Below, piece after piece: positions 1 through 64,000 of a stretch of DNA of 64,000 bases. The DNA is from Balneolaceae bacterium. GTDB lineage: Bacteria; Bacteroidota; Rhodothermia; Balneolales; Balneolaceae. The position numbers were made by a program, and so were the translations under genes. How positions within the stretch are numbered: the first letter of the stretch is position 1; every line of letters begins with the position of its first letter. The DNA lies in the NCBI GenBank assembly GCA_034521495.1, contig JAXHMK010000016.1:62001-126000 (forward strand), given 5' to 3'. The notes under the pieces were generated by a model, which saw only the letters and a program-made list of their open reading frames with translations, was not told the origin of the DNA and ran no database searches.

Positions 1-688
1 AACTATCGTGAATTCCCGGACCAATTTTGACACCATTTTTCTCAACAATTTCTGTGACAGGCTGAGGATTAGGAAGCAAAGATTGAACTTTTTCCTTTCT
101 AACCCAGGAATGATAATCCATCTCATCAAAATTCCACAAGCCTGTATGGCACCCGATGCTGGTCAGTTCTGAAATACTTTTTCCTGTGAACAAGTAACTC
201 AAATAGTTTGGCAGATGAAGAGAATTTTTGATTTTCTTGAAGATCTCCGGCTTCTGATATTTTAGCCAATAGAGTTGCAATCCGGAATTCAGCATTCCCA
301 TCGGCGGCGATGCGGTTTCCAGTGCAAACTTCTCTCTTCCGCCCACGGATTTGTAAAACTGGTCTAAAAGTTCCTCCGGAAAGTTCTTTAGATAGTTATA
401 AAGCGGAGTTACCGGCTGGCCGTTTTTGTCAATATGCACAAAACTGGCTCCATACGCTGAAAAGTTCAGAGCTTGAATTTCGTATTTCTTTTGAGCCTTC
501 TGAAATTGAAATTTAATCCAGGTTTCCAGCCTTTCCAGATCTTCACATGGATCACCATCATCATCCACCGTCTGCTCCAATTTGGTTTGATGCTTTTCAA
601 TAACAGCATAATCCTCATCAAACAGCAAGAACTTTTTATTGCTCTTACCGATGTCGAAAATTGCTGTTACGGGTTTGTGTGATGGCAT
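1..688 (-). CDS. FGGY-family sugar kinase, probably L-rhamnulokinase (C-terminus beyond the window)
   Basis: About 229 codons are visible from an ATG at 688. The open frame runs off the left edge with no stop. The N-terminus has the FGGY/actin-fold phosphate-binding pattern (TAIFDIGKSNKKFLLFD), followed by LNFSAYGASFVHID and a SYLFTGK...ELTSIGCHTGLWNFD stretch typical of Bacteroidota FGGY kinases. The usual family length is 450-500 residues, so about half is missing here. It lies downstream of L-rhamnose isomerase and the rhamnulose-1-phosphate aldolase fusion. The inferred reaction is therefore ATP-dependent phosphorylation of L-rhamnulose in the cytoplasm, the step between those two enzymes. 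L-fuculokinase is the main alternative on sequence alone; the neighbours favour rhamnulose. Confidence 0.85.
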   Translation of the reverse strand, partial: MPSHKPVTAIFDIGKSNKKFLLFDEDYAVIEKHQTKLEQTVDDDGDPCEDLERLETWIKFQFQKAQKKYEIQALNFSAYGASFVHIDKNGQPVTPLYNYLKNFPEELLDQFYKSVGGREKFALETASPPMGMLNSGLQLYWLKYQKPEIFKKIKNSLHLPNYLSYLFTGKSISELTSIGCHTGLWNFDEMDYHSWVRKEKVQSLLPNPQPVTEIVEKNGVKIGPGIHDS

Positions 689-988
689 GAATTGATTTTT
701 ATGACTTATTACTCGTTACGAAGGTCCTCCTTCGTAACGCATATCAGGAAGCTCTTGCTTCCATTCTTTGAACTCCTTATGATTTCTGGCATCCATAAAT
801 AAGTGGAAGCTGGAGCTTCTCACTGGCATTCCGAAGCCGGAGCTTCGGAACGAGTATAAATTCTCGGGGTGGGTTCTCATGATTTAAGTCTCAACCACGT
901 GAACACACCTCTGACAGAATCACTGAACGTGATTCTGTCTGTCTCCTCTCCCCGATTAAAATCATCGGGACAGGCAAGAGGAGAGTAA
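689..988. repeat. Intergenic block of short palindromes between kinase and rhamnose isomerase genes
   Basis: No gene is seen. The block holds a series of small hairpins. One has perfect 11-bp arms (CGTTACGAAGG, 714-724 and 729-739). Others are GGAAGC/GCTTCC (748-753 and 758-763), GAAGC/GCTTC (806-810 and 815-819) and TTCCGAAGC/GCTTCGGAA (829-837 and 842-850). Such GAAGC-N4-GCTTC hairpins resemble REP units mobilised by RAYT transposases; that is inference, as no transposase is present. From 868 it changes to a second element (CTCGGGGTGGGTT, then an 11-bp stem at 913-923/929-939) that recurs at 5116-5241. Confidence 0.6.
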
Positions 989-2274
989 CTACAACCCAGT
1001 TGCAATTGTATCTGAACCCCGTTCATTAATTAACTCCCGGCGTACATTCAATTCCCTGAATAACCCAATCGGATTCGCTGCAGCACCGGAACGAATTCTC
1101 GATTCCCGAAGCAGCGGACGAACATCTGTTTGATACGCATCTTGCAAACATTCCTGTGCGGCTACGGGATCATTGTCCTGCCTCGCTTCAGAAAGTTTCT
1201 TCCTGTCAATCAACAACGCCTGCGCATACGATTTTTTAATCGCCCCCACGGATTGAAGCAGATCTTCAAGCGGATCTTTCACATTGTGACTCGCATCGAT
1301 CATCCAGGAAATATTTTGCTCCAGATCATTCTTCCCGGTTGTTCCTTCAACCAGTTCGTTGAAAATTAAAAACAGTTGATACGGTTTGATGGAGCCGGTT
1401 GTCAAATCATCATCGCCGTACTTTGAATCATTAAAATGGAAGCCGCCTAACTTTCCTTCCATCAATAAAATGGATACGATTTGTTCAATGTTGGTATTAG
1501 GCAGATGGTGACCTAAATCAACTAATGTTTTAGCTTTTTCGCCCAAGCTTGTTAGCCAGTAAAAACGAGGTCCCCCAATCCGGAATGACCATGGAATAGA
1601 AATTGGGCTCGTAGGGTTTGTACTCGATTAACACTTTCCAATCATCAGGCAGATTCATTGTAAATCTCTTCGAGCGACTGATGAGTTCGTTCCAGAGCTT
1701 TGCTAAAATTCTGCTGTCCCGGAAACACAGATCCATCCGCCAGCCAAACCGTCAGCGCTTTTGAGCCAAGCGCTTCACCATATTTGATCACTTCAATGTT
1801 ATGATCAATCGCCTGCTTTCGGACTTTTGGATCCGTATGAGAAAGAGAACCAAACTTATACGAATATTCCTGGTCTTTCTGATCCTGGAACGTATTGGAG
1901 TTGACCGCATCGAACGTAATATCCAGATCATCGGCTAACTCTTTAATTGCAGCCGAATCATTCGGAATATCCCAGGGAATGTGAAGGGAAATTGCTCCGC
2001 TGGATCGATTGAGTGCATGAATCAATCCAACATCTTCAATCTTTTCTGTGAGATTTCCCGGCTCGCCACCGATTGGAAATCGTCCGAATCGGGTCCCTCC
2101 CGCTCCTAATGCCCAGCTTGGAATTGCAATTTGAAAGGAAGCGATTTGATCGACCAATACTTCCACATCAATATTTTGAGATGTTAGTTGATCTGACAGA
2201 AAGGAAAACGAATCTTCATGTTTCCTGGATTGCTTCTGATTGTGATCGAGTATTTGTTCCTTAGTAATTCTCAT
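989..2274 (-). pseudogene. rhaI: L-rhamnose isomerase, RhaI type, interrupted by two +1 frameshifts
   Basis: Three overlapping frames (1645-2274, 1530-1736, 989-1546) join into one protein of about 427 residues, the usual length of Pseudomonas stutzeri-type RhaI. It interconverts L-rhamnose and L-rhamnulose in the cytoplasm. The metal-site motifs are all present: the Glu in EYKPYEP, the Asp in LVDLGHH, the His in GGFHFNDSKYGDDD and the Asp in MIDASHN. SLHIPWD and FDAVNSNTF are further family motifs. The first break lies at 1653-1659, where 7 bases stand where 6 are expected (EIYN..LPDDW). The second lies in a GGG run at 1542-1544, where removing one G restores LGEKAKTLVDLGHH. With both intact motif sets, sequencing error is as likely as a true pseudogene. 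Start is the ATG at 2274. Confidence 0.88.
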
Positions 2275-2411
2275 TTCAATAAATTCTTATTTGAGAGACA
2301 TGGTATTTTTCGTGTGATTTCTAAACTCTTCACCTGATTCAAAATTTTTTATTAAAACTATATTTAATGCCAGCAAGAAAAAATACCATGTCTATGTTTG
2401 GTGCTGATATA

Positions 2412-2446
2412 AGATCCGAGAAGTCTTTTGAAGACTTCGTGGATCT
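2412..2446. repeat. AGATCC-type hairpin repeat
   Basis: Arms AGATCCGAGAAGTCTT (2412-2427) and AAGACTTCGTGGATCT (2431-2446) pair apart from a two-base bulge in the middle. A run of T follows on the plus strand. The same hairpin with perfect arms sits inside a coding sequence at 16516-16550, so it is a dispersed repeat and not simply a terminator. It lies just past the stop of the 63-residue membrane protein gene. Confidence 0.55.
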
Positions 2447-2449
2447 TTT

Positions 2450-2641
2450 TTACAATTTCTGTTCCTTAATCCAAAACGGAGAAGTTACAAACCATAAAAT
2501 CATCCCAAAAAGCATAAACTGTTTGTGGGATTCCAGGGTAATATCCTGAATAAATACAAGGATTGATGGAATGATTGTGAGCCCCAGCCCAATAATTGAT
2601 AAGATGATTAAAAGAATTTTCATGCTAATAAATTTAAACAT
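2450..2641 (-). CDS. Small two-helix membrane protein of unknown function
   Basis: Encodes 63 residues (57 if the second ATG, at 2623, is used). Two hydrophobic helices are evident: KILLIILSIIGLGLTIIPS followed by LVF, and FMLFGMILWFVTSPFW. A short polar linker (IQDITLESHKQ) joins them and the tail is basic. The pattern of an N-terminal helix, a ThrHisK-like loop and a WFVT(A/S)PFW second helix matches a small uncharacterised family that I recall near sugar-use genes in Bacteroidota. No function can be given. It lies between the aldolase fusion and rhamnose isomerase in the same orientation, so it is probably co-transcribed with the rhamnose genes. Confidence 0.6.
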   Translation of the reverse strand: MFKFISMKILLIILSIIGLGLTIIPSILVFIQDITLESHKQFMLFGMILWFVTSPFWIKEQKL

Positions 2642-2712
2642 TAAGCAACCTACCAGAGTCCGAAAGGTCCTGGCAGAGTTGCGAATATATGCTCGTAACC
2701 CGAACTCTCGTG

Positions 2713-2794
2713 AGACCCGTCGGGTTTATCATATGAATGGAAAACCAACCACTATCTAAGGTAATATCCAAAAAAAGGAAAACCCGACGGGTCT
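2713..2794. repeat. 82-bp element with 15-bp inverted ends (AGACCCGTCGGGTTT)
   Basis: Perfect inverted arms stand at 2713-2727 (AGACCCGTCGGGTTT) and 2780-2794 (its exact complement), separated by 52 AT-rich bases. A second, slightly diverged copy of the same size lies at 16080-16159. It ends a few bases before the stop codon of the aldolase/dehydrogenase gene. On RNA it could act as a terminator for that gene, but the repeat nature suggests a small mobile or REP-like element. Confidence 0.6.
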
Positions 2795-2799
2795 TATTC

Positions 2800-4998
2800 T
2801 TACCTCAAAAATGCCTCTTTCAGGCCACCATCCACAGGAATGATATGGCCGGATGTATTTTCAAATTTCGAACTCAGCAATTGATAGAACGCTTCGGTCT
2901 GTTGCTCAAGCGTAATCGGTTTCTTTGTAAGGGTCCGGCTCGCATAAAATTCAGCCAGTTTATCCTTCAGAGATTCCGTGCTTTCGTCATCATCAAACTC
3001 AATTCCATATTTCGTGAGCGATGCTTTCACTCTGTCTCGCGGAAACATGCTGCTTCCTTCAACCACGGTTGCCGGAGCCACACCATTCACCCGAACATTT
3101 GGCGCGAGTGAAATTGCAAGCTCGCGCACCAGGTGATTCGCAGCCGCTTTGCTTGTATCATAGGCAAAACTTCCATCTTTGGGTACTACAGCGTTGGCAC
3201 TGGTGGCAATCACCATACTTCCTTTCAGGTTCTGGGCGTTCCAGATTTTGGATGCCTCATCCGCTACGATAAAGTTTCCTTTTACATTCACGGCAAAGCT
3301 TTTATCCCATGCTGAATCACTCACATTTCCAGCCTCATCGGGCGTTGGATAGAGACCTGCGGTTACAGCCACATTGTCTAATCCGCCATAAGCAATCACG
3401 ATATCCTGAAGTGCCTTCTGAACAGTTTTCCGGTCTGTAATATCACACTGCAATCCAATGATATCACCAGAGCCGCTTATATCTGATCCGGCCACTCCGA
3501 TTCCCATTCCGATATCATCCAAAACTTCTTTGGCTGTGGCTGTTGCCGCGTCTTCATCGAGATCGAGAGCTACAACCGTTGCTCCTTCGTCGATCAATCT
3601 CGGAACTAAATCTTTGCCGATTCCACTTCCAGATCCAATCACTGCAATAACCTGTCGTGATAATTCAGCTTCGGGCGGCATTCGCTGCAGCTTCGCTTCT
3701 TCAAGCGCCCAGTATTCAATATCGTAGGCTTCCTGCTTTGAAATTGCGGTGTATTCGGCAACGGATTCGGCTCCCCGCATCACACCGATTGCAGCCGTAT
3801 AGAATTCGGCTGTTACGCGCGATTCACTTTTGTTTTTGCCCCAGGTCACCATTCCAAGTCCCGGAATTAAAATTACGGTCGGATTCGGATCACGCATATC
3901 CGGCGAATCCTCATCACTGTGATTGTTGTAATAATCTGCATAATCATCGCGGTATTTTTCCAGGCCGGAGGAGATCTCAGATTTCAAATCTTCAAGTGAA
4001 TCATTCTGAGGATTCCAATCCACATACAGCGGCTTAATTTTCGTTCGCAAGAAGTGATCCGGACAGGATGTGCCCAACTCAGCAAGACGTGAAGCATCTT
4101 TTGAATTGATGAATTGCAGCGTTACATCATCATCCTGAATGGTTCCGATAAACTGATTTTGCTGACTGACTTGTCCCCGCAAAAACGGCAGAATTTCAGA
4201 CAAAACCGCACGCCGTTCTTCTTTTTTGAGTGATTCGAACTTTGTTCCTCCGAAAGAATCTTCTCCTTTTTCATGATCAGCCAGATATTCAGCCGCCTGG
4301 TTAATCAGCTCGAGGCTCAACTCATAGCACTCCTTATCATCATTCGCCCAGTTGATCAGTCCATGTCCTCCTAAAATAATGCCTTTGATTCCCGGATTTT
4401 CCTCAATCGTTTCCTGGAGTTTCAATCCCAGCTCAAAACCGGGACGCATCCAGTCCACCCAAACTACCTCATCACCGTAGATCTCTTTTGTCAGCTCTGG
4501 TCCATTATCTGCCGTTGCAATGGCGATTACAGGAACCGGGTGCGTATGATCCACAAATTTATACGGAATAAAACTGTGAAGTGGTGTATCGATAGAAGGT
4601 GCCCGCGGATTTAAATTAAATGTGCAATGCGGGTACATCCCCGTCATGGAATCCTCAGCCGGCGTCTTCAGCCCGGTATTATCCATGGATTGATAGACAT
4701 CCTGCAGTTTTAATAGTTTTTCCTGATAGAGAGATGCGAAGTTTGGTTTTTTAGCGGTTCGGAGATCGCCCCCTGAACCTTTCACCCAAAGCACTTCCGC
4801 TTCCTCATCTGTCAGTGGATCTGTTTCAATCAGTTTACTGGATGTATTTCCGCCGCCCGTATTGTTGATGTAGGCATCACTTCCCAACAAATTGGAGCGA
4901 TAGACAAGCCGCTCAAGGAGATCCATCTCATTGGCTTTTTGATCTTCCCATTTGCTTTCTACTGTTCTGAAATAATGTTCTGTTGTGCTTTTACTCAT
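2800..4998 (-). CDS. rhaD: Bifunctional rhamnulose-1-phosphate aldolase / L-lactaldehyde dehydrogenase
   Basis: 732 residues, the usual size for the fused enzyme called RhaE/RhaEW or RhaD-type in bacteria. Residues 1 to about 420 are a class II (zinc) aldolase domain, with NNTGGGNTSSK near the N-terminus and the metal-binding VDHTHPVPV loop. Residues from about 450 to the end are a short-chain dehydrogenase, with the nucleotide-binding glycine motif GSGSGIGKD and the catalytic Tyr-X3-Lys in YDTSK. It splits L-rhamnulose-1-phosphate into dihydroxyacetone phosphate and L-lactaldehyde. The dehydrogenase half then oxidises lactaldehyde to L-lactate. It sits between the permease and the isomerase/kinase genes in one orientation. 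The start ATG at 4998 is well placed, with no in-frame extension. Confidence in the family is high; the exact product of the dehydrogenase half is from family knowledge. Confidence 0.93.
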   Translation of the reverse strand: MSKSTTEHYFRTVESKWEDQKANEMDLLERLVYRSNLLGSDAYINNTGGGNTSSKLIETDPLTDEEAEVLWVKGSGGDLRTAKKPNFASLYQEKLLKLQDVYQSMDNTGLKTPAEDSMTGMYPHCTFNLNPRAPSIDTPLHSFIPYKFVDHTHPVPVIAIATADNGPELTKEIYGDEVVWVDWMRPGFELGLKLQETIEENPGIKGIILGGHGLINWANDDKECYELSLELINQAAEYLADHEKGEDSFGGTKFESLKKEERRAVLSEILPFLRGQVSQQNQFIGTIQDDDVTLQFINSKDASRLAELGTSCPDHFLRTKIKPLYVDWNPQNDSLEDLKSEISSGLEKYRDDYADYYNNHSDEDSPDMRDPNPTVILIPGLGMVTWGKNKSESRVTAEFYTAAIGVMRGAESVAEYTAISKQEAYDIEYWALEEAKLQRMPPEAELSRQVIAVIGSGSGIGKDLVPRLIDEGATVVALDLDEDAATATAKEVLDDIGMGIGVAGSDISGSGDIIGLQCDITDRKTVQKALQDIVIAYGGLDNVAVTAGLYPTPDEAGNVSDSAWDKSFAVNVKGNFIVADEASKIWNAQNLKGSMVIATSANAVVPKDGSFAYDTSKAAANHLVRELAISLAPNVRVNGVAPATVVEGSSMFPRDRVKASLTKYGIEFDDDESTESLKDKLAEFYASRTLTKKPITLEQQTEAFYQLLSSKFENTSGHIIPVDGGLKEAFLR

Positions 4999-5056
4999 TT
5001 ATTTGATTTCTATTTGATGATTTAAAAATTCTATTAATGCAACCTGTCAGGTCGTT

Positions 5057-5241
5057 AATTCCTCCCCTCCCGGGAGGGGAAAGCGAAATCATGACAGCGT
5101 AAGCCGTCATGATAAGCTCGGGGTGGGTTCGCATTACATAACCTTAGAACCTGGTACGAAACCAAGCGATGCTCCGTTAACACACCCCTGTTCAAATCGC
5201 TAAACGCGATTTAACCTGTCCCCTCTCAAGAGGGGAGTTTT
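5057..5241. repeat. Palindrome-rich intergenic repeat, longer copy of the 868-988 element
   Basis: Contains a perfect GC-rich palindrome (CCCCTCCCGGGAGGGG, 5064-5079). Next come an ATCATGAC/GTCATGAT stem (5088-5095 and 5106-5113), the shared phrase CTCGGGGTGGGTT, an AAATCGC/GCGATTT stem (5194-5200 and 5206-5212) and a closing CCCCTCTC/GAGGGG hairpin. The order GGGGTGGGTT, CACACC, stem-loop, CTCC...GAGG is shared with 868-988. No coding potential is seen. Confidence 0.55.
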
Positions 5242-5256
5242 CCCGAAGATCTTATT

Positions 5257-6663
5257 TTAGACTGTTTCTAAAACATGAGATTTACTGACTTTGTTCTGAT
5301 AATATTTGCTTAATCCGAAGTACAAAATGATTGCGATAAACCAACCCGGCAGTCCCAGGAAGAAAATTTCAATTCCCATATAAAAATTAATAAACAGGCA
5401 TAAAAGCAGGGTCACAAACCAGGTCAGGCCAGCCGCCCAATTGAAATCGAGATTGGCCAGTTCGGCGATGTTGCTCTTCATCCCGATTTTGGGGAATACG
5501 ATTACATCCAGGAAAATGACAGCGCCCATCGGCATGAGGACCAATCCGTACAATGCTACAAAATCAAGTAGAAGCATCACTAATGCGGGGAAACAAGCAG
5601 CAATGGATGTAACCAAACCTGTAAAAAGTGTCACTTTCCAGCGTTTCCAATTCGGCGTTACCGATTGAAAAGCCAACCCCGCCCGGTAAATTGTAGGATT
5701 CGCCGTGGTCCATCCGGCAATCACCACACAGATGGCACCGGCCACGCCTGCACTGTTGTACGCAATAATTCCCGGAGCAATGGCACCGGCAGCTGCGGCC
5801 GTTAAAATTCCGGATGCAATCCACGCGATAAAATGACCGAAAAACATTCCGGTTCCGGATGAAAAACCCATCTTCCAATCTTTTGCATACCGGAGAATAG
5901 ACATGTCTGACATCCCGATATGCATCGCCATGTTGGCAAACCACGCAAAGAACATCACGTGCCAGAAGGTGAATTTACTCTGCCCGGATGCCGGTACACC
6001 TGTCCAGATTTTTTCATTGGCTACTGTCCAGAAATCGGATACAGAATTCACACCTAATTGAGGAAGTACGGCTAATCCTGCGGCGATAAACACCAAAATC
6101 ATCCAGGGAAATGCAATGTTGGCAAAACGCGCTACAAAATCATATCCAAGAATGGCAACCGTCGTAATCACCAATCCCACAATAAAAACCGTAACGATCC
6201 AGCTAAAACTTGTAGGCAGCCAATCACCCAGTTCCGGCATGGGAATACCGAACGGCAATCCCACAGCAGTCGCCGAAACAGCAATCATGGATCCCGCCAA
6301 AAAGCAGAACATAATGGCATTAACAATATTATAGATGGTTGATAATTTTGACCCGCATATTTTCTTGAGTTGCTCATAGAGAGTCAATTTTGTTCGAACG
6401 GCAACCGGTGCACAAAGGAAAGCCCAACTCAAAACAGCCAACACGTTTCCAACGATCAATCCCCAGATCAGATCTCCTGCCGCAACGCCGTGAGCCACAA
6501 AAAGCGGACCAATCACAAATTCCGTTCCCGCCGTATGCTCCCCGGCGTACATTCCCAAAAACCCTTTCCAGCCCTTGAGTTTCTTTTCAGGGACTGGTTC
6601 GCGTTCGTACTCGTCAATCGTGTCTAAGCGTGCATCTAATTTTTTAAAAAAATTACTCATCAA
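5257..6663 (-). CDS. NCS1/cytosine-permease-like transporter, candidate L-rhamnose importer
   Basis: 468 residues with about 12 predicted transmembrane helices. The polar N-terminal 45 residues are followed by GMYAGEHTAGTEFVIGPLF, in the position of the first substrate-binding helix of the NCS1 (nucleobase-cation-symport 1) fold. Later stretches such as FFAWFANMAMHIGMSDMSILRY also fit that family. NCS1 members usually carry purines, pyrimidines, hydantoins or thiamine with Na+ or H+. Here the gene lies directly upstream of the aldolase fusion and nothing in the neighbourhood concerns nucleobases. The likely cargo is therefore L-rhamnose or a rhamnoside. That is inference from position; no RhaT or MFS-type rhamnose transporter is visible in the locus. 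Start may be the Met at 6663 or the next codon. Confidence 0.8.
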   Translation of the reverse strand: MMSNFFKKLDARLDTIDEYEREPVPEKKLKGWKGFLGMYAGEHTAGTEFVIGPLFVAHGVAAGDLIWGLIVGNVLAVLSWAFLCAPVAVRTKLTLYEQLKKICGSKLSTIYNIVNAIMFCFLAGSMIAVSATAVGLPFGIPMPELGDWLPTSFSWIVTVFIVGLVITTVAILGYDFVARFANIAFPWMILVFIAAGLAVLPQLGVNSVSDFWTVANEKIWTGVPASGQSKFTFWHVMFFAWFANMAMHIGMSDMSILRYAKDWKMGFSSGTGMFFGHFIAWIASGILTAAAAGAIAPGIIAYNSAGVAGAICVVIAGWTTANPTIYRAGLAFQSVTPNWKRWKVTLFTGLVTSIAACFPALVMLLLDFVALYGLVLMPMGAVIFLDVIVFPKIGMKSNIAELANLDFNWAAGLTWFVTLLLCLFINFYMGIEIFFLGLPGWFIAIILYFGLSKYYQNKVSKSHVLETV

Positions 6664-6820
6664 TTCTTTTAATATTAATCAACCACTTAATAAAAACTGG
6701 CCTGCCCCTAATCAGTCATGTAAAAACAAAACTCTAAGGGGTTTCTCTTTTAGAGAGATTGCCACTCCAATAATCTACTTTAATATTGCCTAAATTTTTT
6801 ACCATAGCTGTTTATCGATC

Positions 6821-7408
6821 TTACAAACGGAAAAACCTATCTCTTGGCACAGACCGTTGTTTCGCCCTCTCCCCTTCGGATGCCGGAGTTCCGCTTTCCA
6901 GGACGTCTTTTTCAGCTCCCCCAATCCAGGTGGCTCCGTCCCAAGCTGATAAATCCGGGTTTGAATTCATTAATCCGGTTTCAAACCATGAGGAATTAGA
7001 GACCGGATTTCCATCCTGATCCCAAACGATTACTTCCCACTTATACCGGGTGGTAGGTTTAATTGCTTGACCGGCGTATTCAATGTGAACCGAAATATCA
7101 CTTTCTACACGTCCTGTATCCCAAACCTCATCTCCATCAGAATCGGTTACCACGATTTGATAGGCAGTTTGAAAGTAACCATGACCGCCGTCCGGTGCAC
7201 TCATCTGCCAGCTAAAACGCGGATGTTCAACATCAATACCCAGTGGTGTATCCGTGTATTCTGTTTGAAGCCCGGTGAGGGTTGTTTGTGAGCTTTGATT
7301 CTGCTGGATTGGGTTTCCAAATGCAATACTGACGGCTGCAAAACTAAAAACCATCATCATTAAAATTGACACCAGATAAAACGTTCGGCAACCTACATGA
7401 ACTTTCAT
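6821..7408 (-). pseudogene. Truncated N-terminal part of a secreted GH78 alpha-L-rhamnosidase
   Basis: About 195 residues from ATG 7408 (an upstream in-frame start at 7450 would break the signal peptide). It opens with a hydrophobic signal sequence (residues about 7-30). It then has the N-terminal beta-sandwich of GH78 enzymes: TEYTDTPLGIDVEHPRFSW, YQIVVTDSD, EVWDTGRVESDISVHIEY, RYKWEVIVWDQDGNP and SSWFETGLM. These match the start of the full-length enzymes at 11221 and 25943 nearly segment for segment. It stops after WIGGAEKD and an unrelated 25-residue tail, where about 700-900 more residues including the catalytic domain would be expected. No remainder is found before the permease gene, so this is a deletion remnant. 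It may still serve as the leader of the rhamnose operon transcript. Confidence 0.8.
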
Positions 7409-7497
7409 ATTCTCGAGATTTGATGTTGCTGTGACAAAATACTGTCCCATTTTTTATAGCGCCGTATATACTTTCAACTCTAAATGTAAAATCCTAA

Positions 7498-7517
7498 TCA
7501 TGAACATATGTTCATGA
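7498..7517. promoter_or_regulatory. Candidate operator, perfect 20-bp palindrome upstream of the rhamnose operon
   Basis: TCATGAACATATGTTCATGA is self-complementary over all 20 bases. It lies about 90 bp upstream of the GH78 stub that heads the catabolic operon. A 20-bp near copy lies at 14618-14637 in front of the SorC-family regulator. Shared, symmetrical and correctly placed, it is the best candidate binding site for that regulator. This is inferred, not shown. Confidence 0.6.
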
Positions 7518-7619
7518 ATGAATTTTTGTTCCTATAATATACAGTTCAACTGCTAAAGCTCAAATCTTTTTAAAAATCTATCTCGATTGTTTAAACGTAA
7601 AGATCCAACCCAACTTAGA

Positions 7620-10600
7620 TTATTGAGCCGGGTTAAACTGAATATTTGAGAGAATAAACGTTCCGGCGGCCCCATTCTCTCGTTGACTGACGATATAGAG
7701 ATCCTGAGTCTCATCACCCTGGATTGAGGAGGATAAATTGAATGTCAGGTTATAACCTAAAAATCCTTGTGGGGTTTGAAATTCTCCACCCGGTTCATAG
7801 ATAGCTTCACCTATACGTTCTCCGTCAGGTGAATTTAATCGTAATTCAAAGCTGATATCTCCTGCTAATGGTTCCTGTAATCCGGCAATAATGGATACAG
7901 CTCCGATATCAGTCAGATCAATATCATTGATACTGAATGATCCCCTGTCCTCTGGTACCATCATCAAAAAGTTGCCTCCAAATGTCATAGTTGTGTACTC
8001 CTGTAGATTTGAAGCCTGCTCGAACGACATCGTACTGTTTCTGAGATATACACTGGTACTGCCTGTTAATGGCTTCACATTAGAACCACCTTGATCTGTA
8101 TAACTCGCAGACAAAATCAGCAACCCATTTGGTGTGGCTTGCTTGCCAAGAGTGGGCTCAATAGTCCCTTCAGCCGGCAGTGATTGATTTTCAGCCTGCT
8201 CATCGTTTAAAGCCTGAATCCACTCTACAATCATCTCCGCATCTTCTTCACTCAGGTTTACATGTCCCGGCATCACGGTTTCACCCCAAACGCCTGAACC
8301 GCCGTTTATGATTTTATTGACGAGATGTGAAGTTACATCAGAGGAATCTTCGTAAAAATCAGCGACCGCAGTATACGACGGGCCAATCGATTCCGAATCA
8401 ATACCGTGGCATGCCTGGCAATTCAGGTTTTCAATCATGGTCCGGGCGGTATTTACATCAGCCATCACCTGGTGACCCTGATCAGCCTGAACCATGTCGC
8501 TCCCCTCAATATAATCGGCCGAAACATAGAGGTTAGACAGATCTTCTGAGGCCTCCGGATCATCCGGATCGTTAACACTGACTGAATAAGAAACAGGTGT
8601 ATCAGGGAAGTAGAATGTGCTGTTTCCTTCAATTTCTATATCAACTAAAGGAGCAGCATTCCCGGCATATACGGAAACAGGTTGACCGACACCTGAAAGT
8701 CCGTGTGGATCACGCACTTCTACAGATATGCTATAATCGCCAACCTCATTATATGTTGCCTCTGCTTGAGGCTCGCTTGTTTCTGCGGTCTCTCCATTTC
8801 CAAAATTCCATACATAGGTTAATTCTGTGTCTTCAGGATCGGCTGCATCAGCTGAGACATTTACGGTGAGAGGCAATGTACCTGAACTCTTATCCACAAT
8901 TATATCGCGGACAACCGGCGGCCGGTTTCCGGCATTAAAATCTATTCTCGACAGGCCTGCATCGGGATTTTTGGTGAACCATCCGCTGCCGTATTCAAGC
9001 AGGTAGAGTCGTCCATCGGGCCCAAGCTCCATATCAATCAGTGAATTCAGTTCAGTGCCGGGCATAAACGGTTCCATTTTCGAGAAATCGCCGTTCGGCC
9101 ACATGGTTACGGCTTTTATCCAGCCGCGAACCCAATCATAAATAAATAGTTTTCCATCATAATAATCCGGCAGTCGGGTCTCTTCGGGGTACATATCCGC
9201 ATAATAAACCGGACCGGCCATCGCGTTTCGTCCGCCCGATCCCATATCTCCAAATTCGGAAGACGTACCGTACGGATACCAGATAAATGCCGGTTGAGCC
9301 GGTGGGAGTTCTTGCCTTCCGGTATTTGCTTCATAATCATTCACGGGATTTTCAGGGTCAAATGGATCTGCTGATTCGCCAGTGGCGTAATCAAACCGTA
9401 CGTACGGATAATTATCCCCGACAAACATGGGCCAGCCAAAATTCCCGGCTTCACGAGCCTGGTTGATTTCATCGTAACCTTTCGGGCCCCGGGTTTGAAG
9501 GCTGTCATTATTGGCGTCCGGACCCACTTCACCCCAATAGAGATCGTTTGTTTTTTGGTCTACAGATATTCGATATGGATTCCGGTTCCCCTGCACATAA
9601 ATTTCGGGTCGTGTTCCCTCCTGCCCTTCGGGATAAAGATTTCCTTCCGGGATTTCGTAACTGCCGTCTTCATTGACCCGAATTCGGAGAATTTTTCCGC
9701 GCAGGTCATTCGGATTTCCGGATGATCTCATCGCATTGTACTGCTCATATCCCTCTCGTTGATCAAGCGGAGCAAATCCATTGTTTACATACTGACTATT
9801 CTGTTGGTTAAACGGAGTAGAATTATCACCGGTTGAGACATACAGAAGACCGTCACTATCAAACGCAATGGAACCGCCTGTATGGCAACAGATATGCCGC
9901 TGGGAATAAAATTCGAGAACCGTGGTTTCCGATTCCATGTCCAGCTTTCCACCGTCAAACACAAATCTTGAAAGGCGATTGACAGAAGTATCAGCGGGAC
10001 TGTAAAACACAAATACATGATTGTTTTCCTCAAAATTCGGATCGGCCTGGATTCCCATCAGGCCTTCTTCAGCATTCACACCTTCGGCATCGCTTTGATG
10101 ATATACATCCAGGTACCCGGCCCTGCTAACTGTTGAATCTTCATTACTGAAAAACAGAATTTCACCGCGGCGTTGGGCAATCAAAACATCCAGGTTAGGC
10201 AGAACGGTCATCTCGGTCGGCTCATAAAATTCACCCTGAACCAGTTGAGTTTTGGTAAATCGGTTTTCATCCGGAACGCGTTCCGTTTTGGCTTCATCGA
10301 AGTCTAATAGTTCATTCTCTCCAATAGCATATTGAATTCCCGCCTGAAGATGCTGCAAGAACAGATCTTCGGTGAACGATTCACTGGTATGGCCCAGTCC
10401 GGTGTAGAATACACGGCCACCGTCATAATTATGATACCAGGCAATCGGGTGAAATCCCATATCGGCTCCCCCCTGGTAGCTGTCTTCATCAAGCGAGAGA
10501 AGCACATTTACGTCTTCATTGAAATCCTTATAGCTGTACCATTCATCCGTTCGGTTCCACTCCTCCGGTAAAAATTCTGTAGATGAGTGAGTGGCATCTT

Positions 10601-11075
10601 CAACATGAACAGTTCCCTCCTGCACATTGGGATGCGGATCGTTAATTCCGGGATGGTCCAGGAAATATCCGCCAACCATTTTGCCATACCAACCCCAGTG
10701 ATATTCTGTATCCGCTGCGGCGTGAATTCCAACATATCCGCCGCCGGACTGGATATATCGTTCAAAATCGGCTTCCTGGTAGTGATTCAAAACATCGCCG
10801 GTAGTGCTAAGAAAAATCACTGCTGAATATTGGGCAAGAGAATCTTCCGTAAACATATTGGCATTGGTTGTGGTATCCACCTCAAAGCCATTTTCGACAC
10901 CCAGTTGCCGGATGGCCTGGATTCCCGCCGGAATGGATTGATGGTGGAAACCGGCTGTTTTACTAAAAACAAGAATTTTCGGGTCGCCCGGCCGTTCGTT
11001 TGAGCATGCCTGAAACAGAATAAGAGCAATGGCCATCAGGCAGATGGCCTGAACAGATCGTACATAAAACTTCAT
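7620..11075 (-). CDS. Lipoprotein fusion: ThuA-like domain, sugar dehydrogenase propeller, PKD domain, cytochrome c
   Basis: About 1151 residues from ATG 11075 (the frame extends to a TTG at 11084, which is less likely). A lipoprotein signal ends at Cys24 (LILFQAC). Residues about 33-250 are a ThuA-like glutamine-amidotransferase-fold domain (ILVFSKTAGFHHQSI, GGGYVGIHAAADTEYHWGWYG). Residues about 270-700 are a glucose/sorbosone dehydrogenase propeller (EEGLMGIQADPNF, GGSIAFDSDGLLYVSTGD, GNRNPYRISVD, FGWPMFVGDNYPY). A PKD domain follows (YVWNFGNG). A class I cytochrome c with a CQACH haem site near residue 883 comes next, and a C-terminal beta-sandwich ends the protein. It probably oxidises a sugar at the outer or periplasmic face and passes electrons to the haem. 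The substrate is unknown; rhamnose-derived sugars are suggested by position. Confidence 0.88.
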   Translation of the reverse strand: MKFYVRSVQAICLMAIALILFQACSNERPGDPKILVFSKTAGFHHQSIPAGIQAIRQLGVENGFEVDTTTNANMFTEDSLAQYSAVIFLSTTGDVLNHYQEADFERYIQSGGGYVGIHAAADTEYHWGWYGKMVGGYFLDHPGINDPHPNVQEGTVHVEDATHSSTEFLPEEWNRTDEWYSYKDFNEDVNVLLSLDEDSYQGGADMGFHPIAWYHNYDGGRVFYTGLGHTSESFTEDLFLQHLQAGIQYAIGENELLDFDEAKTERVPDENRFTKTQLVQGEFYEPTEMTVLPNLDVLIAQRRGEILFFSNEDSTVSRAGYLDVYHQSDAEGVNAEEGLMGIQADPNFEENNHVFVFYSPADTSVNRLSRFVFDGGKLDMESETTVLEFYSQRHICCHTGGSIAFDSDGLLYVSTGDNSTPFNQQNSQYVNNGFAPLDQREGYEQYNAMRSSGNPNDLRGKILRIRVNEDGSYEIPEGNLYPEGQEGTRPEIYVQGNRNPYRISVDQKTNDLYWGEVGPDANNDSLQTRGPKGYDEINQAREAGNFGWPMFVGDNYPYVRFDYATGESADPFDPENPVNDYEANTGRQELPPAQPAFIWYPYGTSSEFGDMGSGGRNAMAGPVYYADMYPEETRLPDYYDGKLFIYDWVRGWIKAVTMWPNGDFSKMEPFMPGTELNSLIDMELGPDGRLYLLEYGSGWFTKNPDAGLSRIDFNAGNRPPVVRDIIVDKSSGTLPLTVNVSADAADPEDTELTYVWNFGNGETAETSEPQAEATYNEVGDYSISVEVRDPHGLSGVGQPVSVYAGNAAPLVDIEIEGNSTFYFPDTPVSYSVSVNDPDDPEASEDLSNLYVSADYIEGSDMVQADQGHQVMADVNTARTMIENLNCQACHGIDSESIGPSYTAVADFYEDSSDVTSHLVNKIINGGSGVWGETVMPGHVNLSEEDAEMIVEWIQALNDEQAENQSLPAEGTIEPTLGKQATPNGLLILSASYTDQGGSNVKPLTGSTSVYLRNSTMSFEQASNLQEYTTMTFGGNFLMMVPEDRGSFSINDIDLTDIGAVSIIAGLQEPLAGDISFELRLNSPDGERIGEAIYEPGGEFQTPQGFLGYNLTFNLSSSIQGDETQDLYIVSQRENGAAGTFILSNIQFNPAQ

Positions 11076-11123
11076 GAAAATCAATTAGTTAAATAGAGAG
11101 ATTGCAAATTGGTAAATATCGGA

Positions 11124-11142
11124 GTTTGTTTCACTAACAAAC
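11124..11142. promoter_or_regulatory. Possible operator or hairpin upstream of the ThuA/dehydrogenase gene
   Basis: GTTTGTT and AACAAAC form 7-bp inverted arms around TCACT, about 50 bp upstream of the ATG. It differs from the 7498 palindrome, so any binding protein would be another one. It is short and could be chance. Confidence 0.25.
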
Positions 11143-11220
11143 AATCATGTATATACGCTATTTATCTCAATGAATAAAATGCATTTGAAATTTTTACAGA
11201 TTTTTGAATTTCAGCAAGAA

Positions 11221-14200
11221 TTACTCCGCAAGAGCACTAATTTTAGCTATTATCTCAGCAATTTTCTCTTCATCAACTTTTATGATATCGGGGAGTGATT
11301 CATTTGCTCTTTCAAGCGGATATCCCATCACCTGGCTGAGCCACGGAGAGTTCATCCATTCCGGCAGTTCGCTTATCAACAATTCCCTGGTTTCTTTGTT
11401 GGCAATAAGGATTGCGAGAGTTTCATCTGCATGGATAGAACCGGATTCTCCGACCTCAATTGTACTCAATTTGGCATCTATCTCATTTAAGGTTTGAGGC
11501 GGCAATTGATCCGGGTACGTTTCTGCCAGATCTGTAAGGGATGCACTCCCATATTGATTCCAGGCAACCCCCGTAATCATGTCGGGAATATAATTTTCCA
11601 GAACGGAGCGGGCTTGATCATTTTTCATCAACTCTTCCAACGGTGTTGATACATTCAAAGCATTGACCAGATCAGAGGCCAGCTTACCGGCGGGATATGA
11701 AAAGTGATATCTGCCGGAACCTACTTCAACCTCAACACTGTTTTCACGCTCAGATATATTCACCACTCCATCTGTTTCACGATGTAAACTCTCGCCACTT
11801 TCAGCAACCTGCTGCATACCGGCATTGGGCAGTACAATGTACGCTTTCGTATTCACCGGAATCTCAACGATAAATTCAAAATTTTCCTGGTTCAGGTTCC
11901 ACGATGATTCGATCTCTCCATACATAGTTTGCAAAACACCTTTTGCATGGGTCAGTTTTCCACCTATGACGGGTTGAATGGAAATCTCTTTATACCCGGC
12001 GGTTTTCTGATCAATCCCGGCTACCGATTTGTAGAGCCACTCGCCGATTGCACCGTAGGCATAGTGATTAAATGAGTTCATTCCCGGGTTTTGAAAAGTA
12101 CTATCGGGTTTGATACCGTCCCATCGTTCCCAAATGGTTGTGGCACCTCTCGTTACCGGGTAGAGCCACGACGGATACTCTTTGCGGAGCATTAATTCGT
12201 AGGCCTGATCTGCGTGTCCGTACTGAGTTAAAATCGGGTTGAGATGAGGTGTCCCCAGGAAACCGGTCGTCAGATGCCCTCTCTCATTAATTCTTGAAAC
12301 CAGGTATTCGGCAGCGTTCGATTCCATCTCATCAGTCAGAAGGTTGAATTGAAGAGCAAGCAGATAAGCGGTTTGTGTGTTCGACATGATCCGCCCGCTC
12401 GAGGTCATATATTCATGCTGAAAGGCTTCCTTAATATTTTCAAAAAGTGATTCATATTCCCGGGCATCTTCATCTTTTCCGAGAATCCGGGCCGACCGGG
12501 CCAGCAGATCCGTAGAATGGGCAAAAAATGCGGTTGAAATCAGAGCTTTATCCGTATAAGCACCGGGATAGTCGGAGGCTGTGCTGTTGAACGAGAGCCA
12601 GTCGCCAAATGTAAAGTTATTATTCCACAGGTAGGTCGTTTCATCCATCGCGGAACGTTTTTTCATGAAATCAACCCAGCCTTTCATGCTTTCGTACTGT
12701 GTCTCAAGAATCTGTTCATCTCCATAAGCCTGGTAAACAGCCCATGGAACAATCACACTCGCATCGCCCCAACCGGAAGCTCCGGCTGCCTGTTCTCCCA
12801 ATACATTTGGAACTACATAAGGTACGCTTCCATCCTCATTCTGATCAGCTTCCACATCACGCAACCATTTTGTGAGAAATCCTGAAGCATCCATATTTAA
12901 ACAAGAAGTTGAAGCAAACACCTGGATATCTCCGGTCCAGCCGAGGCGTTCATCCCGCTGCGGACAATCGGTTGGAATGTCCAGAAAATTGCCTTTTTGC
13001 CCCCACACAATATTATGCTGAAGCTGATTGATGAGCGGATTGGAAGTTTGAAAGTGACCGGTCGGTTCCATATCAGAATGCAGAACTACCGCTGTTAAAT
13101 CGTCCAGCGTGAGCTCGCCCGGATAGCCTTCCACTTTCACATATCGAAATCCCTGGAAGGTAAATGTTGGCTCCCAAACTTCAACCCCATCACCTTTCAT
13201 AATGTAGGTGTTGAGCTGTTCAGCAGCCCGGATATTTGCCATGTAAAAATTTCCGTCCTTGTCGAGAACTTCCGCATGTTCAAGTGCAATTTCCGTTCCG
13301 CGTGGCCCTTCAGCTTTGATTTGAACCCAGCCAACCAAATTCTGACCGAAGTCCACCACAGTGTCCCCTTCCGGAGTTTCCAAAATTTCGATGGGTTTTA
13401 AGCTCTGAATTTTTCGAACCGGCGGCGCTTCGGGAGCTACCAGGTGATCTTTTCGGTGATTAGCAATTTGTACCATCGACCAGTCGCTGTCATCATAATC
13501 TGATTGCGTCCATCCCTCTTTTTCAAGTCGGGCATCATAGGTTTCACCATTATAAATATCTGATTTCAGGATCGGTCCCGTGGACGATCTCCAGCTTTCA
13601 TCCGTTCCAATCACTTCGGTGGAACCATCCTCATACGTCACTTCAATTTGTGCGAGAACTCCCAATGTTTTGCCATAATGATTTCTGGCATCTCCCCAGG
13701 CCAGAAAACCGCGATACCAGCCATCACCTACCATTACACCAACAGCATTTTCACCGGTGTTCAACAGCTCAGTAACATCATAGGTTTGATACTGCAGCCT
13801 GTTATGATAGCTCGTCCAGCCGGGTGCAAATTCCTGGTTCCCCACTTTCTCGCCGTTGATTAGCATTTCATAAACACCATGGCTCGTTACGTATACCCGT
13901 GCTCTTGCAATATCTCCATTCAGTTCAAACTCATTTCGAAACATCGGGCTTGGAGGTGAAATTGTAGAATCCTGCTCAAAACCCGGTTCAATCCACTCAG
14001 TTTGCCAATCGCTTTCATTCAATAATCCCATCTCCCAAAACGCCGGTTCACTCCAGTCAGATTGGTTCCCGTGATTGTCCCAAATCCGGGTTCGCCAGTA
14101 ATATCTTTTACGCGATTCCAGTTCAGGCCCCTCATACGAAATATGAATGGATTGGTCAGATTCCATCTTTCCCGTATCCCAAATAATATCAGTAAAATCA

Positions 14201-14448
14201 GAACTATTGGATACCTGAACTTGATAAATTGTTTGATGCGTATTTCGCTGATCGCTCTCAATTTTCCAAGACAAACGAGGATTGGAATCGTCAATCCCGA
14301 CTGGATTTGTGAAGTATTCCACAGTTAAATCTTGAACTGCAACTCCATTCGCATTCTGGGCAAAAAGAATAGCTGAAGTGAAACTGTGCTGAAGTAAAAA
14401 TGACAGCAAAATAAAACTGACGCCAAATCGAATCACACTCATTTTCAT
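11221..14448 (-). CDS. GH78 alpha-L-rhamnosidase with C-terminal helical extension
   Basis: 1075 residues from ATG 14448; an in-frame TTG at 14493 lies in a repeat element and would spoil the signal peptide. After a signal sequence come the GH78 N-terminal sandwiches (EYFTNPVGIDDSNPRLSW, IIWDTGKMESDQSIHISY) and the carbohydrate-binding D domain. The (alpha/alpha)6 catalytic barrel has the hallmark DCPQRDERLGWTGD near residue 490 and GATTIWERWDG. It releases terminal alpha-L-rhamnose from polysaccharides or glycosides outside the cytoplasm. The last 150 or so residues exceed the normal family end. They contain two similar helical units (TPLEELMKNDQARSVLENYI and DETLAILIANKETRELLISE) of unknown role. 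It is divergent from the regulator at 14736 and probably under its control. Confidence 0.93.
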   Translation of the reverse strand: MKMSVIRFGVSFILLSFLLQHSFTSAILFAQNANGVAVQDLTVEYFTNPVGIDDSNPRLSWKIESDQRNTHQTIYQVQVSNSSDFTDIIWDTGKMESDQSIHISYEGPELESRKRYYWRTRIWDNHGNQSDWSEPAFWEMGLLNESDWQTEWIEPGFEQDSTISPPSPMFRNEFELNGDIARARVYVTSHGVYEMLINGEKVGNQEFAPGWTSYHNRLQYQTYDVTELLNTGENAVGVMVGDGWYRGFLAWGDARNHYGKTLGVLAQIEVTYEDGSTEVIGTDESWRSSTGPILKSDIYNGETYDARLEKEGWTQSDYDDSDWSMVQIANHRKDHLVAPEAPPVRKIQSLKPIEILETPEGDTVVDFGQNLVGWVQIKAEGPRGTEIALEHAEVLDKDGNFYMANIRAAEQLNTYIMKGDGVEVWEPTFTFQGFRYVKVEGYPGELTLDDLTAVVLHSDMEPTGHFQTSNPLINQLQHNIVWGQKGNFLDIPTDCPQRDERLGWTGDIQVFASTSCLNMDASGFLTKWLRDVEADQNEDGSVPYVVPNVLGEQAAGASGWGDASVIVPWAVYQAYGDEQILETQYESMKGWVDFMKKRSAMDETTYLWNNNFTFGDWLSFNSTASDYPGAYTDKALISTAFFAHSTDLLARSARILGKDEDAREYESLFENIKEAFQHEYMTSSGRIMSNTQTAYLLALQFNLLTDEMESNAAEYLVSRINERGHLTTGFLGTPHLNPILTQYGHADQAYELMLRKEYPSWLYPVTRGATTIWERWDGIKPDSTFQNPGMNSFNHYAYGAIGEWLYKSVAGIDQKTAGYKEISIQPVIGGKLTHAKGVLQTMYGEIESSWNLNQENFEFIVEIPVNTKAYIVLPNAGMQQVAESGESLHRETDGVVNISERENSVEVEVGSGRYHFSYPAGKLASDLVNALNVSTPLEELMKNDQARSVLENYIPDMITGVAWNQYGSASLTDLAETYPDQLPPQTLNEIDAKLSTIEVGESGSIHADETLAILIANKETRELLISELPEWMNSPWLSQVMGYPLERANESLPDIIKVDEEKIAEIIAKISALAE

Positions 14449-14462
14449 TATGGTAGATTTAG

Positions 14463-14589
14463 AAGGCTTTGCAAAACCGTGGTTATTCGTCAATCTGAAC
14501 TCGATTCAGATTCTCCATTCGTCTTTATAGCCAGTATCTGGAGATCCTGAATCAAGTTCAGGATGACGGTCAGAGTTTTGTAAAGCCTT
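14463..14589. repeat. 127-bp MITE-like inverted-repeat element
   Basis: Outer arms AAGGCTTTGCAAAAC (14463-14477) and GTTTTGTAAAGCCTT (14575-14589) are complementary with one mismatch. Inner arms of about 30 bp also pair (CGTCAATCTGAACTCGATTC, beginning 14489, against ATCAAGTTCAGGATGACG, ending about 14568). The whole element folds into one long hairpin. Half of the inner arm recurs alone at 32327-32353. It sits between the rhamnosidase start codon and the candidate operator and has no coding capacity. Confidence 0.65.
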
Positions 14590-14617
14590 AATTTAAATTT
14601 CTGGTTGTAGTAAAAAA

Positions 14618-14637
14618 TCATGAACATTTGTTCATAT
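14618..14637. promoter_or_regulatory. Candidate operator, second copy of the TGAACA-N-TGTTCA palindrome
   Basis: TCATGAACATTTGTTCATAT matches the perfect palindrome at 7498-7517 at 17 of 20 positions by eye. It lies in the divergent gap between the GH78 gene and the SorC-type regulator, about 100 bp upstream of the regulator ATG. It is consistent with autoregulation and control of the rhamnosidase. Confidence 0.55.
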
Positions 14638-14735
14638 TTGAATAATTGCTGATTTTAAGTTATTAAAGCATCTGCAAAAATCAACAGTATTTTTAGTATT
14701 TAGTTACATTAAAAAATTGAAATAAGCGAACTACT

Positions 14736-15749
14736 ATGCCCCGAGCAAAAGATCCAATTGATGTGCGTCTGATTAGTAAAATTAGTTCCATGTATTACGA
14801 ACAAGATTACAATCAGCAGGAGATTGCAGACCGGCTTCACCTCTCGCGCCCGAAAGTATCTCGTATGCTAAAACAGGCCCGTCAACAGGGCATCGTACAG
14901 ATTACGATTGCAACTCCCAACAGTAACTTTGTAGAGCTTGAACATGCATTGGAGGAAAAATTTGGATTAAAAGAGGTGGTCCTTGTCGAATCTGACTCGG
15001 AGATGTCTGCCGATATGATTAAGCGCCAGATCGGGGCCGCCGCCTCAAATTATCTAAATCGAACTGCCCAAAAAGACGATGTCATCGGGGTAACCTGGGG
15101 AACAACTCTGCAAGCTATGGTTGATTCAATGCAGCCCAAACCGGTTGAGAATCTTCATATCGTTCAGGCGTTAGGAGGCGTGGGGCCGCCGGAAGCGAAG
15201 GCTCATGCAACGGATATTTCCAGGCGCTTATCCCAGCTTTTTGATGCAAAACTTACGCTTCTTCCCGCTCCCGGAATTGTGGGCAGTAAACAGGCAAAAG
15301 ATGTTCTTTTGGATGATCCCCAGGTAAAAAATGCCCTCAACATGTTCAAAAATATGAACACTTTATATGTTGGCATTGGCGCACTTGAAACAAACCCGGT
15401 TCTGAATAAGAAAGGTGAAGAAATTTCGGATGAAATAGCCGATGAAATTTACAATTCAAATGCTATAGGCGATATAGCCCTTCGTTTTTATGATTCAGAT
15501 GGAAAAGAGGTTGATACAGCAGTAAAAGATCTGGTTATCGGCGTTTCTATGATGCAGATGAACAGAGATCGACACAGTAGTCTGGTTATCGGCGTCTCTC
15601 CGGAGGAGATGATGCAGATCGACACAGTTGTGGGAATTGCCGGAGGCCCGAAGAAAGCAAAAGTGATTCACGGAGCGTTGACCGGGAAAAATATCGATGT
15701 GTTAATTTCGGATAGTATGACGGCTCGCAAAGTTCTGGAAATTACCTGA
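14736..15749 (+). CDS. SorC/DeoR-family transcriptional regulator, probable rhamnose regulator
   Basis: 337 residues, the usual SorC length. Residues about 25-48 form the helix-turn-helix (YNQQEIADRLHLSRPKVSRM). The rest is the sugar-binding domain shared with sugar isomerases (DVIGVTWGTTLQAMVDSM, VQALGGVGPPEAKAHATDIS, YVGIGALE, VVGIAGGPKKAKVIHGALTG). SorC proteins bind DNA as oligomers and respond to phosphorylated sugars. Here the effector may be rhamnulose-1-phosphate or another rhamnose intermediate. It is the only regulator gene in the rhamnose region and is transcribed away from it. Matching palindromes at 7498 and 14618 are its likely sites. Residues about 265-295 carry a repeated phrase (LVIGVSMMQMNRDRH, SLVIGVSPEEMMQID), a small internal duplication. 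Confidence 0.88.
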   Translation: MPRAKDPIDVRLISKISSMYYEQDYNQQEIADRLHLSRPKVSRMLKQARQQGIVQITIATPNSNFVELEHALEEKFGLKEVVLVESDSEMSADMIKRQIGAAASNYLNRTAQKDDVIGVTWGTTLQAMVDSMQPKPVENLHIVQALGGVGPPEAKAHATDISRRLSQLFDAKLTLLPAPGIVGSKQAKDVLLDDPQVKNALNMFKNMNTLYVGIGALETNPVLNKKGEEISDEIADEIYNSNAIGDIALRFYDSDGKEVDTAVKDLVIGVSMMQMNRDRHSSLVIGVSPEEMMQIDTVVGIAGGPKKAKVIHGALTGKNIDVLISDSMTARKVLEIT

Positions 15750-16172
15750 ATATTTTACCATTCAATTTTCTACGCTTTTAACTTCTTAGATAGACTTACT
15801 GCATATTTATTTATCTATCAATTGAGATCATGATTGCTGCGACTCAAAATCCGGCGGGTCTTTTGGTCCGTTCTGTTGGGTGCCGCTGCTGATGGTCAAG
15901 ATTTTAATTTCTGGTCTTTGCCAGGGGGTTGGGTTGGTTTGATTTTTATCGTTTTTCATAGTTGGATTTTATTGGTTGATTAAGTTTTGATTTGTGATGC
16001 TCACCGTAGCCCGGTTCGCCGGAGCCGAGAGTGTCAAAAGTGGTTATTCTTCTTGTTTTGGTTTTCTTTCCAAGTCGTGAGACCCGTCGGGTTTTTCGTG
16101 GCAAATGCAATGGCTGTAAATAGTTACTGTTTCCCATAGATAGTAAACCCAACGGGGCTTTTGAGTTCGATG
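15750..16172. repeat. Intergenic stretch with the second AGACCCGTCGGGTTT element
   Basis: No gene is seen in these 423 bp. At 16080-16159 is an 80-bp copy of the element at 2713-2794. Its left arm is identical (AGACCCGTCGGGTTT, 16080-16094). Its right arm is slightly diverged (AAACCCAACGGGGCT, 16145-16159). A lone CCGGCGGGTC half-like motif stands near 15850. Being just past the stop at 16173, the hairpin could end the transcript of the large secreted-protein gene. Confidence 0.5.
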
Positions 16173-19100
16173 TTACTTCAAAATCGTTAGCTTCTTTGTC
16201 ATGATCTGGCTTCCAGCTTGTAAGCGGTACAGATACACCCCACTCGACAAGTCACCCGCATCAAAATTCACCGTATGCCGCCCAGCCGAAACCTGAGCGT
16301 TCACAAGCGTTGCGACATTCCGCCCAAGCATATCATAAACCTCCAGCCTCACCTCACTGCTCACTGGTAACTGATAACTGATCACTGTGGTAGGATTGAA
16401 GGGATTCGGGTAGTTCTGGGCCAGGGTGAAATCATCCGGAACGGCGCCGAGTTCGGTCAGGCCGTCTACGCCGGAAGCGGTAATCAGCAGTTCGAAGCGA
16501 GGTGTTGCCCCTTCCAGATCCGCGAAGTCTCCTAAAGACTTCGCGGATCTTTCTTCGCCTGAAACCTTGGAGGTTTGATCCTCATCAATCTCAAAACGGT
16601 AGGTCGATCCCTCCCGCAGCTCAATTACCTCGCCACTTACGTTATCCCTCAGGTAGTAACTGCCATTGAACATGAGATTCCGGAAGCAACCAGTCCACTT
16701 CAAACTGTCCTGTTTCAGTGGTTTGAATATCCAGCGGTATGGATACTTTATCGTCCATTATTGATGGTAAAGCTTGTAACTCATAGGATTGATTGTCATC
16801 ATCCATCGAGAAGAAGGACAGGTACCGATTCGCCAACCCTGCTGAACTTAACATTGGAGCATCCAGTAAGTCTGAACCGGCAGATGCTTCATCATCAAAT
16901 AATATTCTTGTGCTCGCAGCAAAATGATTTTCTTTTTGATCCCAGCTACTCACATTCAACGTAATCAGGAAGTTATCTGGCGATGCTTTGCCTTTAAAGT
17001 ATCCATTTGTTGTTCCCTCTATGTAGGCATCGGCCGGAACAGCTATATCATTATTCATATCTGTAATGCGCAACCAGACCGACTGAAATGGAGCTACCGG
17101 TACAACCGCATCTTCGCCAACATTACAACTCAGATTTTCATATCCACCATTGCCCCCATTCAGTGAGGGATTCCAGAAATAAGCGTTTTCAGCAATGCTT
17201 GTCATTTCAAAATCACAGAGATCCACCGCAATTGAATATGGGTTGCCCCACAGATAGAAGCTGTCCCCGGTTTCCTGCTGATCGCTGTCATAGGCCAGCG
17301 TTTCATCGTAGAGCCCATCCAGTTCATTCCAGTTCATCGCAGAGCTGGTCAGGGTTTTAGGGAATCCATCATCCGAGCCGTTGTTGTCATCGTCTGCATA
17401 CACATAGGCGATCACCGCATCTCCGGCATCAAGTGCAGAGTTGTCGCTTGCAACCGGCTCCCATTCATATTCGTCTTTGTTGAGCCTGTAAATATTGGGA
17501 AAGTCTGCTGCAGGATTATCTGAACCGGAAAAGCCTTGTGTCCAGATTGGGCTGAAGAGATCCCCGACCGCCTCTCCATCGGAGGGTGAGCTCAAGAATC
17601 GCCAACCCGGTCCATCATAGCTTAACATGACACTGGTTGCAGCCACATCCAAGCTCATGGTATAGGAGTTTTCGCTGGGATTACCACCGGCATCTTCGAT
17701 ACTGAACTCAAAACTGTCGTACCCATAGCCGTAGATACCAGCCGGGGGTGTGTAGATCAAATCGCCATTATCAATATCGCCGACTGAGATCTCGTCATCT
17801 GTATTGACGCTATTGCCATCAACTTGAAGTTGGCCGCTGAACCCGCCGGGCAGATCTTCAATCACAATTGTGAAACTGTTATCGGTTGTACCAAAATCAG
17901 AGGGTGTAAACATGTAGGATTCGGTGTTGGCCAGCAGAATACGATTGTCAGACGCTTCCGGCCGGGTCAGGGTTGTGAAGCTGAACGGTTCGCTCCACTG
18001 CCCCGTACCGCCGGAATTTACCCCCCGAACTCTCCAATAGTACATCGTAGTAAAGTCAAGATCCGTATTGGTTTGAAATTCAGTATTCTCAATCTCGTTC
18101 TCATCAATCACCGGATCAGAATAATCGCTGTTTGGGGAGACGACCAGATCATAGCTGTCCGCACCATCGGCAGTATTCCATTCAAAGAGCGGTTTCAGTG
18201 GAACGTCCTCCGCTTCATCAGACGGATCGGTCAAAATGACGACCTCCGAGCTTTCCGGGAGAGTAGTAAAACTGAAGACCTCACTCCATGGCCCGTCCCC
18301 TGCCGCGTTGGATGCGCGAACCCTCCAGTAGTAGGTCGCAGAGTAATCCAGGTCGCTGGTTGGTTCAAAAGTGTTACTTTCCAATTCAGATTCATCAATC
18401 AGAAGAGAAGACAGATCTGAATTTTGCGAGACTTGCAGGTAGTATTCATCCGCGCCATCCAAAGACTCCCAGCTAAATTCCGGGGTCAGTACTGTATTTT
18501 CTGCATCATCGGCAGGTGTGCTCAGCACAACCTGTTCCGGAGTCGTCAACGGATCACCCTGGAATTCGTAGGCTCCCATATCCACAATATCGGGGTCAGC
18601 GGCTCCGTCAAAGATTCGGGCATTGCCGGCGAGGTCGGTCGTGATTCCCCCGGGCAATGCATCATTATTTCCTGCATTAATGGCCGGACTGGTGTTCGTC
18701 AGCGTAAAATCGCCGTTGCCCGGATCGGTAAATTGGGGGTCGGCATCGATGTTATTGCCGTCGTCGGTACCAAGGTCACCGTTCCAGCTATCGCTGCCGC
18801 CGGAGTTGGCGATCAGGCTGTGCGAGATTACAGGTGTAGACCCGCCAAGACTAACGATAGAAGCCGATGCGGAAGTTGTGCTTCCGTCTGCCTCGTTGTC
18901 CCAGATAATCACGTTGGCCATGGTGGGGTTGCTGCCGGAATTGTACATCCCGCCGCCTACCTGGTTTGCCGAATTGCCGGAGAAGGTGACGTTACTCAAG
19001 GTGGGGCTGCTGGCGGAGTTGTACATCCCGCCGGCAAATTCTGCCGAATTGCCAGAAAAAGTGGCGTTGATTAGGCTGGGACTGCTGCTGACCACGTTGG

Positions 19101-21265
19101 CCATCCCGCCGCCGGAATGGGCCGAATTTTCGGAGAAGGTGACGTTGGCCAGGGTGGGGCTACTTTCGACGTTGAACACTCCGCCGCCGCTTTCACTTGC
19201 CGAATTGCCGGAGAAGGTGGCGTTACTCAGGGTGGGGCTGCTGCTGTCGTTATTGTACATCCCACCGCCGTATTCGGCCGAATTGCCGGAAAAGGTGAGG
19301 TTGGACAGGGTGGGGCTGCCGGCGTTGTTGTACATCCCGCCGCCATCACTTTGAGAACCTAATCCATTGGCAAGCCCGCCCGTAATTGTAACCCCGTCAA
19401 GGATGGCGGTTGCATCACTGCCCGAGCCGGTTACCACGTGGTAGGAGTTATCTCCATCTATATCACCGCTGTCGGTCACCACTCCGTCGGTTGTGGCATC
19501 ATTTCCGTCAATATCCCCGCTGAGGATCGTCAGATTGGCTGTCCAGTCGCGGTCATCCAGATCGCTTTCCCCGCCCCCGCCGGCAAACCCGCCGTAGATT
19601 TCCACGCCATCCACCAGTTGGAAGGTGGCATCGCGATCGGTATCATCGCTGGTGGGTAGGTACAGTCCGTCGGCCACCCAGATTTGCAGTGTGCCGTCGG
19701 TATCCGCATCCCAGTCTTGTGCCCATGCCAGCGCATCGGCAAGCTCGGGTATGGCGTTGCCCCACGAACTTCCACTGCCATCACCGCCGTCTACATTTTG
19801 GTCCACATAAAGAATATTATCTCCATCCGGATTAATGGTGCCTGCGGGATCACCCTGGAATTCGTAAGCTCCCATATCCACAATATCGGGGTCGGCGGCT
19901 CCATCGAAGATTCGGGCATTGCCGGCGAGGTCGGTTGTGAGCCCCTCGGGCAATGCATCATTATTTCCTGCATTAATGGCCGGGCTGCTGTTCATCAATG
20001 TAAAATCGCCGTTGCCCGGATCGGAAAACTGCGGGATCTGCATCGATGTTGTTGCCGTCGTCGGTACCAAGGGCGCCGTCCCAGCTTCCGCTGCCGCCGG
20101 AGTTGGCGATCAGGCTGTGCGAGATTACAGGTGTAGCAGACCCGGCGTTATAAATAGAAGCCGATGCGGAGGTTGTGCTTCCGTCTGCCTCGTTGTCCCA
20201 GATAATCACGTTGGCCAGGGTGGGGCCTACCTCGATGTTGTACATCCCGCCGCCGTCATCGGCCGAATTGCCGAAAAAAGTGGTGTTAATCAGGGTGAGG
20301 TCACTTTCGAAGTTGAACATCCCACCGCCGCCATCGGCCGAATTACCAGAGAAGGTGACGTTGGCCAGGGTGGGACTGCTGTCGAAGTTGGCCATCCCGC
20401 CCCCGTCACCGGCCGAATTGCCGGAAAAGGTGAGGTTGGCCAGGGAGGGGCTGCCGTCGACGTTGTACATCCCGCCGCCATCACCTTGAGTACCTCCTCC
20501 ATCGGCAAGCCCGCCCGTAATGGTAACCCCGTCGAGGATGGCGGTTGCATCACTGCCCGAGCCGGTTACCACGTGGTAGGAGTTGTCTCCATTTATGTTA
20601 TCGCTGTCGGTCACCACTCCGTCGGTTGTGGTATCATTCCCGTCAATATCCCCGCTGAGGATCGTCAGGTTGGTTTCCCAATCACGATCGGAAAGCTGAT
20701 CTTCAGATGCATCCCCATCAAACCCGCCATAGATTTCAACATTGTTATCCAACTGGAAGGTGGCCTCGCGGTCGGTATCATCGCTGGTGGGAACATACAA
20801 TCCATCCGCCACCCAAATTTGAAGCGTTCCGTTATTTTCAGAATCATATACTTCCCTTGCATACAACATCGCCATATACAAATCCGGAAGGGCGTTGCCC
20901 CAGGAACTTCCATCCCGGTTTCCGGCAGATACATTTTCATCTACATACAAAATATTACCTGTTCCCGGTGTTATAGAGCCCAACATGTCGAGATAATTTT
21001 CTTCCTGAATGTTATAGTCAGAAAGTGTCCTGCCATCCTCCAGTTGAGTTCCTTCGAAAAACAGCCGTTGCTGGTCTGGCGGAATGCCCTCTTGATCCTG
21101 AATTTTCTGTTTTACACCATCTATTGTGTCAGAGGGTTCTACCTCCACGGTTATCGTTTCTCCTGTGTACAGATTCACAAAAATCTGCATGGCAAATGCA
21201 TGGGATACAAGGCAGGTGAAAAGCAATGTGGTTATAAGCAGGCGGCGCAAATATGTGTTTATCAT
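16173..21265 (-). CDS. Giant secreted protein: ubiquitin-like domain, duplicated beta-helix, FN3-like domains, T9SS tail (two +1 frameshifts)
   Basis: Three consecutive frames (19973-21265, 16642-20070, 16173-16703) join into about 1696 residues. Residues 1-25 are a signal peptide ending SHAFA. Residues 26-96 are a close ubiquitin homologue. About 103-472 and 480-905 are two right-handed beta-helix blocks built of GNSA-GGGMYN-SPTL-NVTF units. About 908-1090 are two fibronectin-III-like domains (YYWRVR, WSE.FSFTT). About 1095-1210 is a cadherin-like domain. About 1609-1696 is a T9SS sorting domain ([22 protein letters not shown]). Frameshift 1 is in a CCC at 20033-20035: the second beta-helix copy reads [14 protein letters not shown] where this one runs into another frame. 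Frameshift 2 is at 16674-16680. Each is cured by removing one base. The protein is inferred to be exported by Sec and displayed or released by T9SS; its role is unknown. The start at 21265 was chosen because it begins the signal peptide. Confidence 0.85.
16516..16550. repeat. Perfect AGATCC hairpin lying inside the coding sequence
   Basis: Arms AGATCCGCGAAGTCT (16516-16530) and AGACTTCGCGGATCT (16536-16550) are exact complements around a 5-base loop. In the reading frame it encodes the stretch [12 protein letters not shown], with no stop, just before the T9SS tail. An imperfect sister copy is intergenic at 2412-2446. This looks like in-frame insertion of a dispersed repeat. Confidence 0.7.
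18550..19820 (-). repeat. Beta-helix block B (six short units), duplicate of 19850-20957
   Basis: Runs from [12 protein letters not shown] to GAYEFQGDP in translation. It is strongly alike to block A at both protein and DNA level (for example [19 protein letters not shown] is identical in both). Within it, a unit of about 22-25 residues ([14 protein letters not shown], then GGGMYN) occurs six times. Confidence 0.75.
19850..20957 (-). repeat. Beta-helix block A (four short units), duplicate of 18550-19820
   Basis: Same order of motifs as block [74 protein letters not shown]. Four rather than six GNSA/GGGMYN units follow, and then the same end. The frameshift at 20033-20035 falls inside it. 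Confidence 0.75.
20978..21190 (-). other. Ubiquitin-like domain of the giant secreted protein
   Basis: Seventy-one residues starting [20 protein letters not shown]. By hand alignment about 52 of 71 match human ubiquitin residues 1-71, including the identical run [10 protein letters not shown] and [14 protein letters not shown]. Signal peptidase cleavage after SHAFA would leave Met as the first mature residue, exactly as in ubiquitin. Lysines 6, 11, 33, 48 and 63 are replaced; 27 and 29 remain. The LRLRGG tail is missing: after LDMLG the chain runs into the beta-helix. Conjugation as a classical ubiquitin therefore seems impossible. Confidence 0.93.
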
Positions 21266-21377
21266 AACTGAAGTTGCTTTGGATGAAGGATGTATTCCAT
21301 GAAGGATCGTCCCTATTTCTCTTAATAAATAACTGGTATTGAAATTCAGTGGATTCATAGTGTTCAATCTTTGAAGT

Positions 21378-21563
21378 TTAGTTGCCAGACGCAGGTTTTT
21401 TTGGATCCGTCTCCGGAGGTTCAGGTGCAGGTTGGGCGGAATCTGCCGTTCTGTTTTTAAGGATGGATTTCAGGGCGGCTATTTCGATATCCACGTATTC
21501 GTAGAGATCTTTTCCCTGGTCTTTGCCCGAATCCCCTTTGCCATCGTTTGAATTCTTATCCAT
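21378..21563 (-). CDS. Possible small hydrophilic protein
   Basis: About 61 residues from ATG 21563 (an in-frame ATG at 21602 would give 74). It begins [20 protein letters not shown] short amphipathic stretch follows ([18 protein letters not shown]), and the tail is Pro/Glu-rich ([14 protein letters not shown]). No family is recognised. It lies 112 bp upstream of, and co-oriented with, the ubiquitin-domain gene. The low-complexity composition leaves open that it is not a gene. Confidence 0.4.
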
Positions 21564-21705
21564 GTGTGAGTGTACAGCAAAAGGGATATTGGGTGGTATC
21601 ACTCATGTTGCGTTCTCTGTTCCTGATGTTGCTGACGGGCTTTATTTGACTTACAGACGTGTTTCAACTAATATAAGCCCACTCGTTGAATAGAAATTCT
21701 TAAAC

Positions 21706-24700
21706 ATGCAGCGGCTATTTGGGATCATAAAAATTGGTTTCTTCGGGATCATTTGGGCAGGAGTCATAGCTCCCGGTTTGGCCCAAAGCCAAAACTCTGA
21801 AAACATTTTTGTATCGCCTTCCTTCATCAGCCAACACTGGACGGTAGAAGACGGCCTTCCTGTAAACAGCATCACCAAAATTATTCAATCAAGCCGGGGA
21901 TACATCTGGTTTGGTACGTACGACGGGCTGGTTCGGTTCGATGGTGTTCGATTTAAAGTCTTTAAAACAGCCGAGTACGATGGACTGGTCAGTAACCGCA
22001 TCATCGATATTGCGGAAGCCCCGGACAGTTCCCTTTTCCTGATCAATACCACCAAAGACCTGATTCAGTTTAAGAATGGCAGTTTTAAAAAAATTACCCT
22101 GGAAGACGGGTATAATGGTGCCAATGCATTTTCATTCTTCAGGAATGATGACGAAACACTATGGATTGGCACGACCGATGGGTTGGTCAGCTACAGGGAT
22201 CAGAACTTTCAATTATATCACCCGGAGATCGTTCGCGGGCATATCGATAAATTTCAGTTTGATCGCAACGGTACGCTCTGGTATCGAAATGATATTACAG
22301 AGGACCTGTTTCGGTTTGATGGTGAAACTCAAACGTTCATCACGAGGGATGCCGGCTCAGAAGATGAAGAACTCCTATTTCTCACACTTCGTAATGGAAG
22401 TACCCTTATTTCTTTGGAGAATCGTCTTTATCGTTTTGGAAATGGACAAATTAATCAACTTCAAACGGGCATTCCTGAGCCTTATTTAATCACTGATTTC
22501 TTTGAGACAGACAAAGGAGATGTTGTACTTTCAACGTCAGCAAATGGGCTTTTCCGGCTCGCGGATAACCGATTGACCCCATTGAAAAAAATTACGACGA
22601 GGGATGGATCTCGTCCTGTTCTTAGTATAGGCGGGGAAACATTTTTAAAGAATCAAAAAGATACCTGGGTGTTAGGCGACCAGGCTATCTTTTATAACCA
22701 TCAACCTGTTTTCTCATTCGATAATCACATTATTTCAACTTTTTATGATAATGAGGGAGGGCTTTGGTTTGGAACTGCGAGCCTCGGTATTTTTCGTTTA
22801 AGGCCGAACTTGTTCAAAACATACAGCGAGGAAGAGGGAGTACCGATGAGAAATATTTATCCTGTATATGAAGCCTCCGATCACTCCATTTGGTTTGGAA
22901 CCTATGGGAAAGGCCCCGCTCAATTAAAGAATGGAGAGGTCAACGCCGGCTTTGAATTCGAGGTAAAGAACCAGTTAACCCGATCCATACTTCAACTGGA
23001 ATCTGATACACTTTTAGTAAGTCTTGCAGATCACGGAATCTTTTGGTTCGATCAATCAAACAAACGTTTCCGTCCCTGGGATACTCCGCCGAAAAAACCA
23101 AACCGTGCACGGCCACTCAGTATTGAATCTTTGTATCAGGATTCTGAAGAAAGATTATGGGCTGGAAGTAACCACGGGCTGTACGTGAAAGAAAATATGG
23201 ATAGCAAGTGGTCTGAAATTCCTGTTGAGGTCAGCAATCCGGATCAAACCATTCGAAACATTTCTGAAGCCCCAAACGGCACACTCTGGATGGCTACCTA
23301 CGGCGGTGGAATACTTCGATATAAAGACGATACGTTTACATCCTTCACTACAGAACAGGGTCTTTCAAGCAATTTCGTTCGCTACATCCATGTAGATACA
23401 ACGGCCTCCAAAAATGGATCAAACTATACTCTGTGGATTGGAACCGGCGATAATGGCCTGAACCGCTTACCTCTTCAAAATGATCAACCCGATTTTGAAC
23501 ATATCACCATTTACAGTGAGAAAACTGGCCTCTATGATAATGCTGTTCATGTTATTCTCCCGGACAACAGCGGGCGTTTTTGGATGAGTGGCAATAAAGG
23601 AATTTCCTGGGTGTTGAGATCAGACCTGGAGCGATTTTCAAGAGGTGACATTACAGAGATCAATACTGTTTTTTATACAGAGCAGGATGGACTTCGAAAT
23701 CGTGAAGCGAATGGCGGCGTACAAACTCCAGGGATTAAATCCCACGACGGTACATTATGGTTCCCCACTCAAGATGGCTTGGTAGAAATCAATCCAAATA
23801 ACCTCAGGCAGTTTAGCTCCCCAACTCCAATTTTAATTGAAGAGACAAGATCCGGGAACGAGAGCATTCAATTACAAAACAATCAATTTACTCTGGAACC
23901 TCAGCAGCGCAATTTCAACATTTCCTATACCGGGATCAATTATACCGGAGCTGAAAAAATTCACTTTAAATACCGGCTTAAAGGTTTTAATGAAACGTGG
24001 ACGGAAGTTGAATCACAACGGGTTGCATTCTTCACGAATGTTTCCGCAGGAAGCTACCAGTTTGAGGTCCTCGCAACCAATAAACAAGGTGAATGGAATC
24101 CCAGTCCTGTAACAGCTTCGATTACGATTCTCCCTTTTTTCCATGAGACAATATGGTTTCGGTTTATGGTTTTGGCCGGCATTGCTTTTTTGATTTTCAC
24201 CCTCGTTCAATACCGTACAAATAGCCTGAAACGAAGAGAAGAGACGTTGGAACAGTCCATCAAAGAGCGAACCGCTGAGTTAGAATCTGAAAAGCTAAAA
24301 ACAGAAGCCCAGGCACAAAAGCTGCGAAAACTTGATCAACTCAAGTCTCAATTTTTTACCAATATCACCCATGAGTTTCGAACTCCTTTAACTCTTATCA
24401 TCGGACCGTTACAGAATCTGTTGCGTAAAAATGGGAACACCTCATCCAAAAAAATCCATAATACCCTGCGAAGAGCTCTCAGTAACAGCCGCCGGCTTCA
24501 ACGTTTAATCGATCAGATCCTGGATCTCTCTAAATTAGAGGCGGGCGAATTCAGCCTGGACGTCCAAAAAATCGATCTTATTGAGTACTCGAATAACATT
24601 GCTGAAATGTTTAAACCACTTATGACGAGTCAGTCTATAACAATGGATTTCCAGGCTCCCAATCATGATTTATTTATCTATGCCGATCCCGATGCATTTG

Positions 24701-25911
24701 AAAAAATTCTGGCAAATTTACTTTCGAATGCCATTAAATTCACCTCTTCCGGTGGAACAATCAGCCTGATACTGGAAGAAGATAAAGATGACATTCTGAT
24801 TTCTATTTCAGATACAGGAATTGGTATTGAAGCTGAAGAACTTGACCATGTTTTCGATCGGTTTTACCAGGCTGATTCCTCCTCAACGAGAATTGCAGAA
24901 GGAACCGGAATTGGCCTGGCACTGGTCAAAAATTTAGTCGAATTGCACAAGGGTGAGATTAAAGTGGAATCGAAGATTGGTTCCGGAAGTACATTTTCAA
25001 TCAGGTTCAAAAAGAGGAGTAAACATTTTGATGATTCCGATTTAACACCCATTACTCATTCAAAAAACCGGGAGAATGATTTCCCTGAGACGTATAAAGA
25101 CAACGAAAGTTCAGAAATTCATTCGTCAGATAAACAGATCGAGCCGGATCATACAAGACCAACCGTATTGGTGGTTGAGGATAATTCGGATGTGCGGGAA
25201 TTCATCAAATCTACTCTTGAAGATGACTTCTCTGTGATTGAATCGAAAGACGGAGAAGAAGCACTGCATCAATTGAGGGAAATGAAACCTGATCTGATTA
25301 TTTCTGATATCATGATGCCTAATATGGACGGGGTTAAACTGAATGAAGAATTAAAAAAAGATCCGATGCTGGAAGCCGTTCCGGTCATCTTCTTATCAGC
25401 AAAAGCCGGACAACAACATATTCTTGAAGGCCTTAAAACGGGTGTTGATGACTACCTGACTAAACCATTCGATGCCGAAATTTTAATTACAAGAGCACAA
25501 AACATTATCGAAAAACGGCAGCTTCTTCGCCGGCATATCCTGGAATATGGATTGGATAGTGCAACTGGAGAGACTCACTCAGATCCATTTTTGAATGAAG
25601 TAGATGCTGTACTCACCAAGAAATTCGCTGACCCCAAGTTTGGCGTTAGCGAAATGGCAGAAGCATTGCATTTGGATCGTACACGTTTATATCGAAAATT
25701 GAAGAAATCAGCCGACCAATCGCCCCAGCAATATCTCGGTGATTTCAGAATGAAGCAGGCTTCGAAACTATTACGCGAACGGTCCGAAAGTATCTCGGAA
25801 GTTGGATATGCATGCGGCTTCAACAACATGGCATATTTTAGCAAGGTTTTTAAAAAGACCTATAAGGTGACCCCAAGCGAATTCCAGGCCCGGCAGATTC
25901 TTAAAGAATAA
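21706..25911 (+). CDS. Hybrid two-component system sensor/regulator (HTCS)
   Basis: 1401 residues, typical for the family. A signal peptide (about 1-25) precedes a periplasmic double beta-propeller of Reg_prop repeats (WFGTYDGLVRFDG, WIGTTDGLVSYRD, WFGTASLGIFRL). A Y_Y_Y domain (about 745-815) and one membrane helix (about 830-850, FMVLAGIAFLIFTLV) follow. The kinase core has phospho-acceptor His889 (THEFRTPLTLI), an N box (NLLSNAIKF) and G boxes (DTGIGIEAEEL, GTGIGLALV). A receiver domain has phospho-acceptor Asp1201 (IISDIMMPNMDG). An AraC-type DNA-binding domain closes the protein. It senses an oligosaccharide in the periplasm and switches on the neighbouring degradation genes. The convergent GH78 and GH29 genes suggest a rhamnose- and fucose-bearing glycan. 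Confidence 0.95.
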   Translation: MQRLFGIIKIGFFGIIWAGVIAPGLAQSQNSENIFVSPSFISQHWTVEDGLPVNSITKIIQSSRGYIWFGTYDGLVRFDGVRFKVFKTAEYDGLVSNRIIDIAEAPDSSLFLINTTKDLIQFKNGSFKKITLEDGYNGANAFSFFRNDDETLWIGTTDGLVSYRDQNFQLYHPEIVRGHIDKFQFDRNGTLWYRNDITEDLFRFDGETQTFITRDAGSEDEELLFLTLRNGSTLISLENRLYRFGNGQINQLQTGIPEPYLITDFFETDKGDVVLSTSANGLFRLADNRLTPLKKITTRDGSRPVLSIGGETFLKNQKDTWVLGDQAIFYNHQPVFSFDNHIISTFYDNEGGLWFGTASLGIFRLRPNLFKTYSEEEGVPMRNIYPVYEASDHSIWFGTYGKGPAQLKNGEVNAGFEFEVKNQLTRSILQLESDTLLVSLADHGIFWFDQSNKRFRPWDTPPKKPNRARPLSIESLYQDSEERLWAGSNHGLYVKENMDSKWSEIPVEVSNPDQTIRNISEAPNGTLWMATYGGGILRYKDDTFTSFTTEQGLSSNFVRYIHVDTTASKNGSNYTLWIGTGDNGLNRLPLQNDQPDFEHITIYSEKTGLYDNAVHVILPDNSGRFWMSGNKGISWVLRSDLERFSRGDITEINTVFYTEQDGLRNREANGGVQTPGIKSHDGTLWFPTQDGLVEINPNNLRQFSSPTPILIEETRSGNESIQLQNNQFTLEPQQRNFNISYTGINYTGAEKIHFKYRLKGFNETWTEVESQRVAFFTNVSAGSYQFEVLATNKQGEWNPSPVTASITILPFFHETIWFRFMVLAGIAFLIFTLVQYRTNSLKRREETLEQSIKERTAELESEKLKTEAQAQKLRKLDQLKSQFFTNITHEFRTPLTLIIGPLQNLLRKNGNTSSKKIHNTLRRALSNSRRLQRLIDQILDLSKLEAGEFSLDVQKIDLIEYSNNIAEMFKPLMTSQSITMDFQAPNHDLFIYADPDAFEKILANLLSNAIKFTSSGGTISLILEEDKDDILISISDTGIGIEAEELDHVFDRFYQADSSSTRIAEGTGIGLALVKNLVELHKGEIKVESKIGSGSTFSIRFKKRSKHFDDSDLTPITHSKNRENDFPETYKDNESSEIHSSDKQIEPDHTRPTVLVVEDNSDVREFIKSTLEDDFSVIESKDGEEALHQLREMKPDLIISDIMMPNMDGVKLNEELKKDPMLEAVPVIFLSAKAGQQHILEGLKTGVDDYLTKPFDAEILITRAQNIIEKRQLLRRHILEYGLDSATGETHSDPFLNEVDAVLTKKFADPKFGVSEMAEALHLDRTRLYRKLKKSADQSPQQYLGDFRMKQASKLLRERSESISEVGYACGFNNMAYFSKVFKKTYKVTPSEFQARQILKE

Positions 25912-25942
25912 CTATGCTTAAGACAGTACGTTCAGATTGCCC

Positions 25943-28753
25943 TTATTCTTCACCAGTCACTTCAAACTCATAAATGCCCGACATAATATCGAGTTCAATA
26001 AATCGGTCTCCTTCTCTTCCACCCGAAATTTGAGCATCATTTTCCACGATTTCTCCATCGATCCAAACCGTATCTCCACCTTCCGAAACCTGAACTTCGC
26101 TCCAATCCAATTTCGGAATACTAACTTTACCGGTTGTATTTGCAGGAATCGTAATCTCCAGAGTCAGGTTATTTTCTGATTTTTCCCATCTTGATGAAAT
26201 GGTTCCCCGTACCGTTTCAACAGAAGCTTCAGCCCAGTCCATATCATCAGGAATGTACGGTTTGATGTGAATTTCTTTGTATCCAGTTGAGGTCCCATCA
26301 TTCATTGGAGATCGAATACCTGCCAGGTACTTGTACAGATACTCATTCACTGTACCAAACATCTGATGGTTATGCGAACTTTCTGCATCCCAGCTTTCCC
26401 AAAGAGTAGTCGCACCGTTCTCAATCCAGTACCCCCAGCTCGGAAATGTTGTTTTCGTTACTGCTTCGTGAATAACATCTTCGCGCCCCTCTTCAGCCAG
26501 GAAGTTGATCAGATGCTTCGTCCCCAAAATTCCGGTTCCGAGATGACCGTCACTCGTCACTTGAATATCATGAATTAAATGATCCAATACGGCCTGGCGA
26601 CGATCTTCAGGAACCATATCTCCACTCAGCGCAAACAACAGATATCCCTGATCAGGTTTTTCGGTTCCATAGAGATTCAGCTCAGGTAAAAAGAATTTTT
26701 CATTGAACGCATTTTTGATCGTATCGGCCAAGGCCAGGTATTCTGCACGCTCCTCATCTTTTCCCAAAACCCCGGCAATCTTCGCAAATGTTAAAGAATT
26801 CAGATACCAATAATAGGTGTTCGTAAGTGGATTGATTGGCCCTGTTCTCTCATGAACCGGAGCTTCCCATTCACCCAAAGAATCCCAATATCCACCAAAT
26901 TCATTAATGATGAACTCTTCATCAGGATTTTCGTCATTTTCTGAAGCAAGATTTTCGAGATAGGCCATGTAATCCTTCATACTTTCGTAATGCTCTTCCA
27001 AAAGATCGGCATCCTCATAATATTGATACATCCACCAGGGCAGCAAAATGTACGCACTTCCCCAGGCAATTCCCCCGCCTACTCCGCCCAACATTAGAGG
27101 AGATGTGTTCGGAATCCGGCCATTCTCATACTGAGAATCCTTCATATCGTTCAGCCATTTGGCATAGAGTGCATGCATGTCAAAATCGTGGATAGACGTT
27201 TCGGCAATCACCTGTCCGTCGCCATTGTAACCGCCTTTCTCCCGGTGCGGACAATCTTCTGGATATCCGTGTAGATTTCCACGCTGAGACCACACCGCTG
27301 CTTCACAAATTTGATTCAACAGTGTGTTTGATGAGCTAAATGAGCTGGTTCGTTTCAAATCGGAATGAACCACCCGACCTTCAATATTGAGTGATTCAAT
27401 TGCTTCCGGATGATCCACCTGAACCTCAATGTATCGAAATCCGGAGTAGAAAAATCGGGGTTCATAGGTTTCAATTCCTTCGCCCTTTAAAGTATAGGTT
27501 GTCCAAACATTTGCATGATATTGATGTTTCGTACTGAGGCTGTCGCCCTCCTTAAGCGGCTTGGGAAAGAGTTCATTATTGAGCGTTTCCGCCCCGCGAA
27601 TTTTGATCTCGGTTCCACGTTCACCCTCAACCTGTAATCGCCACCAGCCGGGGATGTTTTGTTCCAGATCATACAGATAGGTTCCTGATCCAGGATTGGC
27701 TTGTGTGACCGGTTCAATCGTCTCAATCACCCGAATCGGCGGCATCACTTGTGAATCCATAATTACATCCGGATCATCAACTACTTCTACTGACTGCCAG
27801 GCGGAATCATCAAACCCAACCGTATTCCATCCAGCCTGCTCCAGCCGGGCATCATAATCTTCACCGCCGTAGACATTGTTGTAGATAATGGGACTGGCAT
27901 CTGTTTTCCAATCACCGTTACTGCCAATGATCTCATTTGAACCATCTTCGTACTGAATATGAAGCTGAACAATTCCCATCGGTGTTCCGAATTGATTGTT
28001 CATGCCGTACCAGGTCCATCGTCCCTCTTCCGCCTTCAACCGAAACGCTCCGTTTCCAAGCCAGAGTCCCCAGGCATTTTCACCCTCATTTAGCTGACCG
28101 GTTACATCATAGGTTTCATATAGAATTCGTTTCCTGAAATCGGTCATAGCAGGATCCAAAACATGATCCCCAACTTTCTCTCCATTCAGATAGAATTCGT
28201 AATATCCGGCACCAGTTACAAAAGCCGTAGCCGATTCAATCTCTTTATCAATAGAAAATTCATTTCTAAAAAGTGGTGATGAGACCGTACTGTCCGGGGT
28301 GGTAATCCATTGCGCCTGCCAGTCATCCTCATTTAACAATCCCATTTGAAAATGCTGGACTTCACTCCATGAGGCAGGCTCTCCGTTTTGATCCCAGATC
28401 CGCACTTTCCAGTAGTATTTCTCTGTGCTTTCAAGTTCATCTCCCTCATATCGAATATTGACACTGTTTGAGCTGTTTATTTTGCCGGAATCCCAAAGAT
28501 CACCCTGCTCATTTTTAAGGTTTTCTTCGCTGCCTGATACAATAATTCTATATGCAGATTGAGCTGCTCCTCTTGCCTCATCATCATAAATCCAGGAAAA
28601 CCGGGGATTCTCCTTATCGATGCCAATGGGATTGGTGAGATGTTCAACTTCCAAGCTGCGTACATTTGAGGAATTTCCAGAACCCGAACAGTTAGATAAA
28701 ATGAGTCCGAATAAAAGAGTTACAATTGGTACTACAACAGATAATCTATTCAT
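25943..28753 (-). CDS. GH78-family alpha-L-rhamnosidase, lipoprotein
   Basis: 936 residues. A lipoprotein signal ends at LILSNC, so it is anchored in a membrane, likely facing outward or into the periplasm. N-terminal sandwiches (EHLTNPIGIDKENPRFSW, WDSGKINSSNSVNIRYEG) precede the GH78 D domain (GAGYYEFYLNGEKVGDHVLD). The catalytic barrel has DCPHREKGGYNGDG near residue 500 and GATTLWESWD. The middle motif differs from the DCPQRDERLGWTGD of the 11221 enzyme, so it belongs to another GH78 branch and may act on a different linkage or tolerate substitution. Only 31 bp separates its 3' end from the end of the HTCS gene. It is likely transcribed with the fucosidase gene behind it or from its own promoter. 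Confidence 0.92.
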   Translation of the reverse strand: MNRLSVVVPIVTLLFGLILSNCSGSGNSSNVRSLEVEHLTNPIGIDKENPRFSWIYDDEARGAAQSAYRIIVSGSEENLKNEQGDLWDSGKINSSNSVNIRYEGDELESTEKYYWKVRIWDQNGEPASWSEVQHFQMGLLNEDDWQAQWITTPDSTVSSPLFRNEFSIDKEIESATAFVTGAGYYEFYLNGEKVGDHVLDPAMTDFRKRILYETYDVTGQLNEGENAWGLWLGNGAFRLKAEEGRWTWYGMNNQFGTPMGIVQLHIQYEDGSNEIIGSNGDWKTDASPIIYNNVYGGEDYDARLEQAGWNTVGFDDSAWQSVEVVDDPDVIMDSQVMPPIRVIETIEPVTQANPGSGTYLYDLEQNIPGWWRLQVEGERGTEIKIRGAETLNNELFPKPLKEGDSLSTKHQYHANVWTTYTLKGEGIETYEPRFFYSGFRYIEVQVDHPEAIESLNIEGRVVHSDLKRTSSFSSSNTLLNQICEAAVWSQRGNLHGYPEDCPHREKGGYNGDGQVIAETSIHDFDMHALYAKWLNDMKDSQYENGRIPNTSPLMLGGVGGGIAWGSAYILLPWWMYQYYEDADLLEEHYESMKDYMAYLENLASENDENPDEEFIINEFGGYWDSLGEWEAPVHERTGPINPLTNTYYWYLNSLTFAKIAGVLGKDEERAEYLALADTIKNAFNEKFFLPELNLYGTEKPDQGYLLFALSGDMVPEDRRQAVLDHLIHDIQVTSDGHLGTGILGTKHLINFLAEEGREDVIHEAVTKTTFPSWGYWIENGATTLWESWDAESSHNHQMFGTVNEYLYKYLAGIRSPMNDGTSTGYKEIHIKPYIPDDMDWAEASVETVRGTISSRWEKSENNLTLEITIPANTTGKVSIPKLDWSEVQVSEGGDTVWIDGEIVENDAQISGGREGDRFIELDIMSGIYEFEVTGEE

Positions 28754-28946
28754 TGATTAAAAATGAAGTTTGATGAACCGCAATGGATGCAGAACACTGC
28801 CAATCTAAGTGTATGGAAAGTTCTCTGCCTCACTCAGCGGTCACTGAAGTTTTAATAAATTGAGATTTGAGTGAATCGCCTCTCCCACTACCTTTTAAAG
28901 AGAGACTCCAAAATCTTTTCTACTGTTTTTAGCAATCGATCAATGA

Positions 28947-30365
28947 TTAGCTAATCTCACTTCCGGTCACTTTAAACACCCAGGCCGTATTCAAACTGTC
29001 ATTATTTCGGACTTCTTCCGGAATTTGAACGGTGAGTCCGTTTTCCTCATCAAACTCCCAGTTCAATGGCTCATCATATCCAAGCAGCGTAACTTCTGAG
29101 TTCTCTTCGGGTTGCAGGTAGCTGAATTGTACTGTTTCTCCCGGAGCTTCCAATGTGATTCCGTAGTACACCGGTTTTCCTTTTTTCTTCGTATATCGGA
29201 TCGATTCACCTTCCCTGAAATGATTTTGAAGTCGCACAGTTTCGTAGATCGCTTCACTGTTGATATCCATCCAATCTCCCATATCGGCCAGTCTTTCAAC
29301 ACTTGCTGCCGGGATTAAACCTTCGGCAGTCGGACCAACATTCAACAGGTAATTCCCACCTTTTGCGGCGATATCCACCAGATTGTGTATCAACGTTTCG
29401 GTTGATTTCCAGTTGTCGTCATGCTCTTTGTATCCCCATGTATCATTCATCGTCATACAGGCTTCCCAGTCGTAATCACTGGTACTTTCCAGGATCTCCT
29501 GTTCAGGTGTGCCAAAATCCCCGACAAACTCGCCTCCCTCTTCATTCATCCCCTGCATTCCTTTCCTACCTACATCCACGCGGTTGTTAATAATCATATC
29601 GGGATCCATCTGCCGAAGCATTACATACATATCCACGGCGTGCTCGTGGGTCCATTCCGGAATCCACTCACCGTCGAACCACATCACTGCAGGATCGTAC
29701 TCTTCGACCAACTCCCTGACCTGCGGTTTGAGATAGTCCTCCACATATCGATCAAAATTTGGATTCATTTTTTCACTGGTATTATAATCGGGATAGTGTG
29801 GTGCCTGTGCATCAGGGTGATGCCAGTCCATGATGGAGTGATAGAAACCGAGTTTTATATCATGTTTATCGGCCGCTTCTTTCAATTCCGCAAGAAGATC
29901 CTTTCCAATTTCTGCAAATTCAACCGAGTTGTAGTCTCCTACTTCAGAGTCCCATAGTGCAAATCCATCGTGATGCTTAGAGGTAATGATAATATATTTC
30001 ATTCCTGCATCTTTGGCTATTTGAACCCATTCCTCAGCATCATACTCTGTGGGATTGAATTGCCGGGCATATTGTTCATATTCCTCTACCGGAATTTCAG
30101 CCCGCTCCATGATCCATTCACCAATACTTTCAAGTCTTTCTCCATTATAAACACCGGCAGGAACGGCATAAGGTCCCCAATGAATAAACAGACCAAATTT
30201 GGCTTCGCGCCACCACTCCATCCTTTTGTCAAAGTCTTCTTCCGATTCGTTTAGGATCTCTTCTCTGGTGAGTGTTGTTTCACCATCTGAAGTTTTGGAT
30301 TGCTGACAGGCGGTAAAACCTGTTATTAAGAGCGTTGTGATCAGGAGAACTGTTAACTGTTTCAT
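28947..30365 (-). CDS. GH29 alpha-L-fucosidase, lipoprotein
   Basis: 472 residues with a lipoprotein signal (LITGFTAC). The family markers are FGLFIHWGPYAVPAGVY, the substrate-binding HHDGFALWDS, the nucleophile Asp in VMWFDGEW (near residue 232), WEACMTMNDTWGY and NYLLNVGPTAEG. It hydrolyses terminal alpha-L-fucose with retention. It lies between a GH78 rhamnosidase and an Nramp-fold transporter, all on the minus strand next to the HTCS. Together they look like a locus for a fucose- and rhamnose-containing glycan such as an algal or bacterial exopolysaccharide. No SusC/SusD pair is present in the window, so uptake of the released sugars is unexplained. Confidence 0.94.
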   Translation of the reverse strand: MKQLTVLLITTLLITGFTACQQSKTSDGETTLTREEILNESEEDFDKRMEWWREAKFGLFIHWGPYAVPAGVYNGERLESIGEWIMERAEIPVEEYEQYARQFNPTEYDAEEWVQIAKDAGMKYIIITSKHHDGFALWDSEVGDYNSVEFAEIGKDLLAELKEAADKHDIKLGFYHSIMDWHHPDAQAPHYPDYNTSEKMNPNFDRYVEDYLKPQVRELVEEYDPAVMWFDGEWIPEWTHEHAVDMYVMLRQMDPDMIINNRVDVGRKGMQGMNEEGGEFVGDFGTPEQEILESTSDYDWEACMTMNDTWGYKEHDDNWKSTETLIHNLVDIAAKGGNYLLNVGPTAEGLIPAASVERLADMGDWMDINSEAIYETVRLQNHFREGESIRYTKKKGKPVYYGITLEAPGETVQFSYLQPEENSEVTLLGYDEPLNWEFDEENGLTVQIPEEVRNNDSLNTAWVFKVTGSEIS

Positions 30366-30425
30366 CGGTTTAGAGGTATTTTGGTTTTAGTGAACTGTTG
30401 TCGTTTATATTGATACAAATCGAAC

Positions 30426-30454
30426 CCGTCAGACCGCTCAAAGCGATTAGACGG
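30426..30454. terminator. Imperfect hairpin between the transporter and the fucosidase gene
   Basis: CCGTC and GACGG close a stem whose inner arms (AGACCGCT, AGCGATTA) pair partly. No T run follows on the minus strand. The AATCGCT core recalls the stems at 5194-5212, so it may be a worn repeat rather than a terminator. Confidence 0.3.
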
Positions 30455-30474
30455 TGAATTTATAAGATGAACCA

Positions 30475-31845
30475 TCAAAAAAATCGAATGATACTGTAAA
30501 TCGCAGCGAGTAATATTGCAATCACACTAACCCAGAAAGCAATATCGTAAAATGTCCCCGGTTCCAGTTCCGGTTTCAACTGTCTATACCTGAAATGTAT
30601 AGCAGCAAAAACAACAATCAAAAGTAAAACGGATGTAAAAAATCCACCAATAATTACCATTAATACAGGAAGCTGAACAAACAGAAACATCAATGCCCAC
30701 AGTAGTGGAAATACCCAGGCGAATATAGCAATTGCTTTCCGTCGCTGTTCAATATCGTGAAAATCCAAAAAACCGAGCTTACCGAATGCATCTGAAAAAA
30801 TACGGGTCCAGCTTGCCAATGCGCTAAAAAGTGTTGAAAACAGAACAACAATAGCACAGATCAAAAATATATTTCTGGCACCCGGACCCAGCGTCTCTGT
30901 GTACATTCCAGATAACGTTTCAATCATTTGGTAACCCTCCGGAATTCGGTCCTGCACATGCAATACTGAAGCTCCGAGAATATAGAATGCGGCCGTAACC
31001 AATGTATATACCACCATTGATAATACGGCATCCCAGTACATCACTTTGGTCCAGCCTTTTGCCCTGTTTACCCATTCCGGAGTGTTTTCCGCCGGACCTG
31101 TATAAGCCGCATATCCCTTTTCAATACACCAGTAGTGATAATACATGATTTCATCACCGCCGACCCCGGTAAGACCAAAAGCCGCAATGGCAACACCAAC
31201 AGTTGCAGTAGGCAGATTGAACTCCAGGCCGTAGGCGATATCCTGCCAGCTGTAAGCAAATTCAGTAAATTGTAGAAAATAGACAGAGAGAAAAGTGAGA
31301 ACTGTAAAAAAGGCGATCATCACCAGGGAGAATCGCTCCACAAAAGAGTAATATCCGCGAAAAACCAAAAGTGAGGCTAATATTGCTGTAATGAATGTCC
31401 AGAGTGTGACATTCACTGAGGGAAAGAAAATATTCATGGTGATAGCTACTCCGCCAACAATCCCCCCAACCTGCAAAAGTTTAAATAGCTGGATAAAAAG
31501 CCAGGTCCAGATGGTCCAGTTGATCTCTCTGAAATTCCAGCCGGGCAATCGGTTAAAGGCGCTCATCACGGTTTCCCCGTTGCTGATGGCGTGTTTCCCA
31601 AACTCAAGCTGCAGTGTAACTTTTATCAGGCAACTCAAAATAATCACCCAGAAAGTTACAAATCCCGCCCTTGCACCCAGTGTAGTTGTTGCTATCAATT
31701 CTCCCGAGCCTACAATTGCGGCTGACATCACAAAACCCGGGCCCAAATGCTTCAAGGTTTCCAGGAATGTTTCTGGTGGATCTTTTATATCGTCCTGTGT
31801 CAGTACGTAAGGATCTTTGGGGCGATCTTTAGTTATATCTTCCAT
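30475..31845 (-). CDS. Nramp-fold transporter lacking canonical metal-binding motifs
   Basis: 456 residues with about 11-12 membrane helices. The overall pattern is Nramp/MntH-like (LGPGFVMSAAIVGSGELIAT near residue 35, then a long series of helices). In true divalent-metal Nramps the first helix carries DPGN and the sixth carries MPH. Here the corresponding places read GSGE and GVGGDE. The gene is co-oriented with and next to GH29 and GH78 genes. This favours a carbohydrate or organic-acid role over manganese/iron uptake, but the substrate is unknown. Automatic annotation would probably call it a divalent metal transporter; that label should be treated with care. Confidence 0.75.
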   Translation of the reverse strand: MEDITKDRPKDPYVLTQDDIKDPPETFLETLKHLGPGFVMSAAIVGSGELIATTTLGARAGFVTFWVIILSCLIKVTLQLEFGKHAISNGETVMSAFNRLPGWNFREINWTIWTWLFIQLFKLLQVGGIVGGVAITMNIFFPSVNVTLWTFITAILASLLVFRGYYSFVERFSLVMIAFFTVLTFLSVYFLQFTEFAYSWQDIAYGLEFNLPTATVGVAIAAFGLTGVGGDEIMYYHYWCIEKGYAAYTGPAENTPEWVNRAKGWTKVMYWDAVLSMVVYTLVTAAFYILGASVLHVQDRIPEGYQMIETLSGMYTETLGPGARNIFLICAIVVLFSTLFSALASWTRIFSDAFGKLGFLDFHDIEQRRKAIAIFAWVFPLLWALMFLFVQLPVLMVIIGGFFTSVLLLIVVFAAIHFRYRQLKPELEPGTFYDIAFWVSVIAILLAAIYSIIRFF

Positions 31846-32488
31846 ATTTGCGAAAAATTAACAGGTAGAATCTGCGGGAAATGCTTGAGCTCCATGTCAT
31901 TTGGCAGTCCCCTATTGATCACAAATAGTAGCTTTTTTTATTCGACAAGACAAATTCATTCAGGATTCAGGTTGCAATTCTGCATTCGGAAAGATTTTAA
32001 ATGCGAAATCTTTCATCTTAAACCAAATATTTCACTCTACTCAGAGATACGATCTATTATAATAATCGCTGATCGACCTGCATGGTACTCCGACAAGCTG
32101 ACGGTAGATAAGACCCGTACCACAGTCCCGCAGTCTACAAAGGCCGGTTTTCTTTTGATTTCAAGACTAACGAGATAATCGTTTTGGAGCACAATTTTTC
32201 GAAGATCACTTGAGCCTGCACCTCGAGGCTTTAACGGAGTGGTGGCTACTTATTTAACCCCTTCCGGGTGGGATTGGCAAGAGGTAATCAACAACTTCTC
32301 CCCTTAAGACCTCCCAACTTCAATAACGTCATTCTGAACTCGATTCAGATTCACCTACGCACCAACGACTCTGCACCGTTGGTACCGATCCCGGAAGGCC
32401 GACGGAAGAAGATCCCGTATCAACTCCTGTATGAAAGTTGGAACGGATTGATAAACTACAAGAGATCAATATTGGTTTCTATTTGAAA
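31846..32488. other. 643-bp gap without a recognisable gene
   Basis: No credible coding sequence or RNA gene is seen on either strand. The only recognisable piece is at 32327-32353, a half copy of the inner arm of the 14463-14589 inverted-repeat element (CGTCATTCTGAACTCGATTC). The gap separates the glycan-degradation locus from the exopolysaccharide cluster, and may hold decayed sequence. Confidence 0.5.
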
Positions 32489-33028
32489 TTATTCTGCCAG
32501 ACGGTCAACGACGATGATGGTCGTCGCGGTGGCACTAACTACAGTAGAAAATACCCTTAGATAATCAAGGAAGTTGGGACGTCGTTTCATCTCTACACTC
32601 AAAATATCATCATTCTCCAAAACATATGTTCTTAGCTCTGCCGGATAAGGCTCATTATATCGGTAAATAAAATTTTCTACAGTTTCAGACTCTTGGGTAC
32701 CATTGTAGGAAGAGATGTTGATTTCTACACGGAGTTTATTCCAGTCAAGGTTTTGATCTCTGGAACCTCCCCTGCTTGTTGTAGCACCGCGAGCATATGA
32801 AATCAGTTCATGAACAGTAGTCCCACGTGGTACAATGTATCGTCCGGGCGCACTAACATCTCCCCAAACGTTCAGGGTATCCGCAAGCTGACCGGGTTCA
32901 GCTATGCGTACAAATCCCTCTGCCAGGCGAAACATAGAGGCATTGAGGCTTTGGGCGGTTACGGTGCCAATGTTCAGGGTTATGATAAACAGAATTGTGG
33001 AGACAAACAGGGACAGAAGTTTTTTCAT
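32489..33028 (-). CDS. Small SLBB-domain periplasmic protein with C-terminal membrane helix
   Basis: 179 residues. A signal peptide (KKLLSLFVSTILFIITL..., ending TVTAQ) precedes one SLBB (beta-grasp) unit: LNVWGDVSAPGRYIVPRGTTVHELISYARG, read here in two pieces, with NDDILSVEMKRRPNF near the end. A hydrophobic C-terminal helix follows (VFSTVVSATATTIIVVDRLAE), like the end of the large SLBB protein at 39055. SLBB domains line the outer-membrane channel of Wza-type capsule exporters. This one is too short for a channel and may be an accessory or adaptor. It is the last gene of the exopolysaccharide cluster, behind the tyrosine kinase. Confidence 0.82.
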   Translation of the reverse strand: MKKLLSLFVSTILFIITLNIGTVTAQSLNASMFRLAEGFVRIAEPGQLADTLNVWGDVSAPGRYIVPRGTTVHELISYARGATTSRGGSRDQNLDWNKLRVEINISSYNGTQESETVENFIYRYNEPYPAELRTYVLENDDILSVEMKRRPNFLDYLRVFSTVVSATATTIIVVDRLAE

Positions 33029-33131
33029 TTGAGAGATAGTAGGTTTAAGGTCTAAATTTAAGTTTCAGGTTTCACGTGTCAAGCTCAAGTTTCAAATCTC
33101 ACATCTCACATCTCACGTCTCATACCTAAAC

Positions 33132-35543
33132 CTAAGCTTCTTTATAATCCTCATAAGCCTGGTAACTGTCGTAGGTATATTCGTTGTAATAGTAGTAATC
33201 ACGACTGTCTTTGTATCTGTAAGCAGTTAAAACGGTACCGAGTACATCGGCCCGGATTTGCTGAAGATTTTCTACTGTATGATTGAGCTCGTTGACCTGT
33301 GTTTCCCCAAATTGAGATACAAGAAGAATCCCATCTGCGGCATGTTGTATGAGAGGTGCTGCGTCGGTAATCACTCCATATGGCGGAGAATCAATGATGA
33401 TATGCTCATACTCTTGTTTCAGCTCCTTAAGAAACTCAACCATTTTCTTGCTGTGTAAAACCGCAGATGGATTGGGAATTTTTTGCCCGGATGTTATAAT
33501 ATCAACTCCCGGTGCAGCTGTGGGGCGAATGGCTTCCTTTCTTGTCGCTTTATCATAAAAAAGTTCAGCAATTCCAGGCTCCCGTTCTTCACCGATCAAT
33601 CTGTTCAGATTTGGGCGCCGAAGGTCGGCATCCACAAGAAGTACCTTCTTACCAGATTCCGCAAACGCTACTGCAAGGTTCACCGAAATTGTTGACTTTC
33701 CTTCTGCTTTTCTCGAACTGGTTACAAGGATCGTTTGATAGTTTTTGTCGGGATCCGCAAATACAATATTATTGTGCAACCGTCTATAGGCTTCAGAAAT
33801 AGGGGAAATGCTATCAATCAGTGTCGTCCAGGATGTTGAAACAGAACGTCCTTCAATATTCACCCGTTCTTTACCTTCAAAACGTTTCGAAAGATATTCA
33901 TGGAAATCAGGAATCACAGCAAGGAGAGGATATCCCATCGATCTAATTTTGTCCGTTCCGTCAATAGTTCGATTAAATGTTTCATGAGTTAATATCGAAC
34001 CTATACTAATAACACCGCCAATCATAAATCCCACAAGAATAAATAGAGTTGTGTTTGGATAAGTAGGTTGTCCGGGTAAACTTGCCTCATCAATAACCTG
34101 CCCGTTACCGGATTGTGTTTGTTCCCAAAGCTGAGTTTCCTGGTACTTTGTTGAGATCTCGGTAAAGAGTTGTTCATTGATTTGAACTTCACGGCGTAAT
34201 CGGGCCAGGTCCAGCATATTTTCCGGAAGATTCTCGAAGAACTGGTTTTCTTCCTGTAATCGTTGATTTATAACCTCTTCCTGTGCAATGAGTTGAGACT
34301 CCTGGATCCTCAGTTCAATCAGGTTTCTTCTAAGTTCCACAATACGATCCGTAACTCCGCCATCCTCATTTTCGAGAAAGCCGATGTAAACATCTGAGTC
34401 ATCTGCATTCAGCACACTGCTGGTGATCTCACGGATCTCATTTCGTACCCTTTCAATATCTTCATTGAGTTGTACAAGCTGCGGTTCACTTTCGGGATTA
34501 TTTCTCAGTGTTGGGTTTCTTTGTAAAATCAAAGAACGTTCGGTTCGAAGTTCAGCCAGTCTTAATTGTGCATTTTCAAGCTGACTACTCACATTTTCAG
34601 CAAACTGTTCAGCCAGCCCCGGCCTGATCTCATTGAGCTGTTTTTCATATGAATCAATGGAGGAGTTTACAGCAACCAGTTCTACCTGTACCTCTTGCCG
34701 TTGTGATTCGAGTTCAGCAACCCGATCAATGGCCGCCTGGGTCTGGCCGTCAACCTGCACCAAATTTGTATTTCTCATGTAGTCCCGAAGATCTTCTTCA
34801 GCCCGGGCAAGTCTATCTTGAATTCGTGCCCGTTCATCCTCCAGAAAATCGATAGCCGAATTAGCCCTGCTTCTTTTTTGGCGGGCAGAAACCTCCATAT
34901 AGGTTTCCATAATCAGATCCACTATGGTCTTTGCCTCCAACGGAGATGGACTTTGATAGGAGATAGTAATGACATCCGTCTCCTGTGAAATCTGGTTTAC
35001 TGACATATTATTCATAATACGAGAGGACAGCATCGACTCCGTTATTTTAGAACGTTGGTCAGGGTATTCCAGGTAAAGAGAAGGGAACATCTCACCATTG
35101 GGCAGCTCTTCCTGCTCGTAAATCTTTTGGGCAATCTCCTGTGCCAGTGTTCTTGACTGAAGTATTTGGATCTCATTTGCGATCCGGCTTCCCGCACCAA
35201 CTCCAAACGAAGAGGACATCATACTATTCAAATCGGTGCCGCCGGCCCATGTATATCGGTTTCTCTCCTCGGCAATCATCATCGTTCCGGAGCTTTGATA
35301 AACCGGTTGAATGGTTTTCGCAATAATTCCTGCAATTAAAGCTGCTCCAACTACAATACCGGCCACCCACCATTTATACCGCATGATGGTTGCAAAGAGT
35401 TGCTGCAGATCCAGCTCCTCCATTTCGGTCTCACTTGAGGCAAAATTCTCCCCTGAATAATATTCACCGCGATAGGATTTATTTCCGTTGGGTGAGCCGT
35501 TTGTTTTTCTGCTGAATGGTTCTTGCTTATTACCTTTGTTCAT
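33132..35543 (-). CDS. Wzc-like chain-length determinant with tyrosine autokinase
   Basis: 803 residues. The cytoplasmic N-terminus precedes a first membrane helix (about 55-75, WWVAGIVVGAALIAGIIA). A Wzz domain and long coiled coils follow (about 190-460). A second helix (about 505-525) leads to a cytoplasmic BY-kinase domain, with Walker A SSRKAEGKSTISVNLA, Walker A' VLLVDADLRRP and Walker B HIIIDSPP. The C-terminus is rich in tyrosines (RDYYYYNEYTYDSYQAYEDY), the usual autophosphorylation cluster. With the SLBB proteins it forms the envelope-spanning polysaccharide export machine and sets chain length. A tract of degenerate TCTCAC/AAGTTTCA repeats lies just past the stop (33040-33130). Confidence 0.95.
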   Translation of the reverse strand: MNKGNKQEPFSRKTNGSPNGNKSYRGEYYSGENFASSETEMEELDLQQLFATIMRYKWWVAGIVVGAALIAGIIAKTIQPVYQSSGTMMIAEERNRYTWAGGTDLNSMMSSSFGVGAGSRIANEIQILQSRTLAQEIAQKIYEQEELPNGEMFPSLYLEYPDQRSKITESMLSSRIMNNMSVNQISQETDVITISYQSPSPLEAKTIVDLIMETYMEVSARQKRSRANSAIDFLEDERARIQDRLARAEEDLRDYMRNTNLVQVDGQTQAAIDRVAELESQRQEVQVELVAVNSSIDSYEKQLNEIRPGLAEQFAENVSSQLENAQLRLAELRTERSLILQRNPTLRNNPESEPQLVQLNEDIERVRNEIREITSSVLNADDSDVYIGFLENEDGGVTDRIVELRRNLIELRIQESQLIAQEEVINQRLQEENQFFENLPENMLDLARLRREVQINEQLFTEISTKYQETQLWEQTQSGNGQVIDEASLPGQPTYPNTTLFILVGFMIGGVISIGSILTHETFNRTIDGTDKIRSMGYPLLAVIPDFHEYLSKRFEGKERVNIEGRSVSTSWTTLIDSISPISEAYRRLHNNIVFADPDKNYQTILVTSSRKAEGKSTISVNLAVAFAESGKKVLLVDADLRRPNLNRLIGEEREPGIAELFYDKATRKEAIRPTAAPGVDIITSGQKIPNPSAVLHSKKMVEFLKELKQEYEHIIIDSPPYGVITDAAPLIQHAADGILLVSQFGETQVNELNHTVENLQQIRADVLGTVLTAYRYKDSRDYYYYNEYTYDSYQAYEDYKEA

Positions 35544-35896
35544 TTATTGATGCTGCTGTTGAGAAATTGACTTTCTTTGATTTTGATAATCCTTACAATC
35601 CTTAGCCCTCTCTGAATTATTAAAATCATTTAATATCCAAAACATATCAATTAAAAAAATAACATAAAGATTCAAAAAAAGATAATACGAAAAATGGATC
35701 TATTATCAGGTTCACACTCGTCACTACCACATCCTGTGTTTGACTCAGAATCTCCGAACGGGTATGGAAATCCTTTCCATTGTTGCAAAGCCAAAATCCA
35801 CAACAGTTTGGAGATCGCACATCAAATACGGGATAACTGATGAATGAGTTTTTTAGGTGAAGATAAATGCAGGATGATAATTGAAAAGACAAACAA
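35544..35896. other. 353-bp AT-rich gap, nothing recognised
   Basis: Lies between the tyrosine-kinase gene and the ABC exporter. One 86-codon frame exists on the minus strand but has a Cys/Phe-rich, non-protein-like composition. No hairpin terminator or repeat from the other families was found. It may carry the promoter of the kinase gene. Confidence 0.4.
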
Positions 35897-37699
35897 TCAG
35901 GATTCATCCACCAGGCTCATCTCCCGAAACTCCTTACTGTTTACCAGCAGGTTTTCGTAAGTTCCATCAGCAATCACTTCACCGTCTTTCATCATATAGA
36001 TTGTATCGCAATTTTTCACGGTTGTTAAGCGGTGGGCGATCATAATAATTGTCTTATCGCCGCGTAATCGTTCAATCGCCTTTATGAGGACTCTCTCGGT
36101 GACATTATCAAGTGCAGATGTGGCCTCGTCCATCACCAGTACCTGCGGATTATTGTACAATGCTCTTGCAATTCCGATACGCTGCCGCTGCCCGCCGGAA
36201 AGACGTACTCCTCTCTCACCCACTACAGTTTCCATCCCTTCACCAAGGCTTGAAATAAACTCTTTGAGCTGAGCAATTTCTATAGCTGTTTCCAGCATCT
36301 CCTCGTCCACCTCGTCTTCAGAGATTCCAAAACAGATATTTCTTCGGATAGTATCATCAAGCAGATAGATAAATTGGGGGATATAGCCGATGTTTCGCTG
36401 CCAGGCATCAAGATTTTCAAATACATTCTTTCCATCCACTGTAATGGATCCCTTTTGAGGAACCAGCAGCCCGAGGATCACATCAACAAGGGTGGTTTTT
36501 CCTACACCGGAAGGTCCTACAAATGCTACTGCTCTGTTTTTGGGAATCGTAAGGTTGATATTGCGAATTGCCGGCCGGGTTTGGTCCGGGTAGGAATAAT
36601 CCAGATCTTTCAGACGGATTTCTTCTTTCAGTTTGAGTTTCTTTCCCTCCCTCTGCGGCGTGTTTTGATTGTATTTATTTTCCAGATAAGTCAAATCCTG
36701 ATACACCGCCTCAACTGAAAAAATATTATATCTTAAACTATTCGTATTTTCTATAATTGCGATAATAGATGGTTTTATCTTCATTACTGCGGCCCCAAAT
36801 AGAGCTATCATCGGAACAATTGCAGATACTTCTCTCCCCTGCAGAACCATTATAACAGCAATAAAGAGAATACCGCTCAGGGCAATCATCTCAATGATTT
36901 GCCGGGGTAGTGTATTCAGAACCATATTTTTCAAATCATACACTTTATGGCGGTTTGCATGTCGATCATACTGATCTAAAAAATAGGCCTCCCGCTTTAA
37001 AACTTTGGCGTCTTTAAAACCCTGTAACCCCTCTAAAATCGCTTTGTTCATCGATTTTCGGTGAGCCAGGGATTCACTTCCATACCGCGAAATTGCACTT
37101 TTAGTCATTTGAAGGAATAAAAACGTAAATCCACCAAAGAATAGAATTCCAAGACCAGTAATAAGCGGCTCAACAGCAATAAGCCCACCCACCACGACAA
37201 ACGTCATGATTCCATTCAGACTAATTATAAGCGCCGGCTGCAGAGTTCCATTTACAATTTTACCAACTTCGCTGTTAATATTCCGCAGAAGTTCAGAGGA
37301 GTTTCGGCCGATGAAAAAAGTATAAGGCGAATTCATATACGCATGGAAAATCCGGTTTTGAAGATAAAGCACCCGGTTGAGCATATATTTACTATTCATG
37401 TAATTATAAAAAAGCATGAATAGATTCTTAAGAAGATAGATTGTAATTAGAAAAAATGCTCCAAATAGAGCCAGTTTCTGGGGAGTGGTGATGTTAATCT
37501 CGGTTAAGAAATCGCCCAGGACAGGATAGTTCAAAATACGGTCGGCGTCAATTACGGCCGAGACAAATACAGGCACTGTACCCACCCCGATCAGAGTAAT
37601 TACAGATGCGATGATCATCATGATAAAGAGAGCGGCAATTTTCAAAAGATCGCCCTCCGGCAGAAGATGATATATGTGACGGACGGCTTTTTTCATCAT
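35897..37699 (-). CDS. ABC transporter with fused membrane and ATPase domains, PglK/MsbA-like flippase candidate
   Basis: 600 residues. The membrane half (about 20-320) has six helices. The ATPase half (about 360-590) has Walker A GPSGVGKTTL, signature LSGGQRQRIGIARAL, Walker B VLVMDEATSALD and the H-loop IMIAHRLTTV. Half-transporters of this kind dimerise. In sugar clusters they act as PglK-type flippases for lipid-linked oligosaccharides or as lipid/polysaccharide exporters. No Wzx-type flippase is found in the window, so this or the similar gene at 61112 may replace it. The gene starts 16 bp after gmd ends, which indicates co-transcription. Confidence 0.9.
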   Translation of the reverse strand: MMKKAVRHIYHLLPEGDLLKIAALFIMMIIASVITLIGVGTVPVFVSAVIDADRILNYPVLGDFLTEINITTPQKLALFGAFFLITIYLLKNLFMLFYNYMNSKYMLNRVLYLQNRIFHAYMNSPYTFFIGRNSSELLRNINSEVGKIVNGTLQPALIISLNGIMTFVVVGGLIAVEPLITGLGILFFGGFTFLFLQMTKSAISRYGSESLAHRKSMNKAILEGLQGFKDAKVLKREAYFLDQYDRHANRHKVYDLKNMVLNTLPRQIIEMIALSGILFIAVIMVLQGREVSAIVPMIALFGAAVMKIKPSIIAIIENTNSLRYNIFSVEAVYQDLTYLENKYNQNTPQREGKKLKLKEEIRLKDLDYSYPDQTRPAIRNINLTIPKNRAVAFVGPSGVGKTTLVDVILGLLVPQKGSITVDGKNVFENLDAWQRNIGYIPQFIYLLDDTIRRNICFGISEDEVDEEMLETAIEIAQLKEFISSLGEGMETVVGERGVRLSGGQRQRIGIARALYNNPQVLVMDEATSALDNVTERVLIKAIERLRGDKTIIMIAHRLTTVKNCDTIYMMKDGEVIADGTYENLLVNSKEFREMSLVDES

Positions 37700-37715
37700 T
37701 CAGGAGTTGTGCCGG

Positions 37716-38852
37716 CTATTCAGCCTGGTTCAATATTTCATACCCGTTATCGAGTAGGGTCTGCTGTTTTTTAAACAGTTTCAGATCAGACTGTACCATA
37801 TCCACAACCAGCGATTTCAGATCGTATTTGGGTTCCCACCCAAGTTTCTCTTTTGCTTTTGACGGATCTCCGATCAGAATATCAACCTCCGTAGGACGAA
37901 AATATCTTGGATCCACTTTTATGATTACATCCCCAGGCTTGAGTTTGAACAAAGAGCTCTCTTTCAACTCATCATCAATTGTATCAATCACACCTTTTTC
38001 ATGAACTCCCTCACCCTCAAATCGAACGGTAATTCCCGTTTCAGCAAATGCAAACTGAATAAAGTCTCGAACGGAAGTGGTATTGCCGGTAGCGATAACA
38101 AAATCCTCCGGTTTTTCCTGTTGTAGAATGAGCCACATTGCCTCTACATAATCGATGGCATGCCCCCAGTCTCTTTTGGCATCCATATTCCCAATATATA
38201 GGGTTTCCTGTAAACCTAAAGCAATCTTGGAGGCCGCCCGGGTAATTTTACGGGTTACAAAAGTTTCTCCTCTCCGGGGTGATTCATGGTTAAAAAGAAT
38301 TCCATTACAGGCGAACATATCATACGCTTCCCTGTAGTTAACGGTGATCCAATAGGCATAAAGTTTTGCAACAGCATATGGAGAGCGTGGATAAAACGGG
38401 GTATTTTCATCCTGAGGAACTTCCTGAACTTTGCCGTACAATTCAGATGTGGAGGCCTGGTAAATTCTGGTTTTTTTCTCAAGGCCAAGAAGCCGAACGG
38501 CTTCGAGAATCCGGAGTGTGCCGGTTCCATCTACATTTGCTGTGTATTCCGGTTTTTCAAAACTTACCTGCACATGACTCATCGCAGCCAGATTATAGAT
38601 CTCATCGGGCTGTGTTTCCTGGATGATACGAGTGATATTCATGGAATCGGTCATATCGCCATAATGCAGAAACAGGGATGGATCTTCCGCATGCGGGTCT
38701 TCATACAGGTGATCGATTCGATCCGTGTTGAACAAGCTGGCCCTTCTCTTAATACCGTGCACAGTGTACCCCTTTTCCAGCAGCAGTTCTGTGAGGTAAG
38801 CTCCATCCTGACCGGTTATTCCTGTTATTAAAGCCGTTTTATTTTTACTCAT
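37716..38852 (-). CDS. gmd: GDP-mannose 4,6-dehydratase
   Basis: 378 residues, the normal length. The short-chain dehydrogenase fold has the NADP-binding [10 protein letters not shown] at the very N-terminus. The catalytic Tyr-X3-Lys is in [15 protein letters not shown], and [14 protein letters not shown] is a Gmd signature. It converts GDP-D-mannose to GDP-4-keto-6-deoxy-D-mannose. The GDP-fucose synthase at 42694 takes the product to GDP-L-fucose for the polysaccharide. Spacing to the ABC gene is 16 bp. Confidence 0.97.
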
Positions 38853-39054
38853 AGATATATTTTAAAAACTATCATTCTAAAATCAATTCACAGAATTCGG
38901 AATATACAGTCGTCAGCAGCTCTCATACCGGGGAAACCGAAAAAATTTATCGATCAAACCTGCTCCCTAAAATATCACATCAGTGTGAACTTCCAATGAT
39001 GTTTATTCTCTTTCGATGAAAGTAACGTTAAGCAGTTCTGGTCAACCGATTTAA

Positions 39055-41631
39055 TTATTGATTCTGTATTCTGTCGATCAGAGTTATAAACAACAGAGCT
39101 GTTGATGCAATACTTGATGCTATACTTATTCGCTCCTGTGCTGTCATTTCTCTGGCTTGTGGCTTCTCAGGTACTATAATTGTAGCACCAGCTCTAACAT
39201 CCGGATTACTGCGAATTCTCAGAAAACGCCGAACACGATCTACCTCCCCGTTTGCATAAACAATATAAGCTCTGTGCCGTTGCCCACGCTCGGTCGTTCC
39301 CCCGGCATTATCAATATATCCCTGGAGCCCTCGGCCGGGTACAAAGCGCATCGTAACCGGCGAGAGAACACCACCCTCTACCCGAACAGTATTCAAATTT
39401 CTTGGAATTCGAATGATATCTCCTTCCTGCAGCCGAATATCATTGATTCCCTCTGGATTTTCGAGAGCTTCACCCAAACGGATACCAACTGGCGTATAAG
39501 TAGTATCATTTACAGTCTCGAACCGATCCAGATTTACATTTTCCAAATTCAGAGTAGACAATGCTTCGGTTCGTTGTTCGCTACCCTCATCAACCTGAAC
39601 CTGTTCTGCGGTTATTTCTAAAATCCGGTCCATCGATGCACCATCGGGATACGCAAAATCGGACAAACCACCTGCCTGACGAACAAGATCTGTCAGTTTT
39701 GCATCTCTTCTTTCAAGGACATATTCACCGGGAAATTGAACTTCACCTTCTATCCGAACCGTAAGTTGTGCCTGGTAATTTGGTTTGGTTCGCACGAATA
39801 CCATATCGTAGGGTTCAAGCACAAACTCACCATCAGTACCATTAAATGTAAAATTCTCATCTATCTCAAACTCATAGACGTTTGCAATTTGGTTTACCTT
39901 CACGCGGGTATCATCATCTACAACCCTTCGGGCTACTTCCACCCTGTAGGCTGCAGCTTCGTCTCTCAGTCCGTCAGCCAAGAATATGGCATCCTGCAAT
40001 GTCATGCCGTCAAGATGCTCAAATGTCTGGGGGCTGTTAACAGCACCCCTTACAGAAACCGTATGTGTTTCCTGAAGATTAAAACGTGATGAGATTCGAA
40101 CCAAATCATTTCGCCTCAACCGAATATCCTCAGCATTCCCCTGGAGAATATCTCGTACTGAAAACGGAATACTTTCCAGCATCAGGTTATCTTTATTCCT
40201 GTATATAATTCCCCGCTCCAGGTAAGCATCTTCAGTAACACCTTGAGCTTTTTGAATCAATCCACGTAGTGTCAACCCATCTGTCAGTTCATAATCACCG
40301 GGTTTATAAACAGCCCCCTCTACGGTGACCCGGTTTGTATATCGATCAACTATTGTCCCAATTTCAATTTCATCCCCATTCTGCAATACAAAATCACCTC
40401 CTTCAGGCCAGTCTACATCAGAGACGCTTCGCTGTATATTGGTTTTCCTGTGAACCACAATCCGGTCTTTGTAGGCATTTGCAGAAAAACCACCGGTAAA
40501 TGTCATCAGGTCTTCAAGTGTTTCTCCCTCTTTCATCTCAAATAATCCCGGACGTTTCACCTGGCCTGTCAATTCTATTCTGTTGATATACGGGGGAATT
40601 TTAATTACGTCCTGGTCATTCAGACGGATATTTCCTTTTTGGTTACCATAAACAAGCAGGTCATACAGATCAAATGTGTGGACAATACTGTCGCCCCGAA
40701 TCACCTGGATTTCCCGCCAGGAACCTGACCGATTCGGCCCGCCGGCAGCATAGAGAAGGTTAAAAACCGTGGCCAAGGAAGAGATTGTATAGGAACCCGG
40801 CTGGCGGACTTCACCAATCACACTGACATTAATGCTTCTTACGTTTCCTAATGTAACGTCGGCAAACGTGTTTCCCTCAGATGGATTTGACAGATTAATA
40901 CCCGAGTATATCTGCTGCAAGTTTCGGAGGATTTTCGTTCTTGCTTCATTATATACCATGCCTCCTATTTGTATTGGGCCAATGTTCGGAATGTTAATGT
41001 TTCCTGCAGGAGTTACTTCCAAAACATATTCAGCTTCAGCAGCTCCCCATACTTCAATTTCTATTTGGTCACCAGCCCCGAATACATAATCTTTCGGTGT
41101 AGGAATGTTTAAAGACGGTTCAAAGGACTGAGATGACCCGGTAAATATAGCCTCGCCAAATACCGGGAATCCCTCTTCAATAATCACTTCGAGCTGTTGC
41201 AGAAGATCTTCTTCATTTCTCTCTTCAACCAAGCGTTGTAACTCAGATATGAGCAAACTTTGTTCCTGGAGAGTTCTGTCGGGATAGAGTAATCCAGTAT
41301 CCTGGGCTTGTCGTGTTTGTGCTCCTGAATCACTCGTTCCTGTTTGCCCACCCTGTGAAGATGATATTTGATTTAAGCGAGTCACCAACCTGGAAGCCTG
41401 GGCTGCTGGCATTCCTCTTGCTCTGGCAATACTGGCCACCTGCTCAGGTGTTAAGCCTTGCGACTGCATCTGTTGATAAAAGTTTTGTAATTGAGCATCA
41501 CTCAGGTTATCCACATTTACATTTTGGATATTTCCAAATCCAATGTTACTCACCTGGGCAGTTGAATCTTGAGGAATAAATATCAGGGCAGAGAAGAGAA
41601 ATAGCAGCAGTAGAGATAAAACTTTTTTCAT
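39055..41631 (-). CDS. SLBB-repeat polysaccharide export protein (Wza-like outer-membrane component)
   Basis: 858 residues. A signal peptide (to about 26, DSTAQ) is followed by a Gln-rich helical stretch. Next is the Poly_export domain (YVFGAGDQIEIEVWGAAEAE, about 160-250). A series of about six SLBB units follows, recognisable by repeated V.G.V..PG.Y.L and L.DLI..AGG patterns (IEGEVQFPGEYVLERRDAKL, VEGGVLSPVTMRF). A short hydrophobic C-terminus (ISIASSIASTALLFITLIDR) is probably a membrane helix. It forms the periplasm-to-surface conduit for the exopolysaccharide together with the Wzc-like protein. It lacks a lipobox, unlike Escherichia coli Wza, and is much longer. Confidence 0.92.
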   Translation of the reverse strand: MKKVLSLLLLFLFSALIFIPQDSTAQVSNIGFGNIQNVNVDNLSDAQLQNFYQQMQSQGLTPEQVASIARARGMPAAQASRLVTRLNQISSSQGGQTGTSDSGAQTRQAQDTGLLYPDRTLQEQSLLISELQRLVEERNEEDLLQQLEVIIEEGFPVFGEAIFTGSSQSFEPSLNIPTPKDYVFGAGDQIEIEVWGAAEAEYVLEVTPAGNINIPNIGPIQIGGMVYNEARTKILRNLQQIYSGINLSNPSEGNTFADVTLGNVRSINVSVIGEVRQPGSYTISSLATVFNLLYAAGGPNRSGSWREIQVIRGDSIVHTFDLYDLLVYGNQKGNIRLNDQDVIKIPPYINRIELTGQVKRPGLFEMKEGETLEDLMTFTGGFSANAYKDRIVVHRKTNIQRSVSDVDWPEGGDFVLQNGDEIEIGTIVDRYTNRVTVEGAVYKPGDYELTDGLTLRGLIQKAQGVTEDAYLERGIIYRNKDNLMLESIPFSVRDILQGNAEDIRLRRNDLVRISSRFNLQETHTVSVRGAVNSPQTFEHLDGMTLQDAIFLADGLRDEAAAYRVEVARRVVDDDTRVKVNQIANVYEFEIDENFTFNGTDGEFVLEPYDMVFVRTKPNYQAQLTVRIEGEVQFPGEYVLERRDAKLTDLVRQAGGLSDFAYPDGASMDRILEITAEQVQVDEGSEQRTEALSTLNLENVNLDRFETVNDTTYTPVGIRLGEALENPEGINDIRLQEGDIIRIPRNLNTVRVEGGVLSPVTMRFVPGRGLQGYIDNAGGTTERGQRHRAYIVYANGEVDRVRRFLRIRSNPDVRAGATIIVPEKPQAREMTAQERISIASSIASTALLFITLIDRIQNQ

Positions 41632-41698
41632 GTGATTATTATCGTGTAGAGTAAAATTTTTAAAGTACAGTAAAATAAGTTTAATGGATGAAATTTAA

Positions 41699-42433
41699 TT
41701 AATGAGCATTCGTATCAAAATTGATCATCTTGGTAACCGTTTTCATGATAATATACAGATCCATAAAAAGAGTATTCTTTTGCACATAGATGAGATCGTA
41801 ATCCGTCCTTTTTCTCATGTGTTCTACACTATATGTTCCGCCCCTGTATCCTTTAACCTGCGAAAAACCGGTAATCCCCGGCTTTACTGCATAGCGATAG
41901 AAAAAATCATCGAAGGTTGAATTCCAGTAAGAACATTCATCAACGGGGTACGGTCTTGGCCCCACAAGGCTCATATCTCCTTTTAAAACATTTATAATTT
42001 GAGGTAGTTCATCGAGGTTCAACAGCCGCAGGAGCCTTCCGAAAGGAAAAATTCGCTCATCACCTTCTACGGTAATATCAGGCTTACCATTTAAATCTCT
42101 TTGGGATGATTCTTTCATTGTACGAAACTTATAACAGGTAAATGTAATACCATTTTGTCCTGTTCGGGTTTGCTTAAAAAAAACGGGGCCTTTTGAGGAG
42201 AGTTTAATTCCAAGAGCTATAAATGGAAAAAGAATAAGACAAAAAATTAATGCAACAAAACCAATCGTCAGATCTAACACTCTTTTACCCCGGTACTGTC
42301 TCACCTTCAAATTTTTATATGTCGACAACATGTAACCGTTTTCGACAGAACCACTCCCATCAGCAGAGCCATTTTCAGACTCTTGTCGGAGTTTTTCTCT
42401 TACGGTTTGAACTTCGTTGATCGATATATCCAT
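41699..42433 (-). CDS. Initiating sugar transferase (undecaprenyl-phosphate sugar phosphotransferase)
   Basis: 244 residues. One membrane helix (about 54-80, VLDLTIGFVALIFCLILFPF) precedes the catalytic domain, with YKFRTM, LDELPQIINVLKGDMSLVGPRP and KPGITGFSQVKGYRGG. This is the short form of the family, without the extra four-helix N-terminal domain of WcaJ/WbaP. It moves a sugar-1-phosphate from a nucleotide sugar to undecaprenyl phosphate at the inner membrane, the first step of repeat-unit assembly. The sugar cannot be read from the sequence. It lies between the export gene and GDP-fucose synthase. Confidence 0.93.
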   Translation of the reverse strand: MDISINEVQTVREKLRQESENGSADGSGSVENGYMLSTYKNLKVRQYRGKRVLDLTIGFVALIFCLILFPFIALGIKLSSKGPVFFKQTRTGQNGITFTCYKFRTMKESSQRDLNGKPDITVEGDERIFPFGRLLRLLNLDELPQIINVLKGDMSLVGPRPYPVDECSYWNSTFDDFFYRYAVKPGITGFSQVKGYRGGTYSVEHMRKRTDYDLIYVQKNTLFMDLYIIMKTVTKMINFDTNAH

Positions 42434-42693
42434 TACTTAATAGCTTTACCTCGCCACGTAATTTTTGGAAAAAATAAACTTACTTTGTTTGTGTTTTATT
42501 TACAATAAAAAAAAGTACTATTTAAATATTATCATATCGGTCAAACTTAATAATATTTGTCTTCAAAATTGAACATAAAATTATAATCGGCAGATACTTA
42601 AATAACGCACAAATCACTGCGCTCAAATTAACACAGGCAAGTAACAAAATTCTGAGTTTAGTCAATGTTTGCTTTGTATAAAATCCCTTAAAT

Positions 42694-43653
42694 TTAACTC
42701 ATTTCGACTTCCCGAATATTTTCAACGTTATCTACAAACCATTGATATGTTTTCTCTATGCCTTCATCCAGTTCTATATTGCTGGTCCATCCTTGACCGG
42801 CAATTTTAGACACATCCAAAAGTTTCCTCGGGGTACCATCCGGTTTATCTCTATCCCAGACAACCTCTCCTTCATGGCCGGTAATCTTCTGTATCTTTTC
42901 AGCTAATTTCTTAATTGTAACATCTTTACCTGTCCCAATGTTATAGAGATGGTCATCCATTTTGTTTCTTAAAACAAAGAAAACCGCATCAGCTAAATCG
43001 TCTACATACAAAAATTCACGCATCGGACTGCCGGTTCCCCAAAGAGTTACGGGCTGATGACCGTTCCGGGCTGCCTCATGGAATTTCCGAAGCATAGCCG
43101 GTAAAACGTGAGATGTCTCCAGGTCAAAATTGTCGCCCGGCCCGTATAAATTTGTGGGCATCAGAGAAATATAATTCCTGTCATGTTGTTTCCTGAGAGA
43201 CTCAACAAGCTTAACTCCGGCAATCTTGGCGATGGCATACCATTGATTTGTTGGCTCGAGTTTATCTGTGAGAAGAGAATCTTCCTTTATAGGTTGTTCC
43301 GCAAATTTCGGATAGATGCAGGAGCTGCCCAAAAAAATCAGTTTTTTTACCTCATTCTTATGAGAAGCATGAATAAGATTATCTTCAATAACCAGATTTT
43401 CGTGCAGAAATGAATATGGGTATCGGTCATTAGCCAGTATTCCACCCACTTTTGCCGCAGCTATAATTACCACATCAGGCTTTTCCTGCTTAAAAAATCG
43501 GCTGACCGCAGCTTGATTACGAAGATCTAACTCCTGCCGCGTTTGTGTGAGAAGATTTGTAAATCCCTCTTTTTTGAGTCTCCTGTGAATTGCAGACCCA
43601 ACCATACCCCGGTGACCTGCAACAAAAACAGTATCCTGTTTATTTACCGTCAT
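42694..43653 (-). CDS. fcl: GDP-L-fucose synthase
   Basis: 319 residues, the family length. The NADPH site is AGHRGMVGSAIHRRL. The catalytic triad is carried by GSSCIYPK and the Tyr-X3-Lys of YAIAKIAG. NLYGPGDNFDLETSHVLPA is characteristic of Fcl/WcaG. It performs the epimerisation and reduction of GDP-4-keto-6-deoxymannose made by Gmd, giving GDP-L-fucose. The two genes are in one orientation but five kilobases apart, with the export and transferase genes between them. Confidence 0.96.
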   Translation of the reverse strand: MTVNKQDTVFVAGHRGMVGSAIHRRLKKEGFTNLLTQTRQELDLRNQAAVSRFFKQEKPDVVIIAAAKVGGILANDRYPYSFLHENLVIEDNLIHASHKNEVKKLIFLGSSCIYPKFAEQPIKEDSLLTDKLEPTNQWYAIAKIAGVKLVESLRKQHDRNYISLMPTNLYGPGDNFDLETSHVLPAMLRKFHEAARNGHQPVTLWGTGSPMREFLYVDDLADAVFFVLRNKMDDHLYNIGTGKDVTIKKLAEKIQKITGHEGEVVWDRDKPDGTPRKLLDVSKIAGQGWTSNIELDEGIEKTYQWFVDNVENIREVEMS

Positions 43654-43818
43654 GCTATTCCTATTTGTACTTTTCTATTATACTCTTTTTCTCTGTGATG
43701 AATGAAAGATAAACCCATTCATATACAATCAGAGTTTACATACTGATAACTTCGATCCTTGCGTAGGAAAATATTATAAATTTACCAGCCTGCATAATCT
43801 ATTCAGTAACCTCTAAAC

Positions 43819-44601
43819 TTACTTTCGTCTTGCGGTTTTGTGTTTTATTACGTCTTTGATTCCATAAAACAAAAATGCGGGTACGATTTCCAGGTATCGG
43901 CGATATAACCGGCTGGGTTCTACAATCAGCCTGAAAAACCACTCCAAACCAGCTTTCTGCATCCAGTTAGGTGCCTGCCGAAGCTCACCAATATGAAAAT
44001 CAAAGGCTGCTCCAACTGTAATCAGAAAATGAACATCCGTATAACGAGACAATCTTTTTGCAAATTTTTCCTGCTTGGGTGTGCTGATTCCAACCCAAAC
44101 TACATCTGCCCCTGACCGATTGATTTGATCTGCAATCCCCTCGTAGTCATACTCATTAACTTTTTTAAAAGGCGGGCTGTATGTACCTACTATATTTGTA
44201 TTTCCAAATCTATCTGCACATGCTTTTTTTAATTTTTCAGCCACACCCTCTTTTCCTCCACAGAGATAGTGTTGAACATCTTTACCGGCTGATCTTTCCA
44301 TGAGATTAGCAAAAAGATCCGGTCCGTAACATCGTTTCATGTCACTGGCTCCCTTTCCCCTGCCTACCCAAACACCAGGCATGCCATCCGGCAGATTTGT
44401 ATAAAAACTATTGAGCAGTTCCCTGAATGCTGCATTTTTTTTTGCATGGATAATACCATGCGCACCCGTCGCACTAATGCACAGGTTTTCCCGGGTTTGA
44501 TCATCAGAAACAATTTCTAAAGCATGATTAACAAAGGAATCCAGATCTTTGTTGTACATCTGAATACCGATAACCTCTATACTGTAATCATCTCTCATCA
44601 A
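43819..44601 (-). CDS. WecG/TagA/CpsF-family glycosyltransferase
   Basis: 260 residues. The family motifs are TNLPDGMPGVWVGR near residue 70, the conserved basic stretch CYGPDLFANLM, and VVWVGISTPKQEKFAKR towards the C-terminus. These enzymes add the second sugar (often ManNAc or ManNAcA-like) to an undecaprenyl-linked first sugar at the inner membrane. It lies between the GDP-fucose synthase and the epimerase and belongs to the exopolysaccharide operon. Confidence 0.92.
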   Translation of the reverse strand: MMRDDYSIEVIGIQMYNKDLDSFVNHALEIVSDDQTRENLCISATGAHGIIHAKKNAAFRELLNSFYTNLPDGMPGVWVGRGKGASDMKRCYGPDLFANLMERSAGKDVQHYLCGGKEGVAEKLKKACADRFGNTNIVGTYSPPFKKVNEYDYEGIADQINRSGADVVWVGISTPKQEKFAKRLSRYTDVHFLITVGAAFDFHIGELRQAPNWMQKAGLEWFFRLIVEPSRLYRRYLEIVPAFLFYGIKDVIKHKTARRK

Positions 44602-44701
44602 ATGCTTTCTAAGAATTCTTTGCAGGTAATAAACTGATTATCTGAAAAATTTCAACAATGCTCTGCTCTAACAAAGGTAGCATACAATTTAAGTACAGCA
44701 G

Positions 44702-45688
44702 CTACGCATCTACTGCTTCACGCAGCTGGATCTGCTCTGAAATCCATTGGTAGGTTTTTTCCACGCCTTCGCGAAGTGGTTTCGATGGAGCCCAGTCCAG
44801 TTTTTCCTTGATCAACTTGTTATCAGAGTTACGCCCTTTTACGCCCTCTGGTCCCTCAATATTATTGATGGTAAGATCTTTTCCTGAAATGTCAATCACC
44901 ATCTTTGTGAAATCCTGAATCGATATCATTTCATCAGATCCAATATTTACCGGGCCGGAAAAATCAGATTCCATCAGCCGGCGAATTCCCTCAACACACT
45001 CATCAACAATCAGGAATGATCGGGTTTGAGTTCCATCACCCCATACTTCTACAGTACCTCCATTTTCCGCTTCGGCTACTTTACGGCAAATTGCGGCAGG
45101 TGCCTTTTCCCGGCCTCCCTCCCAGGTTCCCTGCGGACCAAAAATATTATGAAAACGGGCGATATTAGCATCGATATTATGATTTCGCCGGTAGGTAAGA
45201 TAAAGTCGCTCACTAAACAGTTTTTCCCATCCATATTCACTGTCTGGATCTGCCGGGTAGGCACTATCTTCCGAACATTCCGGATTATCAGGATCCAGTT
45301 GATTCCGCTCGGGATAAATACACGCCGATGAGGAATAGAAGGTTTTGTCAATACCCTTTTTCTTAACCTCCTCGATTACATGCAAATTACAAAGTGCACT
45401 GTTATGCATAATATCTGAGTCGTTATCACCTGTAAAAACAAAACCGGCCCCACCCATATCAGCCGCCAGTTGATAAACTTCATCCAGATCGGCAGTTACT
45501 ACATTTCTCACGACCTCTGCATCGCGCAGATCACCGATCACAAATTCATCTGCATTCATATTACCAAATTCGTTTTCTTTGAGGTCAACACCTCTCACCC
45601 AATATCCTTCCTCTTTTAACCGATTGACAAGATGTCCCCCGATGAATCCTCCTGCTCCGCAAACAAGTGCTTTCTTTTGCTTTGTCAT
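44702..45688 (-). CDS. GDP-mannose 3,5-epimerase-like extended SDR
   Basis: 328 residues. The NAD site is CGAGGFIGGHLVNRL. SSACIYPE and the Tyr-X3-Lys of YGWEKLFSE form the catalytic set. Several stretches closely follow plant GME (GDP-D-mannose 3,5-epimerase): ADMGGAGF, ARFHNIFGPQGTWEGGREKA, WGDGTQTRSF, DECVEGIRRL, PVNIGSDEM and GPEGVKGRNSDN. The family reaction turns GDP-D-mannose into GDP-L-galactose (and GDP-L-gulose). If that holds, the polysaccharide could contain L-galactose besides L-fucose, both drawn from GDP-mannose. Substrate is inferred by resemblance only; a general nucleotide-sugar epimerase is the fallback call. Confidence 0.85.
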   Translation of the reverse strand: MTKQKKALVCGAGGFIGGHLVNRLKEEGYWVRGVDLKENEFGNMNADEFVIGDLRDAEVVRNVVTADLDEVYQLAADMGGAGFVFTGDNDSDIMHNSALCNLHVIEEVKKKGIDKTFYSSSACIYPERNQLDPDNPECSEDSAYPADPDSEYGWEKLFSERLYLTYRRNHNIDANIARFHNIFGPQGTWEGGREKAPAAICRKVAEAENGGTVEVWGDGTQTRSFLIVDECVEGIRRLMESDFSGPVNIGSDEMISIQDFTKMVIDISGKDLTINNIEGPEGVKGRNSDNKLIKEKLDWAPSKPLREGVEKTYQWISEQIQLREAVDA

Positions 45689-45840
45689 AAACTGCGCGTT
45701 TTTTTAATTATAATGCTTAGTAATAGCCGACACTCAAAAATGCCTCAAATTCATTAAAATCTTACAGATGAAACTTATTGAATTTATTTTATTTCTGATG
45801 CCTCAAATTCTGAAAATTTTGAGTAAAATAAAATCCTGAT

Positions 45841-47034
45841 TTAGCCCCTCCCATCAACAAGTTCCCGGTAAACAGATTGCAATTTCAATCGATTCACATC
45901 CGGCGTGTATTTATCTTCATATTCCCGCCGGGCTGCCAAGCTCATCTCTTTTTGTTCCTGTTTCATAGATTCGAATTGTTGAACAGTATTAATCAAGCTC
46001 TCCTCCTTTCCTGGCTCAAAATGCAAACCTGTTTTCCCATGATCCACAATTTCGGCCTGGCTGCCGATGTTTGTTGACAGAACCGGAGTTGCGGCTGAAA
46101 AGGCCTCCAAAATTGTCATTGGCATCCCCTCATACCATTCTGATGGAAATATCAATGCTTTCGCTTTTTTCAAATAATCCAGTACCTGGTGTCTGTCAAG
46201 AAATCCCAGCCAGGAAATCCGTGAATTATCTTGTGATTTTTTTTGCAACTCTTTTTTGAGCGGTCCATCACCCAGAATCAAGAGTTTAGAACCCGATTTA
46301 TTTATGGAAGAATTCCAGGCATTTACCAAAGTTCGTATTCCTTTTTCTTCGCTGATACGGCCGATAAACAAGTAGAAATTTTCTTTTTGATTCACAACCT
46401 GCTGAAAGTCCTGATCCTGAAAAGAGTCTTTAACAAAATTCGGTTTTACTTTCAATTTCTCTTCCGGCAATCCCGCCTCCACAAATTTTGACTTTGCGAA
46501 CTCAGTCAGGCACAACAAGCAATCTACTTTTTTAGCCCATGTCTGCCTTTTTCGGTGGTATTCAATCATATGAGCAACCACAGCCGTTTGAAGGATGGAA
46601 TCCCGGTAAACACCATCTGATACACAGGAGTATGCAGTTCCATGAATAGTCCGCTCATCAATTTCACCATCATGCAGCAAGTAACCATTCGGATAGATAA
46701 GCCTGTAATTGTGCAGAGTCAAAACGGATGGAACACCTTCCTCTTTAGACGCTTCAAAAACAGACGGGCTCAGCAATGGAAAAAAGTTGTGCACATGCAT
46801 AATATCGGCGCTGGTTTCGTGGATTTTTTGCCGTACGAGCTCTTTTGATTGCCGATTGTAATGTGTGGTAAAAATCAGTTTTAACTTGCTATAGAGTGAA
46901 TTTAGTTCTTTCGTATTATCTACAATCAGTTGTTCAACAGAATGATCCCTGCTGAGAAGATCATACTCCATGTTCAAAACCGTCCACTCCCCGCCTGGTT
47001 TTTTATACCTGTTATGAACCTGGAGAATATTCAT
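45841..47034 (-). CDS. GT4-family glycosyltransferase
   Basis: 397 residues with a GT-B fold. The N-terminal half carries ADIMHVHNFFPLLSPSV and LTLHNYRL. The C-terminal half has FIGRISEEKGIRTLV and the donor-binding E-X7-E motif in YEGMPMTILEAFSAATPVL. It probably adds one sugar of the repeat unit from a nucleotide donor on the cytoplasmic face. Donor and acceptor cannot be read. It overlaps the stop region of the upstream polymerase gene by 4 bp, so translation is likely coupled. Confidence 0.9.
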   Translation of the reverse strand: MNILQVHNRYKKPGGEWTVLNMEYDLLSRDHSVEQLIVDNTKELNSLYSKLKLIFTTHYNRQSKELVRQKIHETSADIMHVHNFFPLLSPSVFEASKEEGVPSVLTLHNYRLIYPNGYLLHDGEIDERTIHGTAYSCVSDGVYRDSILQTAVVAHMIEYHRKRQTWAKKVDCLLCLTEFAKSKFVEAGLPEEKLKVKPNFVKDSFQDQDFQQVVNQKENFYLFIGRISEEKGIRTLVNAWNSSINKSGSKLLILGDGPLKKELQKKSQDNSRISWLGFLDRHQVLDYLKKAKALIFPSEWYEGMPMTILEAFSAATPVLSTNIGSQAEIVDHGKTGLHFEPGKEESLINTVQQFESMKQEQKEMSLAARREYEDKYTPDVNRLKLQSVYRELVDGRG

Positions 47035-48428
47035 GAGGCTGAACCTATTTTCTGAATTCGAACATACTTTTTCGAGAAGTTACCGGCACGTCCAAAGCTC
47101 AATATCATTCCAACAGCCAACCAAAAATGGAATGAATGATGCGGCCCCTCCAAAACCACATTAAAGAACGCCCAAACATACATGATGACTAAAAACCCTA
47201 CCAGGAACAAAAATTTAGAATATACATGATCTCCGCCTTTTCTCTTGATATTTAAAAACTCAGGAATCTTTTTTAGCGGCTTTAAAATTCCATACATAAG
47301 TATAGGAAACAGAAGTACACCAAATCGGGCCAGCATATTAAGATATGAATTATGCGGCTGGGCATTACCCTCAAGATCTCTGATCTGAAAATAGGTCAAC
47401 TCAACCGTGCTGTAGAAAACATTGTATTGCGAAAAGAAAAGAGGCCTTCCAACACCATATCCCAGGATGTAGTGTTCGTAAAATTTATCCAATACATGTT
47501 GCCAGGAGAGAAACCGATAATTTATATTTCCCTCTTCAAGAGAGGTTTTTTCTTCCAGTATCTGGAACAGGTTTACATCAACAAGGGAATTATAGTAAAA
47601 CAGGAATCCAACCATCAAAACGAAACTTATCAAACCGTACGTAACAATTTTTCGCTTGGTAAGATTGCTGCCAATTGCAAACATCAATAAAACAGCCAGC
47701 GCAATTCCTACAAAGAGTGAGCGGTGAAACATGGTGAATACGGCCGGGATCATCACCAGGGCAACCACTTTATATTTAAAGTCTATATGTTTGAGAGGGA
47801 GGAAAAGAGCAATTACAATTAAAGACGGTACAATATACCCCACTCCAAACCGGAACCCTTCAAAGGAAAGCGTTCTCATACCTGCTAAAATCATCACCGC
47901 TTCGTAGAAATACGATACCGCTTTCAAGACAATGAAGAGCTTTAAAAGCAGAAAGAACAGATCATAGTGCCTTTCACTTTTAAAAACATGGTAAACGATG
48001 GGCACCCAAATAGCATACACCAACATAAAAGAATCGCGGATGGCATCCAGTTTATTTACCGGGAAATAGAGAATAGCGAAACCCAGCCCTATCATCACCA
48101 TCAGGTAGTAAACAAACAAGGTTTTCCTGATTTTTAAAAGGTCTCTGGCATAGGAGAGTACAAGTGCGAAAATAACAATCTCTGTAATAAAGAGAGGCTC
48201 AAACCCCACATAAGCGAAGCTGCGCTCCCCGAACATCATATGGAACATATAAATAAAAAAGAGATACTCTCGCCATTCGAGCTCTGAAATTGCCTTGTCA
48301 ATTTTCTCATATTTAATGAGTGCAAATCCCAAAACCGTCATGATGGCGGACAACACGATATCCTCATACAAGAAAAAGGGCAGTAAAAACAGCCACTCCT
48401 TAACCTGTTTATGTGTGATTGTCATCAT
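47031..48428 (-). CDS. Wzy/O-antigen-ligase-type polymerase
   Basis: About 465 residues from the ATG at 48428 (a longer frame from 48482 would overlap the previous gene by 58 bp and lacks merit). It has about 12 hydrophobic helices with a large polar loop around YGVGRPLFFSQYNVFYSTVE and EGNAQPHNSYLNML. The pairing of Arg and His residues in that periplasmic loop is typical of the Wzy_C/O-antigen ligase family. It is inferred to join lipid-linked repeat units into polymer at the periplasmic face. It overlaps genes on both sides by about 4 bp, indicating a tight operon. Confidence 0.85.
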   Translation of the reverse strand: MMTITHKQVKEWLFLLPFFLYEDIVLSAIMTVLGFALIKYEKIDKAISELEWREYLFFIYMFHMMFGERSFAYVGFEPLFITEIVIFALVLSYARDLLKIRKTLFVYYLMVMIGLGFAILYFPVNKLDAIRDSFMLVYAIWVPIVYHVFKSERHYDLFFLLLKLFIVLKAVSYFYEAVMILAGMRTLSFEGFRFGVGYIVPSLIVIALFLPLKHIDFKYKVVALVMIPAVFTMFHRSLFVGIALAVLLMFAIGSNLTKRKIVTYGLISFVLMVGFLFYYNSLVDVNLFQILEEKTSLEEGNINYRFLSWQHVLDKFYEHYILGYGVGRPLFFSQYNVFYSTVELTYFQIRDLEGNAQPHNSYLNMLARFGVLLFPILMYGILKPLKKIPEFLNIKRKGGDHVYSKFLFLVGFLVIMYVWAFFNVVLEGPHHSFHFWLAVGMILSFGRAGNFSKKYVRIQKIGSAS

Positions 48429-49471
48429 CGGCTTAAAATCTGCTGTATGATTTGGGATGTTTCCTCCGCCACATCTTCCCATGTTCGGGGTTGTTCAATA
48501 TCAAAGGAACGTTCATCACTGTATTCATTGATAAGGGTGATAATTTCCTCGTTCGATCCTGCGAATTTAAAATTGGGATATGATTTTTGAACCTCCGTTC
48601 CTTCTTTATTTGTGATCGTCAAAAGCCCGTTGTTCAGATATTCAAAAATTTTCAGCGAACTGTTGTAAAATCCCCAGCGCGACCATGGATACTCTTTGTA
48701 AAGTGCCAAACCAATATCAGAATTGGAAATGATATATTTCACATCCTCTCTGGGTAAATTTTTAAAAACAAATAGATTCTCTTTTGATACAGGCAAGGTG
48801 TTATTTTGATTGTCATCTTTAACAAGCAAAAGTACTGCCGTCTCCCCCTTCTGAGACTTGGCTATCTCCTCCAAATTTTTGAGATCCTGCATATTGTTAG
48901 CCGAACCGGACCAAACCACTGTCCTTGAGTATATTTTCTTAAGCTCTTCAAGTTTTTCTGTGATTTTACTACTCACTTTATCTGAAGAATCATCAAATAT
49001 TTCTCCACCGTTTTCAATCACATGTACATTGTTCAGGCGAAGAGCTTCTTCACAATATCTTTTCAATGGTTCACTGACAGTGATGACAGCATCTGCACGT
49101 TTTAAAATTTTTGAAATAATACGATCTGTAAATTGAATATATTTTTTTCCACGCCCAAAAAGATGAAGTTCATCTGACGGATTGTTGAGTTCTACAATTA
49201 TTTTCTTTCTGCTCAGAAGTGCCAGTATGGATACGAAATTCCTCATATACAGAAAATAATCCATCCGCAGGTAGATCAGATCGCAATTTGCCAGTATCCA
49301 AAACAATCCCGAAATCGGATTCTTCAGTCGATGCGTGTACGGATCAGGTTCTCCGTTAATCTTGAATAGTTCGTATCCTTTTTTATACAACTCCTTTGCA
49401 AGATTAAAACCATGAACAGAAGCGCCGCCTGTTACCGGGTAAAATGTGTAATAAATGAATCCAACCTTCAT
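48425..49471 (-). CDS. GT4-like glycosyltransferase
   Basis: 348 residues. It starts MKVGFIYYTFYPVTGGASVHGF, the usual GT-B nucleotide-sugar transferase opening with a glycine loop. A C-terminal half has NSDIGLALYKEYPWSRWGFY and LKIFEYLNNGLLTITN, where the EYL-NG resembles the donor-binding Glu region. Divergent from the other GT4 enzymes here. It lies 15 bp upstream of the polymerase in operon order, and behind a GT2 gene by 15 bp. Confidence 0.82.
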   Translation of the reverse strand: MKVGFIYYTFYPVTGGASVHGFNLAKELYKKGYELFKINGEPDPYTHRLKNPISGLFWILANCDLIYLRMDYFLYMRNFVSILALLSRKKIIVELNNPSDELHLFGRGKKYIQFTDRIISKILKRADAVITVSEPLKRYCEEALRLNNVHVIENGGEIFDDSSDKVSSKITEKLEELKKIYSRTVVWSGSANNMQDLKNLEEIAKSQKGETAVLLLVKDDNQNNTLPVSKENLFVFKNLPREDVKYIISNSDIGLALYKEYPWSRWGFYNSSLKIFEYLNNGLLTITNKEGTEVQKSYPNFKFAGSNEEIITLINEYSDERSFDIEQPRTWEDVAEETSQIIQQILSR

Positions 49472-49486
49472 ATTGAAATCTTCAAC

Positions 49487-50380
49487 CTACTGTTCAAGAG
49501 GGACATCAATCTGTTTGCTGAGATTTGTAAGTCCCCGAATTCGTCCCATTCCCATCATCATTTTGTTTAGCCAGGCTACGGCCCAAACTTTTGTGAAAGA
49601 TGTGGAATAATCTAAACCATCCATTTTTTGCCGCAACACACGTACTTTTGGGGGAGCAAATGTACGAAATGTCTGTCCCAGAATATAAAATAGTGATTTA
49701 CCCTGCTGTTGAAATATCACCGGGTGAAGTACTCCAACCCGCCACGATTTTTTTAGAAGTGACTTTAATTTTCTTGGCTGGCAATATACAATCGAATTTT
49801 CTGCAAAGACGATACTGTGTCCCGCGTTTACAGCTTTAGCCGTCCACCAGATATCCATACCGGAGCGAAATGTATCCGGAAATTTACCATTCTTTTTAAT
49901 CAGCTCTTTTTTAAAAAAGAGATTACCGGCCGCTGAACCATTACGCTCCCTGACAAGAAGCCGGTTATTATTGTAAGTTATGGCATCATAAACCTGAGAT
50001 GCCGTTGCCCGATTTTCCAGCTCAAATGAGATCTGTCCGCCGGCCAGATCTGCATTATTATGTTCAAGTGCTTTTACACCCTCTTCGAGCCAGCGTTTAT
50101 CGGGAATTTTATTTGCATCCGTCAGAGCTATGATTGAACCTGAGGCGTGCTCTAAACCAAGATTTCGGGCCGCATACGGACTTTTTTTATCTGATTGAGA
50201 ATAAAGCCTCACTCCAAATGATCTGGCCACATCAACCGATTTATCTATCGACCCGTTATCAACTACAATTATTTCTGTTAATTCCGCAGGATAGGTTTGT
50301 TCAGAAAGAGATTGAAGTACCCGTTTAAGCAGATCGGCTGCATTTAAAACAGGAATAATAACGGATACTTTGGTATTCAC
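49487..50380 (-). CDS. GT2-family glycosyltransferase
   Basis: 297 residues with a GT-A fold: VSVIIPVLNAADLLKRVLQS, VVDNGSIDKSV, ARNLGLEHASGSIIALTDANK (metal-binding D.D-type site reads TDAN here) and GMDIWWTAKAV. It adds one sugar of the repeat unit. It is a paralogue of the frameshifted gene at 56605-57520, which shares the TDAN/VDAN site and RSG-D-WT-KA motifs. Confidence 0.9.
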   Translation of the reverse strand: MNTKVSVIIPVLNAADLLKRVLQSLSEQTYPAELTEIIVVDNGSIDKSVDVARSFGVRLYSQSDKKSPYAARNLGLEHASGSIIALTDANKIPDKRWLEEGVKALEHNNADLAGGQISFELENRATASQVYDAITYNNNRLLVRERNGSAAGNLFFKKELIKKNGKFPDTFRSGMDIWWTAKAVNAGHSIVFAENSIVYCQPRKLKSLLKKSWRVGVLHPVIFQQQGKSLFYILGQTFRTFAPPKVRVLRQKMDGLDYSTSFTKVWAVAWLNKMMMGMGRIRGLTNLSKQIDVPLEQ

Positions 50381-50484
50381 AATCGGGTTATCTGTTTTGA
50401 CTCGACAAAGTTAACATTCATATGAATAATAGTGAAGTATAGAACCCGAGCCTAATAAACAGTAAGAGATTGAATGCAACCGGA

Positions 50485-51114
50485 TCAATCCTGCTTTATT
50501 CGCCGGATAGTAACATCATTATACATTCTGCCGTGAAGTGCAAAATGGATCAGCTCATAATCATACTTGATACAAAATTCATTGGTCGCTTCAATAATGC
50601 CATATTTTGTCAAGTCAGACGAACCAAAAAAGATGTAATCGTTCAGTGATATCAATCCCTCCGGCTTAATTTTTTTATGCGCTGCCTCCAGGTCTTTTTT
50701 CACTCCTTCATAACTGTGGTCACCGTCAATATAGATCCAGTCGAAGGTATTATCCGGCATGGATGATACAAAGGTTGAAGAATCTTCCTCATGTACATCA
50801 ACAAGATTTTGTTCAATCTCATCCTCAAACCGTTTTCGGGCTACCTTTATTGATTTCGGGTTGATGTCGACCAGGTGCAGCTGCTGGGGTTTTACAATAT
50901 CCAGTATATATCGTGAGTAATCCCCTTTTAAAATCCCAATCTCGGCACAGACACCTCCTTTTGGAATCTCCTCAAGCATTTTTATGCGATCTTCAACCAG
51001 CTTACAATTTTTTATATGCCTGGATTTAAGCTTTTCGGCAAACGGCCAAATCTCTCTGCGATAAGCAACTGATGAAAAGCAGATCCGAATTCGTTCAAGT
51101 ATCTTTTTAAGCAT
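50485..51114 (-). CDS. Class I SAM-dependent methyltransferase
   Basis: 209 residues. The SAM-binding motif I is CAEIGILKGDYSRYIL, followed by LHLVDINP (acidic loop) and FDWIYIDGDHSYEGVKKDLE, the Methyltransf_24 signature. It probably O-methylates a sugar of the polysaccharide or an intermediate. Specificity is unknown. It lies between the GT2 gene and the sulfotransferase in the same direction. Confidence 0.87.
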   Translation of the reverse strand: MLKKILERIRICFSSVAYRREIWPFAEKLKSRHIKNCKLVEDRIKMLEEIPKGGVCAEIGILKGDYSRYILDIVKPQQLHLVDINPKSIKVARKRFEDEIEQNLVDVHEEDSSTFVSSMPDNTFDWIYIDGDHSYEGVKKDLEAAHKKIKPEGLISLNDYIFFGSSDLTKYGIIEATNEFCIKYDYELIHFALHGRMYNDVTIRRIKQD

Positions 51115-51243
51115 TTAAATAATCTAAAATCAAAAGGTATTGAAAGTAGCTAATACAAAAATGTGCATCAAATCAATTTAACGATTTCTCTAAAATAAGT
51201 TTAAAAGGAAGGGGCTTTTCAAAGTAAGCACGGAAATATTTAT

Positions 51244-52014
51244 TCACTGAATATGTTCTTTGGCATGCTCAAAAATTTCTATATCGTACTTACACAGATT
51301 CTCAATCTTCTCAATAGTTTCCGGTGAAAAATTATTTCCTTTTGTAAGATCACTTGTACGGTTTTTGTGAGGAATATTGAGCTTTAAGTTTGTCTTCTTC
51401 TGAAATTTCGACACAAAATGATCCATATTATCCAGAAATCCAACAAGATCGAATTTTAAAATATTTTTCTTCGATCGCTCAATCATCTCTTTTGAAACGG
51501 TATCACCCGGTTTATACCCGTCGCTAAGATATCTTAAATATTCCCTGCCGGACTCTCTTCCAGTGCCGGAGTTTAAATACTCCGAAAATGATACGTCAAA
51601 ACTGCAGTGTTCACCTGTTTTATGAACATTGAATAAATATTTGGAAATAAAACGCTGAACTGGATCTCTAAGAATCGTGAGCGTTAGATATTTGCTGTTC
51701 TCAATTTCAAAAAGTTTTTTTGAATACGGAACATGACCTGCAATGCATTTAAAGCCCGTTTCCATTGCATATATGGCCACTGACTCGCGAAGATCATAGC
51801 ACTGTTCAAAACTTTTATAGTTCTCGCCATATTTTCTCTCTGCCGCCCGTAATGAACTGCCAGCATTGACTTTAAAAAAATTGAATGGATACTTTCTCTT
51901 TAAAGAGGAGATCAATGAAGTTCCTCCCGTTTTAGGAATGTGCACAAAAAAAATATATGGCTTATTGCGTGTGGGCAGATTCTTAATTTTTTCTAAAATA
52001 GTACTTAGATCCAT
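51244..52014 (-). CDS. Carbohydrate sulfotransferase-like protein
   Basis: 256 residues. The N-terminal PAPS 5'-phosphate loop reads IFFVHIPKTGGTSLISSL. The 3'-phosphate site reads TILRDPVQRFISKYLF near residue 118. Both are standard for Sulfotransfer_2-type enzymes. It should transfer sulfate from PAPS to a hydroxyl of the exopolysaccharide, giving a sulfated polymer as is common in marine or saline bacteria. No PAPS-making genes are in the window. It is the first gene of this minus-strand run and is divergent from the lyase-like gene at 52210. Confidence 0.88.
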   Translation of the reverse strand: MDLSTILEKIKNLPTRNKPYIFFVHIPKTGGTSLISSLKRKYPFNFFKVNAGSSLRAAERKYGENYKSFEQCYDLRESVAIYAMETGFKCIAGHVPYSKKLFEIENSKYLTLTILRDPVQRFISKYLFNVHKTGEHCSFDVSFSEYLNSGTGRESGREYLRYLSDGYKPGDTVSKEMIERSKKNILKFDLVGFLDNMDHFVSKFQKKTNLKLNIPHKNRTSDLTKGNNFSPETIEKIENLCKYDIEIFEHAKEHIQ

Positions 52015-52209
52015 TGCTGTTCTAATATCTCTTCAAGTGTGAAAGAGATAATAGGAAAATCCTGTTCTATCCAAAAGGAGACAATACAATGAGTTCTATA
52101 AATTGGAGATTATGAAATGCGTTAAATTAATATTTGGTTAACTTTACCAAAATGGTTCGCTAAAAACATCTACGTATTCTATATTTTATGCTGTTAATGG
52201 TTAAAGTCT

Positions 52210-53529
52210 ATGACTAATAAAATCCAACGCTTATTGGAGTTTCGGCATACTTTCAGAGGAATTTATCTTGGTTTGTCTATTTTAGTGGCCTGCCTGTTCT
52301 TTATCTCCTGCAACAAGAGTGATGGCATAATACCGCAGTTTTCAACATCAAACACCGGCCCCTATATCCTAAAAATTGACCATCTCAGGCTAATAGATTC
52401 TCTTAGAGCTGAAGATCCTGTTATCAACCAAGCCTACCGGGACCTGATCCGCGGCGCCGACTCTCTTTTGACCGTCAATTTTACATACGTCCCCGATAAA
52501 AATAAAGATAACATTGCCCCAAGCGGAGATCCTCATGACTACGTTAGTCTTCACAGATATTCTTACCCGAATGATTCCACCGGTGCTTACACAGATATCA
52601 TAGATGGGAAAACAAATCCTGAATTTTATGATTACGACAAGCCCAAACTTGAAAAAATTTCATTTTCGGTCTATGCTCTCGCATTAGCTTATCATTATAC
52701 AGGGATAGAAGCTTATGCTAAAAAGGCTTCAGAATTACTTAAAAATTGGTTTTTAAACCCTGAAACCCGAATGAATCCAAACATGAAATATTCGAGCTTA
52801 CGTCCAGGTGTGCATGAAGAACCCGGTGGAGCCGGCATCGTTGGAGCACTTGATTTTATTGCCGTGATAGAAGCAGCAAGCCTGATATACGACAGCTCTG
52901 ATTGGACGTCAGATCTGCATTATGAGCTAAAAAAATGGTTTTTTGAGTTTTACGTGTGGATGCATAATAAATATCCTGCGGATTCTTACAGTGCTACTAA
53001 CATATCAACCTGGCTCGATGTACAACGAGTAATCTATCTTTTATTTACCGAAGAGGAAGATAAATTAAACAACTCCAGGCATGTTCAGCCCGTTTCCGAG
53101 CGTATTGAAAATCAAATTGAGGCAAATGGACTTCAACGTTATGAATCGAATCGCGGAATTCCTCAGCACTATATTTATTTTAATTTAAAAGCCTATATGA
53201 AGTTAAGTATTCTCCGGAAGAACCATTTTTTCAGAACAGGCCAGGATCGTGATTGGCCTGTGCTTAAGAACTGCGCCCTAAACAGTTGCGAAGCAGGTGG
53301 TTTGAAAGCAGCCCTTGATAATATCGCCGATTTTATCAAGCAGGAAGATAATACCACTCTTTTTTCATCCGATCCCGATTTTAGAACATGCAGATATCTT
53401 GAGATTTTCAGGCCCGCCGCTGTTGCGTTTGACAGTGCAAAATATGAAGAAATTGCACAGATTCTTATTAATAATGGATGTCAAAATTCTAACATTCTGC
53501 TCACTTATCCTCCGCTCAGTGAATTATAA
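52210..53529 (+). CDS. Alginate-lyase-superfamily lipoprotein, catalytic His apparently lost
   Basis: 439 residues. A lipoprotein signal ends at Cys (VACLFFISC, near residue 36). The (alpha/alpha) toroid of the alginate_lyase family is clear: ISFSVYALALAYHYTG, AYAKKASELLKNWFLNPETR and MNPNMKYSSLRPGVHEEPGGA. In characterised members (PL5, PL38) the next helix carries an NNH-G-WYDVQ active site. Here it reads TNISTWLDVQ, so the catalytic His position is Ile. Either the chemistry differs or it is a binding protein. It is followed after 20 bp by a GH88 gene. The pair is the only plus-strand unit in the exopolysaccharide cluster and may trim or release the polymer. Confidence 0.78.
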   Translation: MTNKIQRLLEFRHTFRGIYLGLSILVACLFFISCNKSDGIIPQFSTSNTGPYILKIDHLRLIDSLRAEDPVINQAYRDLIRGADSLLTVNFTYVPDKNKDNIAPSGDPHDYVSLHRYSYPNDSTGAYTDIIDGKTNPEFYDYDKPKLEKISFSVYALALAYHYTGIEAYAKKASELLKNWFLNPETRMNPNMKYSSLRPGVHEEPGGAGIVGALDFIAVIEAASLIYDSSDWTSDLHYELKKWFFEFYVWMHNKYPADSYSATNISTWLDVQRVIYLLFTEEEDKLNNSRHVQPVSERIENQIEANGLQRYESNRGIPQHYIYFNLKAYMKLSILRKNHFFRTGQDRDWPVLKNCALNSCEAGGLKAALDNIADFIKQEDNTTLFSSDPDFRTCRYLEIFRPAAVAFDSAKYEEIAQILINNGCQNSNILLTYPPLSEL

Positions 53530-53549
53530 TAAACACGATATATTTAAAG

Positions 53550-55025
53550 ATGAAGCTCGGAATTTACCATCTCTTTACTCTGCTGATTTTTGTTACAGCG
53601 AATGTTGATCTCTCTTTTTCTCAGCCTTATGCCGATCTTCGAAATTTTTTATTCCTGAATGATGCCATAAATCTTGCCGATCAAAAATTAGAAAAAACAT
53701 TAGAAGAGATCTCTTTTCATAAAACAGTTCATCCCGCTCATACAGATACGGTAACCGGAGAGTGGATCACTTTTGACAGAAATGAGTGGACAAGCGGATT
53801 TTTTGCAGGTACACTCTGGTTTATGTATCAACTTACCGGCGAAGAAAAATGGCAAGAGTATGCCCAAAAATGGACACACGACATGAAATCAACTGCGTAT
53901 AAATCTTCAGACCATGATGTTGGGTTCCGAATCGTTGGCAGTTACGGAAATGGATTCAAATTAACTGATCAACCCGAGTATCTGAAGATCATATTACAGG
54001 GAGCGTACAGCCTTTCAAAACGCTATAACCCTGATATTGGTGCTGTAAAATCCTGGGATCCCTGGACAGAGCTCAACGCCGTGAATCCCGTTATCATCGA
54101 TAATTTGATGAACCTGGAACTGCTCTTTTTAGCTGCAAAACATTCCGGACGAAATGAATGGAAAGATATTGCGATTACACATGCCAACACAACTATTGAG
54201 CATCATCTGAGGCAAGATGGCAGCACTTATCACATTGTCGATTTTAATAAGAACGGATCGGTAAATCGAAAATTTACAATTCAAGGATATGATAAAAATT
54301 CTGTGTGGTCACGAGGACAAGCTTGGGCCATTTATGGATTTACAATGGCATACCGCTACACGAAAAATCCTGATTTTTTAAAGGCTGCAACAACTGTTGC
54401 AGACTATTTTCTTGAAAACCTTCCGGTTGATCATGTCCCATGGTACGATTTCAGGGAGCCTGCAATTCCAAACACCACCAAAGACGCCTCCGCAGCCGCA
54501 ATCGCTTCATCCGGTTTGATTGAACTCTATTCGTTTACGAATAATCCCGACTATTTCAATAATGCTGTAGATATTTTAAACTCTTTGATGAGTGACGAAT
54601 ATTCATCAAAACAAACCGATGATAGTTCCATACTTCTCCGGTCCACAATTCATCGGGGGGATTCAGAACGAGGAACAATCTATGCTGATTACTACTTTTT
54701 AGAGGCCATCATTCGATATAAAAACCAGATTGAATCCGAATTCCCATATTTAGAGACCCAATCTTTTTTCCAGTTAGGACAGAATTATCCGAATCCCTTC
54801 AACAATCAAACTCAATTTTATTACAGCGTGGAGAATGCAGGAAACGTAAACATCGATCTTTATAATTTAGCCGGTAGAAAGATAAAAACTCTTTTCAGCG
54901 GATTTAGAGAACCCGGTAGCTATTTAATTCAAGTTAATGCATCAAATCTCGCTTCAGGTTTCTATATCTATGCTATCCAATCGCATGATATGCGAAAGTC
55001 CAAAAAAATGCTGCTCATTCAATAA
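53550..55025 (+). CDS. GH88 unsaturated glucuronyl hydrolase with T9SS sorting tail
   Basis: 491 residues. A signal peptide (to about 25, DLSFSQ) precedes an (alpha/alpha)6 barrel with the GH88 markers EWTSGFFAGTLWFMY, DHDVGFRIVGSYGNG (catalytic Asp), NPVIIDNLMNLELLF (second Asp), SVWSRGQAWAIYGF and DASAAAIASSGLIEL. GH88 enzymes remove the 4,5-unsaturated uronic acid left by polysaccharide lyases. The last 85 or so residues are a T9SS tail ([22 protein letters not shown]), so it is secreted. Coupled to the lyase-like gene, it implies that a uronic-acid-containing polymer is cut at the cell surface, perhaps the exopolysaccharide encoded around it. Confidence 0.92.
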   Translation: MKLGIYHLFTLLIFVTANVDLSFSQPYADLRNFLFLNDAINLADQKLEKTLEEISFHKTVHPAHTDTVTGEWITFDRNEWTSGFFAGTLWFMYQLTGEEKWQEYAQKWTHDMKSTAYKSSDHDVGFRIVGSYGNGFKLTDQPEYLKIILQGAYSLSKRYNPDIGAVKSWDPWTELNAVNPVIIDNLMNLELLFLAAKHSGRNEWKDIAITHANTTIEHHLRQDGSTYHIVDFNKNGSVNRKFTIQGYDKNSVWSRGQAWAIYGFTMAYRYTKNPDFLKAATTVADYFLENLPVDHVPWYDFREPAIPNTTKDASAAAIASSGLIELYSFTNNPDYFNNAVDILNSLMSDEYSSKQTDDSSILLRSTIHRGDSERGTIYADYYFLEAIIRYKNQIESEFPYLETQSFFQLGQNYPNPFNNQTQFYYSVENAGNVNIDLYNLAGRKIKTLFSGFREPGSYLIQVNASNLASGFYIYAIQSHDMRKSKKMLLIQ

Positions 55026-55059
55026 TCCAATGGATTTATTTGGGCTTATATGTTCCTTT

Positions 55060-56556
55060 TTAATCATACGGATGCATACCAAGTAATCTCTTAATTTTGC
55101 TTTTTAGGTTCGAAGATATTTTGCTATTGATGAGCATTTTAAAATATAAAAGTTTCGGCATGGGGTTAATCGGTTCCCTTAATATATCTTTCCACAAATA
55201 TGAGATGATCATATTGTGTAACCTGTAATTGGGCCTGATACGATATTTTTTATTCGTACTCAGCAGAATCATCATCAATTTCCTGTTATTAAACGGGCAA
55301 AATTCCTCAATGGCAATATCCTGTTCAGCCGGGTCTGTTCCTCCCCAATTCCCCATTCTCTGTTCCCAGTAATAAAGATCAACCATATCAATATTGTTTT
55401 CTGATATAATGGGCCTAGTTTCGTTTATCCAGCTATTTATCTCCTCCAAAACGAATTCACTATTCGGGTAACCCGTTACTTTTGCAAGAAATTCAGGCGC
55501 AGGATTTTTCTCAAAAGGATAGTATGATCGAGCGGTTTCTGCCCCTCGCCCGTTTATATTCACCTTCTCCTGGTGATTTAAATAAAACTCATAAAAAGTC
55601 AACGTTTTAGGAAGATTTCGAGCCAGGTCTACATTCTTATGCAGTGTCTTTAAAAAATCTTCATCGGGGTGTTTCAGATTATCTAACAGGTGGAAATCTA
55701 CCCTTAATTTTTTAAATAGTTTTTGGGGGATTTTTACATCTTCATCTTCTTCGGTTAACTGGTTTTTGGTACTGATAAAATAGAATATCTCATCTTTGAT
55801 CTTTTTTGTTGCAGATAGCAGTGCCCGGCTGTCCCATCCTGCCGTAACAGGCATCATCAAATTAAATCTTTTTTTGGCTGAAAGAAGTGAACCTTTTAAA
55901 AGATCACCTGCCCGTTTTGCGGCTTCATCTGCTGAGATTGTTGGTTCATTATTCATCCAATACCTGTGAACAAAACCCGTATTAATTTCCAAATAATGGT
56001 TTGGAAGCAAGTGCTGTATTTCCCGATACCTTGTTTTGTCTCCTACCCAAAATCTTTCTTTTTTCTCAAACGCAGAAGAATGGATGAATTTAATCTTCTC
56101 TTCATCTTCTTCATCAGGTTTTAAATTCAGGTAATCAGCTAAAATTGCAGGATCCGATGCACACCAAATATTCCCCTCAACTTTGGCGTAGTAAATCTGC
56201 CTCATCCCAAACGGATCGTGAAAGAATGTAATCTCCCCATCGTCAACATAAATCAGAATCCACCTTCCGGATAAGCGATATGTATTTTCAATTAGAGTTG
56301 AAGCATCTGCTGACTTCTCAAAAAGCCATTCTATGATATCCGCATCCGTCCGATCCGGGTGAAACGGATCAATAATATACCCCAACAGAAAAAGTTGCTT
56401 TTCTTCTCTCTGAATGACCTGTACGGGAAGATCCTTATGGACGCTGAGCTTTAAATTCTTCGCAACATCAATGTGCTGCCAGTATTCATTTTCACCCCGA
56501 AAATGTGAACCGGCTATGAACTGCCGCCTGTACTCATATTTCTTCATTTCACTCAT
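55060..56556 (-). CDS. Asparagine-synthase-like protein without glutaminase cysteine
   Basis: 498 residues (a second Met at codon 4 is possible). The N-terminal part resembles the class II glutamine-amidotransferase domain (SGRWILIYVDDGEITFFHDPFGMRQIYY) but lacks the N-terminal Cys nucleophile. The C-terminal part has the ATP-binding PP-loop in a variant form (VTAGWDSRALLSA where SGG-DS is usual). Such proteins recur in polysaccharide and natural-product clusters and may form an amide on a sugar acid using ammonia or another amine. Function here is unknown. It is convergent with GH88. Confidence 0.78.
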   Translation of the reverse strand: MSEMKKYEYRRQFIAGSHFRGENEYWQHIDVAKNLKLSVHKDLPVQVIQREEKQLFLLGYIIDPFHPDRTDADIIEWLFEKSADASTLIENTYRLSGRWILIYVDDGEITFFHDPFGMRQIYYAKVEGNIWCASDPAILADYLNLKPDEEDEEKIKFIHSSAFEKKERFWVGDKTRYREIQHLLPNHYLEINTGFVHRYWMNNEPTISADEAAKRAGDLLKGSLLSAKKRFNLMMPVTAGWDSRALLSATKKIKDEIFYFISTKNQLTEEDEDVKIPQKLFKKLRVDFHLLDNLKHPDEDFLKTLHKNVDLARNLPKTLTFYEFYLNHQEKVNINGRGAETARSYYPFEKNPAPEFLAKVTGYPNSEFVLEEINSWINETRPIISENNIDMVDLYYWEQRMGNWGGTDPAEQDIAIEEFCPFNNRKLMMILLSTNKKYRIRPNYRLHNMIISYLWKDILREPINPMPKLLYFKMLINSKISSNLKSKIKRLLGMHPYD

Positions 56557-56604
56557 AAGAGGTAATATATTTTTGCCTGTCTGAGTTTACTTTCAGTACC
56601 CATA

Positions 56605-57520
56605 TCACTTTACTTTTTCTCTCATAAATTCAAAAATAAACGCCAGTTGTTCCAAAATCCCTAATGCATAAAAATGTAACCAAATCAGACCTGTTTTCTG
56701 ATCAAATTCTTTTCTGTACCTCTCCGGGTTATTTCCTCTGATTTTTGCAATAGATGGGGGTTTTAAGGATCTTAAAAAATTATAATACCAAGGTTTTCTC
56801 TCCTTTCTGGGTTCTTGTTTCCAGGTATAAAAGTAGCCTCTTCCGGTTCGTATTTTCTTTTGATAAAGGCTTTTTGACTGGCGGGCATATTTTTTTACCG
56901 CCGCTGTCCTACAATACCCGATGTTATAATTGTGGCTTTTTGCTTTCAGGGTCCACCGTACATCACCACCGGATCGCACTCCGCTCTTCAAAATGGCCGA
57001 TTTGATCAAAAACACATCTTTTCACGAACAGATTAGCCGTGTATGCAACACCTCTTTTCTCAATCGCATCTTTCATCTGTATGGATGTTAATGAATCTAC
57101 AATTTTAGCGGCCGTCATTTCATCCTGGAAATCAAATAGCACATTCCCACCCATTAAATCCTTCCCGGAATCTCTCAGGCAGTTCACCCCTTGTTCCAAC
57201 CAATCACCTTCAGGAAATGAATTCGCATCCACAAAAACAATAATCTCCCCTGTTGATGCTTCTATCCCCCTGTTTCTTGCGGAGTATGGGCTGTTTAAAT
57301 ATTTCTTTTCTGTAAGCAGGATGTTCCTCTTTAAAAAAGACTCCTGAAATTGATACGAGTCCTCAGAACCATTATCCACAAAAATGACTTCAAGATTACT
57401 TTCCGGGTAGGTTTGATTTCGTATATGCTCTTCAATCCGTACAACCTCATCCTGATTGTTATAAAAAGGAATGATGACAGAAACAGTCGGCCTTTCCGAT
57501 TGAAAATCTTTTGGATTCAT
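56605..57520 (-). pseudogene. GT2-family glycosyltransferase interrupted by one +1 frameshift
   Basis: Two frames (56963-57520 and 56605-57015) combine to about 304 residues, the size of the intact GT2 at 49487. The 5' part has VSVIIPFYNNQDEVVRIEEH, FVDNGSEDSYQF, SARNRGIEASTGEIIVFVDA and GHFEE. The 3' part resumes with VRSGGDVRWTLKAKS. The break lies at about 56980-56983, where four bases stand between the GAG and GTG codons and three would be expected. Restoring the frame yields a continuous GT-A domain with a C-terminal helix. Sequencing error or true inactivation cannot be told apart here. Confidence 0.82.
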
Positions 57521-57753
57521 TTTCCGACCGTAATTTTAAGTTCTTTCAAAGAGAACTTTAAAATACAGTACATATTTCGACTTCCCTGACGCTTCGGGGC
57601 AGGCTGCTCTACTGCGCTCAATATGGCGTTAGTTTGAGCGCTCCAAGGGCCCCTTAAGGGATGGTTGCGGCAGATCCCCTCGGTGTAATGAGAAGGAACG
57701 AGGAATGAAGTCAAAAACAAATCTATATCTCTGTTAAGTTCTCTCATAAACGG
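57521..57753. repeat. GC-rich intergenic sequence resembling a dispersed repeat
   Basis: Base use differs from the AT-rich flanks. It contains a TTTCGACTTCCCTGACGCTT stretch, GCGCTCAATATGGC and the palindromic AAGGGGCCCTT (read on the minus strand). The TTCGAC...GCTCAATATGG wording is familiar from intergenic repeats in Bacteroidota genomes. No gene is seen. It separates two glycosyltransferase genes. Confidence 0.4.
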
Positions 57754-58833
57754 TTATAAAGATTTATACGACTGAACTGTTTTCTGTGCGATATTTTTCC
57801 AATTCATTTGATGATTTGCATATTCCTTATTCTTTATACCATGCCCTTCTTCTGATAATTCAAACCCTTTCTCAATACCCTCACTTACCGATTCCAGGTT
57901 GGCGGGGTCAAAAACAGGATTGCCGGTCTCGTTTAAAATTTCACCAATTACTCCATAGCCAGGACCTGTAACTACTTTACCAAATGTAAAACCTAACGCT
58001 ATGTTTCCGGAATTGAGAGTATCTAAACGAGGTAAAAACAAAAGATCTGTAGCTTTCAGATAGATCTGAACCTCTTCCGGTGCGACCACTTTTTCATGAA
58101 CTTTGATACGTTTATTGAGAACATTGGTATATAATTTTTTTCTTGTTATATAGTGATCCAGTTCTGATCGATATGGGTGCGGAAGTGATCCTGCTACTAA
58201 AAAAATACTATTCTCAACAGAACTGTTGTTGAAAGCATTGATACCCAATTCAAGCTCCTCTTTAGATCGTATGGCACCAAATGCCAACAAGAGCTTTTGA
58301 TCCTCATCAATATTTAACTTCTGCCGGCATTCAGACCTTTTCATGTCAGAAGGAAAATAATTGTAATCGCCATGAGGAATTACAAAATGGGACTTCTCCT
58401 TTGCTTTCGGGTAAACTTCATGCAATTTCTTCTCAGAAAATGTTCCCAGGTGAATGAATCCGTCTGCCAAATCATAAATCTGATCATAGAATGAATCAAA
58501 AATGCCACCTTTATCTTCATGCGGTTTTTCATTGTGAACGGTTAGAACAATCTTTGCGCCCTGCGACTTCTTTTGTTCAATAGAGTCAGTGACTTTTTTA
58601 AAATGCTTTTCTTGCAGCAAATCGATCCTCGTCATATCAGTGAGTTGTGATTTTACTAAATACTCGGGCCAATGCAAGTGAATAATATCCCACAAACCGG
58701 GTTCATATAACCAGCCATATCCGTGCTGTATTTCGGTAATCTTATTTAATTTATGCAGCTCTCTCATCAGCAAGAACAGATAGGGATTTGCTTTTCCGCT
58801 TGTTCTTACATGCTGTGGAATCAATATTTTCAT
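57754..58833 (-). CDS. GT4-like glycosyltransferase
   Basis: 359 residues, GT-B fold. The N-terminus is MKILIPQHVRTSGKANPYLF, followed by DIIHLHWPEYLV and IVLTVHNEKPHEDKGG. The C-terminal half has LLAFGAIRSKEELELGINAF and ATDLLFLPRLDTLNSGNIALGFTFGK, where the usual E-X7-E appears only in part. Related to the GumK/TuaH-like 'HLHW' group of bacterial glycosyltransferases. Donor and acceptor unknown. Confidence 0.82.
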   Translation of the reverse strand: MKILIPQHVRTSGKANPYLFLLMRELHKLNKITEIQHGYGWLYEPGLWDIIHLHWPEYLVKSQLTDMTRIDLLQEKHFKKVTDSIEQKKSQGAKIVLTVHNEKPHEDKGGIFDSFYDQIYDLADGFIHLGTFSEKKLHEVYPKAKEKSHFVIPHGDYNYFPSDMKRSECRQKLNIDEDQKLLLAFGAIRSKEELELGINAFNNSSVENSIFLVAGSLPHPYRSELDHYITRKKLYTNVLNKRIKVHEKVVAPEEVQIYLKATDLLFLPRLDTLNSGNIALGFTFGKVVTGPGYGVIGEILNETGNPVFDPANLESVSEGIEKGFELSEEGHGIKNKEYANHQMNWKNIAQKTVQSYKSL

Positions 58834-58904
58834 GAATGATATATCGGGTTTCGTAATTGATTGCTCTTTAAGGTAGAAAAAGATACCAATTGTGTCACAA
58901 ACAC

Positions 58905-60140
58905 TTAGCTTCCTTTTTTGATGTTCAACGATTTGCTAATCACATTTAAATTATCCCTGTAGATTTTTGAGATAATTTTTTTTGTTTGCTCTAACTTTTC
59001 TTCCTTTTTAGTTCCCTTTTCAAAAAAATCTTTAATCTCAGAAATCCAGACAGCAGGATTATTTGTACAGATCAACGCATGGCCAATCAGTTCTTGTAAT
59101 CCCGTAGCGCCGGCTTCCGTTGAAAGTACAAATTTACCATTGGCAAGTGCTTCAAAAGTTTTGATTTTTAAACCTGTACCCTCCTGCATCGGGTTGATGA
59201 AAAGATCTCCTTTAGAATAAATTTCGTCGGTTGAATCAAACCTTCCATAAAGTTCAACATTTTCATCCAATATAGACGCATCTACGGCCTCACAAATCGA
59301 CCCGGCTACCAGGAATTTCAGATCAAATTCGTAGTGTGTAATTTTTTTCCAAACCTGCTCTAAAAACCATGTCAAACCTCTGATATTCAGTCGATTTGAT
59401 GAACCGATCATAATAATAGTATTGACCGATTCACGATTTTCTGTTTGGCTGTAGGAAATCAGATGTTTTAATAAATAAACTTGTACTGAGTCTGCGGCGA
59501 GCAACTCCTCAAAAAAATATTTTTCCTGCTCCGTAATTGCCCACACTACATCTGCTTTTGCAAGAACTTTTTTCTCATCCTTTTTTTGAAGACTGTGCCA
59601 GTCTGCCGGAGCTTGGTTGTTTTCTGAAAACAGTTTAAAACGATCCGTTAACCGATCATGTGTATCGATAATTTTGATAGTTTCTTTGTCAAAAAGATCA
59701 AAGTAGAAGGAGTAAGGGGCATAGTTTACAACTACAGCTTTATATGAATCACTATGTATTTGATTCTCCAGGAGAATTAGCTTCCCGAAATTTCTGTACT
59801 CCTTCAAGCTCCGGTTAAATCGAGCAGATTTCGCTCCATCTTTGAGATATCTCAACCATCGGTCTGTTTTTATCCTGATACCCTGAAGAATTTCTCTCAT
59901 TCTATACAGCGGATTTTTAATCCATTTTACTTTTTCATCCGTCAGAGCATGTTCTAAAACTGTACCGTTAAAAAAGGTTTGATGATCATTCGAAATTTCT
60001 TGATGGAATCCTGTATAAAAAAAATCGAGTTGGTATCCACTGGACATCAGCTCGTAACAGATCGCCCGAATTCTTTCGCGATTACCCGCATGACCCGGAA
60101 AAAGTGGAACCGGACTTATGATGAGAATTTTTTCAGCCAT
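58905..60140 (-). CDS. GT4-family glycosyltransferase
   Basis: 411 residues. It begins KILIISPVPLFPGHAGNRER, the GT-B opening with a glycine-rich loop, and later has INPMQEGTGLKIKTFEALANGKFVLSTEAGATG in pieces, the donor-binding E-X7-type region. The DTHDRLTDRF motif is typical of this subgroup. Its start codon overlaps the end of the GT2 gene at 60116 by 25 bp, indicating coupled expression. Confidence 0.87.
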   Translation of the reverse strand: MAEKILIISPVPLFPGHAGNRERIRAICYELMSSGYQLDFFYTGFHQEISNDHQTFFNGTVLEHALTDEKVKWIKNPLYRMREILQGIRIKTDRWLRYLKDGAKSARFNRSLKEYRNFGKLILLENQIHSDSYKAVVVNYAPYSFYFDLFDKETIKIIDTHDRLTDRFKLFSENNQAPADWHSLQKKDEKKVLAKADVVWAITEQEKYFFEELLAADSVQVYLLKHLISYSQTENRESVNTIIMIGSSNRLNIRGLTWFLEQVWKKITHYEFDLKFLVAGSICEAVDASILDENVELYGRFDSTDEIYSKGDLFINPMQEGTGLKIKTFEALANGKFVLSTEAGATGLQELIGHALICTNNPAVWISEIKDFFEKGTKKEEKLEQTKKIISKIYRDNLNVISKSLNIKKGS

Positions 60141-61054
60141 CCGTATATTTTACTTCTGTTTTTTTTCATTCGAAAATAATGTATCCATGCACCTTTATCA
60201 TGATGTGATACAGATTGCACCGCTTTCAACTGATCTATAAGCGTCAACTGATCCAGCATCGAGCGAATTTGACGAATATACCATGTAATCGGCAATTCAC
60301 GGGGCTTGAGTTTTTGTGTAATGTTAGGCTTTTCCATGATCCAATCTACAAATTCTAAAGCCGCATTCACCTTCAAAAGTGCATTTTTTCGATTCTTTCT
60401 ACCTGATATATTTGAATCACTATAGCGCCAATGGACAGATCCCCCCTTAATGGAGCAGATACCTCCGTGTTGGGCGAGTTTCAGGCAAAAAAGATCGTCG
60501 GCCGTCCACGCAAGCGGTAAGTCAGGAAATCCATCTATCTCTTGATATGCTCTCCGTGAAAAAACATACTCAACAATATAGCTTTCCTCTTTGTAGGACA
60601 ACTTATTATTCAGGAATTCAGCCCCGTCAAGTATCTCCGGGAATTCGTTCTCTTTAATAACTTTTCCGTTTACTGATACTTTTTTTGTATTGAACCGATA
60701 GGCCGAAAATCCCGGATTTACATTAACGGTTTTATAAAAAGATTCCACACAATCTGGTGTCATAATATCATCATCAGAAAAAAGCCAGATCCAGTCTTCC
60801 TCTGCTGTCTCTCCAATGCATCGCTCCCACTGCTGAGTGAGTGATCTCTTTCCAAGATTTCTTTTAAACCGTTTGAATTTAACTTTACAATCAAAAGATA
60901 CTTGTTGAGTAATCTGTTCGATATTATGTGGACTGGCGTCATCAAAAATGTATAGTATAAATCGCTGATCCGTCTGATTGCAGATGCTTTGAAGCGTTTT
61001 CTGTAAAAATTCAGATTTGTAGGCAGGTAATACAATTGCCAGATTTGGAGTCAT
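60116..61054 (-). CDS. GT2-family glycosyltransferase
   Basis: 312 residues with a GT-A domain: AIVLPAYKSEFLQKTLQSIC, YIFDDASPHNI and the metal-binding FSDDDIMTPDCV. WTADDLFCLKLAQHGG is probably the acceptor/catalytic region. It adds a sugar to the growing repeat unit on the cytoplasmic face. It lies 57 bp downstream of the ABC exporter gene. Confidence 0.9.
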   Translation of the reverse strand: MTPNLAIVLPAYKSEFLQKTLQSICNQTDQRFILYIFDDASPHNIEQITQQVSFDCKVKFKRFKRNLGKRSLTQQWERCIGETAEEDWIWLFSDDDIMTPDCVESFYKTVNVNPGFSAYRFNTKKVSVNGKVIKENEFPEILDGAEFLNNKLSYKEESYIVEYVFSRRAYQEIDGFPDLPLAWTADDLFCLKLAQHGGICSIKGGSVHWRYSDSNISGRKNRKNALLKVNAALEFVDWIMEKPNITQKLKPRELPITWYIRQIRSMLDQLTLIDQLKAVQSVSHHDKGAWIHYFRMKKNRSKIYGWLKKFSS

Positions 61055-61111
61055 TCTACCCTCTGTTTAATTGAGAAGTGAAATGTATTGCAGCAATCAC
61101 CTATTTGCAAA

Positions 61112-62917
61112 CTACAGGCTTTGAATTGCAACCATCTGGGCAAAACGGGAATCACTATTTAGCGAAAGCTCATCGTATGTTCCGCTTTCAATAATACGTC
61201 CTTTTTCCAGTACATAAATCAAGTCTGAGTTTTTGATAGTAGACAATCGATGTGCAATAATTACCACTGTCATTGAGCCTTTCAGAGCATCGATACTTTT
61301 TTGAATATATCGCTCGGATTCTGTATCCAGAGAACTTGTAGCCTCATCAAGAATAAGCAGATTAGGATTTTTATAAAGTTCGCGTGCGATGAAAAGTCGC
61401 TGGCGCTGACCGCCGGACAAACGTACTCCCCGATCGCCCACAACTGTTTGGTATCCATCATTCATATCCCGGATAAACTGATCGGCATAAGCTCTTTTGG
61501 CTGCTTCTTCCACACGTTTTCTTACGCCGGGATCATTTTCATAATCCCCTTTCCATAAGCAGATATTGTTAGCTACGGTATCATCAAAAACAACCGTTTC
61601 CTGAGAAACATATCCAATTTGTGATCTCCATGAACCAACTTCAATCTCTGAAGAATCAATACCATCAATGTAAATTTTACCACTCTGGGGTTTTAAAAGA
61701 AGGGTTAAAGTGTCAATCAGCGTTGATTTGCCAGCACCGGATTCTCCCACAAAGGCGATCATGTTATTGATCGGAATCTCAATATTTACAGACTTAAGAA
61801 TATTCTCGTCACTGTCATCGTAGCGGAATTTAACATCATGCAACTCGATTCCATCCGAAAGCTGACCAACAGAACGAGAACCACTTTGTTCGCGGTGATG
61901 TTCCAAAATCTCAAACTCGTTCACAACCATCTCAAGTGATCCGATTTTTTCCATTGTTTTTTGCCAGTCATCCTGGATTCCAATCATGTGTTGCATTCCT
62001 CTGTGAAAGAGTAACAGGGCAACAAATATCGGGGCTATCGGGGCGTCGAATACCACCACTTGAACAATAATTACAAAAAGCAGAAATATAACAGAAACAG
62101 GTTCCCGTATAGCCTTTGTAAATGCACTTGCAGCTCCTTGCCGAAACATATACTGAGCCAGTCTTTCAATACTCGACATTACACCGCCTTTCAAATACTG
62201 CATCTGATTTGTGGATGACAGATATTTAAATGACTGAATAGTTTGAACCAAAAACTTATTCAGAAGACTTTCTTCTTTAGAGGTTTTCCTGGAGAGATTC
62301 TGAACGTATTTATTTAAATATCTGAAGAGAAACAGAAGCAGAAAACCTATGCCTATGGCCATTAGGGCGAATCTCCATGCCAGTAAAAATGCAATTGACA
62401 GGTACGATGCCGTAATAATAATCATTGTGAGAAAACGGGTAAATGTATCAAATGTTCGTATAAAATTATTGATTTGTCCGTTAATCACATTGATAAAATG
62501 ACCGGTATTATTATCAGCATAATATTTATAATCCATAAACCGGTAGGAATTAAACATCTTCCCCTTGATCTCTTTCATCAATTGGGCACGAAGATAACTG
62601 GCATATCCACCCTCCAGGAATTTCAAAAAACCCTTGCCTATAAATATCACGCCAATAAAAATGAGAATACCAACAATTGAGTTTTGGATTCCCATAAATT
62701 CAAGAATTGCATGCAAAAACTGTAACGCAACACCACCACGGCCGCCAAGTCCGCCATCTCCGGCGTCAGCCGCTTCAATCAAAGGTAAGATTAACGTAAT
62801 TCCGAAAGCCTCGGTTAGTGCAGCAGTGGCCGTTAGAGCAAATACAATGTAGAGTCTTTTCCCTATAAAATCTTTATAGACGCCAAAATAATACGCTATA
62901 CTCTCAAAAAACTTCAA
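61112..62917 (-). CDS. ABC transporter with fused membrane and ATPase domains (second exporter/flippase)
   Basis: 601 residues. Six helices span about 20-310, including a glycine-rich stretch (ADAGDGGLGGRGGVALQ) in the first external loop. The ATPase half has Walker A GESGAGKSTLIDT, signature LSGGQRQRLFIARELYK, Walker B LLILDEATSSLD and H-loop VVIIAHRLSTI. Paralogue of the gene at 35897. With the neighbouring Wzz-type protein it may serve a second polymer or another step of export, such as lipid-linked oligosaccharide flipping. Two bases separate it from the upstream gene. Confidence 0.9.
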   Translation of the reverse strand: MKFFESIAYYFGVYKDFIGKRLYIVFALTATAALTEAFGITLILPLIEAADAGDGGLGGRGGVALQFLHAILEFMGIQNSIVGILIFIGVIFIGKGFLKFLEGGYASYLRAQLMKEIKGKMFNSYRFMDYKYYADNNTGHFINVINGQINNFIRTFDTFTRFLTMIIITASYLSIAFLLAWRFALMAIGIGFLLLFLFRYLNKYVQNLSRKTSKEESLLNKFLVQTIQSFKYLSSTNQMQYLKGGVMSSIERLAQYMFRQGAASAFTKAIREPVSVIFLLFVIIVQVVVFDAPIAPIFVALLLFHRGMQHMIGIQDDWQKTMEKIGSLEMVVNEFEILEHHREQSGSRSVGQLSDGIELHDVKFRYDDSDENILKSVNIEIPINNMIAFVGESGAGKSTLIDTLTLLLKPQSGKIYIDGIDSSEIEVGSWRSQIGYVSQETVVFDDTVANNICLWKGDYENDPGVRKRVEEAAKRAYADQFIRDMNDGYQTVVGDRGVRLSGGQRQRLFIARELYKNPNLLILDEATSSLDTESERYIQKSIDALKGSMTVVIIAHRLSTIKNSDLIYVLEKGRIIESGTYDELSLNSDSRFAQMVAIQSL

Positions 62918-62919
62918 AC

Positions 62920-64000
62920 TCAGCTTAGGTAAGGTTTAGGATCTTTATTTTTAAATTCATTCCAAAAGTAGGATACCCATCGTCTCAGATAGATCATAAC
63001 AATCCCCAAAAACAGGCCTGCAAATAATGAACCACCTAAAATTCTTAAAGGGTCTGGTTCAGATGGACTCCCCGGTATCACAGCAGGCTCATGAACCCTG
63101 AAGACAGGTGTTTCTTCCTGCACCTGAATCTTTGCTTCCTGTAGTCTTCGGGCTAATGTGTTATAAAGGCTGAACGCTAAATCATACTCAGACTGAAGAC
63201 GTTGCTCCACCACAGCTACACTTTGTAAATTAAGATTTACATTCCGATCCTGAAAAGCTGCTAATGAATCCTGACGGATTTGGAACAATTGTTTTGCTTC
63301 TTCATACTGTTCTTCTATAAATTCTAAATTATTTATTGCCTTCTCAGTTCGGAAATCAGTTACATACTCCTGCAACAGTTCCTTAACTAACATCACCATT
63401 TCTGTTGAGGCTTGTGGATCAGGTAGCGAAACCCCAATATTAACAAACCCTGTTTGTGGCTCCCTGGAGATCGTTATCAACTCTCCTGCAGTAGTTGATA
63501 CTTTTCTGATACGATTATCTAATTGTTTTGGCGCATCAAATTCATCGAACTGAGAAAAGTCAATTTCAGGGCGTTCTGAGGTTTCTTTAGAAAAAAATGA
63601 CCTTGTTCCATCCCAAATTGTAACCGGTAGTGCAATTGTGTAATTCCAAATAAAATCTACCGTCCTGTCTACTAAACTGGGTCTGTAATATTCATTAAAG
63701 TAATCGAAAACCGTTAGGGTGCTGTCTAATGTGCTGAAATAGACTTCATGCTGCATCAATTCAATTTGAAAATTCAGACTCTCAACAATATGAGGATACA
63801 TGGTGACCTGGATATCATTTTCTTCAGCCTCTCTTTGAATGCCAAAAAAGTTACCGTATTGTTGAAATAATTGACCTAATTGAGATTGATTTGAAGTGGA
63901 TTGTGGCATCAATTGAGCCTCTGAATAATACATTGGATTACTACCCAGGTATATAATTATTCCTAAAGCAAATACAATAATTACAGAGCTGAGTATTGTA
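62920..64000 (-). CDS. Wzz-type chain-length determinant without kinase domain (N-terminus beyond the window)
   Basis: The frame stays open to the right edge: upstream of the Met at 63933 the codons read ILSSVIIVFALGIIIYLGSN, a first membrane helix. That Met is therefore not the start and the gene is partial. A periplasmic part with a coiled coil (about FIEEQYEEAKQLFQIRQDSL) follows. It ends in a proline-rich stretch (PAVIPGSPSEPDPLRIL), a second helix (LFAGLFLGIVMIYL) and a short tail. This is the GNVR/Wzz layout. No ATPase follows, unlike the Wzc at 33132. It controls polymer length and works with a polymerase or ABC exporter. Confidence 0.88.
   Translation of the reverse strand, partial: TILSSVIIVFALGIIIYLGSNPMYYSEAQLMPQSTSNQSQLGQLFQQYGNFFGIQREAEENDIQVTMYPHIVESLNFQIELMQHEVYFSTLDSTLTVFDYFNEYYRPSLVDRTVDFIWNYTIALPVTIWDGTRSFFSKETSERPEIDFSQFDEFDAPKQLDNRIRKVSTTAGELITISREPQTGFVNIGVSLPDPQASTEMVMLVKELLQEYVTDFRTEKAINNLEFIEEQYEEAKQLFQIRQDSLAAFQDRNVNLNLQSVAVVEQRLQSEYDLAFSLYNTLARRLQEAKIQVQEETPVFRVHEPAVIPGSPSEPDPLRILGGSLFAGLFLGIVMIYLRRWVSYFWNEFKNKDPKPYLS

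What the first reader, a model, noticed from the sequence alone, without database searches (positions are those of the whole stretch)
7498..14637. Shared palindrome defines a likely SorC-type rhamnose regulon
A perfect 20-bp palindrome (TCATGAACATATGTTCATGA) upstream of the catabolic operon has a near copy in the promoter of the SorC-family regulator. SorC proteins control pentose/hexitol-type sugars. Rhamnose control by this family, instead of AraC-type RhaR/RhaS, would be a distinct circuit.
Basis: partly seen in the sequence, partly recalled or inferred. Interest (0 to 1): 0.55.

Follow-up and report, generated by a model that had tools for sequence, protein, structure and literature searches.

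The report
SorC repressor controlling rhamnose genes
A short mirror-image DNA sequence marks the likely on/off switch of a bacterial rhamnose-eating gene cluster under a repressor family not previously tied to this sugar, and in most relatives the repressor seems to act through a second switch protein, a sigma factor.

Summary
The palindrome is real and not chance. In this 4.57-Mb genome the only two near-perfect copies lie 7.1 kb apart: one heads a rhamnose operon (permease, RhaEW, RhaI, kinase, lactate-oxidation genes), the other lies between a GH78 rhamnosidase gene and sorC. In the family, SorC is in 16 of 92 genomes and 15 of those carry RhaEW. The exact AT-centred palindrome is in 15 of 16 SorC+ genomes, always at this locus, against 6 of 76 SorC- genomes.

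Two things go beyond the finding. The operator is a pair of palindromes exactly 18 bp apart, which fits a SorC-family tetramer. And in 14 of 16 SorC+ family genomes it lies just upstream of an ECF sigma-factor gene, while the rhamnose operon and pectin-type genes carry AGTAGA-N13-TGTCTCTT, a candidate ECF promoter (19 exact copies in the family, all in SorC+ genomes). I infer a relay: SorC represses ecf, and the sigma factor switches on the rha genes. This species and Rhodohalobacter sulfatireducens lack that sigma factor; there the operator heads the operon directly.

In this genome rhaI and lutC carry frameshifts: decay or assembly error.

The parts
7501..7532 (.). Operator O1: strong palindrome 7501-7514 plus weak palindrome 7519-7532, 18 bp apart; heads the rhamnose operon
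14621..14652 (.). Operator O2: strong palindrome 14621-14634 plus weak palindrome 14639-14652, 18 bp apart; between GH78 (minus) and sorC (plus)
14736..15749 (+). sorC, SorC/DeoR-subfamily regulator, 337 aa, with a 17-aa insertion (about residues 276-292) that the 19 aligned orthologs lack
11221..14493 (-). GH78 alpha-L-rhamnosidase, divergent from sorC
7620..11084 (-). ThuA / glucose-sorbosone-dehydrogenase / PKD / cytochrome c protein, next gene after GH78
6821..7450 (-). Truncated GH78 frame (intact 1288-aa gene at this place in G068)
6753..6779 (-). Degenerate copy (11/14) of the candidate ECF promoter element AGTAGA-N13-TGTCTCTT, upstream of the permease
5257..6663 (-). Membrane protein, probably the sugar permease of the operon (no family or PDB match; role from its constant place before rhaEW)
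2800..4998 (-). rhaEW, bifunctional rhamnulose-1-phosphate aldolase / short-chain dehydrogenase
989..2274 (-). rhaI, L-rhamnose isomerase, broken: pieces in three frames; no second copy in the genome
1..688 (-). Start of an FGGY sugar kinase, likely rhamnulokinase (continues left of the window; below the NCBIfam rhamnulokinase cut-off)
28898..28924 (-). Copy (13/14) of the candidate ECF promoter element, 145 bp upstream of another GH78 gene (25943-28753)

Best explanation
The palindrome pair is the operator of the adjacent SorC-family regulator, a repressor of rhamnose and rhamnoside use in Balneolaceae and other Rhodothermia. A SorC tetramer binds two half-operators 18 bp apart, one strong and one weak. 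It represses its own gene and its targets and lets go when a phosphorylated pathway intermediate builds up, most likely L-rhamnulose-1-phosphate. In most Balneolaceae the target is an ECF sigma-factor gene, and the sigma factor then reads AGTAGA-N13-TGTCTCTT promoters in front of the rha operon and of pectin/rhamnoside genes. In the window species that sigma factor is absent and the operator heads the rhamnose operon directly. Shown here: the motif, its pairing, its genome-wide specificity, co-occurrence with sorC and rhaEW, adjacency to ecf, and the promoter element. Inferred: binding, repression, the inducer, and which sigma factor reads the element.
For: Only two near-perfect sites in the genome, both here. 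SorC and RhaEW: 15 of 16 SorC+ genomes among 92 (p 9e-13), 21 of 23 among 244 (p 8.8e-14). Exact AT-centred palindrome: 15 of 16 SorC+ against 6 of 76 SorC- (p 1.2e-11). 18-bp pairing: 15 of 27 sites reach 9/12, at most 1 of 27 at any other spacing from 10 to 45. ECF gene 28-128 bp from the operator in 14 of 16 SorC+ family genomes plus G054 and G115. Element: 19 exact copies in 7 of 16 SorC+ genomes, 0 in 76 SorC-; at least 12/14 before the rha operon in 13 of 14 ECF+ genomes, 8/14 in each of three RhaEW+ SorC- genomes. Operator arm TTGAAC and base-contacting arginines shared with DeoR. A SorC paralog with a changed recognition helix has a changed palindrome.
Against: No binding or expression data. 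A simple promoter scan placed no consistent -33/-7 boxes at the operators. 33 of 54 RhaEW+ class genomes have no SorC at E 1e-60. In the window genome rhaI and lutC are frameshifted and SorC carries an insertion, so the circuit may not work in this strain. The element also precedes other ECF genes in G011 and G016, so the sigma factor that reads it is not proven. Sites in related genomes are not independent, and the p-values ignore this.
Confidence: 0.8

Rival explanations
1. SorC binds the palindrome but the signal is not a rhamnose-pathway phosphate; it senses another phosphosugar from pectin or other rhamnose-bearing glycans, and rhamnose genes are only part of the regulon.
For: In ECF+ genomes the element precedes TonB receptors, GDSL esterases, an oligogalacturonate-lyase-like protein and MFS transporters, so the regulon is wider than rhamnose.
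Against: The one gene set kept with SorC across genomes is rhaEW and its neighbours.
Confidence: 0.2
2. SorC controls the rha operon directly everywhere and the ECF gene is an incidental neighbour.
For: In G000 and G068 the operator heads the operon with no ECF gene. In G166 it lies before SusC, SusD and GH78. In G052, G056 and G062 it lies between ecf and the rhaM or permease operon.
Against: In G011, G012, G016, G017, G022 and G036 no site of up to 1 mismatch was found before the permease operon, which lies tens of kb away or on another contig and carries the element instead. The operator is nearer to ecf (28-128 bp) than to sorC or the permease in the shared intergenic regions.
Confidence: 0.15
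3. AGTAGA-N13-TGTCTCTT is read by a different sigma factor or bound by another regulator, not by the SorC-linked ECF.
For: It precedes other ECF genes in G011 and G016, and a 13/14 copy survives before a GH78 gene in the window genome, which lacks the ECF ortholog.
Against: Exact copies only in genomes with the SorC-linked ECF; G022 has five exact copies and only three ECF matches at E 1e-10.
Confidence: 0.25
4. Another DNA-binding protein, not SorC, uses the palindrome.
For: No binding data exist.
Against: Co-occurrence with sorC, location at sorC itself, similarity to the DeoR half-operator, and the paralog with its own palindrome.
Confidence: 0.05
5. Chance or repeat-family palindrome.
For: Two-mismatch matches exist across the genome; 6 of 76 SorC- genomes have an exact AT-centred copy, four of them inside reading frames.
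Against: None in 100 shuffles; locus-specific distribution; fixed 18-bp pairing.
Confidence: 0.01

Closest known systems
Bacillus subtilis DeoR (SorC/DeoR subfamily; PDB 8r7y; PMC11229326)
   Same: Same domain order; best PDB sequence match, E 4e-47, and second best fold match. Half-operator ATTGAACAAAATTTCAAT shares TTGAAC; tandem half-operators bound by a tetramer.
   Different: DeoR controls deoxyribonucleoside use. Its operator is a palindrome plus a direct repeat in 39 bp; here two palindromes 18 bp apart. The lysine that binds deoxyribose-5-phosphate (Lys141, recalled) aligns with Leu146 here by my offset count.
Bacillus subtilis CggR
   Same: SorC family; two palindromes in tandem bound as a dimer of dimers; phosphosugar inducers.
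   Different: Different DNA-binding domain, different half-sites, about 21 bp between half-sites by my count on the operator printed; controls glycolysis.
Rhamnose regulators RhaS/RhaR (AraC), RhaR (DeoR), RhaR/RhiR/RhmR (LacI), Rodionova 2013, PMC3870299
   Same: Local control of rhamnose catabolic genes including RhaEW.
   Different: Other protein families; the DeoR- and AraC-type sites are direct repeats, not tandem palindromes; no sigma factor in the circuit.
Bacteroidota ECF sigma / FecR / SusCD loci (general scheme recalled)
   Same: ecf genes beside SusC/SusD-like genes in several genomes; short FecR-like pieces of 86-95 aa follow ecf in G066, G036, G022 and G064 (judged by eye; the G066 piece has no Pfam match).
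   Different: Here the ecf gene itself appears repressed by an intracellular sugar-sensing SorC; no full-length FecR frame was seen in the 900 bp after the 16 operator-linked ecf genes.

Membership tests
SorC family (SorC/DeoR subfamily) | C-terminal phosphosugar-binding domain (Pfam Sugar-bind) | tested here: met
   E 1.9e-64 over residues 63-280; fold matches 2w48 and 8r7y
SorC family (SorC/DeoR subfamily) | N-terminal homeodomain-like HTH of 50-60 residues aligned to DeoR, with base-contacting arginines | tested here: met
   Aligned from residue 15 to DeoR; R38 and R43 invariant in 20 sequences, equated with DeoR R34 and R39 by an offset of 5 that I counted
SorC family (SorC/DeoR subfamily) | Tetramer on two half-operators | tested here: inconclusive
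   Paired palindromes at fixed 18 bp fit; oligomer state not tested
SorC family (SorC/DeoR subfamily) | Repression relieved by a phosphorylated sugar | not testable with these tools
   Needs binding and expression assays
L-rhamnose catabolic regulon | Regulator site linked to rha catabolic genes across species | tested here: met
L-rhamnose catabolic regulon | Complete intact pathway in the window genome | tested here: not met
   rhaI in three frames with no second copy; lutC in two frames. Intact in G068
ECF sigma relay | ecf gene beside the operator, and a fixed-spacing promoter element before the target operons | tested here: met
   In relatives. Not met in the window genome, where the ecf ortholog is absent and the element before the permease is 11/14
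ECF sigma relay | Transcription from the element by that sigma factor | not testable with these tools
   Needs in vitro transcription or an ecf deletion

The most novel reading that the evidence does not exclude
An intracellular SorC repressor senses rhamnulose-1-phosphate and controls an ECF sigma factor, without a full FecR anti-sigma next to it, that turns on a whole rhamnose/pectin locus through AGTAGA-N13-TGTCTCTT promoters. In the Rhodohalobacter branch the sigma layer was lost and the same operator now sits directly on the catabolic operon, a visible step of circuit rewiring.
Probability: 0.58. Interest if true: 0.68.

Novelty: new variant of a known kind. Interest (0 to 1): 0.57.

Why it matters
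It adds a regulator family to rhamnose control, where the 2013 survey lists AraC, DeoR and LacI types. It gives a compact, testable operator in named species (Fodinibius sediminis, F. roseus, F. salsisoli, Gracilimonas mengyeensis, Rhodohalobacter sulfatireducens). It suggests that a sugar-sensing repressor can sit above an ECF sigma factor, with a lineage in which that layer is missing, so the gain or loss of a regulatory layer can be tested by promoter swaps in laboratory strains.

Tried and rejected
A scan for Bacteroidota-type TTG / TAnnTTTG promoters around the operators gave no consistent placement, so the geometry of repression stays inferred. The permease found no Pfam, NCBIfam or PDB relative. 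Two Gemmatimonadota loci with SorC relatives (L171, L172) showed no rhaEW and no site near the SorC gene in the stretch held and were not used.

Literature: SorC with rhamnose, SorC with ECF sigma (the top hit uses SorC as the name of a buffer), Rhodothermus with rhamnose and regulator, sugar-binding regulator with rhamnose, rhamnose with ECF sigma and polysaccharide utilization. None describes this circuit. The library holds open-licence PMC papers only; RegPrecise was not available. What I saw: PMC3870299, passages and the whole of section 14; PMC11229326, PMC8579813, PMC3878776 and PMC13147305, passages; all others, search listings only.

Rows left out of counts: the 27 sites leave out G167 (near copy of G166), G182 (one 2-mismatch site), the 2-mismatch site before the permease of G064, and the second weak site of G166. 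One search leaves out G054 and G070, whose rha operon start is not on the contigs held. hides 2-mismatch hits inside reading frames.
Full report
Observation. The 20-bp palindrome at 7498-7517 is exact and its copy at 14618-14637 differs at three positions; no third match at up to three mismatches lies in the window and none of 100 shuffles had one. The whole genome (4,565,328 bases, 22 contigs) holds only these two copies of ATGAACATNTGTTCAT at up to one mismatch; other hits need two.

Genes. Left of the first copy, on the minus strand, lie a truncated GH78 (6821-7450), a membrane protein (5257-6663), rhaEW (2800-4998, well above its NCBIfam cut-off), rhaI in pieces, an FGGY kinase whose best NCBIfam match is rhamnulokinase (far below the cut-off), two pieces of a GH106 rhamnosidase, and lutA-, lutB- and lutC-like genes with CCG, LUD and LutB_C domains in the G068 orthologs. 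From established pathway knowledge this set would take rhamnose to lactate and on to pyruvate. Between the two copies lie a GH78 rhamnosidase and a ThuA/GSDH/PKD/cytochrome protein. Right of the second copy is sorC, 337 aa.

Regulator. SorC has the family's sugar-binding domain. Its best PDB sequence match is B. subtilis DeoR, 8r7y, E 4e-47, over residues 15-333. The AlphaFold model (mean pLDDT 82.6) best matches SorC 2w48 and DeoR 8r7y. Residues about 274-292 are a low-confidence insertion that none of 19 orthologs has; at DNA level it looks like a 51-bp in-frame duplication with a 15-nt direct repeat.

Distribution. In 92 family genomes SorC (E<=1e-20) is in 16 and RhaEW in 19, both in 15. 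G070 has SorC only; G051, G054, G069 and G073 have RhaEW only (p 9e-13). In 244 class genomes SorC at E<=1e-60 is in 23 and RhaEW in 54, both in 21; the two SorC+ RhaEW- genomes are G070 and G165, the latter with a SorC fragment (p 8.8e-14). These p-values ignore relatedness. 33 RhaEW+ genomes have no SorC at this threshold, so other regulators must serve there.

Operator. TGAACANNTGTTCA with an A/T-only centre occurs exactly in 15 of 16 SorC+ genomes and in 6 of 76 SorC- genomes (p 1.2e-11). All 17 copies in the SorC+ genomes are at sorC, ecf or rha genes. Of the six SorC- copies, one (G054, 64% complete, RhaEW+) precedes an ecf gene, four are inside reading frames of 100 codons or more, and one is not. 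Ten genomes with neither SorC nor RhaEW had no exact TGAACATNTGTTCA. G062, the SorC+ genome without an exact copy, has a one-mismatch copy between ecf and the permease. Outside the family, sites of 0-2 mismatches lie beside SorC in G115, G148, G150, G166, G167 and G182 (the last one weak); G165 has none.

Pairing. Across 27 sites in 21 genomes a second, weaker palindrome lies exactly 18 bp away: the better of the two sides averages 8.41 of 12 matches and 15 of 27 reach 9 or more. At every other spacing from 10 to 45 the average is at most 5.7 and at most 1 of 27 reaches 9. Both window sites have such a partner at 9 of 12. Many sites are orthologous, so they are not 27 independent events. SorC-family tetramers bind tandem half-operators, and the half-operator crystallised with DeoR is 18 bp long (passages).

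Why SorC and not another protein. TTGAAC is shared with the DeoR half-operator ATTGAACAAAATTTCAAT, and DeoR R34 and R39 contact bases. The aligned R38 and R43 are invariant in 20 sequences (residue matching is my offset count). Two SorC paralogs (38-39% identical over the matched part) in G056 and G062 have SQATISR in place of SRPKVSR and sit 35 and 71 bp from TGAATATTTATTCA, divergent from genes that in G056 include a sulfoquinovose-isomerase-like protein. Protein and palindrome changed together, though only in two related genomes.

Sigma layer. In 14 of 16 SorC+ family genomes, and in G054 and G115, the operator lies 28-128 bp upstream of an ECF sigma gene. Sigma domains were confirmed in the ones scanned: G066, G052, G017, G045 and G075. 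In one search the 11 best matches to the G017 protein in 16 genomes (E<1e-43) were exactly the operator-linked genes. In the close relative G066 the operator precedes ecf, SusC, SusD and a further rhamnosidase-like gene, with permease and rhaEW next on the same strand. In G068 and here the operator sits on a GH78 gene before permease-rhaEW. I read this as loss of the sigma block with the operator kept. In the Rhodothermia outgroup G166 the operator lies directly before SusC, SusD and GH78, so direct control may be older than the relay.

Promoter element. Upstream of rha operons in ECF+ genomes I noticed AGTAGA-N13-TGTCTCTT with fixed spacing. In 92 genomes there are 19 exact copies: G011 3, G012 1, G016 2, G017 3, G022 5, G036 4, G045 1; all are SorC+ genomes, and 76 SorC- genomes have none (7 of 16 against 0 of 76, p 1.3e-6). 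At one mismatch many genomes show a background no larger than the reversed control. The best match within 350 bp upstream of the rha operon is at least 12/14 in 13 of 14 ECF+ genomes (G115 10/14), 11/14 in the window (6753-6779), 9/14 in G068, and 8/14 in G051, G069 and G073. Shuffled upstreams reach 12 in 0.25% of trials. The pattern was chosen on some of these sequences, so the fair tests are the genome-wide tally and the genomes not used to choose it. Other genes behind the element are TonB receptors, GDSL esterases, an oligogalacturonate-lyase-like protein, MFS transporters and further ECF genes. Because of the last, the sigma factor that reads it is inferred from co-occurrence only.

State of the window copy. 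tblastn with G068 proteins shows rhaI in three frames, lutC in two, and the GH78 gene at 6821-7450 matching only residues 21-198 of 1288; a G012 GH106 query matches in two frames. sorC, rhaEW, the permease, lutA and lutB are continuous. There is no second rhaI. Decay and assembly error cannot be told apart here.

Known and new. The 2013 survey describes at least seven regulator types for rhamnose, of the AraC, DeoR and LacI families, and its main text does not use the word SorC. My searches found no SorC rhamnose regulon and no SorC-ECF relay in the open-licence library. The protein family and the pathway are known; the pairing and the relay look new. I rate it a new variant of a known kind.

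Noticed in passing
window 19973-21367 (minus strand): A predicted secreted-type protein carries a clear ubiquitin domain (Pfam PF00240, E 5.3e-23, residues 62-129), unusual in a bacterium; it adjoins repetitive frames at 16642-20070.
   Followed up: partly
window 989-2274, and L016 5635-5946: rhaI is in three frames and lutC in two relative to Rhodohalobacter sulfatireducens; the rhamnose pathway of this strain may be decaying, or the assembly has indels.
   Followed up: partly
window about 15560-15620: 51-bp in-frame duplication (15-nt direct repeat) in the sugar-binding domain of sorC, absent from 19 orthologs.
   Followed up: partly
L070 7985-7998 and L071 10311-10324: SorC paralogs divergent from a sulfoquinovose-isomerase-like operon with their own palindrome TGAATATTTATTCA: a likely SorC-type regulator of sulfoquinovose use.
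   Followed up: partly
L055 5745-6029, L080 14438-14695; also after ecf in L061 and L062: Short 86-95-aa frames after operator-linked ecf genes that resemble the N-terminal anti-sigma part of FecR without the rest (by eye; no Pfam match for the L055 one).
   Followed up: no
window 28898-28924 and L056 17848: Copies of the candidate ECF promoter element before another GH78 gene in both ECF-less genomes: relics, or read by another sigma factor.
   Followed up: no
L067 9073-10434: IS1380-family transposase between sorC and the operator in G045, with RhaEW carrying its own element copy.
   Followed up: no
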